From the IMG/VR virus record IMGVR_UViG_3300035158_000183, positions 1-64,000 of that record: a stretch of DNA of 64,000 nucleotides. One strand, written 5' to 3'. Shown piece after piece: positions 1-64,000 of this stretch (positions are counted from its first letter, which is position 1; every line of letters begins with the position of its first letter). The notes below the pieces were generated by a model, which saw nothing but the letters and a program-made list of their open reading frames with translations, searched no databases and was not told where the DNA came from. The translations under genes were made by a program, and so were the position numbers. The stretch comes from a virus.

Positions 1-1
1 G

Positions 2-139
2 GTGGCTAGGTTCTGCTACAACTGGGGGCTTGCAGAATGGCAGCGTCAATACGAAGCTGGCGAGAAGCCGTCTGCTTACAAGCTCAAGAAACAGTTGAAT
101 ACTATTCGTCGTGATAGGGGTTACTATGCCAGCACCTAA
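2..139 (+). pseudogene. TnpB (IS605 OrfB) N-terminal fragment, 5' end outside window
   Basis: The reading frame is open from the window edge and ends at TAA 137-139. Its 45 visible residues include RFCYNWGLAEWQRQYEAG and a following Ser-Ala-Tyr segment, which match the helix-turn-helix segment at the N-terminus of TnpB/OrfB transposon proteins (RNA-guided nucleases of IS200/IS605 elements). The RuvC-like nuclease part that should follow is absent because the frame stops. It is therefore a remnant, or a short protein that kept only the HTH part. The upstream part cannot be seen. Confidence 0.5.
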
Positions 140-266
140 ACAATGGTCAAAAGCAGAGAAACAGGACATAATTCAATCATATCAAGGTGGTGAATCTTCT
201 ACCTCGCTTGGGTTACGTTACAGATGCTCCAATGTTACGATTCGGCGATGGCTGTCAGAAGAATGA
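126..266 (+). CDS. Small helix-turn-helix protein (46 aa)
   Basis: ATG 126 to TGA 264-266, overlapping the preceding frame by 14 bases. The product is basic at the N-terminus and has a pattern near residues 24-44 (serine-rich turn, then NVTIRRWL) that resembles the recognition helix of transposase or terminase-small-type HTH domains. No strong ribosome binding site is visible, so expression may depend on coupling to the upstream frame. The function is unknown; a DNA-binding role is inferred from the HTH-like pattern only. Confidence 0.4.
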   Translation: MPAPKQWSKAEKQDIIQSYQGGESSTSLGLRYRCSNVTIRRWLSEE

Positions 267-273
267 CTGAACC

Positions 274-293
274 GTGGTAGCCAGAGGTACCAC
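274..293 (+). other. Small inverted repeat upstream of rIIA
   Basis: GTGGTA (274-279) and TACCAC (288-293) are perfect reverse complements around an 8-base loop that can add a CC/GG pair. An AT-rich stretch follows, without a clean T-run. It could be a weak terminator for the upstream genes or an operator for the rII genes. The 87-base gap 267-353 holds nothing else I can name. Confidence 0.35.
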
Positions 294-353
294 CTATATA
301 TTTAGTTATAGTTCCTAGATACCCAAATACTCATAGATATAGGAGTCACAGGT

Positions 354-2513
354 ATGAAGCTACAAGAGAATCCTGTCAAGATAGAGAGGGGCGGCCAGAT
401 AGTCGAATCTATGTTCGGCATTTCCGAAGAAGACTCAGCCCACATCCTCCTCATCCTCAGGAACAAGCTGTACTCTAATAAGGTACTAGCAGTAGTCAGA
501 GAGTACTGTGCTAATGCTCAGGACGCTCATGCTGAGGTCGGCAAGACCGACATACCGATAGAGGTATACTTGCCCAACAGCCTGGAGCCTACCTTCAGGG
601 TCAGGGACTATGGCCCCGGACTATCAGAGGACGAAGTCCGCAACCTCTACGTGATGTATGGTGCAAGCACCAAGAGGGCTACTAATAATGCTGTAGGGCA
701 GCTTGGACTGGGCTGTAAGTCAGCCTTTGCTTACACTGATGTCTTCCACGTCATCTCCTGGCACGGTGGGGAGAAGAAGATCTACTGTGCATACATAGAT
801 GAGACCAAGTGTGGCAAGATAGCTCTGCTAGAGTCAGAGAAGTCTGACGAGCCCGACGGAATAGAGGTCCAAGTTCCGGTCCAGCCCGGTGAGTACAAGG
901 ACTTTTACGAAGAGGCAGAGGAAATCTTACACTTCTTCGACCCAGTCCCCAAGTGTGACCAGATTACCCTGGAGGCACCAGACTACTGGTTGGAAGGCAC
1001 CACCAGATCTGGAGCCAGGTTTGGTATCACCAAAGGTTATGACTCCAATAGCAAAGTCATTATGGGTGGCATCCCATACCCTATCAACCGCCAGGCCTAT
1101 AAGGATGATGACCAGGGCAAGCTCGAAAGGTTTATTCAGACAGGCCTTCACCTCTACGTCAACATCGGCGACCTGGAAATGACTGCCAATAGGGAGGAGT
1201 TAGAGTATACAGACCATACTGTCAAGAACCTTACCAAACATCTCAGCCAGGCTGCTAATGCAGCCCTGAGAATGGGTACTAAACATCTTTCTGAGGCCAT
1301 GACCTATCGCGAGGCTAATATCAGACTCGCTGTAATGGCAAACGACCGACAGTTCTGGAAGATGGGCAAGAGGCAGCAACAGTGGTGTGGCAAGTCAATC
1401 GATGGCATGGTGATACCGCCTGACTCAAGAGTCACTATATATTACCCCTACCAGACCGCTAGGGGTGCGTGGAGATGGAACGAGACTGGCAGCATTAATG
1501 CCCGCGAGAATGTAATCCTGTTCGATATAGATAATAAACAGAACTGGAAACGCAAAGTTGCAGAGTTTGTATCACACCATAACCTTTCACGGGACTACCA
1601 CACCAAAATATATGCCTTACTGTGGCAGGATAGCCACAGAACTGCAGCTGAAAACAGGGCTAGCATATATGCTGAGCGGCAGCTGGATGAGTACGCGCCA
1701 TACCGTGCGTCGAAATGTAAGGTACCAGCCAGTGCTCGTGCAAAACTCAAGACCCAGGGGCTTGGGCCAAGAAGCACCAGCCACATAGGCAAGATATTTG
1801 TCCTGAAGGCCGAAAGCCATCGGACTCGCAGCCGACGGTGCCGCTCCAAGGACTGGGAGCGCGTGACTGAAGTACCAGCAGAGACTAAGTACTATGTGGA
1901 GCTAGATAAGTTTTACCCCAGGTTTAATGGCAAGTCCTCTACCCTGACTGTGGTTGACTCGCTAGTACTCCTAATGGGTATGTGCGGCCTGAAGGTCGGC
2001 AAGGTATATGGTGTCAAGAAAGCCCAGCTGTGCAAGCTAGATGATAGCTGGGAGCCCCTACTAGATGCTGCCGACGATGCCATAAGTGAGTCTAGCCTAC
2101 TACAGCAGGCAGTAGATCTGGAGGAGTGCCTTAACCTCCCCGAACCAGTCAAGCACACCATACCATACCTGGATAAACTTCCGAAGGGTAGCCCAGCACA
2201 TAAGCTAGTGTACCATGCCAGCAAGTTAGTTAGAGTCAGCGATTATATTAGGCCATGTTATGACAGTATCAGATGTTGCCGTGAGTTCCTGGGCACTTCT
2301 GTAAGCATGCCCTCCACTACCTTGGAGCCGCTGATCGATGCTGCTGCAGAAAGGTACCCACTGTCTGCCATGACCAACGTATTCCCGGATGACAGTTGTA
2401 GCAACTGGTACCGTAGGTTTCACCGAGGCGTGGACTCATGCAAGGCGCTACCACATGTCATAAAGTATATACAACTGGTAGAGAACTGCCACAACAAAGA
2501 GAGGAAAAGATGA
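354..2513 (+). CDS. rIIA: rIIA-like GHKL ATPase-domain protein
   Basis: A 719-residue protein with a GHKL-type ATPase fold at its N-terminus, as in phage T4 rIIA. The N-box is visible as E50, N54 and D57 in REYCANAQDAH, the G1 box as DYGPG (85-89) and the G2 box as GQLGLGCKSAF (115-125). T4 rIIA is a membrane-associated protein tied to lysis timing and to exclusion by lambda RexAB; the exact activity is not known. The length matches T4 rIIA (about 725 aa). ATAGGAGTCACAGGT precedes the ATG. Its TGA overlaps the ATG of rIIB, as in T4, so the two are probably translationally coupled. The C-terminal half carries no motif I recognise. Confidence 0.85.
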   Translation: MKLQENPVKIERGGQIVESMFGISEEDSAHILLILRNKLYSNKVLAVVREYCANAQDAHAEVGKTDIPIEVYLPNSLEPTFRVRDYGPGLSEDEVRNLYVMYGASTKRATNNAVGQLGLGCKSAFAYTDVFHVISWHGGEKKIYCAYIDETKCGKIALLESEKSDEPDGIEVQVPVQPGEYKDFYEEAEEILHFFDPVPKCDQITLEAPDYWLEGTTRSGARFGITKGYDSNSKVIMGGIPYPINRQAYKDDDQGKLERFIQTGLHLYVNIGDLEMTANREELEYTDHTVKNLTKHLSQAANAALRMGTKHLSEAMTYREANIRLAVMANDRQFWKMGKRQQQWCGKSIDGMVIPPDSRVTIYYPYQTARGAWRWNETGSINARENVILFDIDNKQNWKRKVAEFVSHHNLSRDYHTKIYALLWQDSHRTAAENRASIYAERQLDEYAPYRASKCKVPASARAKLKTQGLGPRSTSHIGKIFVLKAESHRTRSRRCRSKDWERVTEVPAETKYYVELDKFYPRFNGKSSTLTVVDSLVLLMGMCGLKVGKVYGVKKAQLCKLDDSWEPLLDAADDAISESSLLQQAVDLEECLNLPEPVKHTIPYLDKLPKGSPAHKLVYHASKLVRVSDYIRPCYDSIRCCREFLGTSVSMPSTTLEPLIDAAAERYPLSAMTNVFPDDSCSNWYRRFHRGVDSCKALPHVIKYIQLVENCHNKERKR

Positions 2514-3313
2514 GTGAAAAGTATCCATTTATCATCAGCCCAGACAAGGTTACTGTCATAGCTGATGGCAATCCCATCACAGTGTCCAAGACTGATGGTA
2601 ACTATGCAGGCATAGTCCAGGCTATCAAGGACGAAGAGTGGGACCTCGTCAAGATAATGTGTAATAAGCCGAAGGCTATTCACCATGCTACACATGGTGA
2701 GCTGGTAGTAAAGGATGGAGCAGTCTACTACAGCGGCGAGCAGGTCCACAACTACGTGGTCGACAGGATCCTGGAGTTCGTCCGGGAGGGTATAGATGCA
2801 GACCCTCTGATAAGGTTCCTGGAGAAGCTGATGCAAAACCCATCGAAGCGTTGCGTAGATGACCTATTTTCCTTCCTGGAGCACGGGAACATGCCAGTAG
2901 ACCCAGATGGTGACTTCTATGCCTACAAGGCTGTGGGAGCCGACTGGCTAGACAAACACAGTGGCACAATCCGGAACGAGGTCGGAGATGTGGTTGAGGT
3001 CTTGCGTAACCAGGTTGACGACGACCCAAACAACAGCTGCTCACACGGTCTCCATGCTGGCTCACTACAGTATGTCAACAGCTTCGCTGGAGACGGCGAC
3101 AGGATAATCCTGGTTAAGATCAACCCAAAGGACGTGGTGTCAGTGCCGGCACACGACGTCAGCAAGCTCAGGTGCTGCCGCTATGAGGTGTCAGCTATCT
3201 ACAAGGAGCCACTGCCCAACACAGTTTACCACGAGGATGACAACTTTGCTCCCGACGATGAGAGTATCTATAACGACGACTGGGAAGACGATGGCTGCTG
3301 TTGTTCCTGGTAG
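2510..3313 (+). CDS. rIIB: rIIB-like protein
   Basis: A 267-residue protein following rIIA with an ATGA overlap. The ATG at 2510 was chosen over an upstream in-frame ATG (2438) because GAGAGGAAAAG lies just before it and the protein then begins MSEKYPF. The central part (LMQNPSKRCVDDLFSFLEHG, then GDFYAYKAV) is characteristic of phage rIIB proteins. The C-terminus is acidic and ends with clustered cysteines (CCCSW). In T4, rIIB acts with rIIA; here only homology and gene order support that. Confidence 0.8.
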   Translation: MSEKYPFIISPDKVTVIADGNPITVSKTDGNYAGIVQAIKDEEWDLVKIMCNKPKAIHHATHGELVVKDGAVYYSGEQVHNYVVDRILEFVREGIDADPLIRFLEKLMQNPSKRCVDDLFSFLEHGNMPVDPDGDFYAYKAVGADWLDKHSGTIRNEVGDVVEVLRNQVDDDPNNSCSHGLHAGSLQYVNSFAGDGDRIILVKINPKDVVSVPAHDVSKLRCCRYEVSAIYKEPLPNTVYHEDDNFAPDDESIYNDDWEDDGCCCSW

Positions 3314-3321
3314 GAGTGAAA

Positions 3322-4452
3322 ATGGGAAAAATATTTCCGACACTTTATAAGCAGGCTAAGAAGGGTGAGATTCGCGAATGGCGAATACAAACCAATGGCG
3401 GTGACATCATGACCACTCATGGTATGCATGGTGGAGCTATGCAGTTGGCTGTCAAGGAAGCCAAAGCCAAGAATGTAGGTAGGGCTAATGAAACTACAGC
3501 TGAACAGCAGGCTAAGCTTGAAGCCGAGTCCATGTGGAAGAAGAAGAAGGATAAGGGCTACTTCGAGTCTGTCAAGGAGGCTGAGGAAGAGGTGGTCTTC
3601 CTCCCCATGCTGGCTCACGAGCTGAAGCCTAAGGTACTGGAAAAGCTGGAGTTTCCCGTAGATGTACAGCCTAAGCTGGATGGCGTTAGATGCCTAGCCC
3701 ACTGGAAGGGTGACAGTGTCCATCTTATGTCCAGGGGCGGCAAGACATATGATGTCGCTCACATCTCCAAGGCCCTAGAGAGTATCCTTCAACCCAACTG
3801 GGTATTGGACGGCGAGATATACCTCTACGGCCTGCCTCTCCAAGACATCAACAAGTTGGTCAAGAAGCACAGGGACAAGCCCATCAAGGACATTGGCTAT
3901 TGTAGTACGGACCTAGAGTATTGGGTGTACGATACATTCTGCACCGAGGGCGACTACCTGCAGACCAGACACTGGTCAGCCAGGCTCCGGACCCTGAAGA
4001 TGGGCACCTCCATCCCAAGCAGCGGCTCCATCAAGCGCATACCTACCCACCAGGTTGAGAGCAGGCAAGAGTTGATGGCCGCGCACCAAACCTTTAATAC
4101 TGAAGGCTATGAGGGTACCATCATCAGGCTACACAATGGTCTCTATGAACTTGGACATCGTTCCAGAAGTCTGCTAAAGTATAAGGACTTTCAGGATGAC
4201 GAGTTCGAGATAGTAGGATTTGACGAGGGCGTTGGCAAGTTTGTAGGCTGTGTAGTATGGGTGTGCCGGACCAAGAGTGGCAGAGAATTCAGAGTTGTCC
4301 CGAAGGGGACCATGAGGCAGAAGCAGGAGTGGTTCCAGGCTGCCGACAAATACATTAGCCAGATGTTAACCGTAAAGTACCAGACCCTTACCAAGGATGG
4401 GATCCCTGAGTTCCCCGTCGGAATCACTATCCGGATGCCTGAAGACATGTAG
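3322..4452 (+). CDS. ATP-dependent DNA ligase
   Basis: Joins nicks in DNA using ATP. The nucleotidyltransferase motif I is KLDGVR (118-123), whose lysine takes the AMP. Further ligase motifs follow: LDGEIYLYG (motif III-like), TEGYEGTIIRL (motif IV) and LLKYKDF (motif V), then a C-terminal OB-like segment. The ATG at 3322 is preferred over one at 3301 because TAGGAG sits six bases before it. The first ~100 residues are lysine-rich and contain a segment (QTNGGDIMTTHGMHGG) resembling a WGR-like domain, as found in some phage ligases. The gene directly follows rIIB and precedes the tRNA region. Confidence 0.85.
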   Translation: MGKIFPTLYKQAKKGEIREWRIQTNGGDIMTTHGMHGGAMQLAVKEAKAKNVGRANETTAEQQAKLEAESMWKKKKDKGYFESVKEAEEEVVFLPMLAHELKPKVLEKLEFPVDVQPKLDGVRCLAHWKGDSVHLMSRGGKTYDVAHISKALESILQPNWVLDGEIYLYGLPLQDINKLVKKHRDKPIKDIGYCSTDLEYWVYDTFCTEGDYLQTRHWSARLRTLKMGTSIPSSGSIKRIPTHQVESRQELMAAHQTFNTEGYEGTIIRLHNGLYELGHRSRSLLKYKDFQDDEFEIVGFDEGVGKFVGCVVWVCRTKSGREFRVVPKGTMRQKQEWFQAADKYISQMLTVKYQTLTKDGIPEFPVGITIRMPEDM

Positions 4453-4453
4453 C

Positions 4454-4527
4454 CGGCTCGTAGCCCAGTGGTCTAGGGCGCAGCCCTGATAAGGCTGAGG
4501 TCGGTGGTTCAAATCCACCCGGGCCGA
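4454..4527 (+). tRNA. tRNA-Ile (GAT)
   Basis: The cloverleaf folds by eye: acceptor CGGCTCG/CGGGCCG (one G-U), anticodon stem CAGCC/GGCTG with loop CTGATAA, T arm GGTGG TTCAAAT CCACC. The anticodon GAT reads AUC/AUU. No CCA is encoded after the discriminator A. It begins one base after the ligase stop codon. Confidence 0.93.
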
Positions 4528-4560
4528 CTGAACAGGCCTAGCATCACTACCTTAGAGGAA

Positions 4561-4633
4561 GGCGGGATGATGCAGTGGTCAGCAATCAGGTCTCATAAGC
4601 CTGAAGTCGCCAGTTCGAATCTGGCTCCCGCTA
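4561..4633 (+). tRNA. tRNA-Met-type (CAT)
   Basis: Acceptor GGCGGGA/TCCCGCT, short D stem TGC/GCA, anticodon loop CTCATAA, T arm GCCAG TTCGAAT CTGGC. The anticodon is CAT. The anticodon stem lacks the three G-C pairs of initiator tRNA, so elongator Met is likely; a lysidine-modified Ile2 tRNA cannot be excluded. No encoded CCA. Confidence 0.85.
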
Positions 4634-4636
4634 TAG

Positions 4637-4709
4637 GGCCCGTTAGGTTAATGGTAGACCCTCAGGTTTTCGCCCTGAAAGCGGTTGGGTTCAATTCCCC
4701 CACGGGCCA
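4637..4709 (+). tRNA. tRNA-Glu (TTC)
   Basis: Acceptor GGCCCGT/ACGGGCC pairs perfectly, and the anticodon stem TCAGG/CCTGA encloses loop TTTTCGC, giving anticodon TTC. Two features are odd: base 37 is G rather than the usual A, and the T stem (TTGGG/CCCCC) pairs at only three positions. It starts three bases after tRNA-Met. No encoded CCA. Confidence 0.75.
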
Positions 4710-4772
4710 AGGAGGACACAATGGGAAAAGGTTAAGGGCTCAAGTCCTTCTGCCTCTGCCAGGCAGGGAATA

Positions 4773-4844
4773 GGGGTATTGGTGTAGCGGCTAACATCTC
4801 GGACTGTCGATTCGAAGCCAGGGGTTCGATTCCCCTATACCCCG
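4773..4844 (+). tRNA. tRNA-Asp (GTC)
   Basis: Acceptor GGGGTAT/ATACCCC is perfect, D stem GTGT/ACAT, anticodon loop CTGTCGA in a TCGGA/TTCGA stem, T arm AGGGG TTCGATT CCCCT. The anticodon is GTC. No encoded CCA. The 63 bases before it (4710-4772) hold no gene but resemble a decayed tRNA 3' half. Confidence 0.9.
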
Positions 4845-4862
4845 TGCCAAGGAGGAGAAGAT

Positions 4863-4940
4863 ATGCCTACAGACCCAACATATTTCAACCATATTGTACA
4901 CTTCCGTGATGACGAAGGTGTTCTCTTGGGGGTAAGATGA
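4863..4940 (+). CDS. Short ORF after tRNA-Asp (25 aa)
   Basis: ATG 4863 follows CCAAGGAGGAGAAGAT, one of the best ribosome binding sites in the window, and runs 25 codons to TGA. The acidic segment FRDDEGVLLG resembles the first strand of a Nudix protein, and the next gene, six bases later, is Nudix-like. It may be a leader peptide or the split-off start of that gene; a frameshift joining the two is possible but not shown. Confidence 0.5.
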   Translation: MPTDPTYFNHIVHFRDDEGVLLGVR

Positions 4941-4946
4941 TCCATA

Positions 4947-5456
4947 ATGCAAAGAAAGACACTCTTTAAGAACGATTGGGTTTCCACTGTACTACTAAAT
5001 GGATGGTACATCGCCACAGAGGAAAGCCGATGCCCTGGCAACAACCTGGTTGCAGTACTCCCCTGGAGACTCAAAAGTGGTGAGAGGCAATACCTCGCCC
5101 GCTTTGAAGAAAACCTTGCCCACGGCGGCGAAGACAACTATCCCACCTCCATAATTACAGGTGGCTGTGAGACCAAAGACATCCTCCACCATGCACAAGA
5201 CGAACTCCTTGAGGAGGGTGGTTATAACATCGAAAGACACCGATTTATACCTCTAGGCACCTGCCACCCACTCAAAAGTTCATTTGCTGTAATGAATCTG
5301 TTTACTGTACGTATTATTAATACTGATAAGAGAGTTAGGGCAGAAGGAGATGGCACCCTGGGAGAGAAGGGTGCCTGGTGTAGCTGGGTCGGGCATGGTA
5401 CTCTTATCTGGGCTAAAGACCCGTACATACACACCATTCTAGTCAGGATGAAGTAG
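4947..5456 (+). CDS. Nudix-like hydrolase
   Basis: A 169-residue protein with a divergent Nudix box: GG at 72-73, then DELLEEGGY (85-93) in place of the usual REUxEExGU. The glutamates that bind metal (E86, E89, E90) are present but the spacing to the first glycines is two residues short. Nudix proteins cleave nucleoside diphosphate-X compounds. No good ribosome binding site precedes its ATG, unlike the short ORF just upstream. Its TAG shares its G with the first base of tRNA-Ser(GCT). Confidence 0.55.
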   Translation: MQRKTLFKNDWVSTVLLNGWYIATEESRCPGNNLVAVLPWRLKSGERQYLARFEENLAHGGEDNYPTSIITGGCETKDILHHAQDELLEEGGYNIERHRFIPLGTCHPLKSSFAVMNLFTVRIINTDKRVRAEGDGTLGEKGAWCSWVGHGTLIWAKDPYIHTILVRMK

Positions 5457-5540
5457 GAGGGTTGCGGGAGTGGTAACCGGCGGGATTGCTAATCCCAGGC
5501 CTGGGTAACACCAGCGTAGGTTCGAGTCCTACACCCTCCG
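5456..5540 (+). tRNA. tRNA-Ser (GCT)
   Basis: Acceptor GGAGGGT/ACCCTCC, anticodon loop TTGCTAA, a long class-II variable arm (CCTGGGTAACACCAG) and T arm TAGG TTCGAGT CCTA. The anticodon GCT reads AGC/AGU. The first base is the last base of the upstream TAG stop. The next gene's start follows with GAGAGG. No encoded CCA. Confidence 0.93.
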
Positions 5541-5561
5541 CAGGAGATGAGAGGAAGAGGG

Positions 5562-5837
5562 ATGAGTGAATATAAAGAATTGGACAGCTTGGACTTTGCT
5601 GTACAACAGCTACGACAAGCGTTGCACGGCATTATGGCTCTTATGTTCATGCGAAAGTCTCACAGTGAGCTAGTCAACCAATTGGATCAGATGAAATCCA
5701 ATATAGGTTCATGGGGACTACAGCAGGAAAGCAGCGAAGAGATCTTATGCGCCCTGTCACATATTCAAAGAGCAATAGAAATTGAGGACAAAACCGAAGC
5801 GGTCTCAAAGAACAGAAGTATATACCTTGTCGAGTAG
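5562..5837 (+). CDS. Hypothetical helical protein (91 aa)
   Basis: The ATG at 5562 (MSEYKEL) is preferred to one at 5547 because the latter is only two bases from its AGGAG, while GAGGAAGAGGG precedes the former. The product looks mostly alpha-helical, rich in Gln, Leu and Ser, with no recognisable motif. It is the first of a run of short genes whose starts share the sequence GGGATGAGTGA. A five-codon frame with the same junction follows at about 5848. Confidence 0.55.
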   Translation: MSEYKELDSLDFAVQQLRQALHGIMALMFMRKSHSELVNQLDQMKSNIGSWGLQQESSEEILCALSHIQRAIEIEDKTEAVSKNRSIYLVE

Positions 5838-5881
5838 GAACGTGGGGGATGAGTGAAAGGAATTAAAATGGAGGTGACGCA

Positions 5882-6250
5882 ATGATCGACAAGCACACTT
5901 CGTTAAGACCTAATCAGTTGCAGTTTTTCCCTGTCTGCGATTCACCATCATGGGAGGAGATTGAGTCATTGGGATTCAGCCGCAAGGAAAGGAGCTGGCC
6001 TGTTCCAAGCAGTTTCTGCCACACCAAAAAGAGCGGCGAGTGGGTTATGGCGATCTACAACAAGCAATACCGCAAGCCGAAGAGGGGCGAGTGGTACCTA
6101 TCTGGTGCGATTGTTTCGGCTTATAAGGCTCCGAACGATCTGTCCTCCAAGTACTATATCGCCAAGCTTGTTAGGGTTCGCCACATGGAGAGAGTCGTGC
6201 TGGCTAGGGATGATGCTATGACCTACGAGAAAGGCGGCGGGGATGAGTGA
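5882..6250 (+). CDS. Hypothetical protein (122 aa)
   Basis: Starts at ATG 5882 after a strong site, GGAGGTGACGCA. The protein has a WEEIESLGF segment near residue 24 and a beta-rich middle (EWVMAIYNK, GEWYLSGAIV). The sequence EEVExxGF recurs in two other small proteins here (9733 and 10490), suggesting a shared small fold. The last residues EKGGGDE come from the junction motif that doubles as the ribosome binding site of the next gene. Confidence 0.6.
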   Translation: MIDKHTSLRPNQLQFFPVCDSPSWEEIESLGFSRKERSWPVPSSFCHTKKSGEWVMAIYNKQYRKPKRGEWYLSGAIVSAYKAPNDLSSKYYIAKLVRVRHMERVVLARDDAMTYEKGGGDE

Positions 6251-6464
6251 AATAGACCGAAATGCAATGAAATTGGCCGCAGGATTGACTCTCATCTCAG
6301 TATTGGGTGCGGGTATCGTGTGTCTGATGGGTTATGGACTGAATGTTGTTTTCGGAATTGTCGGGCCAGTGGCGTTAGCTATTGTGATTGCAGCATTAGC
6401 ACTCTGGTTGGGGTTTTACCAGCAGATCAAAGAAGAACACAAGAAAGGAGGCGGGAATGAGTGA
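6243..6464 (+). CDS. Small two-pass membrane protein (73 aa)
   Basis: Overlaps the previous gene by eight bases through the junction GGCGGGGATGAGTGA. Two hydrophobic stretches (about residues 11-31 and 35-54) predict two membrane helices with a short turn, followed by a charged tail. That layout is holin-like, but the lysis enzymes lie 12 kb away and no other evidence supports a holin. Function unknown. Confidence 0.6.
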   Translation: MSEIDRNAMKLAAGLTLISVLGAGIVCLMGYGLNVVFGIVGPVALAIVIAALALWLGFYQQIKEEHKKGGGNE

Positions 6465-6577
6465 CTCTATCAAAGTATGAGAAACGTCAACAGGTGAAGG
6501 AAATTGTACAGAGCGTCGAGGTCTGTAATAGGACCGAGTACCTAGTGGATAGGATAGACGCGGTTTACGGTGATTAA
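6461..6577 (+). CDS. Hypothetical short protein, GTG start (38 aa)
   Basis: A GTG at 6461 opens 38 codons ending at TAA 6577. The AGGAGGCGGGA that precedes it also fits an ATG at 6457, but that frame stops after seven codons. The product is charged and helical. It lies in the correct place to fill the gap between its neighbours and keeps their overlap style. The evidence is limited to position and reading frame. Confidence 0.4.
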   Translation: MTLSKYEKRQQVKEIVQSVEVCNRTEYLVDRIDAVYGD

Positions 6578-6588
6578 GGAGGCAAAGA

Positions 6589-7071
6589 ATGAAGACAAGA
6601 AAATTGATACAGGAGCTTTTGGAGACGGATTTGGACGCCGAAGTCGATGTGGTCTTTGATGATAAGTTGGAAGATGGCCAGTGGCTCGAAATCTCTGTAG
6701 TGAAGTCGCACAAGACTTCATTTGGAGAATATACGATTATCGAACTGAAAGCATATTACGGCGACTGTGAGCAAGAGCGAAAAAGTAACATTATGGAATG
6801 CGATCAATGTGGTAGAGAGTGGACAGCAGCAATGGAAGACGGCGCAACTGAACGGTTGAAATGTCCAGATTGTGGCGCAATGGTACAGGCCCCGCCGCAA
6901 AAGACTAGGGACACAAGCGACACTCCTACCAACAGCGCTATGCCAAAACTGCCGGAATTGTCGGAAGTTCTGGCTCAACTTGACGCCGTAGAAAATGACC
7001 CTGTGGCTGATCGGGTTGTTGAGGGTGTCAAGGTGGCCTACGAGTTCATAGCCCGGCAACTGTCAGCATAG
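6589..7071 (+). CDS. Zinc-ribbon protein (160 aa)
   Basis: Begins after TAAGGAGGCAAAGA. The middle carries a zinc ribbon with two cysteine pairs (CDQCG near residue 69 and CPDCG near residue 90). A proline/threonine-rich linker (about 100-118) leads to a helical tail. The N-terminal part MKTRKLIQELLETDLDAEV resembles small phage proteins of about 80 aa (as at 37416). The zinc site suggests nucleic-acid or protein binding. Function unknown. Confidence 0.65.
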   Translation: MKTRKLIQELLETDLDAEVDVVFDDKLEDGQWLEISVVKSHKTSFGEYTIIELKAYYGDCEQERKSNIMECDQCGREWTAAMEDGATERLKCPDCGAMVQAPPQKTRDTSDTPTNSAMPKLPELSEVLAQLDAVENDPVADRVVEGVKVAYEFIARQLSA

Positions 7072-7119
7072 CGCGAACCGTTGTACAAAATACGCTCCCA
7101 ACGGCGAAAGGCGGCGGGG

Positions 7120-7326
7120 ATGAGCAACACCTGTGAATGGGCCTTCTACAAAGGATTATGGCATACAGAGTGCTCCAACTTTCGGACTACCACCATATGT
7201 GGCAAAGTACACTATACCTTTGACGCTATTCCAGAAGATAGAATCTGCCCCGATTGTGGATGCAGAATAGTTGAATATGAGCGACATTTTGGACGCAAGG
7301 TCAGGAAAGGAGGAGGGGATGGGTGA
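7120..7326 (+). CDS. Small cysteine-rich protein (68 aa)
   Basis: The start at ATG 7120 follows GGCGGCGGGG; an upstream TTG (7081) gives an implausible basic extension. The protein has scattered cysteines and histidines ending in CPDCGCRI, a zinc-ribbon knuckle, and a basic tail RKVRKGGGDG that is again the product of the junction motif. Probably a small zinc-binding protein of unknown role. Confidence 0.55.
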   Translation: MSNTCEWAFYKGLWHTECSNFRTTTICGKVHYTFDAIPEDRICPDCGCRIVEYERHFGRKVRKGGGDG

Positions 7327-7636
7327 AAAATACAAACCAAAGGAGAGGAAAATGATGAAGGTTAAGAAGCAAGAGGTAATCGAAGTTGAAACCGAGGGGC
7401 TGGCCTCTTTACTGGGACAACGAGTGCTGCTCATGTGTGCAAACTATTTTTACGAGGGGGTACTGGAGGGCATCAATGACACGTGCTGCCTACTGTCCGA
7501 TCCCGGCATTGTTTATGAGACGGGTAAATGGTCGGATGCCACGTGGGCAGATCGGCAGCAATTGCCAGGTGAACATTACGTGACACTCCAGTCGATAGAG
7601 TCATTCTGTGTCTCGCCTCCAGTGGTCCTGTCATGA
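7319..7636 (+). CDS. Hypothetical protein (105 aa)
   Basis: ATG 7319 overlaps the preceding stop by eight bases (GGGGATGGGTGA). A second in-frame ATG at 7352 with its own AGGAGAGGAAA could be used instead. From about residue 27 the protein is beta-rich (LLGQRVLLMCANYFYEGVL, then CLLSDPGIVYET), like small SH3- or Sm-like folds. Function unknown. Its TGA overlaps the ATG of the repeat ORF. Confidence 0.55.
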   Translation: MGEKYKPKERKMMKVKKQEVIEVETEGLASLLGQRVLLMCANYFYEGVLEGINDTCCLLSDPGIVYETGKWSDATWADRQQLPGEHYVTLQSIESFCVSPPVVLS

Positions 7637-7878
7637 TACGTGCTCGCAACAATAAGCGGTCGGGGTCGTTGTCGTGGTCGTTGTCGTGGTCGTTGTCGAG
7701 GTCGGGGTCGTTGTCGCGGTCGGGGTCGAGGTCGTTGTCGTTGTCGTTGTCGAGGTCGGGGTCGTTGTCGTGGTCGAGGTCAGGGTCGGGGTCGTTGTCG
7801 TGGTCGTTGTCGTGGTCGTTGTCGAGGTCGTGGTCGAGGTCGTTGTCGAGGTCGTGGTCAGGGAAGGGGGAGGGATGA
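7633..7878 (+). CDS. Ser-X dipeptide repeat protein from a hexamer array (81 aa)
   Basis: ATG 7633 overlaps the upstream TGA (ATGA) and the frame ends with TGA inside the downstream GGGATGAGTGA. Both junctions match those of the neighbouring small genes, which is why this frame is preferred over the other open frames of the repeat. After a basic start (MIRARNNKR) the protein is a run of Ser followed by Leu, Trp, Arg or Gly, in which the DNA unit GTCGNN reads as Ser-X. Such a protein should be unstructured. It may equally be a passive repeat expansion. Confidence 0.4.
   Translation: MIRARNNKRSGSLSWSLSWSLSRSGSLSRSGSRSLSLSLSRSGSLSWSRSGSGSLSWSLSWSLSRSWSRSLSRSWSGKGEG
7659..7862 (+). repeat. 34 in-phase copies of a GTCGNN hexamer
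   Basis: From 7659 to 7862 the DNA can be cut into 34 successive six-base units with no phase slip. Thirty-two are GTCGTT, GTCGTG, GTCGAG, GTCGGG or GTCGCG, and two are GTCAGG. The units contain no stop codon in any frame, so long open frames appear on both strands. The order of variants is not regular, suggesting repeated unequal exchange or slippage followed by drift. Confidence 0.95.
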
Positions 7879-7905
7879 GTGATATCAATCCAAGACATAG
7901 AGGTA

Positions 7906-7978
7906 GCACCTGTAGCTCAGCTGGCAGAGCGTGACGTTGCCAACGTCGAGGCCACGGGTTCGAACCCCGTCAGGTGCT
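7906..7978 (+). tRNA. tRNA-Gly (GCC)
   Basis: Acceptor GCACCTG/CAGGTGC, D stem GCTC/GAGC, anticodon loop TTGCCAA, T arm ACGGG TTCGAAC CCCGT. The anticodon GCC reads GGC/GGU. No encoded CCA. It follows the last ATGAGTGA junction, whose 19-codon frame runs into the tRNA. Confidence 0.93.
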
Positions 7979-7990
7979 CTGAGGAGACAG

Positions 7991-9388
7991 ATGCCAGATA
8001 TAGAGAAAAATCTGACCGAGTTGGGCAAGAAGGTACCACACCAGCTCAAGGATATAGCCGACCACCTACACAATGAGGGCGGCGAGGCCTATCTTGTAGG
8101 CGGCGCTGTAGTAGACCATCTCCTTGGGCACGAGATCAAGGACTGGGACATAGAGGTATTCGGCCTTAGCTATGAAAACCTGCTAGATATTTTGTCCCAA
8201 TACGGCCACACAGACCTGATTGGTAGTAAGTTCGGTGTGGTTAAACTGGTCGCTGACCTGCTAGACATGGAGTTCACAGTACCCAGGCTAGAGAACAGCA
8301 CTGGCCCTAAGCATCAGGACTTCGATATTCAGCTCATCCCCAGCATATCTGTGGAGCAGGCTGGGCATCGCCGAGACTTCACCATCAACTCCATCTACTA
8401 TGATATCAAGCACGACCTGGTAGTAGATCCCTTTGCGGGAATAGCGGCACTGAAAGCCGGTCTGATCTGTCATATAGATGATGAGACCTTCCCGCAGGAT
8501 CCCTTGAGGGCCTACAGGGCTATACAGTTGTGTGCCCGGAAGGGCAAGACTATCTGTCCTCATACACAGGGCCTGATACGGAGTATGCTGGAAGAGTGCG
8601 CGGCGATTCCGGGAGAAGCTATCTATGGTGAGCTTACCAAATGCTTGATGAAAGCCGAGAAACCCTCGGTCGGATTACAGTTCCTTAAAGGTACACAATT
8701 GATCTACAACCACCCTGAGCTAGCTATTCTGATAGGTGCCAGGCATAGGCCTGACTACCATCCTGAGGGAGATGTCTGGAACCACACCTTGATGGTAATA
8801 GACGAGGCAGCCAGATACCGGGACGAGCTGCCGGAGGAATGGAGGTTAGGGTTCATGTGGGGGATGCTCCTACATGATGTAGGGAAGCCTGCTACATACG
8901 ACCCGGAAACTGGCAGCACTCTGCAGCATGACAAGAAGGGTGAGGCTCCAGCCAGAGCTTGCCTCGGCCAGCTTACACAAGATAAGGATCTTACTGATAA
9001 AGCAGTCTCTATTGTCAGGAGTCACATGCGAGCCCGCTTACTCCTGAAAGCATCACCCCGTAAGGCCGCCTGGAGGCGGCTCCAGAACATCTGTCCTCTG
9101 AATATATTGGCCTATGTGTCCATGTGTGATGAAGATGGCAGGGGTGACCCAAACCAGAGGCTTGGCAAGGATGACCCGGTCTTTAAGAGGTGTACGGAGA
9201 TATATAAGGAGCTTGGCGCCCCAGAGCGGGAGATAAAACCCATCCTTATGGGCCGTCACCTCATAGCTGTCGGACACAAGCCCGGAGTACAGTTTGGGGT
9301 TATGTTAAAGAAAGCTTATGAGTACCAACTTGACGAGGGCTGTGAAGATGTAGATACTCTACTAGAGGTAGCCACTAAGCCGGTGTAG
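7991..9388 (+). CDS. cca: CCA-adding tRNA nucleotidyltransferase with HD domain
   Basis: Adds CCA to tRNA 3' ends. The nucleotidyltransferase head shows GG at 37-38 in YLVGGAVVDHLL, the metal-binding pair DWD (51-53) and the motif RRDFTINSI (127-135). PLRAYRAIQL (171-180) fits the family's second half-motif. A C-terminal HD phosphohydrolase domain is visible as VWNHTLMV and LLHDVGKP (H265, H294-D295 region), as in E. coli-type enzymes. ATG 7991 follows TGAGGAGACAG; the longer frame from 7931 would start inside tRNA-Gly. Since none of the eleven tRNAs encodes CCA, the gene has an evident job. Its last codons overlap tRNA-Thr. Confidence 0.9.
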   Translation: MPDIEKNLTELGKKVPHQLKDIADHLHNEGGEAYLVGGAVVDHLLGHEIKDWDIEVFGLSYENLLDILSQYGHTDLIGSKFGVVKLVADLLDMEFTVPRLENSTGPKHQDFDIQLIPSISVEQAGHRRDFTINSIYYDIKHDLVVDPFAGIAALKAGLICHIDDETFPQDPLRAYRAIQLCARKGKTICPHTQGLIRSMLEECAAIPGEAIYGELTKCLMKAEKPSVGLQFLKGTQLIYNHPELAILIGARHRPDYHPEGDVWNHTLMVIDEAARYRDELPEEWRLGFMWGMLLHDVGKPATYDPETGSTLQHDKKGEAPARACLGQLTQDKDLTDKAVSIVRSHMRARLLLKASPRKAAWRRLQNICPLNILAYVSMCDEDGRGDPNQRLGKDDPVFKRCTEIYKELGAPEREIKPILMGRHLIAVGHKPGVQFGVMLKKAYEYQLDEGCEDVDTLLEVATKPV

Positions 9389-9451
9389 CTCAATTGGCAG
9401 AGCACCTGATTTGTACCCAGGGGGTTGCAGGTTCAATTCCTGTCGCCGGCC
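9379..9451 (+). tRNA. tRNA-Thr (TGT)
   Basis: Acceptor GCCGGTG/CGCCGGC (one G-U), D stem GCTC/GAGC, anticodon loop TTTGTAC in CCTGA/CCAGG (one mismatch), T arm GCAGG TTCAATT CCTGT. The anticodon is TGT. The first ten bases lie inside the cca coding sequence, including its stop. No encoded CCA. Confidence 0.88.
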
Positions 9452-9464
9452 TAAGGAGAAGAAG

Positions 9465-9731
9465 ATGAAAGCATTACCGTTACTGGCTGTTATAACTATA
9501 GCAGGATGTGGCCTAATGGTGGGGAACGACGAGCCGGTTCAGACCCTGCAAGAGGCAGGCTACTCCAACATCAATTGCTATGACTCTCACTGGATCTTCC
9601 CTACCTTCTACGGGTGTGGTGAGCGTGATCACATAGCCTTCGAGTGCACAGCTACCAACCCAGCTGGGGGACATGTAGATGTCACTGTCTGTTCTAGTGC
9701 CACCTTCAAAGGATCGACCATAAGGCACTAG
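9465..9731 (+). CDS. Small lipoprotein (88 aa)
   Basis: ATG 9465 follows TAAGGAGAAGAAG. The first 15 residues form a signal peptide with a lipobox-like end (AVITIAGC), so Cys15 may be lipidated after export. The mature part has further cysteines (at CYDSH, GCGERD, FECTA, TVCSS) that could form disulfides outside the cytoplasm. Phage lipoproteins often block superinfection or belong to spanins; neither can be shown here. Confidence 0.65.
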   Translation: MKALPLLAVITIAGCGLMVGNDEPVQTLQEAGYSNINCYDSHWIFPTFYGCGERDHIAFECTATNPAGGHVDVTVCSSATFKGSTIRH

Positions 9732-9732
9732 C

Positions 9733-9987
9733 ATGCCCCGGCAGAAGACTAAGAAGAAATCCACCCCTAAGAAGGATACTCCCTACAAACAGTGCCAGGT
9801 ATCCCTAGAGGACGTTAAGCATATTGCCTGGATACCCACCAAGTTTGCTAAGGTTGGGAAGGTACTCAGGATTGCAGGCACTGATGGTTATATTGTTGAG
9901 GAAGTGTACGATATTACAAAGACCTGGGAAGAGGTTGAGAAGATGGGGTTCTACCACCTAGTACACCGAGAGGCAACTGACATATGA
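9733..9987 (+). CDS. Hypothetical basic protein (84 aa)
   Basis: Starts one base after the previous stop. The first 16 residues are strongly basic (KTKKKSTPKK). The rest is beta-rich (WIPTKFAKVGKVLRI, DGYIVEEVYD) and ends with TWEEVEKMGF, a short motif shared with the proteins at 10490 and, more loosely, 5882. Nucleic-acid binding is a guess from charge. Its stop overlaps the next ATG. Confidence 0.6.
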   Translation: MPRQKTKKKSTPKKDTPYKQCQVSLEDVKHIAWIPTKFAKVGKVLRIAGTDGYIVEEVYDITKTWEEVEKMGFYHLVHREATDI

Positions 9988-10259
9988 AGCACAGTGAGGA
10001 ATTTTCCAAGGAATTCAGGGCACTTATGGCCACCTGTGAGGAGGCTATCAGCAATGTACTGCTGAGCGAGAGCCGAATATCTAAGCACCAGCCCTGGACA
10101 TGGCAGGATGAGCCCAAGATCGGTCACCTTCTGAAGGCCGCCAGACACATCATGACCCATGTCCTTATCACCAATGGACAACAGGAACCTACAGGAGATA
10201 ACCATTTAGATAATGCTATGTGCCGTCTTGTGATGGCCATGACCAGAAAAGGTAGTTGA
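9984..10259 (+). CDS. Hypothetical helical protein (91 aa)
   Basis: ATGA overlap with the preceding gene. The protein looks all-helical, with a conserved-looking stretch KIGHLLKAARHIMTH (about 46-60) and a NHLDNAMCRL stretch near the end, reminiscent of small helical phage proteins of the DUF5664/dCMP-associated type, but the match is too weak to name. Its stop codon is embedded in the TTGACA of the promoter that follows. Confidence 0.6.
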   Translation: MKHSEEFSKEFRALMATCEEAISNVLLSESRISKHQPWTWQDEPKIGHLLKAARHIMTHVLITNGQQEPTGDNHLDNAMCRLVMAMTRKGS

Positions 10260-10283
10260 CACACCGCCAAAGCATGTTATTAT
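10256..10283 (+). promoter_or_regulatory. Sigma-70-like promoter
   Basis: TTGACA (10256-10261), 16 bases, TATTAT (10278-10283). The -35 box overlaps the TGA of the preceding gene. A short gene and tRNA-Asn follow, then genes up to 11080, so it could serve the second half of the tRNA region. Confidence 0.65.
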
Positions 10284-10302
10284 AGTGTGAGAGGTGAATG
10301 AA

Positions 10303-10383
10303 ATGTCTATCTATACAGAATATAGAGTAAGCACAGTCCAAGACATTCCTACCAGTCTGCACACCTCATACCATAATAATTAG
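10303..10383 (+). CDS. Short ORF (26 aa)
   Basis: ATG 10303 lies about 14 bases after the likely transcription start and is preceded by GAGAGGTGAATGAA. The frame runs 26 codons. The peptide has no recognisable motif. It may be a leader peptide in front of tRNA-Asn. Positions 10384-10404 hold nothing I can name. Confidence 0.4.
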   Translation: MSIYTEYRVSTVQDIPTSLHTSYHNN

Positions 10384-10404
10384 TACTGACTGTAGATATA
10401 CTAC

Positions 10405-10476
10405 GGGTCAGTAGCTTAGCGGTCGAGCGCGACGCCGTTAACGTCGGAGGTGTAGGTTCGAATCCTACCTGGCCCG
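10405..10476 (+). tRNA. tRNA-Asn (GTT)
   Basis: Acceptor GGGTCAG/CTGGCCC (one G-U), anticodon stem CGACG/CGTCG with loop CCGTTAA, T arm GTAGG TTCGAAT CCTAC. The anticodon is GTT. Base 33 is C where U is nearly universal. No encoded CCA. Confidence 0.88.
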
Positions 10477-10489
10477 TCAAGGAGAGAAT

Positions 10490-11080
10490 ATGGGAGTGCC
10501 ACCAGAGAAACCACCGAAGAAATCCTGGAAAGACATGAAACTGCCTGCGGTGACCTGGGAAGAGGTTGAGAAGGCACAAGGCATTTCTTCCTACGCCGCT
10601 GGTGTGACAGGCCCGACAGGCCCGACAGGCCCTATGGAACCAACAGGTGTTACCACTCCCACAGGTCCAGTTGACACCCTATCTAAGGGTATACCAACGG
10701 GCCAGTTATTCTGGTGTCAAGACTGTGAGATGTGGCAGAGGCTGGATCACTCGGGCCCGGTTGGCACCATAGACCTCTGCCCAGGGTGCCATGGAAGCAA
10801 CACTCTTAGGATAGATAAGCTAGCTATCCAAGAGATAAAGAAGATACAGCAGGTCCTCGAGGAGCATTTTGTGACAAAGCCCTTGGAACCTAAGCCATCC
10901 ACCCCATTTGAACGGACGTGGATCGCTGTAGGAGCTGCTGCAATATTAGCACTCTTCCTTCTCATCTATGGCAGCTCCTGGATAGTAGATAATATTAGCA
11001 AAACTGGGGAGCCTGCCCTAGAGGCAGCCGAGCAGGATGAGTTCAGAGATCTAGAGAATACTTGGAGTGAGGAAGAATAA
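10490..11080 (+). CDS. Collagen-like, zinc-ribbon membrane protein (196 aa)
   Basis: Starts after TCAAGGAGAGAAT. In order: a Pro/Lys-rich start; the shared TWEEVEKAQG motif (22-31); a short collagen-like run of GPT triplets (about 38-60); a zinc ribbon with C76, C79, C97 and C100; a helical stretch; a single membrane helix (about 143-166); and an acidic tail. The collagen-like part is too short for a stable triple helix alone. The mix of a zinc ribbon with a membrane anchor is unusual. Topology and role are unknown. Confidence 0.65.
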   Translation: MGVPPEKPPKKSWKDMKLPAVTWEEVEKAQGISSYAAGVTGPTGPTGPMEPTGVTTPTGPVDTLSKGIPTGQLFWCQDCEMWQRLDHSGPVGTIDLCPGCHGSNTLRIDKLAIQEIKKIQQVLEEHFVTKPLEPKPSTPFERTWIAVGAAAILALFLLIYGSSWIVDNISKTGEPALEAAEQDEFRDLENTWSEEE

Positions 11081-11083
11081 TAT

Positions 11084-11157
11084 GCTGGGGTTAGCCGAGT
11101 GGTTTCAGGCGCAGCGTTGTGGCCGCTGTAACACGGGTTCGAACCCCGTACCTCAGC
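11084..11157 (+). tRNA. tRNA-His (GTG)
   Basis: Acceptor CTGGGGT/ACCTCAG, anticodon stem CAGCG/CGCTG with loop TTGTGGC, T arm ACGGG TTCGAAC CCCGT. The His-specific extra G at position -1 is encoded (11084) and faces C73 (11157), as histidyl-tRNA synthetase requires. No encoded CCA. Confidence 0.92.
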
Positions 11158-11412
11158 CTAATATACCTCTAGGGGAGGACCTGGCACAGTCGGGCCGGTT
11201 ATATCTGCCTCAACATCTAGTTCAGGCTGATAAAACTCAATAGTTGCAGTCACTTGCGGAAAACCATTGCCTAGATATATGCTAAGGGCCTTAATCTTAC
11301 CAAGCGGAGCACCGGCACAATCAAGGATCTTGGTACCATCCTTAGTGCCATCTGATATAACTTTAACTCTACCGGGTTGCATACACCATTGTATCATATT
11401 TTCTTGTTGCAT
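11158..11412 (-). CDS. Hypothetical protein, minus strand (84 aa)
   Basis: The only minus-strand gene in the first 61 kb. Its stop abuts tRNA-His and its start faces the vWA gene. The core (VKVISDGTKDGTKI, a DGAPL-like turn, then a FYQPELDVEADI strand) aligns with the N-terminal half of the plus-strand protein at 53015 (IKIKSDGTPQGTYI, GAPIN, FLPELEMEI). I therefore take it as a real paralogue. Predicted fold is beta-rich; function unknown. Confidence 0.65.
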   Translation of the reverse strand: MQQENMIQWCMQPGRVKVISDGTKDGTKILDCAGAPLGKIKALSIYLGNGFPQVTATIEFYQPELDVEADITGPTVPGPPLEVY

Positions 11413-11458
11413 TATGTGGTCGGTGGTGTAAAGTAGTAGTTTGAAAGGAGACTACAAT

Positions 11459-12172
11459 ATGCCAGCTAAAAAGAAAACTACCAAGCAGAAGACCGAACTG
11501 GTCTGCATCCTTGATAGGAGCGGGTCCATGGGGTCCATGGCCGAGGAGGCCATTGGCGGCTTCAACAACTTCCTGGAAGAGCAGCAGAAGCTCCCAGGCA
11601 TTGCCAAGCTAACCCTATGCCTCTTTGACAACACCTACCAGCTACCCTACAGTGGTAAGGACGTCAAGAAGGTACAGCCCCTGAACAAGGACACCTACCG
11701 TCCCGGTGGTACCACAGCCCTCCTGGACGCCATTGGCAGGACAGTCAGGGACGTACAGACCAGGCTTGACAAGACCCCGAAGAACCGCAAGCCGGACAAA
11801 GTCATCATGGCCATCCTTACTGACGGTTATGAGAATGCATCCCAGGATTATACCTACGATAAGATCAGCGAGCTGCTCAGGAAACAGCGCGAGGATAATA
11901 ACTGGGAGATTATATACCTAGCAGCTAACCAGGAGTCCTTCGATGTAGGTCAGAGGATGGGTATCGCTGGCGTGGGCGCCTTGAATATAAACCTCGGTGG
12001 CGGTCCTAGGGGGATGAGCGTAGGCTATAACGCACTAACTTCCAGTGTCACCAGATCTAGGCATACCTGTGGGCAGGTCTATGCCAGCAACTGTAGCCTG
12101 GATGCTAGCGACGTAGCCAAGTGGGATACGGACGACGACCAGACAGATGACGGAGACGATATTGAAGAATAA
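11459..12172 (+). CDS. von Willebrand factor A (vWA) domain protein
   Basis: A single vWA domain with a complete metal-ion-dependent adhesion site: DRSGSM (19-24), the threonine of GGTTALLD (around 86) and TDGYEN (121-126). vWA domains bind protein partners through a divalent metal. The start at ATG 11459 follows GAAAGGAGACTACAAT. The C-terminus is a glycine/serine-rich segment and a strongly acidic tail (DTDDDQTDDGDDIEE). No MoxR-type ATPase partner is seen nearby. It may regulate host complexes; inference only. Confidence 0.75.
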   Translation: MPAKKKTTKQKTELVCILDRSGSMGSMAEEAIGGFNNFLEEQQKLPGIAKLTLCLFDNTYQLPYSGKDVKKVQPLNKDTYRPGGTTALLDAIGRTVRDVQTRLDKTPKNRKPDKVIMAILTDGYENASQDYTYDKISELLRKQREDNNWEIIYLAANQESFDVGQRMGIAGVGALNINLGGGPRGMSVGYNALTSSVTRSRHTCGQVYASNCSLDASDVAKWDTDDDQTDDGDDIEE

Positions 12173-12449
12173 TTGGTCCCGGAAGCCGCCCACCCCGCCA
12201 GAGGTCCCGCCATCCGACTGGTATTGGTATTGGGAAGACGGCGAGCCGGAACCATGTATTGTTGAAGTGTGGCCCAAGCGATGGTTAAAGCACTATAAGG
12301 GTCAATGGCACCCTATGCTTATCCAAAGACCACCAGATACGGAGAAGGAAGATGCTACAGACAAGGATGCCAGGCTACAACAGCGAAGGCGAAAAGATAA
12401 GCGTACTGCTCCAAAAGATCCAGCTAAACCTGCTGAGGAAAGTGGATAA
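12147..12449 (+). CDS. Hypothetical Trp/Pro-rich protein (100 aa)
   Basis: Overlaps the vWA gene by 26 bases. The N-terminal half is rich in Trp, Tyr and Pro (DWYWYWEDGEPEP, then WPKRWLKHYKGQWHP), a compact pattern seen in small conserved phage proteins. The C-terminal part is basic and low-complexity. No strong ribosome binding site is visible, so coupling to the vWA gene is likely. Function unknown. Confidence 0.55.
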   Translation: MTETILKNNWSRKPPTPPEVPPSDWYWYWEDGEPEPCIVEVWPKRWLKHYKGQWHPMLIQRPPDTEKEDATDKDARLQQRRRKDKRTAPKDPAKPAEESG

Positions 12450-12561
12450 GCTCACCAATTTAGAGAATAGCCAGCAAGTCAAAATGTCCCACGTCGAGCA
12501 GATGGTAGACATGATACACAAGCTAGGCGAAATCAAACCAGCTGGCAAGTACGCAACTTAG
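12352..12561 (+). CDS. Hypothetical coiled-coil protein (69 aa)
   Basis: ATG 12352 follows GAAGGAAG and the frame overlaps the previous gene by 98 bases, which is large for this genome. An internal ATG (12367) is possible. The product is helical with Leu/Ile heptads (VLLQKIQLNLLRKVDKL). The low-complexity tail of the upstream gene in the shared part suggests that one of the two starts or ends is wrong, or a real overlap. Confidence 0.45.
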   Translation: MLQTRMPGYNSEGEKISVLLQKIQLNLLRKVDKLTNLENSQQVKMSHVEQMVDMIHKLGEIKPAGKYAT

Positions 12562-12595
12562 ACAACCTCCTACCCACGTATCTATGGAGCCTAAC

Positions 12596-12907
12596 ATGAG
12601 CTGTCGCAAGATTAAAGACCCTACTAAAGTGAAGAAGACCAAGCTGCCGGAGATCGGGATGAAGGAGGCCCTGTACTCCCATCTGTTTACCACCAGGCAG
12701 CAGAGGGAACACGAGGAGGAAGAGGCTGTCGCCAAGCTTATCCAGGATGGACAGCTGGACCTCCTGAAGGTCAAGGATTACGACTACATGAGTAAGATAG
12801 CCAAGGGCTTGGACTGGAGTATAGGCCGGCTCTTGAAGACAGTAAACAGGATGACAATCATCCTGCCAGAACAGCACACAGAAGGAGAGGAAGATGCAAA
12901 AGGTTAG
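12596..12907 (+). CDS. Hypothetical helical protein (103 aa)
   Basis: ATG 12596 is chosen because GGAG lies six bases upstream; the earlier ATG 12584 has no site. Lysine-rich start, then a Glu-rich helix (QQREHEEEEAVAKL) and a second helical part containing YDYMSKIAKGLDWS. It has the look of a small HTH or protein-protein adaptor. Its end overlaps the next gene by 14 bases. Confidence 0.55.
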   Translation: MSCRKIKDPTKVKKTKLPEIGMKEALYSHLFTTRQQREHEEEEAVAKLIQDGQLDLLKVKDYDYMSKIAKGLDWSIGRLLKTVNRMTIILPEQHTEGEEDAKG

Positions 12908-13265
12908 AGACATGTTCGGCAATTACATTGCCAAGGGTAACTACATTAGCTACCCATGCCGTAAGGGTAGCTCCACTTACATGCGGACAGCCAAGGTCAT
13001 TAACATCAGGGAGAGGAACCTAGATGGTGACAACCCTGAGACAGTCCTGGATGTAGCAGTAGCCATAGCTCCCAGGGACCATGAGCGGAAAGCCAACCCC
13101 AACTGGAAGACCAGGATCCGCAGGACTTGTGTAAGCCGTCACTACAGATCTTCCATTGTGCCTCAGTCCTACATCCAGCACGACAGACGATACAGCTGCC
13201 TGCTGGACTACGAGCCCCCACAGAGGAAGAAGAGCAAGAACGAAAAGCGTTCAGGCAAGTCCTAA
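12894..13265 (+). CDS. Hypothetical basic protein (123 aa)
   Basis: Begins after GAAGGAGAGGAAG. The N-terminus (MFGNYIAKGNYISYPCRKGSS) has the pattern of a small beta-barrel that many phage proteins share; the second half is strongly basic and ends KSKNEKRSGKS. RNA or DNA binding is possible from charge alone. Function unknown. Confidence 0.55.
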   Translation: MQKVRDMFGNYIAKGNYISYPCRKGSSTYMRTAKVINIRERNLDGDNPETVLDVAVAIAPRDHERKANPNWKTRIRRTCVSRHYRSSIVPQSYIQHDRRYSCLLDYEPPQRKKSKNEKRSGKS

Positions 13266-13266
13266 C

Positions 13267-13407
13267 ATGAAAATATTAGAACCGTGTGCACTCACAATAG
13301 TTTTCCATGCTCCCGAAGGCTATAGCTCTATAGAGCATTGGCTGGAGAGGGTCAACGAGCGCATACCCTCCATGTATGAAGACCTAGCCGAGGAGTTCCT
13401 AACATGA
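13267..13407 (+). CDS. Hypothetical short protein (46 aa)
   Basis: ATG one base after the previous stop, with only a weak upstream site. The product starts MKILEPCALTIVFH and ends with an acidic helix (MYEDLAEEFLT). Position and tight packing are the main support. It is followed by an ATGA overlap with a membrane peptide. Confidence 0.45.
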   Translation: MKILEPCALTIVFHAPEGYSSIEHWLERVNERIPSMYEDLAEEFLT

Positions 13408-13493
13408 TATACCTAATGGCTGGTATTGTGCTGGCAATGTGTGTATTCCTGGTCTATAAGGCCGTCACCACTAAGCCTAAGCGCAAGAAGTAG
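13404..13493 (+). CDS. Single-pass membrane peptide (29 aa)
   Basis: ATG 13404 overlaps the previous TGA. Residues 2-21 form a membrane helix and the tail TTKPKRKK is basic, predicting N-out/C-in orientation. The final G of its TAG is the first base of tRNA-Ser(CGA). The same arrangement recurs at 14188. Confidence 0.5.
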   Translation: MIYLMAGIVLAMCVFLVYKAVTTKPKRKK

Positions 13494-13577
13494 GAGGGTT
13501 GGCGGAACGGCAACGCGCCCGGCTCGAACCCGGTGGCCTGGGTAACACCAGTAGGAGTTCGAATCTTCTACCCTCCG
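13493..13577 (+). tRNA. tRNA-Ser (CGA)
   Basis: Acceptor GGAGGGT/ACCCTCC, anticodon loop CTCGAAC, long variable arm CCTGGGTAACACCAG shared with tRNA-Ser(GCT), T arm AGGAG TTCGAAT CTTCT. The anticodon CGA reads UCG. One anticodon-stem pair is mismatched. No encoded CCA. Confidence 0.88.
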
Positions 13578-13588
13578 CAGGAGACCAA

Positions 13589-14200
13589 ATGGCTAAACTA
13601 TATTTTAGATACGGCACTATGAATAGTGGCAAGACACTAAATCTGCTAGCTGTCGCACATAACTATGAGAACAGGCAGACCGAGCTACCAATTAAGAAGA
13701 AGGTGGTGATTGCCAAGCCTGCTGTGGATACTAGATTTGGGAGAGAGCTAGTCCACAGTCGGGCTGGCATTGATAGGGATGCCGATATCCTTCTCCGAGA
13801 TGAGACTAGCATCTACACCATGGTTAATGAGCCACAACAGTATGCCTGTATCCTAGTGGATGAGGCACAGTTTCTAACAGCTGCCATGGTAGACAGCCTT
13901 CGCAAGATCAGCATCAATTTTGACATTCCTGTAATATGTTATGGTTTACGGGCTGATTTCAAGTCACAGCTATTTGAAGGCTCCAAGAGATTGCTCGAGG
14001 TCGCCGACACCATTGAAGAAATCAAGACTGTCTGCACATTCTGTGACCAGAAAGCTACCATGAACATGAAGTACCAGGACGGCAGGGCCGTCGACACGGG
14101 ACCTTCAGTAGAGCTGGGAGCAGAAGAGAAGTACATGCCAGCATGCTGGAACTGCTATAGTACAGCCATTTCATCCAGAGGCATGCCATGGCAACCGTAG
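13589..14200 (+). CDS. tdk: Thymidine kinase (type II)
   Basis: Phosphorylates thymidine to dTMP with ATP. The P-loop GTMNSGKT (9-16), the catalytic/Walker B segment DEAQF (91-95) and a zinc ribbon (C149, C152, C186, C189) are all present, and 203 aa fits the family. ATG 13589 follows CAGGAGACCAA, directly after tRNA-Ser; the longer frame from 13499 would be translated through the tRNA. It would work with NrdJ, the deoxynucleotidase and Nmad1-like protein on the nucleotide pool. Only the C-terminus (RGMPWQP) is unusual. Confidence 0.92.
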   Translation: MAKLYFRYGTMNSGKTLNLLAVAHNYENRQTELPIKKKVVIAKPAVDTRFGRELVHSRAGIDRDADILLRDETSIYTMVNEPQQYACILVDEAQFLTAAMVDSLRKISINFDIPVICYGLRADFKSQLFEGSKRLLEVADTIEEIKTVCTFCDQKATMNMKYQDGRAVDTGPSVELGAEEKYMPACWNCYSTAISSRGMPWQP

Positions 14201-14253
14201 TAGTTACTTGCCTTATAATGCTCCTCTGGTTATGGATAATTAGTGACCACTAG
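14188..14253 (+). CDS. Single-pass membrane peptide (21 aa)
   Basis: ATG 14188 lies inside the end of tdk and the frame runs 21 codons to TAG 14251-14253. Nearly the whole peptide is hydrophobic (TVVVTCLIMLLWLWII). There is no clear ribosome binding site. It is listed because it copies the layout at 13404: a membrane peptide whose stop codon supplies the first base of a tRNA-Ser. Confidence 0.3.
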   Translation: MATVVVTCLIMLLWLWIISDH

Positions 14254-14336
14254 GAGGGTTGCGGGAGCAGTAACCGGCTTGCTTGGAAAGCAAAGGCCTC
14301 GGGAACGGGACGTGGGTGCAAATCCTACACCCTCCG
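14253..14336 (+). tRNA. tRNA-Ser (GGA)
   Basis: Acceptor GGAGGGT/ACCCTCC, anticodon loop TTGGAAA, a long variable arm (CCTCGGGAACGGG) and T arm GTGGG TGCAAAT CCTAC. The anticodon GGA reads UCC/UCU. The T loop has TGC where TTC is nearly invariant (base 55 is G), and the outer anticodon-stem pair is mismatched, so function may be impaired. No encoded CCA. Confidence 0.8.
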
Positions 14337-14371
14337 ATTAGAAAGAATATGTACTGACAAGGAGAAGAAAG

Positions 14372-15334
14372 ATGCCAGCAGAGATCGAAAGCATAATGTA
14401 CGTGGGGGAGACACCGTGGCATGGCTCCGGCGTGTATGTCGGCGATGAGGACGTAGACTCCAAAACTGCCATCATCAACGCCGGACTGGACTGGAAGGTC
14501 AACAAACAGCCCGTATACGCACCCATTGACGGCGTGAATATGGTTGAGATTCCAGCATATAAGGCTACCGTAAGACAGGATGACGGGAAAATCCTGGGCA
14601 TTGTGGGTAGCCGCTACCAGCCTATCCAGAACGTCGAGGCCTTCGAGTTCATGGACTCTCTAGTAGATGAGGGCCTGATGAAGTACCACACAGCTGGTTC
14701 CCTGCGAGAAGGCAAGAGGATATGGCTCCTTGGCAAAATTGGCGACTCTGAGGTAGTACCGAAGGACAAGGTTGACCATTACCTCCTATTGCATAACAGC
14801 CATGATGGCCGCACAGCCCTTAGGGTACTGTTCACAGCTGTCCGGGTAGTATGTGCCAACACCATCCAGATTGCCCTGCAACGGGGTAAGCATGAAGGTA
14901 TTTATGTCCGGCACACCGTAAACTTGCAGGAAAGGTTGCACCAGGCCAAGGAAATCCTTGGGCTCGCCAAGCGGCAGTTCAACAACTTCACACAGTTTGC
15001 TCAGGCTGCTCAACAGGTCCAGATAGACCACAACCTATGGAATGAAATCACCAAGCAGCTATTCCCCGATCCGCCAGCTCCAGCCAAACCAGGCAGAGCC
15101 AAGAAGGCTCGCTCTGACCTGACCCTCCTGTTCGAAGACGGGATTGGCCAAGACATCCCAGGGGTAAGCGGCACTGGCTGGGCAGCATTTAATGCTGTTA
15201 CAGAGTATGCTAACTTCCACAGGGTAGCTCGCGGCGCACAGAAGCAGGAACGCAGGTTCGAGTCATCTCTATTCGGCGCCTCCGCCAAGCTTATCAACAA
15301 AGCGCAGAACATTATCACCGAGATAGCAGCATGA
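14372..15334 (+). CDS. DUF932 / TIGR03299-type phage-plasmid protein
   Basis: A 320-residue member of the family found on phages and plasmids, recognised from TPWHGSG near the start, AGLDWKVNKQPVYAP, GIVGSRYQPIQNVEAF (about 78-93) and the middle VRVVCANTIQIAL (about 159-171). The biochemical role of the family is not established. It is led by CAAGGAGAAGAAAG. A Pro/Ala-rich linker (about 228-242) separates the C-terminal part. Its stop overlaps the next start (ATGA). Confidence 0.8.
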   Translation: MPAEIESIMYVGETPWHGSGVYVGDEDVDSKTAIINAGLDWKVNKQPVYAPIDGVNMVEIPAYKATVRQDDGKILGIVGSRYQPIQNVEAFEFMDSLVDEGLMKYHTAGSLREGKRIWLLGKIGDSEVVPKDKVDHYLLLHNSHDGRTALRVLFTAVRVVCANTIQIALQRGKHEGIYVRHTVNLQERLHQAKEILGLAKRQFNNFTQFAQAAQQVQIDHNLWNEITKQLFPDPPAPAKPGRAKKARSDLTLLFEDGIGQDIPGVSGTGWAAFNAVTEYANFHRVARGAQKQERRFESSLFGASAKLINKAQNIITEIAA

Positions 15335-15654
15335 GCAGGTACTATAGATGGAGCATCACGATATCTGGTGATATTACCAAGGATGCCCAAGCTGCGGTTG
15401 AGACAGTTCTACTTGACTACTTCGAGGACTGGACATCCTACAAGCGGAAAGATGGCACAATCAGGATGGCAGCAGAAGGAGAGTGGAACATCGGTGGCGG
15501 TATGCCTGAGGTAGCCATGGTTCGTGAACTCCGCGAGCATATATGGGAAGCCACCGAAAAATACGTCGAGGTAGGTGTTGGGTGGAAATACCTTGAAGAC
15601 TATGACGGCTGGATGGATAGCAATGAAGAGGACTACGAGGAATGGGTCAAGTAG
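15331..15654 (+). CDS. Hypothetical acidic protein (107 aa)
   Basis: ATGA overlap with the DUF932 gene and a 13-base overlap with the PARP gene that follows. The start (YYRWSITISGDI) is a beta strand, followed by helices and a long acidic, Trp/Tyr-rich end (YLEDYDGWMDSNEEDYEEW). Tight coupling with the ADP-ribosyltransferase suggests joint expression and possibly a joint role, for example as partner or inhibitor. That is inference from position only. Confidence 0.6.
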   Translation: MSRYYRWSITISGDITKDAQAAVETVLLDYFEDWTSYKRKDGTIRMAAEGEWNIGGGMPEVAMVRELREHIWEATEKYVEVGVGWKYLEDYDGWMDSNEEDYEEWVK

Positions 15655-16853
15655 CTAAGCTAATATGTGTAACATCCCGAAATAATAACAAATACTATGA
15701 CATGACCGAGATCGACGGGGAGATTCATGTCAAGTATGGCAGGGTGGGTGTCACTGAGCAGACCGCTAGGTACCCCATGAGCAAATGGGACTCCCTCCTC
15801 CGCTCTAAGATTAAGAAGGGCTACAAGGATGTCACGGAACTGCGAGTCGTGGACGAGGTGGGTGACTTCCAGCAGATATCCAACGATGTCATAGCCGCCA
15901 TCGTCGGGGAATTACAGGCCTACGCCAAGAGGTCAGTCCAGAGGAACTACACCATCAGCTCAGAGGCAGTCACCCAGAAGCAGGTGGACGAGGCCCAGAG
16001 ACTGCTAGACAAACTTGCTGGGGTAGCCTCCAAGAAGCGCATCAAGTACCAGGAGTTCGACGACATACTGCTGGAGTTGTTCCAAGTGATTCCCAGGCGT
16101 ATGGGCAACGTGGCGGACCACCTACTGAAACCCCGTTCTGGCCAGGCACGGTGGTGGGACGACGCCCCGAGGATGGTAGCCACGGAGCAGGCTACCCTGG
16201 ATGTCATGAAGGGCCAGGTTTCGGTGAATACAGCCAAGAAGGCCAAGAAGGATGACATAGACCATACCACTATCCTAGATGCCATGGGGCTGGATATCCA
16301 AACCACCAGTGATAACGATATTAAGACTATCAGAACAGAGCTGGGTGGAATGAAAGGCCAGCTCGGGAGGTCCTTCCAGGTTATCAACAAGCGTACCCAG
16401 AAGAGGTTCAATGAGTTTGTTAAGAAATCCAAGAACAAGAAGCGGAAGCTGTTCTGGCATGGCTCCAGAAATGAAAACTGGTGGTCCATCCTCAACAGTG
16501 GTCTCGTACTTCGCCCTACGAATGCCGTTATCACAGGTAAAATGTTTGGATACGGGCTTTACTTCGCCGACCGAGCTAAGAAGAGCTACGGTTATACTTC
16601 GTGCAGAGGCTCATATTGGGCACGCGGATCGTCAGACAAAGGGTTTATGTCGCTTTACGATGTCCACCTCGGTCACAGCCTAGTTAAGAAGAGACACGAG
16701 GGATGGATGTACGATCTTACCCTTAAGAAACTCCGGGATAGAGGGGGTTATGATAGCCTCACCGCTCTAGGTGGGGCCGACCTGAGAAACAACGAGTTCA
16801 TCATTTACGATGAGAGACAGTGTACTGTCAAATACCTAGTGGAGGTAAGCTAA
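15642..16853 (+). CDS. Poly(ADP-ribose) polymerase-like protein with WGR domain
   Basis: Transfers ADP-ribose from NAD+ to a target. In order: a WGR domain (about 5-75) with the signature present as KYGRVG (31-36; Tyr replaces Trp); a helical PARP regulatory-like domain (about 85-215, ending near KPRSG-QARWWDD and DHTTILDAM); and a catalytic domain (about 225-403). The His-Tyr-Glu triad of PARP1-type enzymes is intact: H273 in LFWHGSR, Y318 in the FAD-x4-SYGY block, and E385 in NNEFIIYD. H-Y-E usually means chain-forming activity, and WGR usually senses DNA breaks or 5' phosphates. No zinc finger, BRCT or macrodomain is visible. The start overlaps the upstream gene by 13 bases. Confidence 0.88.
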   Translation: MGQVAKLICVTSRNNNKYYDMTEIDGEIHVKYGRVGVTEQTARYPMSKWDSLLRSKIKKGYKDVTELRVVDEVGDFQQISNDVIAAIVGELQAYAKRSVQRNYTISSEAVTQKQVDEAQRLLDKLAGVASKKRIKYQEFDDILLELFQVIPRRMGNVADHLLKPRSGQARWWDDAPRMVATEQATLDVMKGQVSVNTAKKAKKDDIDHTTILDAMGLDIQTTSDNDIKTIRTELGGMKGQLGRSFQVINKRTQKRFNEFVKKSKNKKRKLFWHGSRNENWWSILNSGLVLRPTNAVITGKMFGYGLYFADRAKKSYGYTSCRGSYWARGSSDKGFMSLYDVHLGHSLVKKRHEGWMYDLTLKKLRDRGGYDSLTALGGADLRNNEFIIYDERQCTVKYLVEVS

Positions 16854-17086
16854 TGGGATTGAACAATGTTTATGCAGCAGGGAAAGGGAACCCGGATGGT
16901 TCTAATGGCGCCAGGAATGGCGGCATAGGATTCTTTGGCCTCCTGACTATAGTATTTATCATACTCAAGCTTCTAGGAGCCATAACATGGTCCTGGGCAT
17001 GGGTGCTAGCACCACTCTGGATGCCAGTCCTGCTCATAGTGATAATTGCTGTGATAGCTGGCATAGTCTTAAAGCTAAATTACTGA
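16853..17086 (+). CDS. Small two-pass membrane protein (77 aa)
   Basis: TAATG junction with the PARP gene. After a Gly/Asn-rich start come two membrane helices (about 25-45 and 49-73). The stretch ILKLLGAITWSWAWVLAPLW resembles small phage membrane proteins that databases label as Fragile-X-F-type, a name without functional meaning. It is not next to lysis genes by operon (those have their own promoter), so a holin role is uncertain. Confidence 0.65.
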   Translation: MGLNNVYAAGKGNPDGSNGARNGGIGFFGLLTIVFIILKLLGAITWSWAWVLAPLWMPVLLIVIIAVIAGIVLKLNY

Positions 17087-18072
17087 TGAGCGACAAGCTT
17101 AGAAAATATGCTGCAGAGAACTGCATTCTTGAGATAGTGGCAGGCTCCCACCTGTATGGCACCTCTACACCTGAGAGCGATGAAGACTATGTAGGAGTAT
17201 TCCTACCGCCACCAGAGTATGTCCTCGGACTACAATCCGTACAGGAAGTGGACTTCAGTGTCAAAGATAAGAGTGAGGATGGAAAGAACACTGCTGATGC
17301 CGTGGACAGAAAACTCTACGAGTTCCGCAAGTTCATCAATCTAGCCCTACAGAACAACCCCAACATCATTGAGATACTCTTTACTAATGAGCAGGCCATC
17401 AAGAAGATAGACCCTTATGGCCAACGACTACTGGCCCTCAGGAATTTATTCCCCAGCAGACAATGTGTGCCTAGGTTCTTAGGCTATGCTAAGAGTCAGA
17501 AGCACAAGATGATCATGCGCCGGGACCGCTTCAATGAGCTGAGGTTGGCCCACGAGGTTCTCAGCAAGTACGCCGATAAGGACGTGATGGCCGAGGTATT
17601 TACCACCTGTGACGTAGAATATTTTCCACCTGAGCAGGCCAACGGCGAGATGCTATTCTGGAAGAAAGTAGGAGGTACTCACATTCATGTAGGGGACATC
17701 TGCTTCGAGCCCGGCGTATACGTCAAGAAAGCCAGGAAGAAACTCAAGGAACGACTCGATAAAGTAACTAATAGAAGTGAGCTAATTCTTAAATATGGAT
17801 ATGATACCAAATTTGCATCACACCTCATCAGGCTACTCTATGAGGGTCTAATGCTCTTAGAATACGGTGAGTTGGAGTTCCCACTTCCAATGTCAAGTCT
17901 GATACTGGATATCAAGAATGGAGCCTGGGAAGTAGAGAAAGTTATTGAGTTTTCCGACGAACTGGAGAAGAAATACAACACAGCAGAGGAGAAAACTAAG
18001 CTCCCTAAGACTGCGAATTTCAAGAGGATTGAGGAGTTTACCATCAATACGATGCGTAATTGGCTTGGATAG
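17086..18072 (+). CDS. Predicted nucleotidyltransferase (328 aa)
   Basis: ATG 17086 overlaps the preceding TGA by one base. The N-terminus has the nucleotidyltransferase pattern GSHLYGTSTPESDEDYVGVF: the glycine-serine turn and an Asp pair (DED) that would bind metal. The rest is helical and resembles the large predicted nucleotidyltransferases of COG3541 type, found in many phages. The transferred nucleotide and the target are not known; tRNA-end or antibiotic-type substrates are both possible. A possible degenerate relative lies at 21178. Confidence 0.7.
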   Translation: MSDKLRKYAAENCILEIVAGSHLYGTSTPESDEDYVGVFLPPPEYVLGLQSVQEVDFSVKDKSEDGKNTADAVDRKLYEFRKFINLALQNNPNIIEILFTNEQAIKKIDPYGQRLLALRNLFPSRQCVPRFLGYAKSQKHKMIMRRDRFNELRLAHEVLSKYADKDVMAEVFTTCDVEYFPPEQANGEMLFWKKVGGTHIHVGDICFEPGVYVKKARKKLKERLDKVTNRSELILKYGYDTKFASHLIRLLYEGLMLLEYGELEFPLPMSSLILDIKNGAWEVEKVIEFSDELEKKYNTAEEKTKLPKTANFKRIEEFTINTMRNWLG

Positions 18073-18074
18073 TA

Positions 18075-18103
18075 TTGACAACCTCTCTCGCCTGAGCTAG
18101 CAT
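18075..18103 (+). promoter_or_regulatory. Sigma-70-like promoter for lysis genes
   Basis: TTGACA (18075-18080), 17-base spacer, TAGCAT (18098-18103). It sits in the 50-base gap before the amidase gene, followed by AGGTGAGAGCAG as ribosome binding site. Confidence 0.7.
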
Positions 18104-18122
18104 TTAAGCCAGGTGAGAGCAG

Positions 18123-18764
18123 ATGTCTACATTTATAATTGATGGGCGGTTTGTCCCGGCACCGAAGGGTATCACAGTTACAGACTATGTCTTTGATGGT
18201 GAGCCCTACTTCAAGTGTAAGACCAGAACTAAGCCGCTCCAACATCTTGTACTCCATGAGACAGCTGGTAGGACAGCCAAGGGGTGCAAGAAGACACTGC
18301 AGAGGAAAGGGTATGGCGTCCATCTGATACTAGACCGTAAGGGGGCGGTCTCCTGTCATGGCGACTTAGCTACTGAGGTTATGGTACATGCGAACCAACT
18401 CAATAAGACTAGTATCGGGATTGAAGTCGTAAATCCCTATGCTCCAAGCATTGCCAAGGGCATGAATATTCAGACTATTGCTGCACAGTGGTGGACTTGG
18501 GTCCCCAAGGGTGGCTCACGTTTATACGTGCTACCCTCGGATGCTCAACTCAAGACCCTAAGAGTCCTGATACCATGGCTGTGCGAGCAACTAAAAATAC
18601 CCTACATATTCCCCACAGCTCACCTGAACAAGAAGCAGCGGAAGATCAAGAGATGGCGGCTCAGGGCCAAACCAGACCCAGGAGTGGTTGCTCATGGTGA
18701 TTTCGCTAGCCATGCCGATGGACGCTATTTACTAGAGGACCTAATTAGTCAAGTGCGTCCATAA
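18123..18764 (+). CDS. N-acetylmuramoyl-L-alanine amidase (endolysin)
   Basis: A 213-residue Amidase_2/PGRP-fold enzyme that cuts between muramic acid and L-alanine in peptidoglycan. Visible zinc/catalytic elements: LVLHETAGRT (first His, about residue 41), GYGVHLILDR (Tyr near 60), NKTSIGIEVVNPY and, near the end, VVAHGDFASH (second His and nearby residues). There is no signal peptide, so a holin or similar would be needed for export. The enzyme occupies the whole protein without a separate binding domain. It has its own promoter and is followed by a transglycosylase, forming a two-gene lysis set. Confidence 0.85.
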   Translation: MSTFIIDGRFVPAPKGITVTDYVFDGEPYFKCKTRTKPLQHLVLHETAGRTAKGCKKTLQRKGYGVHLILDRKGAVSCHGDLATEVMVHANQLNKTSIGIEVVNPYAPSIAKGMNIQTIAAQWWTWVPKGGSRLYVLPSDAQLKTLRVLIPWLCEQLKIPYIFPTAHLNKKQRKIKRWRLRAKPDPGVVAHGDFASHADGRYLLEDLISQVRP

Positions 18765-18791
18765 TACCCCAGTACAAGGAGGAATGACGGT

Positions 18792-19541
18792 ATGAAGTGG
18801 ATACTTCCATATCTATTGTTACCTATACTACTAGCTACAGGATTCCATACATGTGCGCTACCACCAGCACCAGAGGTGGAAGAGCCTACACCAATAGTAG
18901 ATGCTGGCCCACAAGAGCCAGAGATTGAAGAGACAGCAGATGTCCCATGCCAGCCTGTAGACCGCAGGACCATGGTGGCAGAGGTAGTAGAGGTTTGGGA
19001 GATGTTCTTTGATGATGAAGGCGCTAAGTGGAACGACCCTCGTAGGGCCAGATTTGAGGACCATGCCAATGACCTAGTCGACATGGTAATCATGTACCAG
19101 AACCATCCCACTGACATTGGCGGGCAGCTGCCCTGTCATATAAATGACCATATATTAGTAGCCACATTGGTTACTAAAGAATCTTCAGTTACCTACAATG
19201 TGGTGGGCAGAAGTCACCAAGAAGTAGGGCTACTACAAGTTCATGGCAAAGCTTTGGCAGGATACAGTCGAGAGACCGTTAAGCACAACCCAAGGCTAGG
19301 CCTTATGCTAGGCACTCGCTGGCTCGCAAGTCAGATACAGGAGTGCCCCATACATAGGGTCGAAGGCGACAACACAAAATGGAGAGACAGTGACTGGTTT
19401 GGACCACTATCAGTATATGCCGGTGGCTATAAAGCCAAGAACCGCAAGACTGGGAAATGCTACACCTATAGGATTGCCAAAGAGAGGGTCAGCCTGACCA
19501 AGTTATACCGCTCCAGGATAAATGCCAACGACGTTGGCTAG
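18792..19541 (+). CDS. Exported lytic transglycosylase-like protein
   Basis: A 249-residue protein with a signal peptide (MKWILPYLLLPILLATGF) and a Pro/Glu-rich linker (about 24-50). The C-terminal half matches the SLT lysozyme-like fold: VTKESSVTYNVVG supplies the catalytic Glu, VGLLQVHG the second family motif, and SVYAGGYKAK the third. It cleaves the glycan strand of peptidoglycan non-hydrolytically. A cysteine at the signal end (TCA) might be lipidated but is not a canonical lipobox. The start follows AAGGAGGAATGACGGT. Together with the amidase it probably serves lysis; entry during infection is an alternative. Confidence 0.75.
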   Translation: MKWILPYLLLPILLATGFHTCALPPAPEVEEPTPIVDAGPQEPEIEETADVPCQPVDRRTMVAEVVEVWEMFFDDEGAKWNDPRRARFEDHANDLVDMVIMYQNHPTDIGGQLPCHINDHILVATLVTKESSVTYNVVGRSHQEVGLLQVHGKALAGYSRETVKHNPRLGLMLGTRWLASQIQECPIHRVEGDNTKWRDSDWFGPLSVYAGGYKAKNRKTGKCYTYRIAKERVSLTKLYRSRINANDVG

Positions 19542-19588
19542 ACATTAATCTACCTTACTGGTATTCTCGGCCCAGGAGGTGGTAGTTA

Positions 19589-19837
19589 GTGACCAACGCA
19601 GAGCAGTTAATCGAGGCTGTAAATTACGCTTCAGATAACTCAGTTGACTGGCAAGACATATTTGACTCCCCAGCAGATGCATCCAAGGTAGTAAGCGCAG
19701 CTCTTAAAGAGCGCCCGGACGAGAACGAAATGATATGTCTCCTGATCGCCCTGGATATTGACCATGCCTTCGAGGAGTGCACACTCAGGCAGACTTACTT
19801 GCAAACTTTAAGGCAACTGAAACGTAATTTAGCTTGA
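19589..19837 (+). CDS. Hypothetical helical protein, GTG start (82 aa)
   Basis: GTG 19589 follows CAGGAGGTGGTAGTTA, a strong site. The protein is acidic and all-helical, with aligned Asp/Glu residues (ALKERPDENEMICLL) and no known motif. Its TGA is embedded in the -35 box of the next promoter. Confidence 0.6.
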   Translation: MTNAEQLIEAVNYASDNSVDWQDIFDSPADASKVVSAALKERPDENEMICLLIALDIDHAFEECTLRQTYLQTLRQLKRNLA

Positions 19838-19862
19838 CATTATAAGCACTTAGAGGGATAAT
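19834..19862 (+). promoter_or_regulatory. Sigma-70-like promoter before MetAP gene
   Basis: TTGACA (19834-19839), 17-base spacer, GATAAT (19857-19862). This is the closest match to the sigma-70 consensus seen in the window and probably drives the gene run beginning at 19890. Confidence 0.75.
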
Positions 19863-19889
19863 AGGTAAAGGAAAAGACAAGGGAAAGCA

Positions 19890-20741
19890 ATGGCCTCAGC
19901 TACAACTCCCCAAATTCCAGTCAGGAAATCTCCTCAAGATTTAGAAGCCTATCAGGCAATAGGACCAGAGTTCAATCTCATACTAGCCGAGCTACTCCAC
20001 ATGGTCCAGATGAACGACGCAGATGACCACCTGGGCTCAGAGATTGATGAACAGTTCATGGAGCTGTGCCACATCAGATTCAGAGACGCCAAGCCCTACT
20101 TCCCATTCCGCACACAAAGGAACTACCTAGACCAGCCATTTGGCAGTGCCACATGTGTGTGTCGGAACCACCATATAGCACACGGTGACCCCGGTTGTGG
20201 TGTAGCATGCCCTGGCGACATACTAACAGTAGACTGTGGTGTATCAGTAGCCACACTCCCAGGGCGGCGCCTACATCTGGACAGCGCATTTACAGCAACG
20301 GTAGACTCTAAAACCATACCAGACTGGGTAAAGGCACCCCACAAAGCACTCCAGATGATAGTTGAGGAGCAGCCCAGGGATACCAAGCAGATAGCTGAGA
20401 TCATACAACAGGTAGCATCCGACCACGGCCTTCGGCAGGTGGTATCGCTAACCGGCCATGGGATAGGGTATGCCCTACATGAGGCACCGGTCATACACAA
20501 CGCAGTAGCAGACTTCAAACCCGTTGATTTATTTGAAGGCTTATGTTTCTGTGCTGAGCCCATCTATGTTAAGCCAGGTAAAGGCAGCAGTGGTTCATGG
20601 GTAGCTCAAACGTGCCTCGAAGACGACGGCTGGACAGTATCTACAGTATCCAGAGAGCCAGCTAGTCATTTTGAGACCACCTTTGGTGTAATTAATGGTC
20701 AGATTGTTGACCTGGTTGGAGTAACCAAATGGAAACTCTAA
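19890..20741 (+). CDS. map: Methionine aminopeptidase (M24 family)
   Basis: Removes the initiator methionine from proteins. The five metal ligands of M24 enzymes can all be placed: D115 (VDCGV), D131 (LDSAFT), H190 (LTGHGIG), E223 (FCAEPI) and E262 (HFETTF); the substrate-contacting His is H98 in IAHGDP. At 283 aa it is slightly longer than bacterial type I enzymes, with extra sequence at the N-terminus (about 1-25) and unusual cysteines (ATCVCRNHH, GCGVACPG). It is the first gene after a strong promoter, so likely expressed early. Phage copies are uncommon. Confidence 0.85.
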   Translation: MASATTPQIPVRKSPQDLEAYQAIGPEFNLILAELLHMVQMNDADDHLGSEIDEQFMELCHIRFRDAKPYFPFRTQRNYLDQPFGSATCVCRNHHIAHGDPGCGVACPGDILTVDCGVSVATLPGRRLHLDSAFTATVDSKTIPDWVKAPHKALQMIVEEQPRDTKQIAEIIQQVASDHGLRQVVSLTGHGIGYALHEAPVIHNAVADFKPVDLFEGLCFCAEPIYVKPGKGSSGSWVAQTCLEDDGWTVSTVSREPASHFETTFGVINGQIVDLVGVTKWKL

Positions 20742-20764
20742 CGTTTTCCAAGGAGAGAAGAAAG

Positions 20765-21163
20765 ATGCAAGTATCGAAAGTATTCGTACACCCCTACCAG
20801 TCAGGCAGACTGCTCGGCTTTGCCGACGTCATACTCAGTCTGGACGACAGCAAACAACCCCACATGACCTGGTCTGGCGTTAAGCTATTCCAGAGCGATA
20901 ACGGCGGGGTCCATATCGGGCTGCCATCCAAGAAAGACGAGAAGGGCAAGGTCGACGAGAACCAGAAACCCATCTACCACCCCGTCATCAAGCTGGCAAG
21001 GGATGAAGAAAACCCCGGTCCGGCTGATGCCTTCTATGAGATGCTTCGCGTAGAGTGCGAGAAGGCTTACAAAAGCATGAGCGAAGAGAAGTCCAAGCCT
21101 AAGCCAGATAGCCCACAGCCAGCTAGCAATGATGACGTAGGCGAAAAAGACCTGCCATTCTGA
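20765..21163 (+). CDS. SpoVG-like protein with SSB-type acidic tip
   Basis: A 132-residue protein. ATG 20765 follows CAAGGAGAGAAGAAAG. The core (FADVILSLDD, then VKLFQSDNGGVHIGLPSKKDE and YHPVIKLARD) matches the pattern of SpoVG proteins, site-specific nucleic-acid binders. The C-terminus is an unstructured Ser/Pro-rich linker ending in DDVGEKDLPF, like the acidic hydrophobic tip with which single-strand DNA-binding proteins recruit partners. I infer a DNA-binding accessory role in replication. Confidence 0.55.
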   Translation: MQVSKVFVHPYQSGRLLGFADVILSLDDSKQPHMTWSGVKLFQSDNGGVHIGLPSKKDEKGKVDENQKPIYHPVIKLARDEENPGPADAFYEMLRVECEKAYKSMSEEKSKPKPDSPQPASNDDVGEKDLPF

Positions 21164-21177
21164 TCTAAGGAGCGTCG

Positions 21178-21957
21178 ATGCACTCTGAGTTCTACTACGG
21201 CATACCACAAACTCAATGGGATGAGCTACTGTTCCAAGCCGAAGATCTGCTCAGAGATGAAAGGCTAGGCCAACACCTGGTAGGAGCCTACCCAGCAGGC
21301 GACAGGATTTATGGGATAGATCGTCCCCCAGGGATAATGTGTCTCTATGTGGACTCAGTAGAATCCTTACTAAATCCAACCCTGGCTACAACCAAGTCCG
21401 CCGGACCATATGAGACCAATACAGGTCCAATCTGGATGGTTAACCTATTCAGCTGGATCAAATGGATAACTACAGCTACTAGCTGTACGGCCTGGACTGC
21501 CAACCTCCTACACCTCATACCCTCAGGTGACTTATTACATGAGGATGAAAGCATCTCCGATATCATAAGCCTGGCAAATCAGTATATAGTCAAGGTTGGT
21601 CCGGCTCCATATGAACGGTTAGAACCTGGCCCTATACCACTTAGTCACTACCTCCCTATGCGCACTATACTGATAGCAATGAAGACTGGTAAGTTTTACC
21701 CATGTATTAATCCGGAATGGGGTACAGTATTCAGGCTAAACGAACTCAATCCCCCAACCTACATCTCTGCTATGGATCAGGCCATCAGACTGTATATAAT
21801 TGGCCAATCTGACGAGGAGCCTACCGACATTCTACAGTCAGCCAGCCACTGGATTAACCAACAGCTGAAAGAGCTAGAATCAGGGTGGGCCTCTGCCAGA
21901 GAGCTTAAGGTCCAACTAGGTGAGGCTACTGCCAGCTTGTATAGGAACCTGATATGA
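21178..21957 (+). CDS. Hypothetical protein, nucleotidyltransferase-like start (259 aa)
   Basis: The segment AGDRIYGIDRPPGIMCLYVDS (first 20 residues shown in part; about 39-59) keeps the G-x-YG turn of nucleotidyltransferases such as the gene at 17086 but lacks the expected Asp pair, so it may be inactive. Several Trp-rich stretches and a helical C-terminus follow. It ends with an ATGA overlap with the adenylyltransferase gene. The function is unknown. Confidence 0.55.
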   Translation: MHSEFYYGIPQTQWDELLFQAEDLLRDERLGQHLVGAYPAGDRIYGIDRPPGIMCLYVDSVESLLNPTLATTKSAGPYETNTGPIWMVNLFSWIKWITTATSCTAWTANLLHLIPSGDLLHEDESISDIISLANQYIVKVGPAPYERLEPGPIPLSHYLPMRTILIAMKTGKFYPCINPEWGTVFRLNELNPPTYISAMDQAIRLYIIGQSDEEPTDILQSASHWINQQLKELESGWASARELKVQLGEATASLYRNLI

Positions 21958-22394
21958 GAGTAGTAGTGAACGGCTGCTTCGATAGATTACATAGCGGACA
22001 CAAGTACATTCTGGTACACGCTCTACGCATAGCCCATATATCCGACGGGAAACTACTAGTGTTATTAAATAGTGATGAGTCCGTCCGTAGGCTCAAGGGG
22101 CCAAACAGGCCACTCGAGACATGGGATATCAGGTCCAACAAAATACTTGAGTATCTACAGATATTCGCCCCAAGCATGATGCACCAGGTAACAGAGTTCG
22201 ATACTGAGGAGGAACTGGAAGAACATATACTCAAGTTCCACCCTCACATGATTGTTAAGGGGAACGACAGACCAGACGTTAGAGAGATAGTAGGATCTGA
22301 CCGTTTCCCCGTACTAATAGTGCCAAGGATACCAGGAGTATCCACTACAGAGGAGTTAAATGCCGACCCTGAGAGAGAAGAAACTACTAAGTAA
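21954..22394 (+). CDS. HldE C-terminal-type adenylyl/cytidylyltransferase
   Basis: A 146-residue nucleotidyltransferase of the HIGH family. The phosphate-binding motif is GCFDRLHSGH (7-16), with both histidines. LLVLLNSDESVRRLKGPNRP and HMIVKGND match the adenylyltransferase half of HldE/RfaE, which joins ADP to heptose-1-phosphate; glycerol-3-phosphate cytidylyltransferases are near relatives. The kinase half is encoded separately three genes on (22967). Together they could make ADP-heptose-like sugar for the GT9-type transferases at 55-58 kb. Confidence 0.75.
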   Translation: MRVVVNGCFDRLHSGHKYILVHALRIAHISDGKLLVLLNSDESVRRLKGPNRPLETWDIRSNKILEYLQIFAPSMMHQVTEFDTEEELEEHILKFHPHMIVKGNDRPDVREIVGSDRFPVLIVPRIPGVSTTEELNADPEREETTK

Positions 22395-22599
22395 GTACGT
22401 TGCCGGGGAGACCAAGCGCTGCCTCAGCCTAGTCAAGATGGCCTTCCAGTGCGTAGGGGATCAGGTCCCACAGTTATCACTGGACTTGATGTACCGGGCA
22501 CTCGCTAGAGATGTTATTAAGGGCTGCCCCTACTTAGAATTCCACGAAGACCTGCAAAAGCAGTTGACAGAGCTTGAAGAGCAGGGTAAGGTCGAATAA
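22360..22599 (+). CDS. Hypothetical helical protein (79 aa)
   Basis: Starts inside the preceding gene (35-base overlap) and runs to 22599. The product is helical and has a plausible core (CLSLVKMAFQCVGDQVP, LMYRALARDVIKG). It lies between the two sugar-activation genes, which may be chance. Function unknown. Confidence 0.55.
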   Translation: MPTLREKKLLSKYVAGETKRCLSLVKMAFQCVGDQVPQLSLDLMYRALARDVIKGCPYLEFHEDLQKQLTELEEQGKVE

Positions 22600-22611
22600 G
22601 AAGAGGGAGTG

Positions 22612-23022
22612 ATGGCAAAATTACACTTCATACAAGAGAAGCTACACATACCGGAAGTAGCCACCAAGGAGTGGGGTGAGGAACATATCATCTGCAGGCA
22701 TCCACATGCCTGTAAGGTAATGATACTTAAGCCCGGCTACCAGGTAAGCCTACACTGGCACAGGAAGAAGTCTGAGACATTTGTACTCATCAAGGGACAG
22801 CTTATCATCGAGATGATTACCCGAGAAGGCAAGACATACACACACCACCTGACAGAGGCATACTCCTCTGTAACACTACTCCCTAACACCCCGCATACAT
22901 TTTATTGCCCAGACGGGCAGCTAAAGCCGACTATATTTATGGAGGCTTCTACGAGGGACAGCCCAGATGACAGCTACAGAGTCTATCCCAGCGGGCCAAG
23001 ACCGGCTCCTGATTATAGGTGA
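22612..23022 (+). CDS. Cupin-domain sugar-phosphate isomerase-like protein
   Basis: A 136-residue single cupin. The first cupin motif is VSLHWHRKKSETFVLIKG (two His, one Glu; about 46-63), the second includes NTPHTFYCP (about 93-101). KEWGEEHII at the start resembles mannose-6-phosphate isomerase-type and sugar-nucleotide-epimerase-type cupins. Its position between an HldE-like adenylyltransferase and kinase suggests a sugar-phosphate isomerase, perhaps standing in for GmhA. That is inference. ATG 22612 is preferred over GTG 22609; AAGAGGGAGTG precedes it. Confidence 0.65.
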   Translation: MAKLHFIQEKLHIPEVATKEWGEEHIICRHPHACKVMILKPGYQVSLHWHRKKSETFVLIKGQLIIEMITREGKTYTHHLTEAYSSVTLLPNTPHTFYCPDGQLKPTIFMEASTRDSPDDSYRVYPSGPRPAPDYR

Positions 23023-23914
23023 CTTGCTAATAGACGAGACGTATTACGTCAGCGTCCCTAAACTCTCCCCAGAGGCCCCAGTCCCCGTTGCTTGCCTCAC
23101 AGGCGGCCCTGTTTGTACACCTGGAGGTGCTGGCCTAGTCGCAGCATTTGCTGCCCGAGAAAATATCCCATCAGTATTTGCTACCTACTGCGATGAGGCC
23201 ACAGCTATGTGGCTACAGCAGACCTTCGAGATCCACACACTCACCTCCGGGCACCACGGCAGACTGGAAAACATCAAGAAGACCAGATATATAGACATGG
23301 CCACCGGCTATCACTTAATCCGGGTCGACAACGACAATATAGCTGACCGACCCAATGAGTGGGCTTACGAGTGCCTCCGTAGGAGCCTAGACCGTGCTTT
23401 CCGTGACTACCACATCCCTATAGTCCTAATAGCAGACTATCGGAAAGGACTCCTTGAGGACGAGGATACTGTATACTGGATCATTCGCCAGGCGCATAAA
23501 CACAGGGCCAAGATATATGTAGACAGCCGGGCTACAGATCTAATTAAATTCACCGGAGTAGACGTACTGAAGCTCAATGACAGTGAATTTTCGTCTGCGA
23601 AGCGCGCTCTCAACGCCTCCCATGAGGGGCAAGTGATGGAAAACCTTGGTGTTTCACGCCTGATAGTGACGAGGGGCGCCGGGGGTGCAGAGCTACATCA
23701 TAAAGGCAGGGCCATAGAGGCCAAGCCAGACCTAACCGGCTTTACAGGTACCCCCGATGTCACCGGGTGCGGGGACATGTTCGGCGTGACATTTTGTAAT
23801 CATTGGGGTATAAAGGATATAGCTCCTGAGGATGCCATTAGAACGGCAGTCCAGAGGGCTACTGAGCTTGCATACGAGCCCATAGGAGAAAGGCTATATG
23901 TCCCTGACGTTTGA
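22967..23914 (+). CDS. HldE N-terminal-type PfkB sugar kinase
   Basis: A 315-residue PfkB/ribokinase-fold kinase. IIGDLLIDETYYVSVPKLSP and EAPVPV (about 17-40) correspond to the opening of HldE heptose-7-phosphate kinases (GDxxLDxY...RISPEAPVPV). The signature PDVTGCGDMFG (about 263-273) contains the catalytic base D270. IVLIADYRKGLL and LKLNDSEF also fit. It overlaps the cupin gene by 56 bases. With the adenylyltransferase at 21954 it makes a split HldE, usually one fused polypeptide in Enterobacteria. Confidence 0.75.
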   Translation: MTATESIPAGQDRLLIIGDLLIDETYYVSVPKLSPEAPVPVACLTGGPVCTPGGAGLVAAFAARENIPSVFATYCDEATAMWLQQTFEIHTLTSGHHGRLENIKKTRYIDMATGYHLIRVDNDNIADRPNEWAYECLRRSLDRAFRDYHIPIVLIADYRKGLLEDEDTVYWIIRQAHKHRAKIYVDSRATDLIKFTGVDVLKLNDSEFSSAKRALNASHEGQVMENLGVSRLIVTRGAGGAELHHKGRAIEAKPDLTGFTGTPDVTGCGDMFGVTFCNHWGIKDIAPEDAIRTAVQRATELAYEPIGERLYVPDV

Positions 23915-24110
23915 CGAGAGAATGGACGCCCTGGAGGCCCTAATGACTAGGGTAGCTAATGATGCAAGCGACCTAGCTACTGATGATGAGATTGATGCTG
24001 TGGTAACCCAGATATTTGACGAGACGATCCAGGATCTACGAGACAGGACTACTGCTCTTAAGAATAACCTGGACATAGTTGAGAGGACTATATCCACAGC
24101 GAACGGATAA
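23898..24110 (+). CDS. Hypothetical coiled-coil protein (70 aa)
   Basis: Starts inside the kinase gene (17-base overlap). The protein is acidic and helical throughout with heptad-like spacing (MDALEALMTRVANDASDL, then LRDRTTALKNNLDIVERTI). Probably an oligomerising small protein. Function unknown. Confidence 0.55.
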   Translation: MSLTFDERMDALEALMTRVANDASDLATDDEIDAVVTQIFDETIQDLRDRTTALKNNLDIVERTISTANG

Positions 24111-24114
24111 CCAC

Positions 24115-24378
24115 ATGTCAAGGAGTGCACACGCGCAATCCACTTACAAACTAAGAAAATTACCAAGATGCTCCAGATGCAACGTAGAATTTATCCTAGT
24201 CATGGTCAGCTACGCAGACCTGGCCAAACCAGTCTGGGAATGGGAATGCCCAAAATGCCGGAAGACTGTTGCTAGGGAGCTACTACAAGAAGAAACCCCA
24301 CGGAAGGACGAGGCATACATCAGTCAAAGATGTGAAGCACTAAGAAAAGAAGATGGAAAGCGCCGTAGTCGTCGATAA
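24115..24378 (+). CDS. Basic zinc-ribbon protein (87 aa)
   Basis: ATG 24115 is preferred over 24079, which lies inside the preceding gene; no strong site precedes either. Two cysteine pairs (CSRCN and CPKCRK) form a zinc ribbon, and the tail is basic (KEDGKRRSRR). Such proteins often bind nucleic acids or RNA polymerase. The tail overlaps the next gene by 26 bases. Confidence 0.55.
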   Translation: MSRSAHAQSTYKLRKLPRCSRCNVEFILVMVSYADLAKPVWEWECPKCRKTVARELLQEETPRKDEAYISQRCEALRKEDGKRRSRR

Positions 24379-24712
24379 ACTCTGCAGAATTCTTAACGAA
24401 GCCGAGGTAACACAGCAGGACATGGTCCCTGTGCTCTCCCAATTGTTATTTTCTATTGGGGCCTCGTTGGAGAATTGTGGCAAAGTTACGTCTGAACAGG
24501 TGCTACGGCAGTATGCTACCAACCCCACTCTAGGCAATGCCTTGATGGCCCAAGCCCTCCAAATGAAGGAGACGTGGGTAACCGAGGAAAGGGAAGACGA
24601 TGACCGTGACACCGCAGAAGACATTCCGAGAGAGGCAGATCGAGGGGAGACTGCCACTACCGTTCGAGCTGTACAAGGGAGTGAAGGGGAAGCTTGGAGC
24701 GATGAGGCTTAA
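24353..24712 (+). CDS. Hypothetical protein (119 aa)
   Basis: Begins at ATG 24353 after AAAAGAAG. The N-terminal 80 residues are a plausible helical domain (VVVDKLCRILNEAEVTQQDM, LMAQALQMKETW). The last ~38 residues are low-complexity and lie in the 113-base overlap with the next gene, so either the overlap is real with a disordered tail, or the next gene starts later (24702). Confidence 0.5.
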   Translation: MESAVVVDKLCRILNEAEVTQQDMVPVLSQLLFSIGASLENCGKVTSEQVLRQYATNPTLGNALMAQALQMKETWVTEEREDDDRDTAEDIPREADRGETATTVRAVQGSEGEAWSDEA

Positions 24713-25169
24713 GCTGAAGAGAGCATATACCGACCTAACGGATGACCGGGGACTAGGCGGCTGTGTCTTCCTAGAGATGGCCCCAGCTGTTGGGCCTAAT
24801 AACTACGACTGGAAGAACGGTAAAATAGTGATAGCACTAGGCATCACGGATATCCCCAAGATAATCCTATACCTCCGTAGTTCAGGACACCCACTGTTCC
24901 AGAAGGACGACGGCCAGCTCAAGATATACCATGACAGAGGAGCCGGAACTGCTGCAAAAGGTCAGGACACAACATCACTGAATTTCAACAAGCCTCCTGA
25001 CCGAAATAATTTCTTTCTGCAAGCGTACCAAAAGCGCGGTAACGTTAGTAAACAGGCCACGGTATCAATCTCCCCTGATGAAGCCATTGCCATGGGTACA
25101 CTGCTTCAAGCTGCTATCCCCATCATTTTAGCGTGGGACCTACCGCCTGAGGGACCAGCTAACAGCTAA
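24600..25169 (+). CDS. Whirly-like single-strand DNA-binding protein (candidate)
   Basis: A 189-residue protein. After a basic start come FELYKGVKGKLGAMRLKLKR, GCVFLEMAPAVGPNNYDWKN with KIVIALGITDI, a KIYHD-type strand, and a helix ending PIILAWD. This order (two beta-sheets with the YDW turn, then a helix ending in I-x-GW/AW) is that of Whirly proteins, which bind single-stranded DNA as tetramers. The resemblance is by pattern. An alternative start at ATG 24702 after TTGGAGCG would remove the first 34 residues, including the ELYKG strand, so the longer form is preferred. Confidence 0.5.
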   Translation: MTVTPQKTFRERQIEGRLPLPFELYKGVKGKLGAMRLKLKRAYTDLTDDRGLGGCVFLEMAPAVGPNNYDWKNGKIVIALGITDIPKIILYLRSSGHPLFQKDDGQLKIYHDRGAGTAAKGQDTTSLNFNKPPDRNNFFLQAYQKRGNVSKQATVSISPDEAIAMGTLLQAAIPIILAWDLPPEGPANS

Positions 25170-25278
25170 AGTTTGGCGCGATGCTGGAGGAGAGTTTCTG
25201 AGACATTCCACTCATAAACCGGTGGACATTTGCGCCCAAATGGATAGAATAGAGTGACGGGAAATTTAGTTTGGTGCG
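25170..25278 (+). repeat. Intergenic direct repeat AGTTTGGYGCG (two copies)
   Basis: The 123-base gap 25170-25292 has no gene. AGTTTGGCGCG (25170-25180) and AGTTTGGTGCG (25268-25278) are near-identical, each 12-15 bases before or at a purine-rich GGAG stretch. Between them, GCGCCCAAA (25232-25240) is nearly the reverse complement of TTTGGCGC (25172-25179), so a long hairpin is possible. It may be a regulatory RNA leader for the gene at 25293. Confidence 0.35.
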
Positions 25279-25292
25279 TTCCCGGAGTAATC

Positions 25293-25583
25293 ATGGAAAT
25301 CCTATGTCCCAAGTGTAAGCAGTATTTGTACCTGATGGTGCACACCAAGCACTATTTCAGCGTCAAGGAGGTCGGTCTGATTGATGTAGTCCCGGGCGAC
25401 AAGATGGATGAGGAGAAGTTCTATGTTCTCCGCTGCATGAACTGCCACTGGGGCGGCTGGGTAGATGAATACCATGAAGCTGTGAACAATATCATCAGAC
25501 TATTCAAGAAGGGAGAAGACCCAAACCATGGGAAGTATGATCCAAACATTCCACCGGATATTCCGCCAGCGGGTCACGCGTAA
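25293..25583 (+). CDS. Zinc-ribbon protein (96 aa)
   Basis: ATG 25293 follows CCCGGAGTAATC. A zinc ribbon of CPKC (5-8) and CMNC (about 49-52) frames an insert that begins YLYLMVHTKHYFSV. The aromatic stretch HWGGWVDEYHEAV follows. The tail is proline-rich (NIPPDIPPAG). One of about ten small zinc-ribbon proteins in the window. Function unknown. Confidence 0.6.
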   Translation: MEILCPKCKQYLYLMVHTKHYFSVKEVGLIDVVPGDKMDEEKFYVLRCMNCHWGGWVDEYHEAVNNIIRLFKKGEDPNHGKYDPNIPPDIPPAGHA

Positions 25584-25950
25584 GCTGCTTGAGCTGTGGA
25601 TAGAATATGCCAGGAACACTTACGGTCCTAAATCTGATGTCTGTCTCGTCGAGGGAAGCCGGTCTGACCCCATAGAGCCATTTGTAACTTACCAGACTGC
25701 TTCCACACATGGAGGAACGAGGGCTAGCCCGGACTGCGGCACCATAATACGCACACAGGTAGGCCAAAACACTCTACTACGCTATGGGATGCCACTCTCA
25801 GAGCATGATATACCACATGTCGTACTACTGCCCACACCGTCCCTTCTGCTTGCCTTGGGGGTCCGAAGCACAAAGAAGTTTCTTGAAGACTGGCCGGGCG
25901 ACTCAAAGGTTGGCGAGGTAGTAGCTGTTAAATATTCCGTTATAGTTTAA
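25528..25950 (+). CDS. Hypothetical protein (140 aa)
   Basis: Overlaps the previous gene by 56 bases, with GGGAGAAG about eight bases before ATG 25528 (an alternative ATG is at 25537). The first third is basic and helical (IFRQRVTRKLLELWIEYAR); the rest has beta strands (IPHVVLLPTPSLLLALG). No motif recognised. Confidence 0.55.
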   Translation: MGSMIQTFHRIFRQRVTRKLLELWIEYARNTYGPKSDVCLVEGSRSDPIEPFVTYQTASTHGGTRASPDCGTIIRTQVGQNTLLRYGMPLSEHDIPHVVLLPTPSLLLALGVRSTKKFLEDWPGDSKVGEVVAVKYSVIV

Positions 25951-25961
25951 AGGAGCGTGAG

Positions 25962-26492
25962 ATGCCTGATAAGCCCCTGTCACTAGATGCCTACGTATGG
26001 AAACCCAGCGATGAAGAGATGGTACTGGTCGAGAAGATGCTGGAGTATGTGGTTTCCCAGGCAGATGTCTCAACCCACTGTGAAGTCATAGACTTACAGA
26101 CCTATACCCGGAAGGCCGAGACTGCAAAATTCACCATAGCTTTCGGAGATATGGTATTTTCCCAGTTAGTAGAGGATATACCCGATGACAAGCTCTGCAG
26201 GCTCCCGTCCCTGGACAAGCTTCTGGACACCCCTAACAATGCCTCCAGGCGTCGCCAGGCGCTCCAAACACTCGATAGGGTGGCAAGTACCCTACAGGAG
26301 GCTGCAGTCGCTGTAGAGACCCCCACAGCCTCCCACGTGGAGCTGGAGGACGGTACGACGGCAGGGAAGATAGGCACAGACATCCAGATCACCGAGCAGG
26401 AGGCAGAATACCTCAAGAGGCTCAAGGAATTACTGGGTGGCGGTAAAATTGTAGTAACCAAGGGAGATGTAAAGATTGAGGTATTGAGCTAG
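25962..26492 (+). CDS. Hypothetical protein (176 aa)
   Basis: Starts after AAAGGAGCGTGAG. An N-terminal helical part (DEEMVLVEKMLEYVVSQ), a middle with Arg-rich helix (NNASRRRQALQTLDRVASTL) and a C-terminal part of helix then strand (YLKRLKELLGGGKIVVTKG). No family recognised. It ends the gene run that precedes a possible terminator. Confidence 0.55.
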   Translation: MPDKPLSLDAYVWKPSDEEMVLVEKMLEYVVSQADVSTHCEVIDLQTYTRKAETAKFTIAFGDMVFSQLVEDIPDDKLCRLPSLDKLLDTPNNASRRRQALQTLDRVASTLQEAAVAVETPTASHVELEDGTTAGKIGTDIQITEQEAEYLKRLKELLGGGKIVVTKGDVKIEVLS

Positions 26493-26497
26493 AAGTA

Positions 26498-26515
26498 AAG
26501 CCGGTACGCCGGTTT
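26498..26515 (+). terminator. Possible Rho-independent terminator
   Basis: AAGCCGG, loop TACG, CCGGTTT form a seven-base-pair stem with one G-U, followed by the pyrimidine-rich CTGTTCTT. The T-run is weak. It lies in the 77-base gap after the gene ending at 26492. A six-codon frame (ATGAGTGAGG...) occupies 26553-26573. Confidence 0.4.
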
Positions 26516-26569
26516 CTGTTCTTCGGGTGGGCATTATAACAGGAGTAAGTAGATGAGTGAGGTTAAGAG

Positions 26570-27118
26570 ATGAAAGAGAGTACTGAGAAACTAGCCCAGC
26601 GGCTGAAGGAAACCCAGGAGTTTTGTGGTGAGGTCGGCGAGTACCTGGAGAAGAACTTCTATGTTGAAGGCAAGACCATGAAACAGTGGAAGCAGTACTT
26701 CAAGATAGATATCCCTGATGATATCACCTTCCCTGTAGTTATTAAGCTAGCCAGCAAAATCTGGATGAAATACCAGAGGGCTGCATATTTCCGTGATAAG
26801 CAGCAAGTTCAGCTGGCTATCATGGAGCAGACCAAGCATGAAAAATATCACCAGGAATATCAGCGGGCCAGGACAGAGAACGAGAAGAAGTTTAATAAGC
26901 CATTAGCTGCAGAATCCTGCAAGGTTGCAGCTACGCTGGCCATTGGCGACTTGGAAAATGCTATTGCAAACCAGAAGGTGGTACATAGTTTCTGGGTCAA
27001 GACGTGTGATACACTAACTGAAATGAGAAAACTATTAGAGCTTACAGGCTACGCTCTTTCGGGTGACGCGCGGGTCCAAAGAGACGTAGTTATTAGGGGT
27101 GATGGCGGTGCGAATTAA
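26570..27118 (+). CDS. Hypothetical helical protein; candidate UvsY-like mediator (182 aa)
   Basis: The protein is charged and almost all-helical. KIWMKYQRAAYFRDKQQVQL, a long KHEKYHQEYQRARTENEKKF helix, and a C-terminal QKVVHSFWVKTCDTLTEMRK block give the size and layout of phage recombination mediators of the UvsY kind, where a C-terminal helix bundle carries a Trp/Phe pair. No identity with UvsY can be claimed by eye. RecA lies 7 kb downstream, which makes the idea reasonable but weak. Confidence 0.4.
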   Translation: MKESTEKLAQRLKETQEFCGEVGEYLEKNFYVEGKTMKQWKQYFKIDIPDDITFPVVIKLASKIWMKYQRAAYFRDKQQVQLAIMEQTKHEKYHQEYQRARTENEKKFNKPLAAESCKVAATLAIGDLENAIANQKVVHSFWVKTCDTLTEMRKLLELTGYALSGDARVQRDVVIRGDGGAN

Positions 27119-27656
27119 ACCCGAGAATACTGCGATACGCAGGAATAAACCTTCACGTCCCACGAGAGACCTCAGAGAGCAGACTCTGTATCTACCTGAT
27201 GGCTACTCTGTGCTTGACTATGGGTGTGGCCGGGGTGACGATGCTGAATGGCTGGAAGGTCTGGGATACCACGTGGTGGCCTGGGACAAGTACATAGACT
27301 GTGACCCCAAGCCCGACAGACGTATGGATGTAGTCCTATGTGTGTATGTTATATGTACCATACCAGACCCAGCTGAGCGCATCGAGGTTATTGAGGACGC
27401 ATGGAGGTACGTAGAGCCTGGTGGCTGCTTGCTATTAGCCACCAGGACCCAGGAAGAGCTACGGCGCGAGGCCCAGAAGCACGGCTGGCCGAAGTACAAG
27501 GACGGCTGGATCACCAGCGAAAGGCGTGGTACATTTCAGAAAGGCTTCACAGAAGACGAGCTGGCCAATATGTGCCAGAGGCTCGTACACCTTGGGCATG
27601 TTGAGATCGGCGGACCACCCAGAGACTATTCGTGTGTGAGAGTTGTCAAGAAGTAA
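27102..27656 (+). CDS. SAM-dependent methyltransferase, DNA-phosphorothioation-associated type
   Basis: A 184-residue class I methyltransferase. The start TAIRRNKPSRPTRDL with SVLDYGCGRGDD (about 36-47) and the acidic end of strand 2 (VVAWDKY) match the N-terminal half of the putative methyltransferases associated with dnd DNA phosphorothioation loci (TIGR04096). CVYVICTIPDPAER is motif IV-like. No dndBCDE genes are in the window. It may modify DNA, RNA or a small molecule. ATG 27102 is preferred over GTG 27099; the gene overlaps its neighbour by 17 bases. Confidence 0.65.
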   Translation: MAVRIKPENTAIRRNKPSRPTRDLREQTLYLPDGYSVLDYGCGRGDDAEWLEGLGYHVVAWDKYIDCDPKPDRRMDVVLCVYVICTIPDPAERIEVIEDAWRYVEPGGCLLLATRTQEELRREAQKHGWPKYKDGWITSERRGTFQKGFTEDELANMCQRLVHLGHVEIGGPPRDYSCVRVVKK

Positions 27657-27700
27657 ATATATGTAGACAGCTGTGGTAAAGTTGTCATCATATATGTAGA
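27657..27700 (+). repeat. Direct repeat ATATATGTAGA upstream of nrdJ
   Basis: Two perfect copies of ATATATGTAGA, at 27657-27667 and 27690-27700, start 33 bases apart (three helix turns), in the 58-base gap before the ribonucleotide reductase gene. The first overlaps the end of the methyltransferase gene region. The arrangement suits an operator, though it is not the NrdR box. The start codon is preceded by TTTTCGGAGTATTC. Confidence 0.4.
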
Positions 27701-27714
27701 TTTTCGGAGTATTC

Positions 27715-30700
27715 ATGCAAACTCGTAAGGTCAATGTAGAAATAACCACCCCAGACGGCGATGTAGTATTCAGCAAGCCCGACTTTGAGGTACCCGAGTT
27801 CTGGTCTGATAGGGCAGCCACAATAGTGGCCTCCAAGTACGCCACGGATGACGAGCAGAGCGCCCTGCAGGTCATTGGCAGAGTTGCAGCCCAAATTACC
27901 AAGTGGGGAGTAGCTCAAGGCTACTTTGGACAGGACGTCTCCGAGTGGCACGAAGACACAGTGCTCTCATCGTGCAAAGATAAACATAACTGTGAGGTAT
28001 GTGACTTCTACGGAAGCCTCATGGATATTCTTATCAACCAGAGAGCTAGCTTTAACAGCCCTGTATGGTTTAATTGTGGTGTCCCCGAGAATTCTCCACA
28101 AATGTCGGCGTGTTTTGTCATCCCTGTCGAGGATAACATGGAGAGTATCCTGAATCACGCTGTGGTGGAAGGCATGATCTTTAAGAGTGGCTCCGGTGCT
28201 GGGGTGAACGTTAGCAAGCTCAGGGCACAGGGAGAGAAGCTCTCTAATAAGGGCGAGGCCTCCGGCCCTGTCAGCTTTATGGAAGGCTGGGACGCCTTCG
28301 CCGGTATTATTAAGAGCGGAGGTAAGGTCCGGAGAGCAGCCAAACTAGTCTGCATGGATGTAGACCATCCGGACATCTTTAAGTTCATTGAGTGTAAACA
28401 GCATGAGGAGAGGAAGGCCAAGATTCTAATTGCCAACGGCATAGACCCAGAGGAGGCCTACCATACAGTCTTCTTCCAGAATACCAACCATTCCATTAGA
28501 ACTACAGATGAGTTTATGAATATTATTCGGAATAAGCGTGATGAATGGGCGCTGGTTAACAGAGGAGACAGCAAGCTTACTTATACTTCAGCCAGGAAGA
28601 TTTTACGCGCAGCTGCTGAGGTAGCCTGGGAGACTGGAGATCCGGGCATACAGTTTCACGACCGAATGAACAGTGATAACCCAGTACCTTCCATGGGGGA
28701 AATTCGGAGCACAAACCCCTGCTTTGCAGGAGATACAAGAATATCGACACCTTACGGCTACAGAAGAATTATCGACCTTGTTGCATTAGCGACAACAGAA
28801 GGCATAATGACTGACGTCCATACTGAGGATGGTATTATAAGCACACCGATAGCCTTCATGGCGACAGGAAAGAATGACATCCTCAGAGTAGAGCTGTCTG
28901 ACGGAAGGGTAATAAAGACCACGCCCAATCACAACTGGTTCATCAGCGGTCAAAAGATTCCAGCCTGCGAACTTGAACCTGGAATGCCTATAGAGTTGAT
29001 ACACCAGAGGCGACCCAAAAGACGTATCTCAGCAGACGAACAACAACTTAGTGTGAAAGAGGATATCAATGATTACAGAACACCAGGAACACATTTTATT
29101 GAAGATGCAAACTTCCCAGCCACGCTAACAGCTGAGTTCGCAGAAATACTAGGACACCTTACAGGTGATGGTTACATATCAGATGGAGAACAATACTCAG
29201 TTGGATGGATCTTTGGGACACATCCAGATGAATCAGAAAAGCTACACGATAGATATAAAACGGTCTTAAACAAATATCTGCCCATAAATACTACAACCAA
29301 CACTAATGGATGTAGGGTACTCCGTTACAATAGACGGCCTGTGCTGAACTACTTTGTAGACTTGGGGTTTTCTCGATGTAAGGCACATGAGAAGAGAGTG
29401 CCTGAGATCTTCTTCAAAGCCGAACCGCCAATTCTGAAACAATACCTGTGCGGGTATTTTGGTGCTGACGGGACAGTTTATGGGAAAGAAGAGGAGGGGT
29501 CCTGCTCAGTAAACTGTGCTTCAACATCCCCAGAATTGTTACGAGATATCCAGCTTCTTCTTGATGTCTTTAACATAAGATCCTGGATCAAAAAGATGAA
29601 AGATCCAGGCCAAATAACATTCGCCGACGGCAAGACATACAATACTCGCGCAACATATAGACTAAGCATCGATCCAGAGGATGTCAGGAGTTTTCATGAA
29701 CTTATTGGATTTAGTGTAGACTATAAGAACAACAGGCTTGCCTCCCTATTAGAATGTCGAAAGACAGTCAAACCACGACGCAAACAAGTTCATATTGTTT
29801 CTGTGGTAAAACAGAAAAGACAAGAAATAACTTACAATCTTACAGAGCCTATAAACAATTTAGTCTTTGCCAACGGGGTTCTTATAGCACAGTGTTCAGA
29901 ATTTAGTGCGGTAGACAATTCAAGTTGCAACTTAGCCAGTCTAAACCTAGTAAAGTACATGAATCCTGAAGCTGAGGATGGTTTTGATGATGCGCTGTTC
30001 CGCAAGGACATCCACACGATGATCACTGCCATGGATATTATGGTAGAGGCAGCTGAATATCCTACGGAGGACATCAGGAAGACCACAATAGCTACCAGGC
30101 CATTAGGGTTGGGCTTCACCAATCTGGGAGCATACCTAATGTTAATTGGGTTGCCATATGACTCAGAAGAAGCCAGAGAAACAGCTTCAAAGATCACTAA
30201 ACTAATGTCTTACTGCGCATGTGAGCGGAGCATAGAATTAGCCAAGAAGCTAGGGCCATTTGAGAAGTTTGAAGAGAACAAAGAGACCTGTCTAGAGATC
30301 ACTGAACGTATAGCAGGTGCTCCTAGAGGACTAAAGACGCATGGCCTCCGCAACTCACAGCTAACTCTGTTAGCTCCGACGGGCACGATCTCATTTATGA
30401 TGGACTGTGATACTACTGGTATAGAGCCGCTGTTTGCCTTAAGGAGCACGAAACAGCTGGCTGGCGGCGGAACTCTAGAACTGACCCCAGCATGTGTACA
30501 GAAATCATTTGAGAACCTCGGCGACTATGTACAGGACAATAGGCCACCGAACAAGGATATTTCAGAACACATATCAGATCTGCCGGAAGCCAAACGAGCC
30601 ATCTTCAAGACAGCCAATGAGATCCGCTGGCGAGACCACATACTTATGATGGCAGCCTGCCAGAAGCACCTGAATGGTGCCATTAGTAAGTGTGTGACAG

Positions 30701-32676
30701 GAGATACCCTGATACTGACGCACGAAGGTATTATGCCAATTGGCAGCTTTTATAACGGAGAAACCTCAGATACATTTAGGGAAGAGGATATTGTCCTTGG
30801 CTCTATTTCTAAGCCGCAGAAAGCAGACTTGTTTTACTATGGGGGGGAAAGAGAGACTCTCAAGATTACTCTGAGGGACGGCAGAACGATAGAAGGAACT
30901 CCTAACCATAAGCTTAAGGTGGCGAACAGCAAAGGATACACCTGGAAACGCCTAGATGAAATTACAGGAGACGACTACGTGGCCATCAAACTTGGATCGG
31001 ATATCTGGGCACAAGAAACACTAGAGATTGGTTTTACGCCCCCAAAGCTGTACGGACGTCAGAAAAGAGTTAGTATACCACAGACTCTAGACAGAGACCT
31101 GGGATGGCTATTCGGAGCATATATTGCTGATGGGAATACAACCCCGAGTAACTGGACAATACATATAACTAACAATAATGGACAGGTACTATCCAAGATA
31201 GCGAATATAGTGGAAAGTAGATTTGGAATAGGAGCTAGACTCTCCGTGGATAAGCGCAGAGGGACACAAGCTGTACACATCAGCTCAAAAACTCTGTGTA
31301 TGTTGTTCGACTGGCTGGGGTGCGGAGGTAATGCTGAAACTAAAGAGATACCCTGGTCAATCTTACAGTCGCCAAAAGAAGTCGTACAATCATTTGTTAG
31401 TGGGCTCTGGCTAGATGGATATGTGAGAAATGCAAACGCGACTGTAGCAATTTGTTTGAAGTCTGAGAAAATAATCCGCCAACTCCAAGTGATAATGAAC
31501 AACTTTGGTCTACGTGCTAATATAATAACGAAGCACAATAAAGAATATAATAGGGACTTCTTTGAGCTACTTATTCACGGAGAAGACCTCATGAAATTCT
31601 CGAAACTGTTCACTCTGGACGATCCCTGGAAACAAGAGACACTGGATGTACACTGCAAGGTTCTACCGGAGAGAAAACACAATAGAATCTATTCAGATGT
31701 AGTGCCCTGTTATAGACAGGAAATAAAACAGATCGTATTAGAGAAAGGTACTCGATCTAAGTATACATCAGTGTTTGATCACAGAACACAAAATCTCTCA
31801 TGGCAGCTAGTTAACGATATCTACCTTGAGTCGTTCGACGAAGTAACTAAGCATGCACCTGGCTTGCATGAAATATGCTACGACAATATCCACTTCGCAA
31901 GAGTTACCCACAAAGAAGACGCGGAGGCAGAGGTGTACGACTTCCAAGTTCCAGAGAATCATGCTTTTATCGGCAACGGAATTATCAACCACAACACCAT
32001 CAACATACCAACCGATGCTACAGTGGAAGACGTAGAAGAAGCCTACATGATGGCTTGGAAGGAGGGCCTGAAGTCTGTGGCTGTCTACAGAGACGGTTCC
32101 AAGGACATGCAACCCCTGACAGCTGCACCAGAAGATACAGATGAGGAAGAGCCAGATGAGGACCAGTGGATGGCCTTTAGGCGCCGGCTCCCGGAGACAA
32201 GGCAGTCCATCACTCACAAGTTTAATGTGGGAGGGCTGGACGGATACCTCACAATAGGAATCTATGATGATGGCAGCCCCGGTGAGATATTTATCCGGAC
32301 CCAGAAGCAGGGTTCTACCATGCAGGGTGTCTTGGATGCCTTTGCCACAGCCGTATCGTATGCTCTACAGTATGGAGTGCCACTTGAGGTCCTGGTCGGC
32401 AAGTTCGTCGGCTCCAAGTTTGAGCCAGCAGGCTTCACAACCAACGAAGACATCAAGCTTACTACATCCATAATGGACTACATATTTAGGTGGTTAAGTA
32501 TCCAATTCATAGATGAGGAGGATGAAGACGATAGCGAGCCAAGCAGGCCGTCTATGCCACCTAATAGCAAGGTCCAGTTCGATGGACCGCCTTGCCCTAA
32601 GTGCCAGAGTGTTACTGGCAGGAGCGGGCACTGCTACCTGTGCCCACAGTGTGGAGAGACGACTGGATGTAGTTGA
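27715..32676 (+). CDS. nrdJ: B12-dependent (class II) ribonucleotide reductase with two inteins
   Basis: Reduces ribonucleotides to deoxyribonucleotides using adenosylcobalamin. The 1653-residue frame holds two inteins (336-726 and 993-1427); splicing would leave 827 residues. The joined first extein reads STNP/CSEF and continues SSCNLASLNL, the finger-loop cysteine region of class II enzymes. FKSGSGAGVNVSKLRAQGE and CFVIPVED are the N-terminal substrate-site blocks. The C-terminus holds a TSCPD-type domain (GEIFIRTQKQGSTMQGVLDA) and a cysteine cluster (CPKCQS, CYLCPQCGETTGC) expected to act in re-reduction. The intein parts are visibly more AT-rich than the exteins. No nrdA/nrdB pair is present. 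Confidence 0.92.
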   Translation: MQTRKVNVEITTPDGDVVFSKPDFEVPEFWSDRAATIVASKYATDDEQSALQVIGRVAAQITKWGVAQGYFGQDVSEWHEDTVLSSCKDKHNCEVCDFYGSLMDILINQRASFNSPVWFNCGVPENSPQMSACFVIPVEDNMESILNHAVVEGMIFKSGSGAGVNVSKLRAQGEKLSNKGEASGPVSFMEGWDAFAGIIKSGGKVRRAAKLVCMDVDHPDIFKFIECKQHEERKAKILIANGIDPEEAYHTVFFQNTNHSIRTTDEFMNIIRNKRDEWALVNRGDSKLTYTSARKILRAAAEVAWETGDPGIQFHDRMNSDNPVPSMGEIRSTNPCFAGDTRISTPYGYRRIIDLVALATTEGIMTDVHTEDGIISTPIAFMATGKNDILRVELSDGRVIKTTPNHNWFISGQKIPACELEPGMPIELIHQRRPKRRISADEQQLSVKEDINDYRTPGTHFIEDANFPATLTAEFAEILGHLTGDGYISDGEQYSVGWIFGTHPDESEKLHDRYKTVLNKYLPINTTTNTNGCRVLRYNRRPVLNYFVDLGFSRCKAHEKRVPEIFFKAEPPILKQYLCGYFGADGTVYGKEEEGSCSVNCASTSPELLRDIQLLLDVFNIRSWIKKMKDPGQITFADGKTYNTRATYRLSIDPEDVRSFHELIGFSVDYKNNRLASLLECRKTVKPRRKQVHIVSVVKQKRQEITYNLTEPINNLVFANGVLIAQCSEFSAVDNSSCNLASLNLVKYMNPEAEDGFDDALFRKDIHTMITAMDIMVEAAEYPTEDIRKTTIATRPLGLGFTNLGAYLMLIGLPYDSEEARETASKITKLMSYCACERSIELAKKLGPFEKFEENKETCLEITERIAGAPRGLKTHGLRNSQLTLLAPTGTISFMMDCDTTGIEPLFALRSTKQLAGGGTLELTPACVQKSFENLGDYVQDNRPPNKDISEHISDLPEAKRAIFKTANEIRWRDHILMMAACQKHLNGAISKCVTGDTLILTHEGIMPIGSFYNGETSDTFREEDIVLGSISKPQKADLFYYGGERETLKITLRDGRTIEGTPNHKLKVANSKGYTWKRLDEITGDDYVAIKLGSDIWAQETLEIGFTPPKLYGRQKRVSIPQTLDRDLGWLFGAYIADGNTTPSNWTIHITNNNGQVLSKIANIVESRFGIGARLSVDKRRGTQAVHISSKTLCMLFDWLGCGGNAETKEIPWSILQSPKEVVQSFVSGLWLDGYVRNANATVAICLKSEKIIRQLQVIMNNFGLRANIITKHNKEYNRDFFELLIHGEDLMKFSKLFTLDDPWKQETLDVHCKVLPERKHNRIYSDVVPCYRQEIKQIVLEKGTRSKYTSVFDHRTQNLSWQLVNDIYLESFDEVTKHAPGLHEICYDNIHFARVTHKEDAEAEVYDFQVPENHAFIGNGIINHNTINIPTDATVEDVEEAYMMAWKEGLKSVAVYRDGSKDMQPLTAAPEDTDEEEPDEDQWMAFRRRLPETRQSITHKFNVGGLDGYLTIGIYDDGSPGEIFIRTQKQGSTMQGVLDAFATAVSYALQYGVPLEVLVGKFVGSKFEPAGFTTNEDIKLTTSIMDYIFRWLSIQFIDEEDEDDSEPSRPSMPPNSKVQFDGPPCPKCQSVTGRSGHCYLCPQCGETTGCS
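28720..29892 (+). mobile_element. Intein 1 of NrdJ, with LAGLIDADG endonuclease
   Basis: Residues 336-726 (391 aa) lie between NP and CSEF. Splicing block A begins CFAGDTRIST, block B has TTPNHNW. The DOD homing endonuclease shows EILGHLTGDGYI and YLCGYFGADGTV. The C-terminal block reads NNLVFANGVLIAQ before Cys+1: Gln replaces the usual terminal Asn and Ala the penultimate His. A few RNR inteins with terminal Gln are known (e.g. an iridovirus), where Gln is thought to cyclise instead. Confidence 0.88.
30691..31995 (+). mobile_element. Intein 2 of NrdJ, with LAGLIDADG endonuclease
   Basis: Residues 993-1427 (435 aa). Block A CVTGDTLILTHEG, block B EGTPNHKLKV, endonuclease motifs LGWLFGAYIADGN and FVSGLWLDGYV, and a canonical end EVYDFQVPENHAF followed by GNGIINHN before Thr+1. 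All splicing residues are intact. Flanking exteins join as LNGAISK/TINIPTDATVE. Confidence 0.92.
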
Positions 32677-32705
32677 CAAAACTGTTCCTATAGGAGGATG
32701 ATTTA

Positions 32706-33371
32706 ATGAATGCTCGGGACAGAGAGATATTTGACGAGCTAGCTGCCGTCATTAAGATCAGGTATCCAGAAGTTAAGATACGCTATAAGTGTGATCACTG
32801 GTACTGGAAGCTAGTACCAAAGAAGTTCCGTGCAGCTGGTAGTGTACTTGGCAACACTATCTGGCTTCAGGATAGAGAGACATCATTTGGTACACTTGCC
32901 CATGAGTACCAGCATATCGTAGACACGAATGATATGGGTCGGTTAGCCTTTATCACGATGTACCTAGCACCCCAGATCCTAGCTCTGATTCCACTGTTCT
33001 TCGTGGCGCTATCCATATACTTCAGTATGCCCCTGTTCATCGTACTGAATGCCCTGGCAACGTTGCTCTGCCTGGCCCCGCTACCAGCTCCAGGGCGAGC
33101 GTGGCTAGAGCTGCGCGGGTACTCAATGGGCCTGTTTCTGGCCCGTCTCAGGCATGGAGAGAATTCTGATTACTACAGTGATTTTGTTGTTGACGCAATG
33201 ACAGGTTGGCTTTATTATAAGATGATCTGGTCAAGACGTCGTGCTTGGCGGATGGTAGAAAAGGCTGCAGCCCTCGTAGAGGACAGTAAGCAAGCGAGAA
33301 AGATAAGCCGAGCATTTGAAGATGTCTACAAAATCGTCAACAGCAAGACCGTCGTATCAGGAAGTAGATGA
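32706..33371 (+). CDS. Membrane-anchored zinc metallopeptidase-like protein
   Basis: A 221-residue protein with the zinc-peptidase motif HEYQH (66-70) in TLAHEYQHIVDT, two membrane helices (about 82-104 and 107-126), and a downstream glutamate in LELRGYSMG (about 133-141) well placed as third ligand. The C-terminus is basic and helical. The active site before the membrane helices recalls M48- or SprT-like enzymes in a compact form. Substrate unknown; host membrane proteins are possible targets. A strong TATAGGAGGATGATTTA precedes the ATG. Confidence 0.65.
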   Translation: MNARDREIFDELAAVIKIRYPEVKIRYKCDHWYWKLVPKKFRAAGSVLGNTIWLQDRETSFGTLAHEYQHIVDTNDMGRLAFITMYLAPQILALIPLFFVALSIYFSMPLFIVLNALATLLCLAPLPAPGRAWLELRGYSMGLFLARLRHGENSDYYSDFVVDAMTGWLYYKMIWSRRRAWRMVEKAAALVEDSKQARKISRAFEDVYKIVNSKTVVSGSR

Positions 33372-34197
33372 CGCGGATCGTCATGCTCAGTTGAGCAGCC
33401 GCACAGACACACTTAGCAAGAGCTTTGCCACAGACCTATGGATGGGCGTCATCACTCGGGCCATAAATGATGTGGCCCTGTACCAGCTGATGCGAACCCA
33501 AGGGAAGGAACTGAAAGACGAGGAGTTGGAGTTTGAGGAGTCGGCCATCGGGTTCCTGTTCGACGATAGCTACACTATCCCGATGGACGATTTCCTGGTA
33601 GACATCGACTGCCCGAAGTGCGAGAAAACGTGGTCAGTCTCGATGAGTGAGACAGCAGGGAAGGACTCTATATGTCCGCACTGCAACCATAAGACCAGTT
33701 GGAAGCACACCACCTACGAGATTACTGAGAACCAGACTGTCAAAGACATTACACTGAAGGACCTCATAGCCATATGGGGCGTGGAAGACATAGATGGTTT
33801 TCGTGATGGTGTTCGTAGAAGAATAGAAGAGATTGTTAGTAAGAAGCTCAAGGCTTCACAGCGGAAAGAGGAAGACATGGCTGAGGACACCCCACAGAAG
33901 CAGCAGCGTAAGCGTAAGCCTACATTCAGGGAAGAGACCCATGAGATACTGATGGAGATCGAGGACATGCTCATCGACAAGAACGAGAAGTACGGCGACT
34001 CCGCCCTGAACCCAGTGAGGATATTCTCCAAGGCCGATCCAAGAGAGCAAATCCGGGTGAGACTGGATGATAAGCTCTCAAGGCTGGTCAGGGGGAACCA
34101 CATCAATGAGGATGAGGACGTAGCTCAGGATATCATAGGCTACTTCATCCTGGATGAGATTTTGAAGAGAAGAGAAGAGCGTAAGAAAGCTAAGTAA
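33322..34197 (+). CDS. Two-part protein: zinc ribbon plus Nmad1 (DUF1599)-like domain
   Basis: A 291-residue protein. The N-terminal part has helices and a zinc ribbon (CPKCEKTW and CPHCNHKT, about 90-120). A Lys/Arg-rich linker (about 190-205) leads to a C-terminal domain with [34 protein letters not shown] and [14 protein letters not shown], the pattern of DUF1599/Nmad1 proteins found near nucleotide- and DNA-modification genes. ATG 33322 is chosen over TTG 33316; it overlaps the upstream gene by 50 bases. Its place just before recA and after nrdJ fits a role in nucleotide metabolism. Confidence 0.65.
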
Positions 34198-34229
34198 TTT
34201 CAGCAGTTTCACAAAACCGAGGTGATCAA

Positions 34230-36323
34230 ATGAGTCCGAAAATGTCGGAGGCTCTCGGGATAGTTATCTCGACAATTGAAAAACAATTCGGCAAAGGTAC
34301 AGTCCAGCGGCTTACCGATAAGGCATCCGCTGAGCCAGACAACGTCATCCGTAGCGGTTCCATAGCCCTGGATAGTGCTCTGGGGGTAGGTGGCTACCGC
34401 AAGGGAAGGATCGTAGAGCTGTTCGGCCCTGAAATGAGCGGCAAGACCACGCTAGGCCTCCACGCCGTAGTGTGTTGTCAAAAGGCCGGAGGTGTCGCAG
34501 CGTACATAGACGTAGAGCATGCTCTAGACCCGCTATACGCAACCAGTCTGGGTGTCGACCTGGACAGCCTGCTGGTGTCGCAGCCTGATACTGCAGAGCA
34601 GGCTCTACAGATAGCTGATATCATGGCCAGGTCAGGAGAAGTCAGCCTAATCGTGCTCGACTCGGTGGCAGCCCTGGTACCACAGAAGGAACTCGAGGGT
34701 GAGATGGGAGATCAGCATGTGGGGCTACAAGCCAGGCTGATGAGTCAGGCCATGAGGAAGCTGACCGGCTCTCTCAGCAGCTCCAACTGCACCATCATCT
34801 TCACCAACCAGATCAGGATGAAGATAGGCGTCATGTTTGGGTGCTTCTCCTATCGGACCAAGATACATCTAGCAGATGGCACAACAGAAGATATCGGAAA
34901 GATCGTAAATCAAAGACTTCCGCTAGAAGTTCTCTCATACAATGCAGAGACAAAACAAATAGAACCAAAGAAAATTACTAAATGGTTTGACAATGGCACC
35001 ACAAAAGAATACCTGCAAATCAAATCCCAGAGAGCCGTAGGCAATGGAGTTAACTTCATTGAAGTGACACCAAACCATTTGATCTTTACTCCTGAGGAGG
35101 AAAAATTTGCCAAAGACTTATCTGCTGGCCAACAAGTCTTAACTAAAGGTCAGCTCATTCTAAATGAAGATCAAATGCAGCTAGCTATTGGCTCAATTTT
35201 AGGGGATGGCAGCTTAAGAAGCAATGGTATAAACACACAGCTTAGGATAGGGCACGGTCCTAATCAAACAGAATACTGCAAACATAAACAATCATTCTTT
35301 GGAAAGAGTGTTGGTTGGTCAGGCGAAAATTCTAAGGGAGGATGGAGCTTTGACCTACATCCCTCATATGATTTAACAGAAATTTTCGAGGAGTCATACT
35401 CTAAGTCTGGACGAACTATATCACCGAAACTTCTCAAGTTGCTTAGCCTACAATCAGTAGCAGTATGGTACATGGATGACGGCACATTCAGTGGCCACTA
35501 TAAAAGATGGGGCAACGGCAAAAGTTCTATTAGTGTAAAAAAATATTCCTGGGAAGATATCGCCAAACTAACTGATAGGCTTGTAGAACTTGGCTTGCCA
35601 GAACCTAGAGTAGATAAACACAAAAGACTAACCTGGCATGGGGAGGCCAGTTATAGGTTTCAAAAGATGCTTGCGCCGAATATCTTTTCCAGCATGAAAT
35701 ACAAGATTCATCCATCTCTAAGAGAGACACCAGAAGAAGAAAGACAAATATTCCAAACACATACAGAGAGCAAGCTTATTTTGGTCCCAACAACGATTAC
35801 TGATATTCAAGCCATAACAAAACATGGAAAGAAGTTTGATATTGAAGTAGAAGGTAATCACAATTACTTTGCTGGGGGGATGCTAGTACACAACTCCCCG
35901 GAGGTAACCAGTGGTGGCAACGCCCTGAAATTCTATGCCAGCCAGAGATTGGACATCAGGCGGATTGGCCAGATTAAGGACAAGGACAAGGTCCTAGGCA
36001 ATCGGACCAGGGTGAAGGTCGTGAAGAACAAGCTGGCCCCGCCGTTCAAAGAAGCAGAGTTCGACATCCGCTTCGGCATCGGTGTCGACCAGGTAGCCGA
36101 GATATTGGATATTGGCGTAGATGACGGAATTATTGAGAAGTCAGGTGCCTGGTATAGTTACAAGGATAACAAGATAGCTCAAGGGAAAGAAAATGCTGCC
36201 CAGTATCTCAGGGATAACCCGGACATCCAGAAGGAGATACACCAGCAGCTAATGGAACTGAGAGGTCTAGAATGTGCGACAAAGACAAGTGGGGACCAGG
36301 AATCGAGCGAATCAGAGAGCTAA
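34230..36323 (+). CDS. recA: RecA recombinase with one intein
   Basis: Strand-exchange ATPase. Walker A is GPEMSGKTT (66-74); [12 protein letters not shown] is the Walker B region, followed by [20 protein letters not shown]. The intein (205-555) interrupts the conserved stretch after [12 protein letters not shown], and [20 protein letters not shown] resumes. The spliced protein would have 346 residues, normal for bacterial RecA, ending in an acidic tail (DQESSESES). It resembles bacterial RecA more than T4 UvsX. AACCGAGGTGATCAA precedes the ATG. The end overlaps the next gene by 52 bases. Confidence 0.93.
34842..35894 (+). mobile_element. RecA intein with LAGLIDADG endonuclease
   Basis: Residues 205-555 (351 aa). 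Block [14 protein letters not shown], block [11 protein letters not shown], a homing endonuclease with [12 protein letters not shown] and [11 protein letters not shown] (the WYMDDG form typical of the LAGLIDADG_2 group), and the canonical end [20 protein letters not shown] before Ser+1. Codon use is AT-rich compared with the exteins, a sign of separate origin. Confidence 0.93.
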
Positions 36324-36700
36324 TCAGCACAGTACCATCCTACACTAAAGACGACATAGGCTACGTGGTGGGCCAGATGATGGACGAGGTCGACCGCATG
36401 GAGACAGACCTGACTCCTCAGCCTATGGAAGAGATGGAAGAGCTGTATGTGTGTCCAGACTGTGGCTGCCCAGACATTGAAGGTACTACGTACATCCATC
36501 TGAACACGGAGAGGATTGTCGGTAGTGAACCACCACGGGACACCTACTGGTGTCCTTGCTGCGAAGAGGAGACCAAGCAGCTGTGCTTGGTTGGGAAAGA
36601 AACAGGAAAGTGCTGCTTCAGTGGGTGCGACAATGTTGTGAAGCCCAATTTCAAGTGGCAAGAGGAAACAGAAGATGGACAAGATAGTACTAGCGGTTGA
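36272..36700 (+). CDS. Zinc-ribbon protein (142 aa)
   Basis: Starts inside recA (52-base overlap). A helical N-terminus is followed by CPDCGCPD (about 61-68), CPCCEEE (about 93-99) and a third cysteine group (KCCFSGCDN, about 112-120), so one or two zinc sites are expected. The tail is acidic. Function unknown. Confidence 0.6.
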
Positions 36701-37376
36701 GAAATCCGTCAACAGTAAAACAGGGCCGGTATCGGCCACCTATGCACCGATCCAGTCATGCCCAGCAACATGCCCATTCCTGGACCATGGGTGCTATGCA
36801 CAGCATGGGAACTGTGGAATCCATCTGCGGAAGCTGAACAGGAATGCAGCCAAGCAGAATAAGACCAGGGCTGTGGACATCGCCCGGGAAGAAGCCAGGG
36901 CCATCAGGGAGCTAAAGGGCGACCTGCCATTGAGGCTACATATTGTTGGTGACTGCAAGACCCCGCAGGCGGCTGAGATCGTAGCCCGCGCTTGCGAGGA
37001 CTACACCAAGAAGCAGGGCAAGAAGGTCTGGACTTATACCCACGCCTGGAAATCAATTCCCAGGGAGAAGTGGGGCGACATCTCTGTACTCGCTAGCTGT
37101 GAGAAGATGGAAGACGCACACCAAGCTATGCAGAGAGGATACGCTGCGTCTATGGTACGGCTGAAGCCGTTCAAGCAGTCATTCATGTATAAGGGCGTGA
37201 AGATGACACCCTGCCCTGAAATGGTAGCCGACATTCCCTGTAACCAGTGTGGCATGTGCCTGAATGACACCAAGCTCAAGGATCGCAAGAGAGTGATCTG
37301 CTTCTTCCCTCATGGGAGCGGCGCCAACCATGCCAGGACTGCAATCACATCACATGTATATATACCCAAGAACTAA
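36675..37376 (+). CDS. Cysteine-rich phage protein (gp88/DUF7227-like)
   Basis: A 233-residue protein with cysteine groups at both ends: SCPATCPFLDHGCYAQHGNC (29-48) and CPEMVADIPCNQCGMCLND near residue 190. LRLHIVGDCKTPQAAE and VWTYTHAWKSIPREKWG in the middle are typical of a family common in mycobacteriophages and other phages. An iron-sulfur cluster is plausible from the cysteine spacing. The biochemical role is not established. It overlaps its neighbour by 26 bases. Confidence 0.65.
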   Translation: MDKIVLAVEKSVNSKTGPVSATYAPIQSCPATCPFLDHGCYAQHGNCGIHLRKLNRNAAKQNKTRAVDIAREEARAIRELKGDLPLRLHIVGDCKTPQAAEIVARACEDYTKKQGKKVWTYTHAWKSIPREKWGDISVLASCEKMEDAHQAMQRGYAASMVRLKPFKQSFMYKGVKMTPCPEMVADIPCNQCGMCLNDTKLKDRKRVICFFPHGSGANHARTAITSHVYIPKN

Positions 37377-37415
37377 GAAAGATACCATGACAGAATGACC
37401 TAGAGGAGAAACAAG

Positions 37416-37649
37416 ATGAAGGTAAGGGAACTTAGGGCAGTACTGGACAAGGCGCCTGACGACATGGAGGTCTTCCTGTCCGCCGATGAGGGAGGGAATG
37501 CGTTCCACGGCCTCAGCTCCTGGGGAACTATGGTCTACGACAAGACTGATCGCCCATACTATATTGACATGTACTGTGAGGAGGAGCTGAATGAGGATTA
37601 TGGGCCCAGTGAAGAGAACCGGGTCACCGGCTTGGTCCTGTGGCCATAG
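37416..37649 (+). CDS. Small conserved phage protein (77 aa)
   Basis: ATG 37416 follows TAGAGGAGAAACAAG. The beginning MKVRELRAVLDKAPDDMEVFL is a common start in phage proteins of this size, also echoed at 6589. The rest is beta-rich and acidic. No activity is known. Short spacing of eight bases links it to the uracil-DNA glycosylase gene. Confidence 0.6.
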   Translation: MKVRELRAVLDKAPDDMEVFLSADEGGNAFHGLSSWGTMVYDKTDRPYYIDMYCEEELNEDYGPSEENRVTGLVLWP

Positions 37650-37657
37650 GAGTAGCC

Positions 37658-38302
37658 ATGAAGCCAGAGAATTACAAGCAAGTCATGAAGGCTAAGACCT
37701 ATGAGCAGTTCGAGGAACCATTCTGGAAAGGCTGCTCCAAGTGCAGCTTATCTGATCACAAGATCCCGCCGATCCTGTGGAGAGGTAATCCTGAAGCCAA
37801 GATGATGCTGATTGGTGAGGCGCCAGGGAAAGTAGAGCAGGAAGAGCACATGCCATTCGTAGGCCCGGCTGGCCTGCTACTGGACAAGATTATGTCAGCC
37901 ATCGGACTTGACACAGAACAAGATATGCTCATAACGAACGTGGTGTACTGCCGACCGACCGCCCCGGCGAACTCTGGCAAGCAGAACTACACTCCCAAGG
38001 CAGAGCAGATTACAAGGTGCTGGCCATTCACTGAGAAGGCCATAGAAGCCCTGGATCCTAGTGTGATCATAGCCTGTGGCAGGACTGCCCTCTGCGCACT
38101 CATGGAGGACAACACCATGAAGATTGGGCAATGGGAGGGGAAGTGGCTAACTCACAAGACAGGCCGCAAGGTATTCGCAATCACGCATCCTGCAGCAGTA
38201 CTTCACAAGGCTCCGTGGCCACAGGAGCAGCGCAAGATGAAGGAGAAGATTTGGGGTTATATGCAACATTTTAGAGATACATGGAAGAGCAAGTTACGAT
38301 GA
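37658..38302 (+). CDS. Uracil-DNA glycosylase, family 4 (Fe-S)
   Basis: Excises uracil from DNA. Motif GEAPGKVEQEE (53-63) matches the family 4/5 active-site motif, NVVYCRP (95-100) follows, and THPAA (176-180) is the second catalytic motif. C26 and C29 plus C98 and C121 are in place for a 4Fe-4S cluster. At 214 aa the length is usual. ATG 37658 follows CATAGGAGTAGCC; an upstream in-frame ATG at 37640 has no site. It would guard phage DNA against dUTP incorporation or cytosine deamination. Confidence 0.88.
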   Translation: MKPENYKQVMKAKTYEQFEEPFWKGCSKCSLSDHKIPPILWRGNPEAKMMLIGEAPGKVEQEEHMPFVGPAGLLLDKIMSAIGLDTEQDMLITNVVYCRPTAPANSGKQNYTPKAEQITRCWPFTEKAIEALDPSVIIACGRTALCALMEDNTMKIGQWEGKWLTHKTGRKVFAITHPAAVLHKAPWPQEQRKMKEKIWGYMQHFRDTWKSKLR

Positions 38303-38493
38303 GAACCTGGTTCTTAATTCTGCTGCTCTGCTTTCTAATAGCATTATGCTCACTGATCGAGTATGCAATTGTAGGCATTGTAATCTGTTGTCTGATACTT
38401 GCCTACAGGCTGCAGCAATGGGTGCGAAAGATCGGTTGCAAACGCACCCCAGATGATGATATAACGGATCATACTACTTATGAGGAGATGTGA
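38299..38493 (+). CDS. Small membrane protein (64 aa)
   Basis: ATGA overlap with the glycosylase gene. Two close hydrophobic segments (about 4-18 and 20-38) form one long or two short membrane helices, followed by a basic then acidic tail. Function unknown. Its stop is overlapped by the GTG start of the next gene. Confidence 0.55.
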   Translation: MRTWFLILLLCFLIALCSLIEYAIVGIVICCLILAYRLQQWVRKIGCKRTPDDDITDHTTYEEM

Positions 38494-38687
38494 TCGCGTT
38501 GAAGATTTTGATTCCGCTGTTAATCAGCTTATTCCTGTGTGGATGCGGAAGCGAAGCCGTACAAGCCGCCCAGATGCGCTGGCCTGGCTGCGAGATAAAG
38601 GAAGTAAGAAAACTGAGTTATGCTGTGAAGTTAGAAGTCAGGTGTCCCAATAGAAAGCCATTTACCACAACGTACAGGAGAAGGTAA
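38490..38687 (+). CDS. Small lipoprotein, GTG start (65 aa)
   Basis: GTG 38490 follows TATGAGGAGAT and overlaps the upstream TGA. The start VIALKILIPLLISLFLCGCG is a lipoprotein signal with lipobox LCGC, so Cys17 or Cys19 may be lipidated. The short mature part is basic. Small phage lipoproteins next to membrane proteins can be outer-membrane spanins, but the partner upstream lacks the long periplasmic helix expected of an inner spanin. Confidence 0.55.
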   Translation: MIALKILIPLLISLFLCGCGSEAVQAAQMRWPGCEIKEVRKLSYAVKLEVRCPNRKPFTTTYRRR

Positions 38688-39307
38688 TGCCCGAGCAAGT
38701 GTTGGTGTTTGATGAAGCCAAGATGGAGGGGTTTAAGAATCTGCCAGGATTCTCAGCAGATGGACATGATATCGCATGGTTACGCCATGAGTGTCTATCC
38801 GCAAGCTACTTTGTCAACCGTAAGGTAGCAGAGAAGGATCCTACTAAGAAGCAGATTATCCCCTACATCCTGATCGGCCGAGGCAATAAGATACTAACGT
38901 ACCTGAGGTCTAAGAAATCAGGCGAGGAGAGACTGCATGATCTGTGGTCCGTTGGGATAGGCGGGCACGTTAATATCACAGACCAAACGGCATACAACTC
39001 GGCGTTCGTCACACTATCAGCAGCAATCGGCAGAGAGCTAGAAGAGGAATTGGACTGGGGCAACATGCTTGACTGCACCGTGAATAATATTGAAGAAGTA
39101 GGCGTCCTGTACGACCCGTCGAACGAGGTCGGGCAGGTCCACATAGGCTACGTTATGACCATAGACTTGCCTGCTGACGGCTCGGAGTTCCCGAAACCAC
39201 ATGAGGATACTATCGAGCAGTCCGCCTGGTACACAGCAGAAGAGGCCAGTAAGCTAGCAAATTTGGAGAGTTGGTCCAAGATAATCTTAGGGTCTATGGC
39301 CAAGTAG
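38687..39307 (+). CDS. Nudix-domain hydrolase-like protein (206 aa)
   Basis: TAATG junction with the previous gene. The Nudix box is recognisable as GIGGHVN (about 90-96) followed by RELEEELD (about 115-122), with a longer than usual insert between. WLRHECLSASYFVNRKVAEK and IPYILIGRGNK come before. Related phage and bacterial proteins of this length act on unknown nucleotide derivatives. The box fits better than that at 4947. Confidence 0.7.
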   Translation: MPEQVLVFDEAKMEGFKNLPGFSADGHDIAWLRHECLSASYFVNRKVAEKDPTKKQIIPYILIGRGNKILTYLRSKKSGEERLHDLWSVGIGGHVNITDQTAYNSAFVTLSAAIGRELEEELDWGNMLDCTVNNIEEVGVLYDPSNEVGQVHIGYVMTIDLPADGSEFPKPHEDTIEQSAWYTAEEASKLANLESWSKIILGSMAK

Positions 39308-39308
39308 C

Positions 39309-42300
39309 ATGAGTAAATTCATACACCTACATACCCATTCAGATTACTCCCCCCTGGACGGGGTCCAGAGTGTCACTCAAATTGCTGAGAAGGCTGCTAA
39401 GTTAGGCATGCATGCCGTTGCTCTGACTGACCACGGCAAGTGTGCTGGTCTGCTACAGTTTAAGAAAGCCTGCGAGGAAAACAAGGTCAAGCCCATATAC
39501 GGCCTAGAGGCTTTCATCTCTCCTAGGGAACACACCCTGAGAGCTAAGGTGGATGAGCATAAGACCTCCTATCACCTGACTCTCCTAGCTAAGAATACGG
39601 CAGGTCTCAGGAACCTCTTCAGGCTGTCCTCAATCGGCTGGAAGGAAGGATTCTACTACAAGCCCAGAGTGGATGTAGAGACGCTCAGAAAGCACTCTGA
39701 AGGCCTTGCGGCACTCTCTGGGTGCGGGTCAGGCCGAGTAGCTATGATGCTAATGTGGGGACGGGCCGAATCTGCCTTGAGACATGCCAGAGAACTACAG
39801 AGTATCTGGAAGGATGACTTCTATATTGAGGTTCAGAACCACGGACTGGACTGGCAGATACCTCTGAAGAGTATGCTATTCGAGCTGGCCCAGACTGTAG
39901 ACATACCGCCAGTCATCACCCAAGACTCTCACTACTCTGATAGGGAAGATGCAGACCTGCATAGGGCCATATGTAAGATGCTAGCGGGAGATCTAGAATT
40001 CGTTGGCAGTGACCTGTATTTCAAGAGCTACGATGAAATGTGTAAGATGTTCGAACCGGAAGAATATCCTGCACTTGACACTACCAAGGAAATAGCTGAT
40101 AAGTGTAACTGCAACTGGGAGTATAACCGAACTATATGGCCAGTGTTTGATCTGCCGGAGGGAAAGACAGCCGATGACGAACTCAGGGACAAGACACACG
40201 CAGGATTTCATAACAGATTTGGAGAGGGTACAGAAGAGTATCGACAGAGAGTTGAATACGAACTCCGAACTATCGAGAAGATGGGTTTCGCAACTTACTT
40301 CCTGGTCGTTGCAGATTTCATTGATTATGCAAAGTCTCAAGGCATCCCGGTTGGACCTGGCCGAGGATCAGGGGCTGGATCGCTTGTCTGCTACTGTCTG
40401 CGGATTACCGAGATAGATCCTATCAAATATGGTCTGTATTTTGAGAGATTTCTGAACCCTAACAGGGTCAGTCTGCCTGACTTGGACATTGACTTCTGCA
40501 AGCAGCGGAGGGACGAGGTAATCCAGTATGTCAGGGACAAGTACGGTGAAGACAAGGTCGCACAGATCGGCACGTTCGCAGCGTTCAAACCTAGAGGGAG
40601 CCTGCGGAGCTTCGCCAGGGTGCTAGGTCACCCGGTTAGTGTAGGAGACAAGCTAGCTGGTATGGTTCCGCCAGACGTAGCCGGTAAGTCTCTCACATGG
40701 GAGGAAGTCATTGAGGCTGTTCCAGACCTGGAGGCTACGGATTATCCCGTTGTGGTGGAATCCGCCCAGAAAGCTGAAGGCCTGAAGAGCCAAGCTGGGG
40801 TCCACGCAGCTGGTGTAGTAATCGCTGATAGCGAACTGATGTCGCAGGTACCGCTGTTCCTGGGCAAGGGCAACGAGGTGGCCACTCAGTTCGATATGCA
40901 TGACGTGGAGGACATCGGCCTAGTCAAGTATGACTTCCTAGCACTGAAGAATCTCACTGTAATTGATATGACAGTTAAGCTGGCCAAGGATATACAGGGG
41001 ATCGATATAGATATCAATAATATAGATGAACACGACGAGGAAGTGTTCAAGAATGTTTTTCAGAAGGGAAGACTGGATGGAGTATTTCAGTTTGAGACTT
41101 CATCAGGCTTTAGAGATCTCTGCGTCAAGGTCAAGCCACAATCTATCGACGACCTTGCAGTTATCACTGCCCTGTTCCGTCCAGGACCGCTTGGGACCGG
41201 CCTGGTCAACAGATATGTCGAAGGTCGAGGTGGTGGAGAGGTTGAATACCTCACGCCTGAACTCGAACCCATGCTGGCCACAACCTACGGAGTTATGTGC
41301 TTGCCGAAGGGGACCCAGATAGAAACGCCGCATGGTATCATGCCTATCGAGGATATTATACCCGGACAGGTTATTTATGCATCAGATGGACATAGAATCT
41401 GGGGAGCAGAGGTAGCACGGAGCCACTCTAGCATCAAACGTACCCTAACATTTACGTTATCAGATGGCAGGACAATCACATCTTCTGGTGACCATGCATG
41501 GCTAACTGCAGACGGGGACCGTCAGGCAATTGAGCTTGTCAAGCGTACGGGCAACCGACTTTCTGGTCCAGCCGAGCGATCTGGCTCGGTGCTGTTTAGT
41601 AGATGGCCAACAGATATTGGGAGCGGGTCGGTCGATCTAAAAAGCCAGGCCTACATCCTGGGACTGCTGATCGGCGACGGCGAGCTGAAGCCCGGGACTA
41701 AAGTCATAACCTGCGGCACGGAAGAACAGGCCAAGTGGGTCGCAAAGCAAATGGCTACTGTGTTTGGTGGAGAACCCAAGTGGTATCAAAATACCCGGGC
41801 ATGGTATGCATACGTCAAGTTCAATACAGCACCCAACAGATCTCCGCTAACGGAGTTCCTAGATTCAGCGTTTGGGAAGGACCAGTGGATCAGTAAATCT
41901 GGCACCAAACGACTTCCACGGGACTTCCTTGACTACAGCTACCAGACCAGCATAGAGCTGGTAAGAGGATTATGGGATGCCGACGGGCACTACGGGCACA
42001 GACTAATATATTACCGCTCAATATCCATAGGGCTATTAGAAGACATTAGAGACCTGCTAGCATCGTTAAGAATTTCTTCAGTAGTTAGAAACAATTACTT
42101 GTATGTAGTAGATCGGCATGCATTCTGCCACAAGATAACTCCTAAACTTCCAGGGAAGTTGTTCCGCTGCCAGCCTGACTGGTCTTACTATCCCGCAGTG
42201 CCGACAAAGGTGTTGCGGGCAGCTTTGGATGAGAGAGAACTCAAGTACGAAAAGCCTGAGCACAAGAAACAGCTACAGCGCCGGCTTCGTGGGGCAGGGA

Positions 42301-43883
42301 TGTACAGACCTCAGGGGAACGGATCATACGTATGGAGTATACAAGGATTCCCTGAAGCCTACCAACAGGCTTATTCTCAGGCCTACCAGCAGGCCACCAG
42401 ACCAGTACATATTGAGGATATACAACATGGGGCTGAAGAGCCGTGCTATGACCTAGAAATGGCAGACCAGAATCATCCATATTTTATCGCCGACGGAGTC
42501 GTAACACATAACTGCTTCCAGGAGCAGATCATGCGGATATGTACCGATGTCGCAGGGTACACGCTCCCAGAAGCCGATAACATGCGGAAGATTATAGGTA
42601 AGAAGCTGCCAGAGAAGATGAAGCTGGAGCGGGAGAAGTTCACTGACGGTTGCATTAACAACAGTATTGAGAGCAAGGTGGCGACACAACTGTTCGATGA
42701 CATTGAGGGATTTGCTAAGTACAGCTTCAACAAGTCTCACAGCGTGGCATACTCAGTGATCTCATATCAGACGGCGTGGCTGAGGCACCATTACCCACAC
42801 GAGTTTTACGTGGCCCTGCTGAACACATCGCTACATGACCAGGATGACATGGTTAAGTACATCCACGCATGTAAGGAAGACGAGATTCCAATCCAGCCGC
42901 CTGACGTCAACAGGTCGGATGCAGCGTTCACCCTAGACCAGGGTGCTATATTGTTTGGTTTGGCCGGGGTTAAGGGCCTAGGAGAGAGGGCCTGTCAGGA
43001 CCTGGTGGAGAGGCGCCCTAAGGATGGCTTCAAATCCTTAGAGGAGATGGTAGCACTCGGTGTGAACAAGGGTACTATCAGAGCACTAGTGATGGCCGGC
43101 GCCATTGGAGAGATCAGTGAGGTGCCAAGGAAACATTTGGTACATAGTTTTGAGGAGATACATAAACATTATCAGAAGCTTGTGAAGTGGCACGAACGTA
43201 ATGAAAGGATTGCAGCAAGGGAGCGTGAGATCAAGGAGGCCGTGGAGGCAGGGAACCAGCCACCCCGTCGTCTCCCCAAGAATATTGATAAGCCTGAGAT
43301 GCCGGAAATGGATGAGACCCTAGAGTTCACTAAGCAGGACAGGCTCAGCCTGGAGCGCCAGACCCTGGGGTTCTACCTGACTGGCCATCCCATGGATGAC
43401 TTTCCCGGATTGACCAGGATGTCACAATACAGCGTGCTGGACCTCAAAGAAGGCAAAACTGAGGACCAGGAATCTATTAACCTACCAGCTGTGGTGGGCA
43501 GCGTGACAGAGAGGAGAACCAGGAGCGGCCATAACATGGCAGTCCTCATGGTGGAGGACAAGAGTGGCCGAATGGAAGCCACGATATTCCCCAAGCAATG
43601 GAAGCGGCTGAAAGGACATATTGACGAGGATACAGTCAACATCATTAAGGGGAACATTAAACTGACACAGGCAGACAGTGCCGAAGCGCCCCCTATGGTC
43701 CGGATCGTGGTGAATCAGGTCGATAGGGTTGAGGGCGATGCTAGAGTAGATATGGGCCCTGTAGAGGTTGGGCTCCAGGATGGTACACGGGTGAAGTTTA
43801 TTCCGCCCGAGTGGCAGAACTACTCACTGTGGCAACAAGCCGTAGCACTCGCCAACAATATACAAAGGATGGGAAAAATATGA
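39309..43883 (+). CDS. dnaE: DNA polymerase III alpha subunit (DnaE) with one intein
   Basis: Replicative polymerase. In order: PHP domain (HLHTHSDYSPLDG at 7-19, ALTDHGKC) that may keep a metal site; polymerase palm with GPGRGSGAGSL and the catalytic DLDID (391-395) and VKYDFLALKNL; fingers and tandem HhH; and a C-terminal OB fold (PAVVGSVTERRTRSGHNM). The intein (664-1068) splits TYGVM/CFQEQIM. The spliced protein would have 1119 residues, normal for DnaE. No separate epsilon exonuclease or sliding clamp is recognisable in the window. The stop overlaps the next ATG. Confidence 0.93.
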   Translation: MSKFIHLHTHSDYSPLDGVQSVTQIAEKAAKLGMHAVALTDHGKCAGLLQFKKACEENKVKPIYGLEAFISPREHTLRAKVDEHKTSYHLTLLAKNTAGLRNLFRLSSIGWKEGFYYKPRVDVETLRKHSEGLAALSGCGSGRVAMMLMWGRAESALRHARELQSIWKDDFYIEVQNHGLDWQIPLKSMLFELAQTVDIPPVITQDSHYSDREDADLHRAICKMLAGDLEFVGSDLYFKSYDEMCKMFEPEEYPALDTTKEIADKCNCNWEYNRTIWPVFDLPEGKTADDELRDKTHAGFHNRFGEGTEEYRQRVEYELRTIEKMGFATYFLVVADFIDYAKSQGIPVGPGRGSGAGSLVCYCLRITEIDPIKYGLYFERFLNPNRVSLPDLDIDFCKQRRDEVIQYVRDKYGEDKVAQIGTFAAFKPRGSLRSFARVLGHPVSVGDKLAGMVPPDVAGKSLTWEEVIEAVPDLEATDYPVVVESAQKAEGLKSQAGVHAAGVVIADSELMSQVPLFLGKGNEVATQFDMHDVEDIGLVKYDFLALKNLTVIDMTVKLAKDIQGIDIDINNIDEHDEEVFKNVFQKGRLDGVFQFETSSGFRDLCVKVKPQSIDDLAVITALFRPGPLGTGLVNRYVEGRGGGEVEYLTPELEPMLATTYGVMCLPKGTQIETPHGIMPIEDIIPGQVIYASDGHRIWGAEVARSHSSIKRTLTFTLSDGRTITSSGDHAWLTADGDRQAIELVKRTGNRLSGPAERSGSVLFSRWPTDIGSGSVDLKSQAYILGLLIGDGELKPGTKVITCGTEEQAKWVAKQMATVFGGEPKWYQNTRAWYAYVKFNTAPNRSPLTEFLDSAFGKDQWISKSGTKRLPRDFLDYSYQTSIELVRGLWDADGHYGHRLIYYRSISIGLLEDIRDLLASLRISSVVRNNYLYVVDRHAFCHKITPKLPGKLFRCQPDWSYYPAVPTKVLRAALDERELKYEKPEHKKQLQRRLRGAGMYRPQGNGSYVWSIQGFPEAYQQAYSQAYQQATRPVHIEDIQHGAEEPCYDLEMADQNHPYFIADGVVTHNCFQEQIMRICTDVAGYTLPEADNMRKIIGKKLPEKMKLEREKFTDGCINNSIESKVATQLFDDIEGFAKYSFNKSHSVAYSVISYQTAWLRHHYPHEFYVALLNTSLHDQDDMVKYIHACKEDEIPIQPPDVNRSDAAFTLDQGAILFGLAGVKGLGERACQDLVERRPKDGFKSLEEMVALGVNKGTIRALVMAGAIGEISEVPRKHLVHSFEEIHKHYQKLVKWHERNERIAAREREIKEAVEAGNQPPRRLPKNIDKPEMPEMDETLEFTKQDRLSLERQTLGFYLTGHPMDDFPGLTRMSQYSVLDLKEGKTEDQESINLPAVVGSVTERRTRSGHNMAVLMVEDKSGRMEATIFPKQWKRLKGHIDEDTVNIIKGNIKLTQADSAEAPPMVRIVVNQVDRVEGDARVDMGPVEVGLQDGTRVKFIPPEWQNYSLWQQAVALANNIQRMGKI
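41298..42512 (+). mobile_element. DnaE intein with LAGLIDADG endonuclease
   Basis: Residues 664-1068 (405 aa). Block A CLPKGTQIETPHG, block B SSGDHAWLTADG, endonuclease motifs AYILGLLIGDGEL and LVRGLWDADGHY, and end CYDLEMADQNHPYFIADG followed by VVTHN before Cys+1. All splicing residues are intact. Near the end there is a short internal repeat of AYQQ/AYSQ units (around residue 1023-1035) that is unusual in inteins. Confidence 0.92.
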
Positions 43884-44971
43884 GTCTACACTGGACAGAC
43901 GAAGAGAAGCAGATCGTACTAGAGATGGCCGGCGAAAAGTTGGCCCGGGAGATCGCAGAAGAGCTAGCTAAGCGTGGCTATCCAGAACGCAGCGCACCAG
44001 CTGTGCGTGGAGTCATCAGGCGATGCAAGAGGCAAAGTCCTGGAACTCGTACCGAGGAACGCCCTGAAGCGAAAACAGTACCTACAAAGTACCAGCAGGC
44101 CCTTGACGACATGGCCCGGCTCAGGGCTCACGCTCTGGAGAAGGTGACGGACTACACAGAGATCATTGGCAATCCGCAGGATGCCAACATTAAGATCCTG
44201 TCTATATCTGATGCACACATCCCGTTCTACCACGATGGGGTGATCCAGGAGGCTGTGAGTAAGCACTCGGATGCTGATGTGCTGGTACTAAACGGTGACA
44301 TAATGGAGTTGTACGCAGTCTCCAAGTGGCCCAAGAACAAGCAGGTTGTCCTCAAGCACGAGTACAAAATAGCCATGGCATGGCTGAAGAAGTTGGCCGA
44401 TATCTTCCCGAAGGTAGTCCTAACCAAGGGAAATCACGAACACAGGCTTCAGAGCTACTTCCAATCCAATATCGACCCTGTCGTGAGCTTTATGACAGAG
44501 CCGGACATTCTACAACGACTGGCCAATGGCTATGACTTCAATAAATACGATGAGTTAGAGAAGACGTATGACCTGCCTAATGTGTATTACCGGAAAGGTC
44601 TTACTAGCTGGTTCGCTCAGGTCGGCAAGGTCATCTTTGCTCACCCCACAGGTGGTAGTGGTATTCCTATGAGAACAGCTATCAATGCAGCCGGTTGGTT
44701 CGAGGCTAGAGACTACGACTTCGAGTGTGTGGTGATTGGGCACACCCACCAGATGGGCTCAATTATCTGGAATCACAAGCTTTTAATAGAGCAGGGCTGT
44801 GCTTGTGTGCCGCTGGAGTATGAGTCCACTAGTAGGATGGGGTACAGACCGCAATCTTACGGCTATGCTGTAATTTACGTAGATGAGGGAGGCCATGTGG
44901 ACTTCGGCAAGTCAGGTCCTGTATACTATGGGACTGGCTGCATCACCCCCAACGACGTACTAGACGTCTAG
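43880..44971 (+). CDS. Metallophosphoesterase with N-terminal DNA-binding-like region
   Basis: A 363-residue protein. ATG 43880 overlaps the dnaE TGA. An N-terminal region LHWTDEEKQIVLEMAGEKLA resembles a Myb/SANT or HTH unit. The calcineurin-like phosphoesterase has DAHIPF, NGDIMEL, GNHEHR and GHTHQM, the metal-binding series D-x-H, GD, GNHE and GHxH. It may be a nuclease or phosphatase; the position after dnaE and the DNA-binding-like N-terminus favour a DNA substrate. No SbcC-like partner is nearby. Confidence 0.78.
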   Translation: MSLHWTDEEKQIVLEMAGEKLAREIAEELAKRGYPERSAPAVRGVIRRCKRQSPGTRTEERPEAKTVPTKYQQALDDMARLRAHALEKVTDYTEIIGNPQDANIKILSISDAHIPFYHDGVIQEAVSKHSDADVLVLNGDIMELYAVSKWPKNKQVVLKHEYKIAMAWLKKLADIFPKVVLTKGNHEHRLQSYFQSNIDPVVSFMTEPDILQRLANGYDFNKYDELEKTYDLPNVYYRKGLTSWFAQVGKVIFAHPTGGSGIPMRTAINAAGWFEARDYDFECVVIGHTHQMGSIIWNHKLLIEQGCACVPLEYESTSRMGYRPQSYGYAVIYVDEGGHVDFGKSGPVYYGTGCITPNDVLDV

Positions 44972-44980
44972 GAGAATATG

Positions 44981-45454
44981 ATGGACGACCAAGAACAGAA
45001 ACAACATGTCCAGGAAGTTATTAACAAAATGCTACAGGATGCCTCACCGGCAGGTAACATGGGCGGCGCGGAGGCTGCCATGGGAATGATCCAGCATCTT
45101 GAGCGAGGGCTGATGGAAATAGCCCATAGTAACCAGATGCTCGCCCAGGGTCTTGACTTTGCACGTCTCACGATACAAATGTTACAGAGAGTCCTAGTAG
45201 ATGCTGATATCGTAAGTAAGGAAGACTTAGAGCAACGCTATGAGAACGAGGTCAAGAGACCGATGGCAGAGGCACAGGAACAGATCAAGGAACAGATGAA
45301 GGCTGCGATAGCTGCCCAACAGCAAGCTGCCGCCAAGAGCACAGAGCCCACACAGGAACCAAACCCCGACCTTGCTGCACCAGCCGGAGACGATGGGTTC
45401 CAGCTGCCCAGCGAGAAGTTCGGAGGCCCCAAGGTCTTCGGCAAGAAGGAATAG
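44981..45454 (+). CDS. Hypothetical helical protein (157 aa)
   Basis: ATG 44981 is six bases from GGAG; an ATG at 44978 is three bases closer and less likely. The protein is Gln/Met/Ala-rich and helical (EVINKMLQDAS, QRYENEVKRPMAEAQEQIKE), with a disordered Pro/Ala-rich end. It could be an assembly or scaffold-like protein; no motif supports a specific role. Confidence 0.55.
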   Translation: MDDQEQKQHVQEVINKMLQDASPAGNMGGAEAAMGMIQHLERGLMEIAHSNQMLAQGLDFARLTIQMLQRVLVDADIVSKEDLEQRYENEVKRPMAEAQEQIKEQMKAAIAAQQQAAAKSTEPTQEPNPDLAAPAGDDGFQLPSEKFGGPKVFGKKE

Positions 45455-45455
45455 C

Positions 45456-45737
45456 ATGAGCAAGAAACTCCTCGAGCCCCTATCAGCCCGCAGTAAGGTG
45501 ACAAGGGGCCCGGCTAAACTGGGAAGAGAGATCCTTAAGAAGCGTGGAACCGCACTGGTTATCTACAACAACAAGACGTGGTGCGTCGGGAGTTTATTAG
45601 AGGCTTTAGCCATAGAGGTGGCAGAGTTAAGAAAGAAACAGTGTAAGCCCTCGGTTAAGTGTTTGTTCGAGGGGCAGCAGTACTTGGACAACAAGTACCT
45701 AGGACAATCGGATGAGTCACCAACAGCATTTTATTAA
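45456..45737 (+). CDS. Hypothetical basic protein (93 aa)
   Basis: ATG 45456 one base after the previous stop. The first 30 residues are basic (SKKLLEPLSARSKVTRG), then a probable small alpha/beta part (LVIYNNKTWCVGSLLEALA). The end overlaps the nuclease gene by 26 bases. No family recognised. Confidence 0.55.
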   Translation: MSKKLLEPLSARSKVTRGPAKLGREILKKRGTALVIYNNKTWCVGSLLEALAIEVAELRKKQCKPSVKCLFEGQQYLDNKYLGQSDESPTAFY

Positions 45738-46680
45738 TGGCAATCAGATATTCTCACTCCCAGCAGAAGACGACTACAACCTGATCAATATACCCAACTT
45801 GACCATAAGCCGGCCGGGATTATATCCATCCGAGGCATCGGTCGAGTTCATGGATAATGGCCAGAAGATAGTCGTTGGCAAGTGTATGCGGGCGGCGTGG
45901 TATCGGGCCATGGGTGTACAGCCCACCAGGCCGGTCAGCCCGGGACTGGCCATAAAGGGTCGCCTGGGCAAGTGGGCAGAGCAGGGAATGATAGATGAGT
46001 GGAAGAAGGCCGGGCTCTATGTCCAGAGCAATGTGAAGTTCTACAACAAAGCCCTAGCTCTCTCAGGAGAGCTTGATGCGGTCCTCAGGAACCCGCTCAC
46101 TGGCCACCTGATAGGCCTGGAGATGAAGACCTTCTATGGGTACCCAGCTAACAGGAGCATCTGTGGTGTCAAGAGGGAGAAGGGTACCGGCAGGTTTATA
46201 GCTGGACGGCCGAAGGATGACCACTTCTTGCAGGCCTGCGTATATGCCTGGGAATACCGAGGGATGTTGGACGAGTACAGGCTGTACTACCTGGAGAGAG
46301 GCGACGGCCACAGGATAGAATTTAAGATAGGCTTTGCCTTGAGATCTGATGGCACACATCAATGCTTCTGGGAGCAGTTGCCAGGCAACTACTGGAACGC
46401 CTATCAAGACGGACCAGTCCTACAACCTTATGCTATAGAGGGTATCCATGGCCGGTATAAGACTCTACTATCTTGTATAGCCAAGGCACAGATACCGCCG
46501 AAGGACTTCGAGAGTATCTGGGATGCAGACATGGTGGAATACAGATTTCAGCGTGGTGACATATCCAAGACCAACTACGATAAGTGGGGTAAGAACCCGA
46601 AGAAGAATCCCCTGGGGGATTGGCACTGTTCCTATTGCGACTACTCAGAGCAGTGCAAGCAGGATGAACTGACATCATAA
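45712..46680 (+). CDS. Cas4/RecB-like PD-(D/E)XK nuclease with Fe-S cluster
   Basis: A 322-residue exonuclease-like protein. C58 (in GKCMRAAWYRA) and C306, C309, C315 (CSYCDYSEQC) are placed like the four cysteines that bind a 4Fe-4S cluster in Cas4/AddB-type nucleases. The catalytic series is the GRLGKWAE helix, D122 in SGELDAV, and E137-x-K139 in GLEMKT, with QACVYAWEY (motif QxxxY) after it. No CRISPR array or other cas gene is present, so a role in recombination or end processing is more likely. A related shorter protein is at 50121. Confidence 0.8.
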   Translation: MSHQQHFINGNQIFSLPAEDDYNLINIPNLTISRPGLYPSEASVEFMDNGQKIVVGKCMRAAWYRAMGVQPTRPVSPGLAIKGRLGKWAEQGMIDEWKKAGLYVQSNVKFYNKALALSGELDAVLRNPLTGHLIGLEMKTFYGYPANRSICGVKREKGTGRFIAGRPKDDHFLQACVYAWEYRGMLDEYRLYYLERGDGHRIEFKIGFALRSDGTHQCFWEQLPGNYWNAYQDGPVLQPYAIEGIHGRYKTLLSCIAKAQIPPKDFESIWDADMVEYRFQRGDISKTNYDKWGKNPKKNPLGDWHCSYCDYSEQCKQDELTS

Positions 46681-46691
46681 CGGAGGACAGT

Positions 46692-47333
46692 ATGAGAGCA
46701 GCCGTCGATATGGATGGGACCATAGCCGACTTCACAACTGCGTCATTTAATAGAGTGGAAGAGTTGTATGGCATCAAGATGACCAGAGCAGATGCCTATA
46801 AACCGAAGACAGCTCAGCTTGTATGGGAGCGGATGACGGATGAGCAGAGGTCTAAGTATGGAGATCACAGGGAGCTATACGGAGAGATCTGTGACAGTGG
46901 ATTCTTCCTCAACCTAAAGCCATTTCCAGGTGCAGTGGAGGCGGTGAAGCAGCTATACAACACCGGAGTAGAAATAATTTTTCTGACGAAGGTCCTTAAC
47001 TGGGAACGCTCTGCCCCAGAGAAGGCCCTCTGGCTTAAGAAATACTTCGGTGATATCAAGTATCTCACACTCATGACCGACTCTGTCCATGGGAAACGGA
47101 TTGCGGACGTAGATGTGTTTATTGATGATGATCTGCGAGTGATGGAGACTATCAAGGATACTCCTAAGATACTTATCAAGCAGCCGTGGAACCAACGTGG
47201 CTGGGACACCCACTATCCGGTGGCGGAGGACTTCGTCCAAGCAGCAGAGCTTGCCCTACTCTTGAAGAACGAGAAAAGTCAATGGAACAAGTACTGGAGA
47301 GAACAAGATGAGACCCAGACTTCTAGATCTTGA
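46692..47333 (+). CDS. 5'(3')-deoxyribonucleotidase
   Basis: A 213-residue HAD-fold phosphatase. DMDGTIADF (6-14) is motif I with nucleophile D6 and acid D8; FLTKVLNW is motif II; VFIDDDLRVM is motif IV. These match the NT5C family that dephosphorylates deoxynucleoside monophosphates, common in large phages. GGAGGACAGT precedes the ATG. It probably balances the dNMP pool with thymidine kinase and NrdJ. Confidence 0.82.
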   Translation: MRAAVDMDGTIADFTTASFNRVEELYGIKMTRADAYKPKTAQLVWERMTDEQRSKYGDHRELYGEICDSGFFLNLKPFPGAVEAVKQLYNTGVEIIFLTKVLNWERSAPEKALWLKKYFGDIKYLTLMTDSVHGKRIADVDVFIDDDLRVMETIKDTPKILIKQPWNQRGWDTHYPVAEDFVQAAELALLLKNEKSQWNKYWREQDETQTSRS

Positions 47334-49755
47334 GGCAATGACCACGGCCCTGAAGCCGTACCTGGAACAGTATCTACAAGAACATGGGATAGATACTACT
47401 AAGAATTTCAGCTGCCTCAACCCAGCCCATCCTGATAACAATCCCAGCATGACCTGCAAGCAGTATCCTGAGCAGGCGTTCTGTTTCGGGTGCCACCAGG
47501 CAGCAGACATCTTCGCAGCAGCCCACTTCCTGGAGAATAAGCCGCTGAAGGGCAAGGAGTTTATCGAAGAGAACGTCCTATACTTGGCAGGCAAATACGG
47601 TGTACAGATCCAGCTTGAGGACCTGACCCAGGAAGAGATCTATGAGTATCGGACCTATGCCGCCTACAAGCTGGCGGCTGAACTGGTGGCTGACCCAGAA
47701 TTCGGGGACTACAGCAACGTGGATAACGAGATCGCAGCCAGGAAGTGGGATAAGGACAAGCTGGCTGGCTGGGGTGTCGGCACGGTAGACTATAAAACCT
47801 TTAGGGACAGGCTAGAGAAAGCCGGATATACATACGACTTTCGGGGTGGGGTGGACCTGGAGCGGCCTAACCTGTTCAACTCTCACAACTTGTTGTTCAC
47901 TATCTATGATGACATGGGCCGGCCGGTGGGGTTCGCGGCTAAGAACCTGAGGCATGACCCGGACAATGAGAACTCAGGGCCCAAGTACATCAATACCAGC
48001 GGGACGGGCTTGGAGTGTGCCATCTTCAAGAAGGGCGAGAGGTTGTATGGTCTTGAGATTGCTAAGGAAGCGACCAGCCCACTCTATATATTTGAGGGTC
48101 AGGCTGATGTAATTACAGCCAGACACCATGGTCTGATGAACTGTTGCTGTACAATGGGCACCGCCCTGACGGATCATCACGTCAACCTACTGAAGAAGCA
48201 TGGGATATTCAATATAGTCCTGGTATTTGACGGCGATGAAGCCGGCAACCTGGCCGTCCAGAAAGCCCTGGATGAGAAGTTCGGTAACGAGAGAGACTTC
48301 AGGATCAAGCTGTGCCAGCTACCAGCAGACACCGATCCGGACGAGCTGCTCCGGACCAAGGGTATAGATGAGTTCGTCAGGCTTAAGAAGTGGACCGCCT
48401 TCGAGTGGCGTATGATGCGGTTCATGGAGGAGTCGGCTGGCGAGCTAGATGAGGATAAGAAGCAGGAAATAGCTGACAAAATGGCTCGGATTATTGTTTT
48501 TGAGCAGAGCTATATACACCAGGAGGAGATGTGCAAGCAGGTTGCCCGGATGACGGGGTACGAATTATCCACCATAATCTCAGAGGTTAAGCGGCTCAGG
48601 AGCGAGAAGGAGGCAGAGGTCCAAGCAAAGAAGAAGAATGCAATCGAGGCCCTGCTGTACGAGGTGAGACAGAACCCAGATGATGCGGAGATGGCCCTGG
48701 TCCAAGCGCAGCAAACACTAGAGGATATTAACAAATCCGTCCAGGGAGACGAACTTGGATCCTCAGTCCTCCGGTTTATACTCGCCCAGAAGGAAGCAGA
48801 TGAGGCTAAATCTGGTGACTTCGCTGGATTCTTCCTGAAGCCGTACGGCCTTGGTGGTGTAGGCGCCAGGCTGGATGACGACTGGAAGTCGGCCAACCTA
48901 TTCTACATCGGCGGCAGTGAGCAGGCTGGAAAGACAACATTCTGCTCCCAGCTTGCTTACGAGATAGCCGACGACCCCAGGAACAATGCTATCTGCATCT
49001 ATCTATCGGTGGACGACACAGCTAGATATATTATCTACAAGATGGTATGTAACGCCACGGCGGACACCAAACTGTTCCTGAACCACGTGTCCAGCCCCAG
49101 GTACTGGGCCAGCCAGGAGGGCTTCGAATATGTGCCCGAACTACGAGAACAGGGCTATCGTAAGATCATCCAGATGGTCAAAGATGAAAAGGTTATTATT
49201 AAGGACGGCAGTGACGGCCAGTCCACAATCTATGCAGAGACACTAGCCCGGTACTACAGAGAAAAGCACCCAGAGAAGAACATCGTACTATTCATAGACA
49301 ACTTCTATAAGCTGATAGATTACGCAGAAATAGCCGGCCACGAGAGGCCCAAAAGGATTAGTGCCAGACTAAAGAACATGTGCGTAGCGAACAATATCAC
49401 CATCATATCTACCGTGGAGTACAGGAAGCTGGTCAAGGGCGAGAAGCCCAGCAACATGGCTATAGCTGAAAGCCGGGCCCTAGCCTATGACAGCAACGTC
49501 ATAATCCACCTGCACAATGATGTACACTATGACGGAGAGGAGGCCATCCTGGTACACCAGGACGAGAACGGGAAGGTCCTGCCAAGGATCTGGTGTAAGT
49601 TCGGTAAGAATAAGGTCTCTGGGTACGAGGGCAGAGAGTTCGTGGACCTGTACCCAGCCGCTGGCACAATGAGGGCCGTGGACTTGGACGTGGCCCTACG
49701 GGAGCAGAAGGCTCGGATAGAGTTCCTGAAAGAAAACAAATCCAAAGGTTTTTAG
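47308..49755 (+). CDS. Fused primase-helicase
   Basis: An 815-residue protein with a DnaG-type primase half and a DnaB-type helicase half. Zinc-binding: C36, H41, C59, C62. TOPRIM: FEGQADVI (E263) and VFDGDEAG (D308, D310). A helical linker (about 370-500) leads to the RecA-fold helicase with Walker A GGSEQAGKTT (K542) and NIVLFIDNFYKL as Walker B; HDE-type hallmark CIYLSVDD lies between. The layout equals T7 gp4. It starts inside the preceding gene (26-base overlap). Confidence 0.88.
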   Translation: MRPRLLDLEAMTTALKPYLEQYLQEHGIDTTKNFSCLNPAHPDNNPSMTCKQYPEQAFCFGCHQAADIFAAAHFLENKPLKGKEFIEENVLYLAGKYGVQIQLEDLTQEEIYEYRTYAAYKLAAELVADPEFGDYSNVDNEIAARKWDKDKLAGWGVGTVDYKTFRDRLEKAGYTYDFRGGVDLERPNLFNSHNLLFTIYDDMGRPVGFAAKNLRHDPDNENSGPKYINTSGTGLECAIFKKGERLYGLEIAKEATSPLYIFEGQADVITARHHGLMNCCCTMGTALTDHHVNLLKKHGIFNIVLVFDGDEAGNLAVQKALDEKFGNERDFRIKLCQLPADTDPDELLRTKGIDEFVRLKKWTAFEWRMMRFMEESAGELDEDKKQEIADKMARIIVFEQSYIHQEEMCKQVARMTGYELSTIISEVKRLRSEKEAEVQAKKKNAIEALLYEVRQNPDDAEMALVQAQQTLEDINKSVQGDELGSSVLRFILAQKEADEAKSGDFAGFFLKPYGLGGVGARLDDDWKSANLFYIGGSEQAGKTTFCSQLAYEIADDPRNNAICIYLSVDDTARYIIYKMVCNATADTKLFLNHVSSPRYWASQEGFEYVPELREQGYRKIIQMVKDEKVIIKDGSDGQSTIYAETLARYYREKHPEKNIVLFIDNFYKLIDYAEIAGHERPKRISARLKNMCVANNITIISTVEYRKLVKGEKPSNMAIAESRALAYDSNVIIHLHNDVHYDGEEAILVHQDENGKVLPRIWCKFGKNKVSGYEGREFVDLYPAAGTMRAVDLDVALREQKARIEFLKENKSKGF

Positions 49756-49799
49756 TTATCTGTATTTATATGCATGCTATGTCGGGTTTAGGAGGTATC

Positions 49800-49976
49800 A
49801 TGAGCAAAGCAATCGGGGCACTAGGCGCTGCCGAGGCTGCAGACCTAGTGCTAAAAACTGACGTCGTAAGCAGAGTCATAGACGACGCTACGAAGAGAAC
49901 TAAGGAAACAGCAGACTTCTTCGAGGAAATCGGAGAAGGTATCGAGGAGGACGAAGATGACTTACCTGTGCAGTAA
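49800..49976 (+). CDS. Hypothetical short protein (58 aa)
   Basis: ATG 49800 follows TTTAGGAGGTATC. The first half is Ala/Gly-rich (IGALGAAEAADLVL) and the second half acidic and helical (ETADFFEEIGEGIEEDEDD). No motif. It overlaps the next small gene by 20 bases. The 44-base gap before it holds only the ribosome binding site. Confidence 0.6.
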   Translation: MSKAIGALGAAEAADLVLKTDVVSRVIDDATKRTKETADFFEEIGEGIEEDEDDLPVQ

Positions 49977-50121
49977 TTGCGGACAGGAATTCAACCATTC
50001 TGGTGACGTAGACACGCGGGAATGCCCATTCTGCCAGTCAGATAAGAGCAACCACGTATCTCAGCCACTCAGCACACTCAGCGACTACGATAAGTTCAGG
50101 GTTCCACCACACGAGGGCTAA
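49957..50121 (+). CDS. Small zinc-ribbon protein (54 aa)
   Basis: ATG 49957 follows GAGGAGGACGAAG, inside the previous gene, and runs to TAA 50121. CSNCG (5-9) and CPFC (23-26) form a zinc ribbon; the rest is polar. Its TAA overlaps the next ATG. The close junctions on both sides support it as a real gene. Confidence 0.65.
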   Translation: MTYLCSNCGQEFNHSGDVDTRECPFCQSDKSNHVSQPLSTLSDYDKFRVPPHEG

Positions 50122-50846
50122 TGCGTCTGGAGCCGCCCGACATAGCATGCTTTATTTACTGCCCCATCCTCCTCAAGAAGCAACAGCAGGAGAGGATATT
50201 TCCTCCCCTGACCCTATCCGAGGAGTGCACCAGGCAGGCATTCATTGATGCAGAGCGTGGCGCAGCCCTGAAAGACAGTATAGTCAGCCCCAGGAAGCTC
50301 ACACAGGCCTGGGACCAACTATGGTGGCCATTGGCAGCCCAGGAGGGTCTGGGCATGGCCAGGGCCGATGACCTTGCTGTAGAGGCTGCTACGAGGTTCT
50401 CAGACTATTGTAAGTATGATATCTCCGGGTGGATGTATCCGACGCTTGGAGCCGAGGTGGAGAGCCAGATTCGTGTAGGTGAAAGTGTGATAGCCGCCAG
50501 AGCCGATGTGGTGAAGATAGACCTGAGCGAGAACCGCAGAAATACGGTCCTGGTCAACTTCAACCGCAAGGGCTTGACACTGAGCGGTGCAGCTCTTGAT
50601 GCGGCCATCCACACCATAGCCTATGCCTTCTACAGTGGCAGAAGCGAAGTGGTAACGCATGTTTGCGTAGACCTCAGTGATGGCCTGGAGAAGCTCTCCG
50701 TGGTAACTTCAACTTTTCGCCCAGAAGATATGGAACAGATCCGCAAGATGTTATATCATGTAGAGTGCGGCATTCGTTCTGGGGTTCACTATGCCAACCC
50801 CAACCTATGCAAGGAATGTGGAATATGCCCGAGTTTTACCTTATAA
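50121..50846 (+). CDS. Cas4-like protein, probably catalytically degenerate (241 aa)
   Basis: DIACFIYCPILLKKQ (7-21) corresponds to the first cysteine region of Cas4-like proteins and CKECGICPSF at the C-terminus to the last cysteines. ARADVVKID carries the expected Asp, but the E-x-K position reads VNFNRKG, so the nuclease may be inactive. IHTIAYAFYSG resembles the QxxxY helix. It and the intact relative at 45712 flank the primase-helicase gene. An accessory or structural role is inferred. Confidence 0.55.
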   Translation: MRLEPPDIACFIYCPILLKKQQQERIFPPLTLSEECTRQAFIDAERGAALKDSIVSPRKLTQAWDQLWWPLAAQEGLGMARADDLAVEAATRFSDYCKYDISGWMYPTLGAEVESQIRVGESVIAARADVVKIDLSENRRNTVLVNFNRKGLTLSGAALDAAIHTIAYAFYSGRSEVVTHVCVDLSDGLEKLSVVTSTFRPEDMEQIRKMLYHVECGIRSGVHYANPNLCKECGICPSFTL

Positions 50847-51127
50847 ATGAGCGCCGGTTTCCACTGAACGTGACGATGCCCAGGGCCGACTTGCTCTCAT
50901 ACCACAGGTGGGAGCATAGGGTCACAATAGGCCACTCGGGGAGACGGTTCATGGTATGCCTGGACAACCTCCTACAGACCGTATACATCGAGGAGATAAC
51001 CAGCGGACAGGGCAAGAGAGTAGAGGATGACTCGCTATTCGAAGGACTCGCCACATGGGCAAGGGACGAAGGGTACCTGGATATAATGCTGCCCATGCTC
51101 AAGAATGCCGATGAGAGGTTTGTATGA
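50825..51127 (+). CDS. Hypothetical protein (100 aa)
   Basis: ATG 50825 is chosen because AAGGAATGTGGAAT precedes it; the longer frame from 50765 would overlap the previous gene by 82 bases. A beta-rich core (HRVTIGHSGRRFMVCLDN, TVYIEEIT) is followed by an acidic helix. No motif recognised. Confidence 0.55.
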   Translation: MPEFYLINERRFPLNVTMPRADLLSYHRWEHRVTIGHSGRRFMVCLDNLLQTVYIEEITSGQGKRVEDDSLFEGLATWARDEGYLDIMLPMLKNADERFV

Positions 51128-51345
51128 ACCCTAGATGCACAGAGCTTGAGAATGCCATCAAGAAACGCCTGGACGACTTCCTTGGAGAGACGCTGACGGA
51201 CAAGCTCAGGCACGAGATCTACCAGGAGGTCCTGCAGATACTCCGGGGAGCCATGGCCAACGGCACTATAAAATCTATGCCTAAGGTAGAAGTAATCGCA
51301 AAAGTCAATGAGGTCAGGGTAATCATAGGCGATGAAGAGATCTAG
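51124..51345 (+). CDS. Hypothetical protein (73 aa)
   Basis: ATGA overlap with the previous gene. The first half is a helix pair (LENAIKKRLDDFLGETLTDK); the second half has two strands (KVEVIAKVNEVRVIIG). It resembles small phage proteins with an alpha-then-beta layout; function unknown. Confidence 0.55.
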   Translation: MNPRCTELENAIKKRLDDFLGETLTDKLRHEIYQEVLQILRGAMANGTIKSMPKVEVIAKVNEVRVIIGDEEI

Positions 51346-51347
51346 CT

Positions 51348-52412
51348 ATGAGTAAATACAGGAACTGGACAGATAAGCAGCTATCATTCCTACTGGACAA
51401 TTATGGCAAGGTAGGAGTAGAAAAAATAAGCCGTGAGATCAGCAAGCCGGTTGGATCTATATACTACATACTTAATAAGGAGAACATCGACCTAGAGAAA
51501 CAATGGTGGTCCAGGGACGAAGTAAAGATGCTTAAAGAACTGTACCCCAACCACTCTAACCAGGAATTAGAACAGATATTTTCTAGGTCAGAGGACGCAA
51601 TACAGCTGAAGGCGGCATCACTAGGACTCAAGAAAGACAAATGGTGGTCCGAAGAAGATGTAGAACTACTGCGCGAAATGGTGCTAGATGGACTATCATG
51701 TACCAAGATGGCCAAAACATTTGGACGGACAAGAGCAGCCGTATATAACAAGTTACGAGATGAGAAGCTTACAAACGAATGCAGGCGCTGGACTGACGCC
51801 GAACTCGCCAAGATAAAAAGCATGGCGCTTTCAAGGAATTACACGTACATGGATATTGCTATGGAGCTAGCAGCGACACCAGGCCAAGTGCATATGGCGT
51901 GTAAGCACTACGGCTGGCATGACCAAATCAAACGGACGCTATCATATGGTAACGATAAAATGGTCTCCATTCTTCGCAAACTGTTTCCTAACTACACGAT
52001 TAAGCAAGAATACCACGTGGGAGAGAGGCTAAGACTTGACGCGTATATTAATGAGCTGAACATTGGATTTGAGTATGACGGCATACAGCATTTCCGCTAC
52101 ACGCCTCAATGGCATCGGACTAAGGCAGAATTTCAACGCGCGCTAGACCGCGACAAGAGGAAAGAGGAACTGTGTAGGCAGAATAGGATAACTCTTATAC
52201 GCATCAAATACGACGAGGACTGCACACCAGATCTAATCACCAAGAAAGTCTCGTCAGCTATGATGGCTGGGGCCATCAGCCGATCCAGCGATAAAATCGC
52301 TCAGATTGCCATGAATAAGCCAAAGGCCAAGATACCACATCCTAAGAAGTATAACTGGCCCAAGGGGAAGAAGATCCCCAGTAGGCCATTCCCGAAGAGG
52401 AAGAAGCAATGA
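51348..52412 (+). CDS. Free-standing homing endonuclease, EDxHD/Vsr-like
   Basis: A 354-residue protein. Three to four Myb/HTH-like repeats come first (NWTDKQLSFLLDNYG, WWSRDEVKMLKELYP, WWSEEDVELLREM, RWTDAELAKIKSM), then a nuclease core: LRLDAYI (D231), GFEYDGIQHF (E242, D244, H248) and RDKRKEELCRQNRITLIRI. This is the layout of EDxHD homing endonucleases such as the phage enzyme I-Bth0305I. A basic tail ends the protein. Local base use is more AT-rich than in neighbours. It sits between small genes as an insertion would. Confidence 0.8.
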   Translation: MSKYRNWTDKQLSFLLDNYGKVGVEKISREISKPVGSIYYILNKENIDLEKQWWSRDEVKMLKELYPNHSNQELEQIFSRSEDAIQLKAASLGLKKDKWWSEEDVELLREMVLDGLSCTKMAKTFGRTRAAVYNKLRDEKLTNECRRWTDAELAKIKSMALSRNYTYMDIAMELAATPGQVHMACKHYGWHDQIKRTLSYGNDKMVSILRKLFPNYTIKQEYHVGERLRLDAYINELNIGFEYDGIQHFRYTPQWHRTKAEFQRALDRDKRKEELCRQNRITLIRIKYDEDCTPDLITKKVSSAMMAGAISRSSDKIAQIAMNKPKAKIPHPKKYNWPKGKKIPSRPFPKRKKQ

Positions 52413-52606
52413 AGAGAATAGAGGACACCAAGTGTAATCAGTGCAGCGAGCAGAACCTAGAGTTTATTCCTCAAGATGACGACCTTGCCAGCGAAGTAGT
52501 GGAAACCGACTGGTTTACATTTGGTACAATTCGATGTAAGAGCTGCAACGCTTCCTGGGTCTTGCAGTTTGATTTCTCTAAGCCACAACCCATGGGGAAA
52601 GTTTGA
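52409..52606 (+). CDS. Zinc-ribbon protein (65 aa)
   Basis: ATGA overlap with the homing endonuclease gene. CNQCSEQN (9-16) and CKSCNASW (about 43-50) make a zinc ribbon, with acidic residues between. The segment TDWFTFGTIRC is a strand pair. Function unknown. Confidence 0.6.
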   Translation: MKRIEDTKCNQCSEQNLEFIPQDDDLASEVVETDWFTFGTIRCKSCNASWVLQFDFSKPQPMGKV

Positions 52607-52617
52607 GGATCCAGACA

Positions 52618-52836
52618 ATGCCTAAAGTAACAATAGAATTCAATCTACCAGAAGAACGGCCGGAGTACATGATGGCTGTTAACGCTGGAGAGTACTATGG
52701 AGCCCTATGGGAGTTCTATCAATACCTACGCCGTCTGTGGAAGGATGGCGACATGGATTCGGACACCTACAAGGTGGTCGAGGAAATCTGGGACAGGTTC
52801 TGCGACGAGGCAGGCACCCTGCTACATGGGAGTTAA
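52618..52836 (+). CDS. Small conserved phage protein (72 aa)
   Basis: ATG 52618 (MPKVTIEFNLPEERPEYMMA) fits a family of short phage proteins that share this strand followed by AGEYYGALWEFYQYLR. An earlier TTG at 52603 is less likely. The protein is acidic with one strand and helices. Its activity is unknown. Confidence 0.65.
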   Translation: MPKVTIEFNLPEERPEYMMAVNAGEYYGALWEFYQYLRRLWKDGDMDSDTYKVVEEIWDRFCDEAGTLLHGS

Positions 52837-52838
52837 TC

Positions 52839-53027
52839 ATGTTTGAACTGGACGACGAAGCTGCCATTGGCGTAGCTAATGTGAAGTGCCCGAACTGTGG
52901 AAAGAGGATCCAGCTGGACACCACCCCCTATGAGATGGATGGAGACATGGAGTGCGCGTACTGTGGGTGGGTGACAGGAGCATGGCAATTTGACATAGAT
53001 TTAGGAGAAGAAACATGGGGAACCTAG
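52839..53027 (+). CDS. Zinc-ribbon protein (62 aa)
   Basis: ATG 52839 follows GGGAGTTAATC. CPNCGKR (about 15-21) and CAYCGWV (about 42-48) form a classic zinc ribbon. The tail is acidic. Overlaps the next gene by 13 bases. Function unknown. Confidence 0.6.
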   Translation: MFELDDEAAIGVANVKCPNCGKRIQLDTTPYEMDGDMECAYCGWVTGAWQFDIDLGEETWGT

Positions 53028-53461
53028 AGAACTTCCACGGCATCAAGATAAAGTCTGATGGCACTCCGCAGGGGACATATATCACCACAACTGACGGAGC
53101 ACCGATCAACACGGTAACCAAGTTTAGTGTGGTCATGGATGCTAACGCCCCAGCTGGCAGGATGTGCAGGTGTATCCTGGAGTGCTTCCTGCCCGAGCTG
53201 GAAATGGAGATACCCCCTGAGCACGTAGACTATGTCCCTGGTAGCCTGAAGCAGTGTCCTAAGTGCAGTAAGGAGCTGAAACCCGAGATGGTAATGCGCA
53301 GCTCACCGATGGCACCAGACATACCTACTGCTAGATATACCTGTAAGCCCTGCGACTATGAGCAGGAGTATGAGTTTAAGTTGGATATGGATAGTGACAG
53401 ACCTGACCAAGCGGCCATAGCTGAAGCCATTAAGGAGGTTGAGAAGGATGGTGGGAAGTAG
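53015..53461 (+). CDS. Hypothetical protein, paralogue of 11158 product, with zinc ribbon
   Basis: A 148-residue protein led by TTAGGAGAAGAAAC. The N-terminal half (IKIKSDGTPQGTYI to FLPELEMEI) is paralogous to the minus-strand protein at 11158. The second half adds a zinc ribbon (CPKCSKEL and CKPCDYEQ). Acidic helical end. The beta-rich N-terminal unit is a phage domain of unknown role used twice in this genome. Confidence 0.65.
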   Translation: MGNLENFHGIKIKSDGTPQGTYITTTDGAPINTVTKFSVVMDANAPAGRMCRCILECFLPELEMEIPPEHVDYVPGSLKQCPKCSKELKPEMVMRSSPMAPDIPTARYTCKPCDYEQEYEFKLDMDSDRPDQAAIAEAIKEVEKDGGK

Positions 53462-54056
53462 AATAGTTTGCTGTAATAAGTGTGGAAACGAACTCTTCTA
53501 CCTGAAAGACGGGTACAAGATGGCCTGCCAGGTGGTCTGCGTCGCCTGTGGGGACAAGAAGAACGGCAAGAAGACCAAGAAGAAGGGTATCAAGGCTACA
53601 GCGGCGGGCAACTTTGCTCGTACCAAGAAGGGCAAGCGGAAGGACGTACATCCTACGTACAGCTTTAACTCTGCTACAGAGGCTAACTTTGCTAGGATAT
53701 TGGAGTTTTTAGAGGTGGACTGGAAGTACGAAGAGCGAGCCTTCACATTCACTAATTATAAGACCAAGCCTCATGTATATATCATGGACTTCGAGATTAC
53801 TGGAGGCCGGCGGGGCAAGAAGGACGGCCTGCTGCACGGGTTCTATGAAATCAAGGGCTACATGGATGCTCGGAGCAGGAACAAGCTGCGCAGGCTGAAG
53901 AAGAATTACCCAGAGGAAGCGGCCAAGACCTGCGTAGTCATCTACAACAAGTACAAGAAGAAGGATATAGAGTTCTGTAAGAAGCTGGGCTTCAGGTATA
54001 TACTCTACGATGCCCTGACTGAGAAATATGAACCACAAATACCCACATGGGAATAG
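53448..54056 (+). CDS. PD-(D/E)XK endonuclease, T7 endonuclease I-like, with zinc ribbon
   Basis: A 202-residue protein. The N-terminus has a zinc ribbon (C9, C12, C31, C34) and a Lys-rich linker. The nuclease core shows E78 (FNSATEANFAR), D114 (YIMDFEI) and E134-x-K136 (FYEIKGYMD), the order and ending KGYMDARSRNKLR matching T7 endonuclease I and related phage resolvases, which cut branched DNA. ATG 53448 follows TAAGGAGGTTGAGAAGG. It probably resolves junctions made by RecA. Confidence 0.75.
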   Translation: MVGSRIVCCNKCGNELFYLKDGYKMACQVVCVACGDKKNGKKTKKKGIKATAAGNFARTKKGKRKDVHPTYSFNSATEANFARILEFLEVDWKYEERAFTFTNYKTKPHVYIMDFEITGGRRGKKDGLLHGFYEIKGYMDARSRNKLRRLKKNYPEEAAKTCVVIYNKYKKKDIEFCKKLGFRYILYDALTEKYEPQIPTWE

Positions 54057-54059
54057 ATA

Positions 54060-54323
54060 ATGGCCAAGCAAAGAAGGAAGTTCCTGATCACTTATGAGGC
54101 CCTGACTATAATGCTTGGGCTCGAGCCCGGATCAGTACTCCGGGTGGATAACAACGCTGGCTGTGAGAGAATAGAAATCATCACCGATGATGAGCGGTTT
54201 GCCAAGCAAGTACTAGAGAATGCGGAAATCCCGTGCCATATGGTAGAGTTTATACAGCTCGTTGTCCCGGATTTAAGAAGTGCTTATACCCAACAGCAAG
54301 AAGAGACTCCTGAGAAAGTATGA
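54060..54323 (+). CDS. Hypothetical protein (87 aa)
   Basis: Starts three bases after the previous stop, without a good ribosome binding site. LITYEALTIMLGLEPGSVLR and CERIEIITDDERFAK give an alternating helix-strand pattern. The end overlaps the next gene by 44 bases. Function unknown. Confidence 0.55.
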   Translation: MAKQRRKFLITYEALTIMLGLEPGSVLRVDNNAGCERIEIITDDERFAKQVLENAEIPCHMVEFIQLVVPDLRSAYTQQQEETPEKV

Positions 54324-54867
54324 GGCCACCCTGTTCTACAGGGAGGACTTCCCGGAGGAGGACAGGCTATATAGCTTTTACCTACTATTGCGCCCGGCCT
54401 TGGGGTGGTTGGTCCCTGACCTGAAGGCCTGCGGCCTTAACTCTGATGAGGTAGAGTCCGAGCTGTTTCTATTTATTGCTGGCCTGTTTCAGCGCTTTGA
54501 TAATACCAAGAGCAGCATTATCCCCTATCTGGAGAAGCAGATACCCTGGAAGACCCGTGACCTACTGCAGACTCTACGGAAGAACATCCTGCCGGAGACA
54601 CCCAGTGGGTGGTGCCGGGTGGACGAACCCTATGAAATGAATGAGGAATTCTATTGGCGGAGCCCCGGTATACTATTCGAGGACAGGTATGTCGGAAAGT
54701 GCTTTACACGAAGCGAAAAATACATTATAAATATAATACTTACGGCTGATGATAGTGATCTATCTCAGCAGAGGCTTGCCGACGCTGGCAAGATAGATAG
54801 AAGGAAAGTTAAAGAGATCCTCTCAGAAGTGGGAGAGATCATACAATCGGAGGAAGTCAATGCCTGA
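54280..54867 (+). CDS. Sigma-factor-like protein (195 aa), candidate late sigma
   Basis: GTG 54280 is the only reasonable start. LNSDEVESELFLFIAGLFQR followed by FDNTKSSIIPYLEKQIPWK is close to the sigma-70 region 2 pattern (acidic helix, then F-D-x-x-K...-Y-L). The C-terminal part (EKYIINIILTADDSDLSQQR, then RRKVKEILSEVG) looks like a region-4-type HTH. Phage late sigma factors such as T4 gp55 are of this size (185 aa). The assignment is from pattern only. Confidence 0.45.
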   Translation: MLIPNSKKRLLRKYEATLFYREDFPEEDRLYSFYLLLRPALGWLVPDLKACGLNSDEVESELFLFIAGLFQRFDNTKSSIIPYLEKQIPWKTRDLLQTLRKNILPETPSGWCRVDEPYEMNEEFYWRSPGILFEDRYVGKCFTRSEKYIINIILTADDSDLSQQRLADAGKIDRRKVKEILSEVGEIIQSEEVNA

Positions 54868-55435
54868 CGAATTTAACCCAGATGCAGTTCGCAATCCATC
54901 ATCCGGCCTACTGGCCCGCAACCCCACTCACATTCAGGAGGCTAAGGATGCTGATGACCAGAGTGATATCGTGAATGCCATCAAACAGAGCGGCGTTAAG
55001 AGGATGCGGATCCGCCACGACTACACTGACGTGGACAAGTCCAATCCCCCGCCCCTAGTAGGTGTGCTTAAGATCCGCGACATGACCGAGGAGGCAGCTG
55101 TTAACTTCTGCAAGAACCTCATGCGGAGCCGGCCGAACATCTTCACAGTCCATATTAAGCTGGGCGACTATCCCAATGCTCGCCGCCTGGACAATAGTAA
55201 GACCAGGATGCTCAACGCCAACAAAGCACGGTTCAATACAGAGGTCGGCGCCAAGATGGGCGAGATCCTGGCTGACCGGAACATGAATGTGACGGAACTC
55301 AAGTACATTGTCAGCAGCGCAGAGCCGGGCCGCTTTGACGCCACCAGCGAGGTATATGGCACCACCCAGGAAGAATACTTTGATGACGAGCACTTCAAGC
55401 CCGTCATAGAGTTTGAATTTATCAAAACTACATAG
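54860..55435 (+). CDS. Hypothetical protein (191 aa)
   Basis: ATG 54860 inside the end of the previous gene, preceded by CGGAGGAAGTCA. The N-terminal third is polar and probably disordered; the middle contains VNAIKQSGVKRMRIRHDYTD; the C-terminal part is helix then strand with FDATSEVYGTTQEEYFDDEH. No family recognised. It closes the nucleic-acid section before the sugar genes. Confidence 0.55.
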   Translation: MPDEFNPDAVRNPSSGLLARNPTHIQEAKDADDQSDIVNAIKQSGVKRMRIRHDYTDVDKSNPPPLVGVLKIRDMTEEAAVNFCKNLMRSRPNIFTVHIKLGDYPNARRLDNSKTRMLNANKARFNTEVGAKMGEILADRNMNVTELKYIVSSAEPGRFDATSEVYGTTQEEYFDDEHFKPVIEFEFIKTT

Positions 55436-55443
55436 AGCAGTAG

Positions 55444-57441
55444 ATGCACAACAAAATGAAGCACGGGGTTGTCACTCCGAATAGGCGAGCCAATGTACCC
55501 GCCAGGGTGGTAAATGTGCACTCGCGTAGGAGAATGGCCAACACTCGCATCAAACTAGATAAGCTACTGCGATCTGCCCGCCCTAAGATATGCATCAAGC
55601 GGCGCCTGGGTGGCATAGGCGATGTGCTTATGACCACACCCCTCACCAAGGCCATTAAGACACTGATACCCCACTGCCATCTGGTGTATGCCACCGACCT
55701 CGAGTACTCTCAGGGTGCTCTAGCGGATATCATCAACCACAACCCATATGTGGACGAGCTTATACCCTTCAACCGGATCCAGGAGAGCGAATATGACTAC
55801 TCTGTCGACGTCACAGCTACGGGGCTGCGGAGAGAGAAGTCAGGCGTTACACCTCCTAACCGGATTGATATGTTCGCTGAGGAGGTAGGTGTAGATATAT
55901 CAGCCGACCCACTGCCTATCTATGTGGTGCAACAGGAGGAACGAGAACGAGCTAAAGCTGAACTCAGGGAGTTAGTCGAGCTGCGCAGGGGACAGAAGCT
56001 CATTGCTATACAGGCTAAAAGCAATGACGCAAGGAGGACATGGCCCTTAGACCACATGGCCCGGCTTCTAACACTCCTAAGCGCCGAAGAACGGATCCAG
56101 ACCCTATTCTTTGACTGGGGCGACACAACTAGTAGATGGTCACCACCTCCAGGAGGACGTGTACATTTCCTGTTCAACAGGAATCTGGCTGATGTGGCTG
56201 CCCTAATGGAGCAGTGTGATCTAGTCGTCTGTCCTGACAGTGCTCTTCTCCACCTAGCCGGAGCCCTACAGAAGAAGATTGTGGCTATATTCGGGCCAAT
56301 CCCACCTGTCAGCAGGATGAATTACTACAGTAACAGCACAGCTGTAGCGCGCCAGCTACCCTGCCAGCCCTGCTGGTACAGTCCCAGGTGTACCAGAAGT
56401 GGTGCCGCTAAGCTAGAGTGCTTGACCGGTATCTCGCCCGAGTCAGTCCTACAGGCTGTCAAGGAACGTCTGGCTACACCTCTCACAACGGTCAAGAGCA
56501 TCATCTATGGCGCCGAGCTGACCGACAAGGGCCAGGACCCCATAATCCTCGTCAAAAGGACCACAGACGGCCTAGGAGACCTCCTGATGACCACTCCAGC
56601 CCTGGCAGCTCTCAAGAACCAGTACCCTGGTAAGCAGCTCCATGTGGCTTGCCAGAGGAAGTTGTGGCCGGTCCTCCAGAACAACCCCGACGTCGATAAG
56701 ATTATAGATATAACAGAAAATATCAACAAGAACCGGTACCACATGATAATCGATATATCTACTCCGTGCGCACGCTATGAGGCGACAAGGGTCTCGGCTG
56801 GCAAGCCAGTCCAAAAAAGCAGAGTAGAGATATTTGCCGAGGCTACTGGAGTACGCGATACCATCCGAGGACTTACTCCTATATACCATGTCACCAAAGA
56901 TGAGACAGCCTGGGCGCAAGAGTTTATGGAGAGGGCTGACCTCAGCAGCGGCAAACCCCGAGTTGGCGTAGCCCTAAGAAGCGCCGAGATGTATAGGAAC
57001 TGGCCTGAAGATCGCTACCAGCGGCTATTCGACCTGGTACAGGAACACATGGACATAGTGATTTTAGACCACTCCAGAGAACACATGTTCAAGGATATAG
57101 TGGACGCCTGCGGCTTCCCACTGCGGAAAGCCATCGCTATATTGTCACAATGTGATGGGCTCATAACAGTCGACACTAGCCTCCTCCACTTCGGAGCGGC
57201 GCTCAAGGTTCCGACCATAGCCTTATTCGGACCTATAGACTATCGCCCACGCTGTAAGGCATACAAAAATGTTACTGTGGTACAATCAGATTTAGACTGT
57301 ATACCATGCTGGCGGAACAGCCGCATGCCCTGTAAGACTACAGGAATAGTAAGAGGATATTCCAAATGTCTGGAAGCTGTATCGGCTGGCCATATAGCTC
57401 GAATAGCAATCCAGAAGTTCGCAGGAGAACACGATGGCTGA
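55444..57441 (+). CDS. Tandem GT9 (heptosyltransferase-like) double-domain protein
   Basis: A 665-residue protein with two complete glycosyltransferase family 9-like domains. Domain 1 (about 45-345): KRRLGGIGDVLMTTPLTKAI, then DLVVCPDSALLHLAGAL and FGPIPPVSR. Domain 2 (about 365-660): KRTTDGLGDLLMTTPALAAL, then DGLITVDTSLLHFGAAL and FGPIDYRPR. Each has a CxPCW cysteine group after the active site. GT9 enzymes move heptose from ADP-heptose onto lipopolysaccharide. One ATG at 55444 is used; a later ATG with AGGAG (55534) is too close. It may alter the host surface or decorate the virion. Confidence 0.8.
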   Translation: MHNKMKHGVVTPNRRANVPARVVNVHSRRRMANTRIKLDKLLRSARPKICIKRRLGGIGDVLMTTPLTKAIKTLIPHCHLVYATDLEYSQGALADIINHNPYVDELIPFNRIQESEYDYSVDVTATGLRREKSGVTPPNRIDMFAEEVGVDISADPLPIYVVQQEERERAKAELRELVELRRGQKLIAIQAKSNDARRTWPLDHMARLLTLLSAEERIQTLFFDWGDTTSRWSPPPGGRVHFLFNRNLADVAALMEQCDLVVCPDSALLHLAGALQKKIVAIFGPIPPVSRMNYYSNSTAVARQLPCQPCWYSPRCTRSGAAKLECLTGISPESVLQAVKERLATPLTTVKSIIYGAELTDKGQDPIILVKRTTDGLGDLLMTTPALAALKNQYPGKQLHVACQRKLWPVLQNNPDVDKIIDITENINKNRYHMIIDISTPCARYEATRVSAGKPVQKSRVEIFAEATGVRDTIRGLTPIYHVTKDETAWAQEFMERADLSSGKPRVGVALRSAEMYRNWPEDRYQRLFDLVQEHMDIVILDHSREHMFKDIVDACGFPLRKAIAILSQCDGLITVDTSLLHFGAALKVPTIALFGPIDYRPRCKAYKNVTVVQSDLDCIPCWRNSRMPCKTTGIVRGYSKCLEAVSAGHIARIAIQKFAGEHDG

Positions 57442-58360
57442 GGCTCTACATGTTACCGGCGGGGGTGGACTGGGGGACCTGATATACCACTACTTCTGCA
57501 AGCGTAAGTGGCAGCTGGTCGCACCCATAAAGAAGGCTCATCCGGAGATCAGGATAGTAGGAGTACTGACATGTCATGCTTCTCCAGCTCCCGAACTCAT
57601 TGAGCTAAATCCCCATATTGATGTGGTGGTCACCCATCCGTGGTACCCGCCCAAGCATGCACGCGAACAGATGTGGAGAGAAGTACTCAAAACCGAGGAC
57701 ATCAACACATTTGCCGGTAAGCACAAAATCAAGCCAGACGGGCAGAAACTGTACCTATCCAAGCATGAACAGGGTGTGTACCAGAATCTGGCAGGGAAGC
57801 CCTATATCCTTATGCATCCATTCGCTGGGCTGCCCCATCGGGGCTGCTTGCCCCACCCCAAGGATGGCGAGTATCGCTGCTTCCCCGACTATAAATACAT
57901 CGAGCTTGCCAGGCGCCTAAATGACCAGGGCTTCAACGTAGTTATAGTAGGCTACTCCGAGAAGGCTCGTGGAGGAGCCGCTCGTATTCATGAAAACTTT
58001 CTCGATGTCGATGAACCACCTGGAATTGTTAACTTAATTGACAAGGCTTCTTTACGCTTGAGTGTACAGCTAGCCCGAGGAGCACGTGGCTTCATAGGCA
58101 GTCATAGCAGCATGCTCGCTGCTGCCTGGACCAACCATGTGCCTTCCGTGTTTTTCTATCCCAATGTGGACGACCATGGGAATAAGCGTACCATCAAGAC
58201 ACATGGGGGAGAGACAGGTACATGGCAACTTGAGAAGCCTTACCACTATGGGTTCGAGCTATCACCAAAACAGTTTCTCGACCTGGAGGTTGACGAAGTT
58301 GTAGACCAACTACACACTAATATGGAGGCTAAGCATGGCCAGAAAAAACATTCTGTTTAA
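57434..58360 (+). CDS. GT9-like glycosyltransferase (308 aa)
   Basis: Overlaps the preceding gene by eight bases. VTGGGGLGDLIYHYF (7-21) gives the N-terminal GT9/GT-B signature, LMHPFAGLPHRGC and ARGFIGSHSSMLAAAW the C-terminal nucleotide-sugar site. More divergent than the domains before it. With those, three GT9-like domains lie in a row. The sugar donor is not fixed by sequence. Confidence 0.65.
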   Translation: MAEALHVTGGGGLGDLIYHYFCKRKWQLVAPIKKAHPEIRIVGVLTCHASPAPELIELNPHIDVVVTHPWYPPKHAREQMWREVLKTEDINTFAGKHKIKPDGQKLYLSKHEQGVYQNLAGKPYILMHPFAGLPHRGCLPHPKDGEYRCFPDYKYIELARRLNDQGFNVVIVGYSEKARGGAARIHENFLDVDEPPGIVNLIDKASLRLSVQLARGARGFIGSHSSMLAAAWTNHVPSVFFYPNVDDHGNKRTIKTHGGETGTWQLEKPYHYGFELSPKQFLDLEVDEVVDQLHTNMEAKHGQKKHSV

Positions 58361-59966
58361 TACCACCAGGGGATGGAACCCAGGTGACCAGTTTATTATG
58401 ATGGGTGTCCTGCGCCTAATGCGGTACCTAGAGTTTAATAAGATCATCTATAACCGCCATCCCAACGTCTGGGGCAAGGGCGCTGACAACAGCTTCAAGA
58501 TCGACACTGTCAAGTACGAGCACGAGGACTTCAAGGAGCGGGTCCGGCACAACGCCAAGGGTATTATCGATTACTACATTGCTGCCGGCACCCCAGAGTG
58601 GGATAGCCAGGGCATATTCCCATTGTTCGACCAGCTGATTGCCAACAAGATTCGGTGTTCCTGGATAGGTATAGGGTGCGGGCTCAAGTTGTCAGATCAC
58701 ATCAAGGAACTGTTCAAGCGTACAGATGTTATCACCACTAGGGACCAAGGGGCCTTTAACCTCACTGAAGCCTATAAGCCGATGCGCCTACCCTGCCCTG
58801 CATTCTTCGTGGGCCGCAGGCCAAAGATACGCAAGAACAGCGACAGCCCAGTGGTAGGACTCGTCTATATGTCCGACTGCACAGGGGCTAACCGTATACA
58901 TCCACAGACTAAGCCGGAACTGATTCAGCAGTACACCAAGGCACTTAAGGCCTTTCCTAATGCTGTAGTCATTTGCCACTACATCGACGAGGCCCTTGAG
59001 GCCAGGCGCCTGTGGCCTCAGGCTAATATCTATTACAGTTACAATGCAGATGACTTTGAGCAGTTCTTTGACCTGTGTGATATGACCATAGGGCCAAGAC
59101 TCCATGGAGCTATATTCGGTGCCAGCCTAGGGGCACCTGGGTTTATCGTACTAGACAACCACTCCAGCGACCAGGGCCGAAGACGTGGAGGATCTGAGCC
59201 ACTGGGCATTCAGCCCTTCAATGAAGATCCATCCAACGATATTGTCAAGTTTATTAATGGAGTAGATATTGAGACCGAATCCCGCAGGCTCAGGTATCAT
59301 CGATACCTCACTGAGATCAAGTACATGAACCAGATGTGCAATAGGATGACGCAGGTATTTGGAGACCGGTTCCCAGATTGCAAGAGTTTCCTGGGTGAGA
59401 TGCCTTACTATGCTCCCAAGGGCAACGTACCAGCTCTATACGCCCGTAACTACTATCAATTCTATCGAGTCCTGGGTCAGGACGAGAAGCCAAGAAGCAT
59501 CCTGGAGATAGGTACCCGATATGGGTACTCTCTGATCTCTATGGTACTAGGTGGTATCGACACCGTAGAGCATGTAGTATGCCTGGATAACCAGAGCTAC
59601 GGCAATACATTTGACCTGCCCTCCCAACAGGTTGCTGAGAAAAATCTCCGGGCAGTGGGCTACAAAGGTAAAGCTGAGTTCTATGTCGACAACAGCCGAA
59701 ACCTCAGAGAGCACATATCCGAGGACCGACAATTTGACATAGTACACGTGGACGGTGACCACACCTATGGCGGAGCGAAGAAGAATATGCATCTAGCCTG
59801 GCCTAATGTACGACCTGGTGGTATCATGATTGTTGATGATATCGATAACAAAAGCGTATGGAAAGCAGTCGAGGAATGTATCGATGAGCTTGGGGTCGAC
59901 GATGATAACGTAGATTTCATGGGCTCCAAACACGGCCTCGTCATTATTAGGAAAGCATACCATTGA
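58335..59966 (+). CDS. Polysaccharide pyruvyltransferase-like / methyltransferase fusion
   Basis: A 543-residue protein of two parts. The first (about 1-330) has FNTTRGWNPGDQFIMMGVLR, CSWIGIGCGLKL, TTRDQGAFNL and DMTIGPRLHGAIFGASLGAP, the pattern of polysaccharide pyruvyltransferases, which add ketal-linked pyruvate to sugars. The second (about 370-543) is a class I SAM methyltransferase (SILEIGTRYGYSLISM near 387, DIVHVDGDHTYGGAKKN, GGIMIVDDI) of the Methyltransf_24 kind. The fusion would modify a glycan twice. Its stop is overlapped by the next gene's TTG. Confidence 0.78.
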   Translation: MARKNILFNTTRGWNPGDQFIMMGVLRLMRYLEFNKIIYNRHPNVWGKGADNSFKIDTVKYEHEDFKERVRHNAKGIIDYYIAAGTPEWDSQGIFPLFDQLIANKIRCSWIGIGCGLKLSDHIKELFKRTDVITTRDQGAFNLTEAYKPMRLPCPAFFVGRRPKIRKNSDSPVVGLVYMSDCTGANRIHPQTKPELIQQYTKALKAFPNAVVICHYIDEALEARRLWPQANIYYSYNADDFEQFFDLCDMTIGPRLHGAIFGASLGAPGFIVLDNHSSDQGRRRGGSEPLGIQPFNEDPSNDIVKFINGVDIETESRRLRYHRYLTEIKYMNQMCNRMTQVFGDRFPDCKSFLGEMPYYAPKGNVPALYARNYYQFYRVLGQDEKPRSILEIGTRYGYSLISMVLGGIDTVEHVVCLDNQSYGNTFDLPSQQVAEKNLRAVGYKGKAEFYVDNSRNLREHISEDRQFDIVHVDGDHTYGGAKKNMHLAWPNVRPGGIMIVDDIDNKSVWKAVEECIDELGVDDDNVDFMGSKHGLVIIRKAYH

Positions 59967-60796
59967 ATGAGATACCTCGTACCATTGTCGTATACACCAT
60001 CCAACACACCGGCACCAACTTTGTGTGGGGCGGCCTAGTTATACCTGCCGCTCGAGAAGCAGGAGTGGTAGCACACCATCGTGGCATGCACCACGAACTT
60101 AAGGACCACCCGTCCTTAGTGGCCGGTATAGATGAGTGGATCCAGCAGGCTGTCTTGCCGTCTCTGCGACGCAAAACTGCTCTGAAACACATGGATATCG
60201 CTGCAGTATCATTCCATAACGGAAGTGCTAATGAGATGTTCTGTCAGGCACTAGAGCAGGACCCCAATCCAACAGCTCGAGTGATCATACCAATGCGTGA
60301 CCCTCTACTATCCGTACTGTCAGAGCTAAGGCGAGGCTCTGGTCTGTGGCGGTGGAAAGATGGGTCCTTCACAAGCTTGAAGGCCTCCGGAACCTTGGCA
60401 GAGCGGCTAGAGAACCATAAGCACCGTCGGCATAACATTATAGACCGAATCTCACGCTTCAAGCAGCTGCTGTCCTTCAAGGACCGCTGTTGTATATTCC
60501 CAATCGACACACCAGATTTAGCAGACGCCAGCTACCGCATGCAGCAGTGCCGGGATGCCCTGAATTCCTGTGGGCTCCAGGCAGGGAGTGCCTTAGATAG
60601 GTTTGTGGCTAATTGGCAACCCATAGCTGCAACCAAAGCACACATTGATGGCAACTCTATCAAGACTGCCATTATAGAGAATGACACTGAGACTGTGAAA
60701 GAGACACTATCTGTGGAGTTTGAGCATCTACATAAGGATGATATACTCAAGAAACAGCTAGAAGATGTGGGATATCAAGATCTATTATGGTTTTAA
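59963..60796 (+). CDS. Sulfotransferase-like P-loop protein, TTG start (277 aa)
   Basis: The only start that covers the first strand is TTG 59963, overlapping the upstream TGA, with TTAGGAAAG before it. VVYTIQHTGTNFVWGG (9-24) is a PAPS-binding-like loop and VIIPMRDPLLSVLSELRRG (about 108-126) matches the 3'-phosphate loop of sulfotransferases. A helical C-terminus follows. It may sulfate a surface sugar, fitting its neighbours. The first loop is divergent, so activity is uncertain. Confidence 0.55.
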   Translation: MNEIPRTIVVYTIQHTGTNFVWGGLVIPAAREAGVVAHHRGMHHELKDHPSLVAGIDEWIQQAVLPSLRRKTALKHMDIAAVSFHNGSANEMFCQALEQDPNPTARVIIPMRDPLLSVLSELRRGSGLWRWKDGSFTSLKASGTLAERLENHKHRRHNIIDRISRFKQLLSFKDRCCIFPIDTPDLADASYRMQQCRDALNSCGLQAGSALDRFVANWQPIAATKAHIDGNSIKTAIIENDTETVKETLSVEFEHLHKDDILKKQLEDVGYQDLLWF

Positions 60797-61491
60797 CCAA
60801 ATCCAAAGAATACGTCCAGAGATTCAGTATGTGCGACTGTATAACACTGCACAGGAAGAACCTGCCTAATGTATACACAGCTCATGGTGCTGGGCTAGAG
60901 CTATTCCTGAAGAGGCTGTGGCCGGGGCGGAAGTGGTACATGCCATATGTGAATAAGCTTGATGATGAGACTCTGCGCCAGCTCAGACCTGTTGCTTACA
61001 CCATACCTAAGAATGTAGACACATTCATATGGTCCACCTTTCATGATGGTGTCAGTAGCTACTGGGACCTAGGGGATGGGGTTAGGTATGCTTACCGGTC
61101 TCGTGGGTCTAAACTCAAGAAACTCGGAATTGCCAAACACGTCCCTGCCCCTCCGGAGAGTGAGTTGCGACAGCAGGTAATTGAACTAGACCAGAAAGTC
61201 ACCAAGATGTGGGGCTCAGATTTGGTTAAGATACTATTGCTATACGACAACTCACGCTGTACACGAGAAGCCACCAAGGACCGCCTGGACAGATTCACAG
61301 CTATAGCCAAGGAAGTACTGGACTGGCCGGTAGTACAAGTCCAGGTAACCGAGAATGACCCACCTGGCCCAGGCCAACCCGGCATGACCGGCACTAAGTG
61401 GCTGGGCTGGGACCACTACTCCAAAGAGACCAGCGATAAAATGTGTAGCGATATCATCCAGATAGAGCAAAATGCTAGGAGAGAGGTATAA
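60787..61491 (+). CDS. Hypothetical protein (234 aa)
   Basis: Overlaps the preceding gene by ten bases. RFSMCDCITLHRKNLPNVY at the start and WYMPYVNKLDDETLRQLRP follow; a helical middle (ELRQQVIELDQKVTKMWG), and then KILLLYDNSRCTREATKD. No family recognised. Its operon position suggests a link to glycan or surface functions. Confidence 0.55.
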   Translation: MVLTKSKEYVQRFSMCDCITLHRKNLPNVYTAHGAGLELFLKRLWPGRKWYMPYVNKLDDETLRQLRPVAYTIPKNVDTFIWSTFHDGVSSYWDLGDGVRYAYRSRGSKLKKLGIAKHVPAPPESELRQQVIELDQKVTKMWGSDLVKILLLYDNSRCTREATKDRLDRFTAIAKEVLDWPVVQVQVTENDPPGPGQPGMTGTKWLGWDHYSKETSDKMCSDIIQIEQNARREV

Positions 61492-61492
61492 T

Positions 61493-61705
61493 ATGACACT
61501 ATCAGCATCCGAGAGAGCCCGTCTGGTGGCCGCAGAGGAGACCATAGCTGACCTGGCTCAGCTTGTGAAGGGCGCAGGCAGCAAGAACCAGCTCAATAGA
61601 CTATTGATACTAGCCCAGGAGCAGTGCCGACAGCTTAGTTCTATTGTGGAGACTCTGGAGACTCAGGTCCAGGAGCTTCTGGAACTGGCTCGGAAGCTTC
61701 AGTAA
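61493..61705 (+). CDS. Coiled-coil protein (70 aa)
   Basis: ATG 61493 follows GGAGAGAGGTATAAT. Almost entirely a coiled coil (AEETIADLAQLVKGAG, then SSIVETLETQVQELLELARK). It ends the plus-strand block and overlaps the opposite gene tail-to-tail by 65 bases. Confidence 0.6.
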   Translation: MTLSASERARLVAAEETIADLAQLVKGAGSKNQLNRLLILAQEQCRQLSSIVETLETQVQELLELARKLQ

Positions 61706-61847
61706 GCTCCTCATCCTCTTCCCCCACAATAATAATATCAGGCTGCGGTTCGGTAGGGATTACCCTAGGCTTAGGCCGAGGACGCTTCTTCCGAGGCTTA
61801 GGTGGTGGGTAACGTGTGCCCAGGACGCCATCGTAAAAAACAGCCAT
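61641..61847 (-). CDS. Pro-rich basic/acidic protein, minus strand (68 aa)
   Basis: Starts one base after the stop of the gene at 61849-62163 (minus) and ends within the plus-strand gene at 61493. A hydrophobic start (MAVFYDGVLG) is followed by a Pro/Lys/Arg stretch (PPPKPRKKRPRPKPR) and an acidic Pro/Glu tail. Low-complexity composition makes it look disordered. It has no strong ribosome binding site, so coupling to the upstream gene is likely. Function unknown. Confidence 0.45.
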   Translation of the reverse strand: MAVFYDGVLGTRYPPPKPRKKRPRPKPRVIPTEPQPDIIIVGEEDEELTEASEPVPEAPGPESPESPQ

Positions 61848-61848
61848 A

Positions 61849-62163
61849 TTAACAGTCTATAATACTTTCGTCATCTAGCTCTGTCTTGGCGTAGTTATAC
61901 AAGGCCTTGATGAGGTTCATGTCAGCAGCGTCCAGAACAACAGTTCCTATTGCAAGATCATACCCATCGGAGTTAATACTAAAGCTCAAGCTCTCGCTCT
62001 CCAGTGAGTTCTTACCTGCATTACACTTAGCCTGATCCGGATATACTGCTATAGTAAAGATACATTTCTTGTCTGCCCACGATATCCTCACAAGGTCAAT
62101 CTTATGATAGGCCTCGGCGTGGGTCACTCCATGCGCATCTTCTACTGATCTCTTGAATCCCAT
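61849..62163 (-). CDS. Hypothetical protein, minus strand (104 aa)
   Basis: AAGGAGATATT precedes its start on the minus strand. HGVTHAEAYHKIDLVRISWADK, a DLAIGTVVLDAADMNLIKALYNYAKTELDDES-type end (given in part), and size match the next gene (62173), so these are tandem paralogues. The shared pattern is a beta-barrel-like start with a C-terminal helix ending in ELDDE. Possibly a small virion protein, since the neighbour to the right is probably structural. Confidence 0.65.
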   Translation of the reverse strand: MGFKRSVEDAHGVTHAEAYHKIDLVRISWADKKCIFTIAVYPDQAKCNAGKNSLESESLSFSINSDGYDLAIGTVVLDAADMNLIKALYNYAKTELDDESIIDC

Positions 62164-62172
62164 AATATCTCC

Positions 62173-62499
62173 TTATACATTTACTATGTCTTCGTCATCC
62201 AGCTCAGCCTTGACGAAATCGTACAGAAGCTTAATATGATTGGTGTCTACAGGATCTACCTGGGATGTCCCTATTGTCGCTGTATAGTCAGCAGGCTTGA
62301 CCATGTGGACATATATGCCCACCGGTGCCTCGTCTGCTTCCCTGGCTGCCTGGTCGTGGAATACGAATACCTTGACCCTACATCTCTGCTTGCCAGCCTT
62401 CTCGCTGATGTGCCGTACATCTCGCACTACACCAATCTTATGATAAGCGTTGGGATGTACAGTCTCATCGGCGTCAGTGTACGAAAGTTTGAATGCCAT
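62173..62499 (-). CDS. Hypothetical protein, tandem paralogue, minus strand (108 aa)
   Basis: The start at 62499 (MAFKLSYTDADET) has AAGGAGGAGTCTA ahead of it; a longer form from 62556 is unlikely. NAYHKIGVVRDVRH aligns with EAYHKIDLVRISW of its neighbour, and LLYDFVKAELDDED with LYNYAKTELDDES. Duplication is therefore the likely origin. Function unknown. Confidence 0.65.
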   Translation of the reverse strand: MAFKLSYTDADETVHPNAYHKIGVVRDVRHISEKAGKQRCRVKVFVFHDQAAREADEAPVGIYVHMVKPADYTATIGTSQVDPVDTNHIKLLYDFVKAELDDEDIVNV

Positions 62500-63592
62500 T
62501 AGACTCCTCCTTGTCTCGCGGAGTATTTCTCCAGAAATTATTCTCGATACTCTCATCCAAGGTTATGGGTGAAGAATCGAGGTCATTACCGCACTCGAAC
62601 CCGCAGGGTTCTTCTTGCCAATTAATTCTATTCTTTTCCGCATCTTCGATCAACTTAGCTCTGAAGCTAGATGAGTGCCTGCACGCTCTACAGTGAGCTT
62701 CTACTACTGGCGCCTGTAACCTAGCGCAAGGCCAGCTTCTACCCTCACGACTAATGGGACGAGTAATATCACGGCTGAACTTAGCTAATGCACTGAAATC
62801 CTTAGCTAAAAACTTATCCCATACATACTCGGCGTCACCCCAGAGATTAGACTTCTTCTGCTCTGGGTAACTACGCTTCAGGTCTGATCTGATAGCCGAG
62901 GCAGCGGCCAAGAAGTTGCCTTCTCCCAAAAACTGCTGAATTCCCAATAGGGTACCCTCGGGATATGAGATGAGGTCATCAAACAGTACGTAGTGGACTG
63001 GAATCTCCGGATGCTTCTTAAGCCAAGCTGCAGCCATGACAGTAGTCTGGATAAACATCTTGGGACTGTGTACTACTTTATCCTGATACAAGTCTATAGA
63101 CTCTCCATTGAGCTTCTTGTACTTCTCATTACGGCGGAGGCGCTCCTGCGACTTAGCAACAGATCTGGGATGCCGCAACATGAAGACGATCTTATCGATA
63201 TAGCGTGGATCTGACTGGGCCAGGCCGCCTGATACTATCTTACAAACTGTAAGATTCCTCTTCGACTCAGCTTCCAATTGCTTAAGCTGGTCTTCCCGGT
63301 TCGGGCGGAACTGCACACCCCTTACTGTGAATGGGCACTCCCAGAAACCTGTAGGATTCAGATCTTTGGCAATCTCGACCTCTTCTAAAGCTTTAGGATT
63401 TGTCTTCCTATAGATATACATCCGATAAGCGTAGTGCTCATCCGACTCGTCGAGACCTTGCTCTAGCTCAAATCGTGACCGGCGCTCTTGGGGAAACTTC
63501 CCACCCAAGATACGTTCTTCCCCTAATGCTATGCTATGGCAGAGCATAGCTAAAGACGTACCTGATCTAGGACACCCAGAAATTACTATCAT
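62474..63592 (-). CDS. Sulfotransferase-family P-loop protein, minus strand (372 aa)
   Basis: ATG at 63592 overlaps the stop of the gene to its right (ATGA); a GTG at 63616 is possible. MIVISGCPRSGTSLAM (1-16) is the PAPS-binding loop of sulfotransferases and IVFMLRHPRSVAKSQERL the 3'-phosphate site. A cysteine cluster (AHCRACRH and CGFECG) near the C-terminus could bind zinc. It is the second sulfotransferase-like gene within 3 kb, on the opposite strand from the first. Target unknown. Confidence 0.72.
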   Translation of the reverse strand: MIVISGCPRSGTSLAMLCHSIALGEERILGGKFPQERRSRFELEQGLDESDEHYAYRMYIYRKTNPKALEEVEIAKDLNPTGFWECPFTVRGVQFRPNREDQLKQLEAESKRNLTVCKIVSGGLAQSDPRYIDKIVFMLRHPRSVAKSQERLRRNEKYKKLNGESIDLYQDKVVHSPKMFIQTTVMAAAWLKKHPEIPVHYVLFDDLISYPEGTLLGIQQFLGEGNFLAAASAIRSDLKRSYPEQKKSNLWGDAEYVWDKFLAKDFSALAKFSRDITRPISREGRSWPCARLQAPVVEAHCRACRHSSSFRAKLIEDAEKNRINWQEEPCGFECGNDLDSSPITLDESIENNFWRNTPRDKEESNGIQTFVH

Positions 63593-64000
63593 GATATACC
63601 CCACAGCTGACCCCACTTGGATATAGTGAAAGTCGCAGTATCTACATTAATATATCTGAACAAGCGATCTTGCAAGTAGCCATCGTAGCTTCCCACCGTA
63701 GTTCCGTAGTTTGCTATGCTGTCAGAGTAGTTAGATGAAGGGCCAAAGGCTGTAGAGATGTACGAGGTAGAATAGTGCCCATACGTTGTTGTGTAGCCAC
63801 CACGGTACAATTCATGGTAGGTATTATAGGTCCACGCAAAATACGCTCTGGACGTAACAGACTGAAAATACCACGTGGTAGGGTTCGAGGGGGAGACATA
63901 GGTCGTGTAATAGTACCCGTATGCATATAGCCCCAGCATGCCACCGACGCCTCCACCAGAATACTGCCATATCTCCTTGCGAGTAGAATTACTACCAGGC
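63589..64000 (-). CDS. Tyr/Ser/Gly-rich protein, 5' part outside window
   Basis: The frame is open to the right edge of the window; the visible 136 residues are the C-terminal part. A GGGVGG stretch at the edge (YSGGGVGGMLGLYAYG) is followed by Tyr/Ser/Thr-rich sequence (TTTYGHYSTSYISTAFG) and a last part DRLFRYINVDTATFTISKWG. Such composition is usual in tail-fibre and baseplate-type virion proteins. Its stop overlaps the sulfotransferase-like gene. Since only the end is visible, the family is not assigned. Confidence 0.55.
   Translation of the reverse strand, partial: PGSNSTRKEIWQYSGGGVGGMLGLYAYGYYYTTYVSPSNPTTWYFQSVTSRAYFAWTYNTYHELYRGGYTTTYGHYSTSYISTAFGPSSNYSDSIANYGTTVGSYDGYLQDRLFRYINVDTATFTISKWGQLWGIS

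What the first reader, a model, noticed from the sequence alone, without database searches (positions are those of the whole stretch)
15642..16853. Phage-encoded PARP with WGR domain and intact H-Y-E triad
The gene joins a WGR domain (KYGRVG at 31-36), a helical regulatory-like segment and a PARP catalytic domain with H273, Y318 and E385. This is the layout of DNA-break-activated PARP2/3-type enzymes, but without zinc fingers or BRCT. PARP homologues in phages are known only rarely (Aeromonas phage Aeh1 is one I recall). Possible roles: sensing phage DNA ends, modifying host RNA polymerase or nucleases, or draining NAD+ as a competitor of NAD+-based defences. No macrodomain or ADP-ribosyl hydrolase that would undo the mark is recognisable.
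Basis: partly seen in the sequence, partly recalled or inferred. Interest (0 to 1): 0.82.

Follow-up and report, generated by a model that had tools for sequence, protein, structure and literature searches.

The report
Phage PARP of the DNA-break-sensing type
This bacterial virus carries a genuine relative of the human DNA-break-sensing PARP2/PARP3 enzymes; such phage genes were already known, but many of its relatives in other phages turn out to sit in an operon with a matching eraser enzyme, which would make an animal-like reversible tagging system testable in phages.

Summary
In detail: window 15642-16853 (+) encodes a 403-aa PARP with WGR, helical and catalytic domains. Pfam PARP E=6e-25; the family profile matches human PARP2 at E=8e-33; the AlphaFold model (pLDDT 90) matches DNA-bound PARP1/PARP2 end to end. 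One correction: the triad is H273-Y307-E385; Y318 is the second pocket tyrosine. All are nearly invariant in 70 relatives.

Phage PARPs are not new: they are in PHROGs, in the literature since 2005, and annotated in Cellulophaga, Klebsiella and Xanthomonas phages. This is a new member of a known kind.

New, within the papers searched, is the context. A TARG1-like macrodomain (human TARG1, E=8e-39) lies within 6 kb of 54 of 92 relatives, next to the PARP in 46. In reverse, all 62 phage loci found with that macrodomain carry a PARP, including 23 the PARP search had missed. The window's lineage lacks this eraser. Its PARP instead sits in a run of five overlapping genes with the RNA-repair nucleotidyltransferase RlaP.

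Most likely it is a nucleic-acid-end-activated ADP-ribosyltransferase. Target, chain length and biological role are untested.

The parts
15642..16853 (+). WGR-HD-CAT PARP, 403 aa. WGR about 1-76, helical domain about 80-200, ART catalytic domain about 205-403. Triad H273-Y307-E385, second pocket Tyr Y318
15649..15869 (+). WGR domain (residues about 3-76; NNNKYY motif at 14-19, KYGRVG at 31-36, K56, Y61, D63 invariant)
15879..16241 (+). Helical domain (residues about 80-200; invariant L143, P151, R152, M154, E182, L186, D187)
   Evidence: profile alignment to PARP2; helices in model
16254..16850 (+). PARP catalytic (ART) domain, H-Y-E type
14372..15334 (+). DUF932 protein, first gene of the overlapping run; also upstream of the PARP in L076
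15331..15654 (+). 107-aa orphan ORF; overlaps DUF932 by 4 nt and the PARP by 13 nt; no relative in viral contigs
16853..17086 (+). 77-aa small membrane-type protein (sub-threshold PF10269, 21 bits); start overlaps the PARP stop by 1 nt (TAATG)
17086..18072 (+). RlaP (RNA-repair DNA-polymerase-beta-family nucleotidyltransferase). Start re-assigned to 17086 (TGATG overlap) from the alignment with L076, where RlaP also directly follows the PARP

Best explanation
The gene encodes an active, H-Y-E type ADP-ribosyltransferase built like the DNA-dependent PARPs (PARP2/PARP3). The WGR domain binds the end of a broken nucleic acid. Binding relieves inhibition by the helical domain. The catalytic domain then transfers ADP-ribose from NAD+ to itself, to a nearby protein or to the nucleic-acid end. 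In this phage it is made from one run of overlapping genes together with RlaP, so its likely service is recognising and marking broken nucleic acid (phage DNA ends, or RNA cut by host defences) during infection. Shown here by computation: family, domain layout, fold, conserved catalytic residues, overlapping gene run. Inferred: DNA-dependence, by analogy with the two bacterial WGR-PARPs assayed with activated DNA, CdPARP and HaPARP (PMC5966428). Also inferred: the HD gating and the role in repair. Unknown: target, and mono- versus poly-ADP-ribose.
For: PARP domain E=6e-25; profile-to-PARP2 alignment through WGR, HD and CAT at E=8e-33; AF2 model pLDDT 90.4, pTM 0.85; Foldseek best hits are DNA-break-bound PARP1 (8g0h, E=1.8e-19), PARP2 (6x0l) and PARP3. 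Catalytic and WGR residues are conserved across 70 diverse relatives, as expected of an active enzyme under constraint. The gene overlaps of 4, 13, 1 and 1 nt from DUF932 to RlaP imply co-expression; PARP followed by RlaP recurs in L076 at 63% PARP identity. Neighbours of relatives include many ligases and repair genes: ATP-dependent DNA ligase is the commonest family within two genes, with RtcB, RNA ligase and Thg1 in the window's wider group. Many relatives of another clade sit by replication genes such as DnaE and primase. In the window genome the PARP lies in the + strand early-type region, far from the large - strand genes.
Against: No activity or DNA-binding data exist for any phage PARP in the papers I could search. 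The first WGR position is Y, not W, although Y is also the commonest residue in bacterial PARPs, CdPARP among them (PMC5966428). PARP1 Tyr986, two residues before the catalytic Glu, is Asn in 93 of 99 family members, and there is a conserved family-specific insert GSYWARG after Y318, so chain elongation may differ from PARP1/2. Pfam PARP_reg itself hits only 1 of 61 members. Gene neighbourhood is circumstantial, and replication and repair genes cluster in large phages anyway.
Confidence: 0.7

Rival explanations
1. Nucleic-acid-end modifier: the enzyme's main substrate is the phosphorylated end of broken RNA or DNA, and ADP-ribosylation caps the end or holds it for RlaP and ligases in RNA (tRNA) repair.
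For: Directly coupled to RlaP in the window and in L076. RNA-repair genes (RlaP, RNA ligase, RtcB) lie within the flanks in 9 of 16 phages of the groups without TARG1, against 4 of 43 in the TARG1 clade (post hoc, not corrected for kinship). The window holds 11 tRNA genes and a poly(A) polymerase/CCA-type nucleotidyltransferase. PARP1-3 can modify nucleic acids in vitro (abstract of PMC8053099).
Against: RlaP is immediately adjacent in only two loci. RNA-repair genes are common in large phages. WGR domains are best known for DNA-end binding.
Confidence: 0.3
2. Half of a writer-eraser pair: ADP-ribosylation by the phage PARP is normally reversed by a TARG1-like macrodomain, and the window lineage has lost it, never had it, or uses the host's eraser or its own NADAR.
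For: TARG1-like gene within 6 kb in 54/92 relatives, directly upstream in 46; 62/62 in the reverse search, 23 of them contigs not returned by the PARP search; best PDB match human TARG1 E=8e-39, with the Lys84 and acid-125 regions kept in most. NADAR in the window genome.
Against: No macrodomain or ARH in the 174-kb record. The pair is confined to one clade, and the window lies outside it. The record has no terminal repeat and may be incomplete. NADARs are known for guanine ADP-ribose, not PARP products.
Confidence: 0.3
3. Host take-over enzyme like T4 Alt/ModA/ModB: it modifies host RNA polymerase or ribosomal proteins early in infection.
For: Proposed for phage ARTs, and for phage PARPs in particular, in reviews (PMC7824862, PMC9503650).
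Against: H-Y-E rather than the R-S-E clade of Alt/Mod. No packaging context: not near the structural genes and no MuF fusion. A break-sensing WGR-HD module is not expected for constitutive host modification.
Confidence: 0.15
4. NAD+ sink: it burns NAD+ to deny it to NAD+-using defences, or acts as a superinfection-exclusion toxin.
For: PARPs consume NAD+; nicotinate phosphoribosyltransferase genes neighbour the PARP in L003 and L005.
Against: A phage needs NAD+ during infection, and a salvage gene nearby argues for keeping NAD+ supplied. Many relatives carry an eraser. No toxin-antitoxin layout in the window.
Confidence: 0.07

Closest known systems
Human PARP2/PARP3 (ARTD2/3), WGR-HD-CAT DNA-dependent ADP-ribosyltransferases
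   Same: Same three domains in the same order, H-Y-E triad, NNNKYY and GRVG motifs in WGR, whole-length fold match
   Different: About 20% identity by fold alignment; no N-terminal region; Y instead of W in WGR; Asn at the PARP1 Tyr986 position; GSYWARG insert after Y318; shorter loop before the catalytic Glu
phrog_23333 and annotated phage PARPs (Cellulophaga phi4:1, Klebsiella vB_KpM_FBKp34, Xanthomonas XacN1)
   Same: Homologous over 96-100% of the protein; WGR-regulatory-catalytic layout annotated in FBKp34
   Different: Only 27-31% identity to the named phages; different neighbours (CCA-type enzyme and DNA ligase; class III RNR downstream)
Bacterial WGR-PARPs CdPARP and HaPARP (shown to auto-modify with activated DNA, PMC5966428)
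   Same: YGR-type WGR, helical domain missed by Pfam in most, H-Y-E
   Different: Chromosomal, and paired in their cells with a bacterial-type PARG; no PARG found here (no positive control)
Human TARG1/OARD1 (eraser found beside relatives, not in the window)
   Same: Relatives' neighbour aligns over 143 residues at E=8e-39
   Different: Absent from the window genome

Membership tests
PARP / ARTD (H-Y-E ADP-ribosyltransferases) | Catalytic domain homologous to PF00644 | tested here: met
   E=6.2e-25, 88 bits vs cut-off 26.7
PARP / ARTD (H-Y-E ADP-ribosyltransferases) | H-Y-E triad | tested here: met
   H273, Y307, E385 align with PARP1 H862/Y896/E988; 70/70, 70/70, 69/70 conserved
PARP / ARTD (H-Y-E ADP-ribosyltransferases) | ART fold | tested here: met
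   AF2 pLDDT 90, PDB fold matches are PARP1-3 and PARP4
DNA-dependent PARP (PARP1/2/3 type) | WGR domain | tested here: met
   Below Pfam cut-off alone, but 53/61 members hit, profile and fold agree
DNA-dependent PARP (PARP1/2/3 type) | Autoinhibitory helical domain | tested here: met
   Presence by alignment to PARP2/PARP1 HD and helices in the model; Pfam PARP_reg only 1/61; autoinhibition not tested
DNA-dependent PARP (PARP1/2/3 type) | Activity stimulated by nucleic-acid breaks | not testable with these tools
   needs enzyme assay
DNA-dependent PARP (PARP1/2/3 type) | Poly-ADP-ribose chain formation | tested here: inconclusive
   Catalytic Glu kept; PARP1 Tyr986 position is Asn in 93/99
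Phage TARG1-PARP operon | TARG1-like macrodomain near the PARP | tested here: not met
   No macrodomain at -1 or anywhere in the 174-kb record
T4 Alt/ModA/ModB type phage ART | R-S-E active site, virion packaging context | tested here: not met
   H-Y-E residues; gene in + strand early-type region

The most novel reading that the evidence does not exclude
Large phages run a complete reversible, break-triggered ADP-ribosylation system of the kind otherwise associated with eukaryotes: a PARP2/3-type writer co-transcribed with a TARG1-type eraser in one clade. In the window's lineage the same writer is coupled to RlaP, so ADP-ribose marks direct repair of phage DNA or RNA broken by host defences.
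Probability: 0.25. Interest if true: 0.8.

Novelty: new member of a known kind. Interest (0 to 1): 0.5.

Why it matters
The family is rare in the bacterial genomes sampled (5 of 395 Bacteroidota and 0 of 398 genomes of a second phylum, seed genomes excluded) but occurs in many unrelated large phages, so phages may be an important reservoir and carrier of DNA-break PARPs. If the enzyme is break-activated, phages would offer a minimal three-domain PARP, and in related phages a two-gene writer-eraser system, in which to ask what ADP-ribosylation of broken nucleic acid does outside eukaryotes. No phage PARP has a measured activity in the papers I could search.

Tried and rejected
Macrodomain, ARH and microbial PARG in the same genome: none found (PARG had no positive control, so that absence is weak). 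NADAR: found, but at 158 kb and not linked to the PARP. The 107-aa ORF directly upstream of the PARP: no relative among viral contigs. PADLOC was not searched. Close relative of the window among named phages by DNA: none. Bacterial origin of the window PARP: nearest bacterial sequences are Bacteroidota (L088/L089), but support for that grouping is moderate (SH-aLRT 94 and 88), so direction of transfer is left open. The contrast in RNA-repair neighbours was found after looking and is not corrected for kinship. A formal distance test of PARP to DNA ligase was not run.

Full report
Observation. The ORF 15642-16853 (+) is 403 codons from ATG to stop. Pfam finds the PARP catalytic domain at 245-403 (E=6.2e-25) and a sub-threshold WGR (16.7 of 22 bits); PHROGs assigns phrog_23333 over almost the full length. 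PARP1's triad is H862, Y896, E988 (PMC8150716). Y896 lies in GIYFAD, which aligns with GLYFAD here, so the equivalent is Y307, with identical spacing from the histidine (34 residues). Y318 is the second pocket tyrosine. The published C. difficile enzyme has the same two-tyrosine pattern 11 residues apart (Y359 and Y370, PMC5966428).

Family. A scan of IMG/VR gave 79 loci encoding relatives, and an exact motif scan gave 84 stretches. INPHARED holds 15 records with relatives, from Cellulophaga, Klebsiella, Xanthomonas and Stenotrophomonas phages and two uncultured ones. One scan of 84,980 species genomes gave 13 loci. Sampled whole genomes gave 5 of 395 Bacteroidota and 0 of 398 genomes of a second phylum, seed genomes excluded. 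In 70 non-redundant sequences G33-R34 of the WGR, H273, Y307, Y318 and helical-domain residues P151, R152, E182, L186 and D187 do not vary.

Fold. A 61-sequence alignment gave an AlphaFold model with mean pLDDT 90.4 and pTM 0.85: an N-terminal beta-rich WGR, a helical bundle at about 82-201, and the ART domain. The Foldseek top hits are human PARP1 (WGR-HD-CAT) on a DNA double-strand break, PARP2 on a bridged break, and PARP3. The alignment profile hits PARP2 at E=8e-33, with separate matches to WGR, HD plus CAT, and the C-terminal Glu segment. Two features set the family apart from PARP1/2: Asn at the Tyr986 position in 93 of 99 sequences, and a conserved GSYWARG-type insert after Y318. Because Tyr986 is, from my own knowledge, implicated in PARP1 chain elongation and branching, 'poly' should not be assumed.

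Context in the window. DUF932 (14372-15334), a 107-aa ORF (15331-15654), the PARP (15642-16853), a 77-aa small membrane-type protein (16853-17086) and RlaP (17086-18072, start re-assigned) overlap one another by 4, 13, 1 and 1 nt. This is strong evidence of one co-translated unit. The nearest relative, L076, keeps DUF932, PARP and RlaP, with RlaP again overlapping the PARP by 4 nt. The neighbourhood also holds 11 tRNA genes, a poly(A) polymerase/CCA-type nucleotidyltransferase, an ATP-dependent DNA ligase, RecA, DNA polymerase III alpha and a ribonucleotide reductase. The big - strand genes lie from 62 kb on.

Context in relatives. Clustering the neighbours of 92 loci gave one dominant family, a protein of about 145 aa in 54 loci and directly upstream of the PARP in 46. 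It is a macrodomain (21 of 28 members hit PF01661) whose closest solved relative is human TARG1/OARD1 at E=8e-39. The motifs around TARG1 Lys84 and the acidic residue 125 are kept in most members. A separate scan for this macrodomain found 62 viral loci, and every one carries a PARP on the same strand just downstream. By comparing the contig lists, 23 of these had not been returned by the PARP scan, so adjacency was not selected for there, although the macrodomain query itself came from PARP neighbourhoods. On the PARP tree the trait clusters in one large clade; the window lies outside it, in a group without the macrodomain. Whole-record searches of its near relatives and of the window record found none. 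Other neighbours include ATP-dependent DNA ligase (the commonest family within two genes), nicotinate phosphoribosyltransferase, RtcB, RNA ligase and Thg1.

Interpretation. Shown by computation: a member of the PARP family of the WGR-HD-CAT type, under strong constraint, in a tight gene run with RlaP. Inferred: activation by nucleic-acid ends, since the closest assayed bacterial enzymes need activated DNA (PMC5966428). Also inferred: a role in handling broken phage DNA or RNA rather than in take-over of host transcription. Not known: substrate, chain length, timing.

Known literature. Phage PARPs were noted in 2005 (PMC1266365), 2014 (PMC4245714) and 2021-2022 (PMC7824862, PMC9503650). The 2022 review discusses sirtuin-macro and ART-ARG pairs; in the passages read it does not mention a PARP-TARG1 pair, and searches of the held library found none. 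Subscription papers are not in that library, so this absence is provisional.

Verdict. Observation confirmed with one residue corrected; interpretation partly supported. The window gene is a new member of a known kind. The TARG1-PARP pairing in its relatives is the more interesting result.

Noticed in passing
L042:5527-7191 and 61 further loci (L114-L175): TARG1-like macrodomain gene just upstream of a PARP, same strand; 62 of 62 loci found by the macrodomain carry a PARP.
   Followed up: yes
own record 158490-158957 (L085:15490-15957), outside the window: NADAR-domain protein (PF08719, 74 bits), an ADP-ribose-related hydrolase family, in the same phage genome.
   Followed up: partly
window 27715-32676, 34230-36323, 39309-43883: Intein or LAGLIDADG insertions in three replication genes: class II ribonucleotide reductase, RecA and DNA polymerase III alpha.
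   Followed up: partly
window 21954-23914: HldE-like nucleotidyltransferase, cupin and PfkB-type kinase genes together, resembling split ADP-heptose synthesis; a heptosyltransferase-family gene lies at 55444-57441. The HldE reading of 22967-23914 is from sequence motifs, Pfam gave no hit.
   Followed up: no
window 4454-14336: Eleven tRNA genes interspersed with protein genes, plus a poly(A) polymerase/CCA-type nucleotidyltransferase at 7991-9388.
   Followed up: no
window 51348-52412: GcrA-like cell-cycle regulator domain (28.1 bits), a hint of an alphaproteobacterial host.
   Followed up: no
L031:4095-7200: Two PARP genes in near-tandem in one phage, each preceded by a related 183-185-aa gene.
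   Followed up: no
L124 and L125, 3910-5163: PARP open frame split by a stop codon in two related contigs; possible inactivated copy or sequencing error.
   Followed up: no
L101:1064-1579 (Klebsiella phage vB_KpM_FBKp34): 'Putative phosphatase' 2.4 kb upstream of its PARP matches the TARG1-like macrodomain profile (E=1e-12) but no Pfam family.
   Followed up: partly
L003:7382-8479 and L005:4389-5546: Nicotinate phosphoribosyltransferase genes (NAD+ salvage) beside the PARP.
   Followed up: partly
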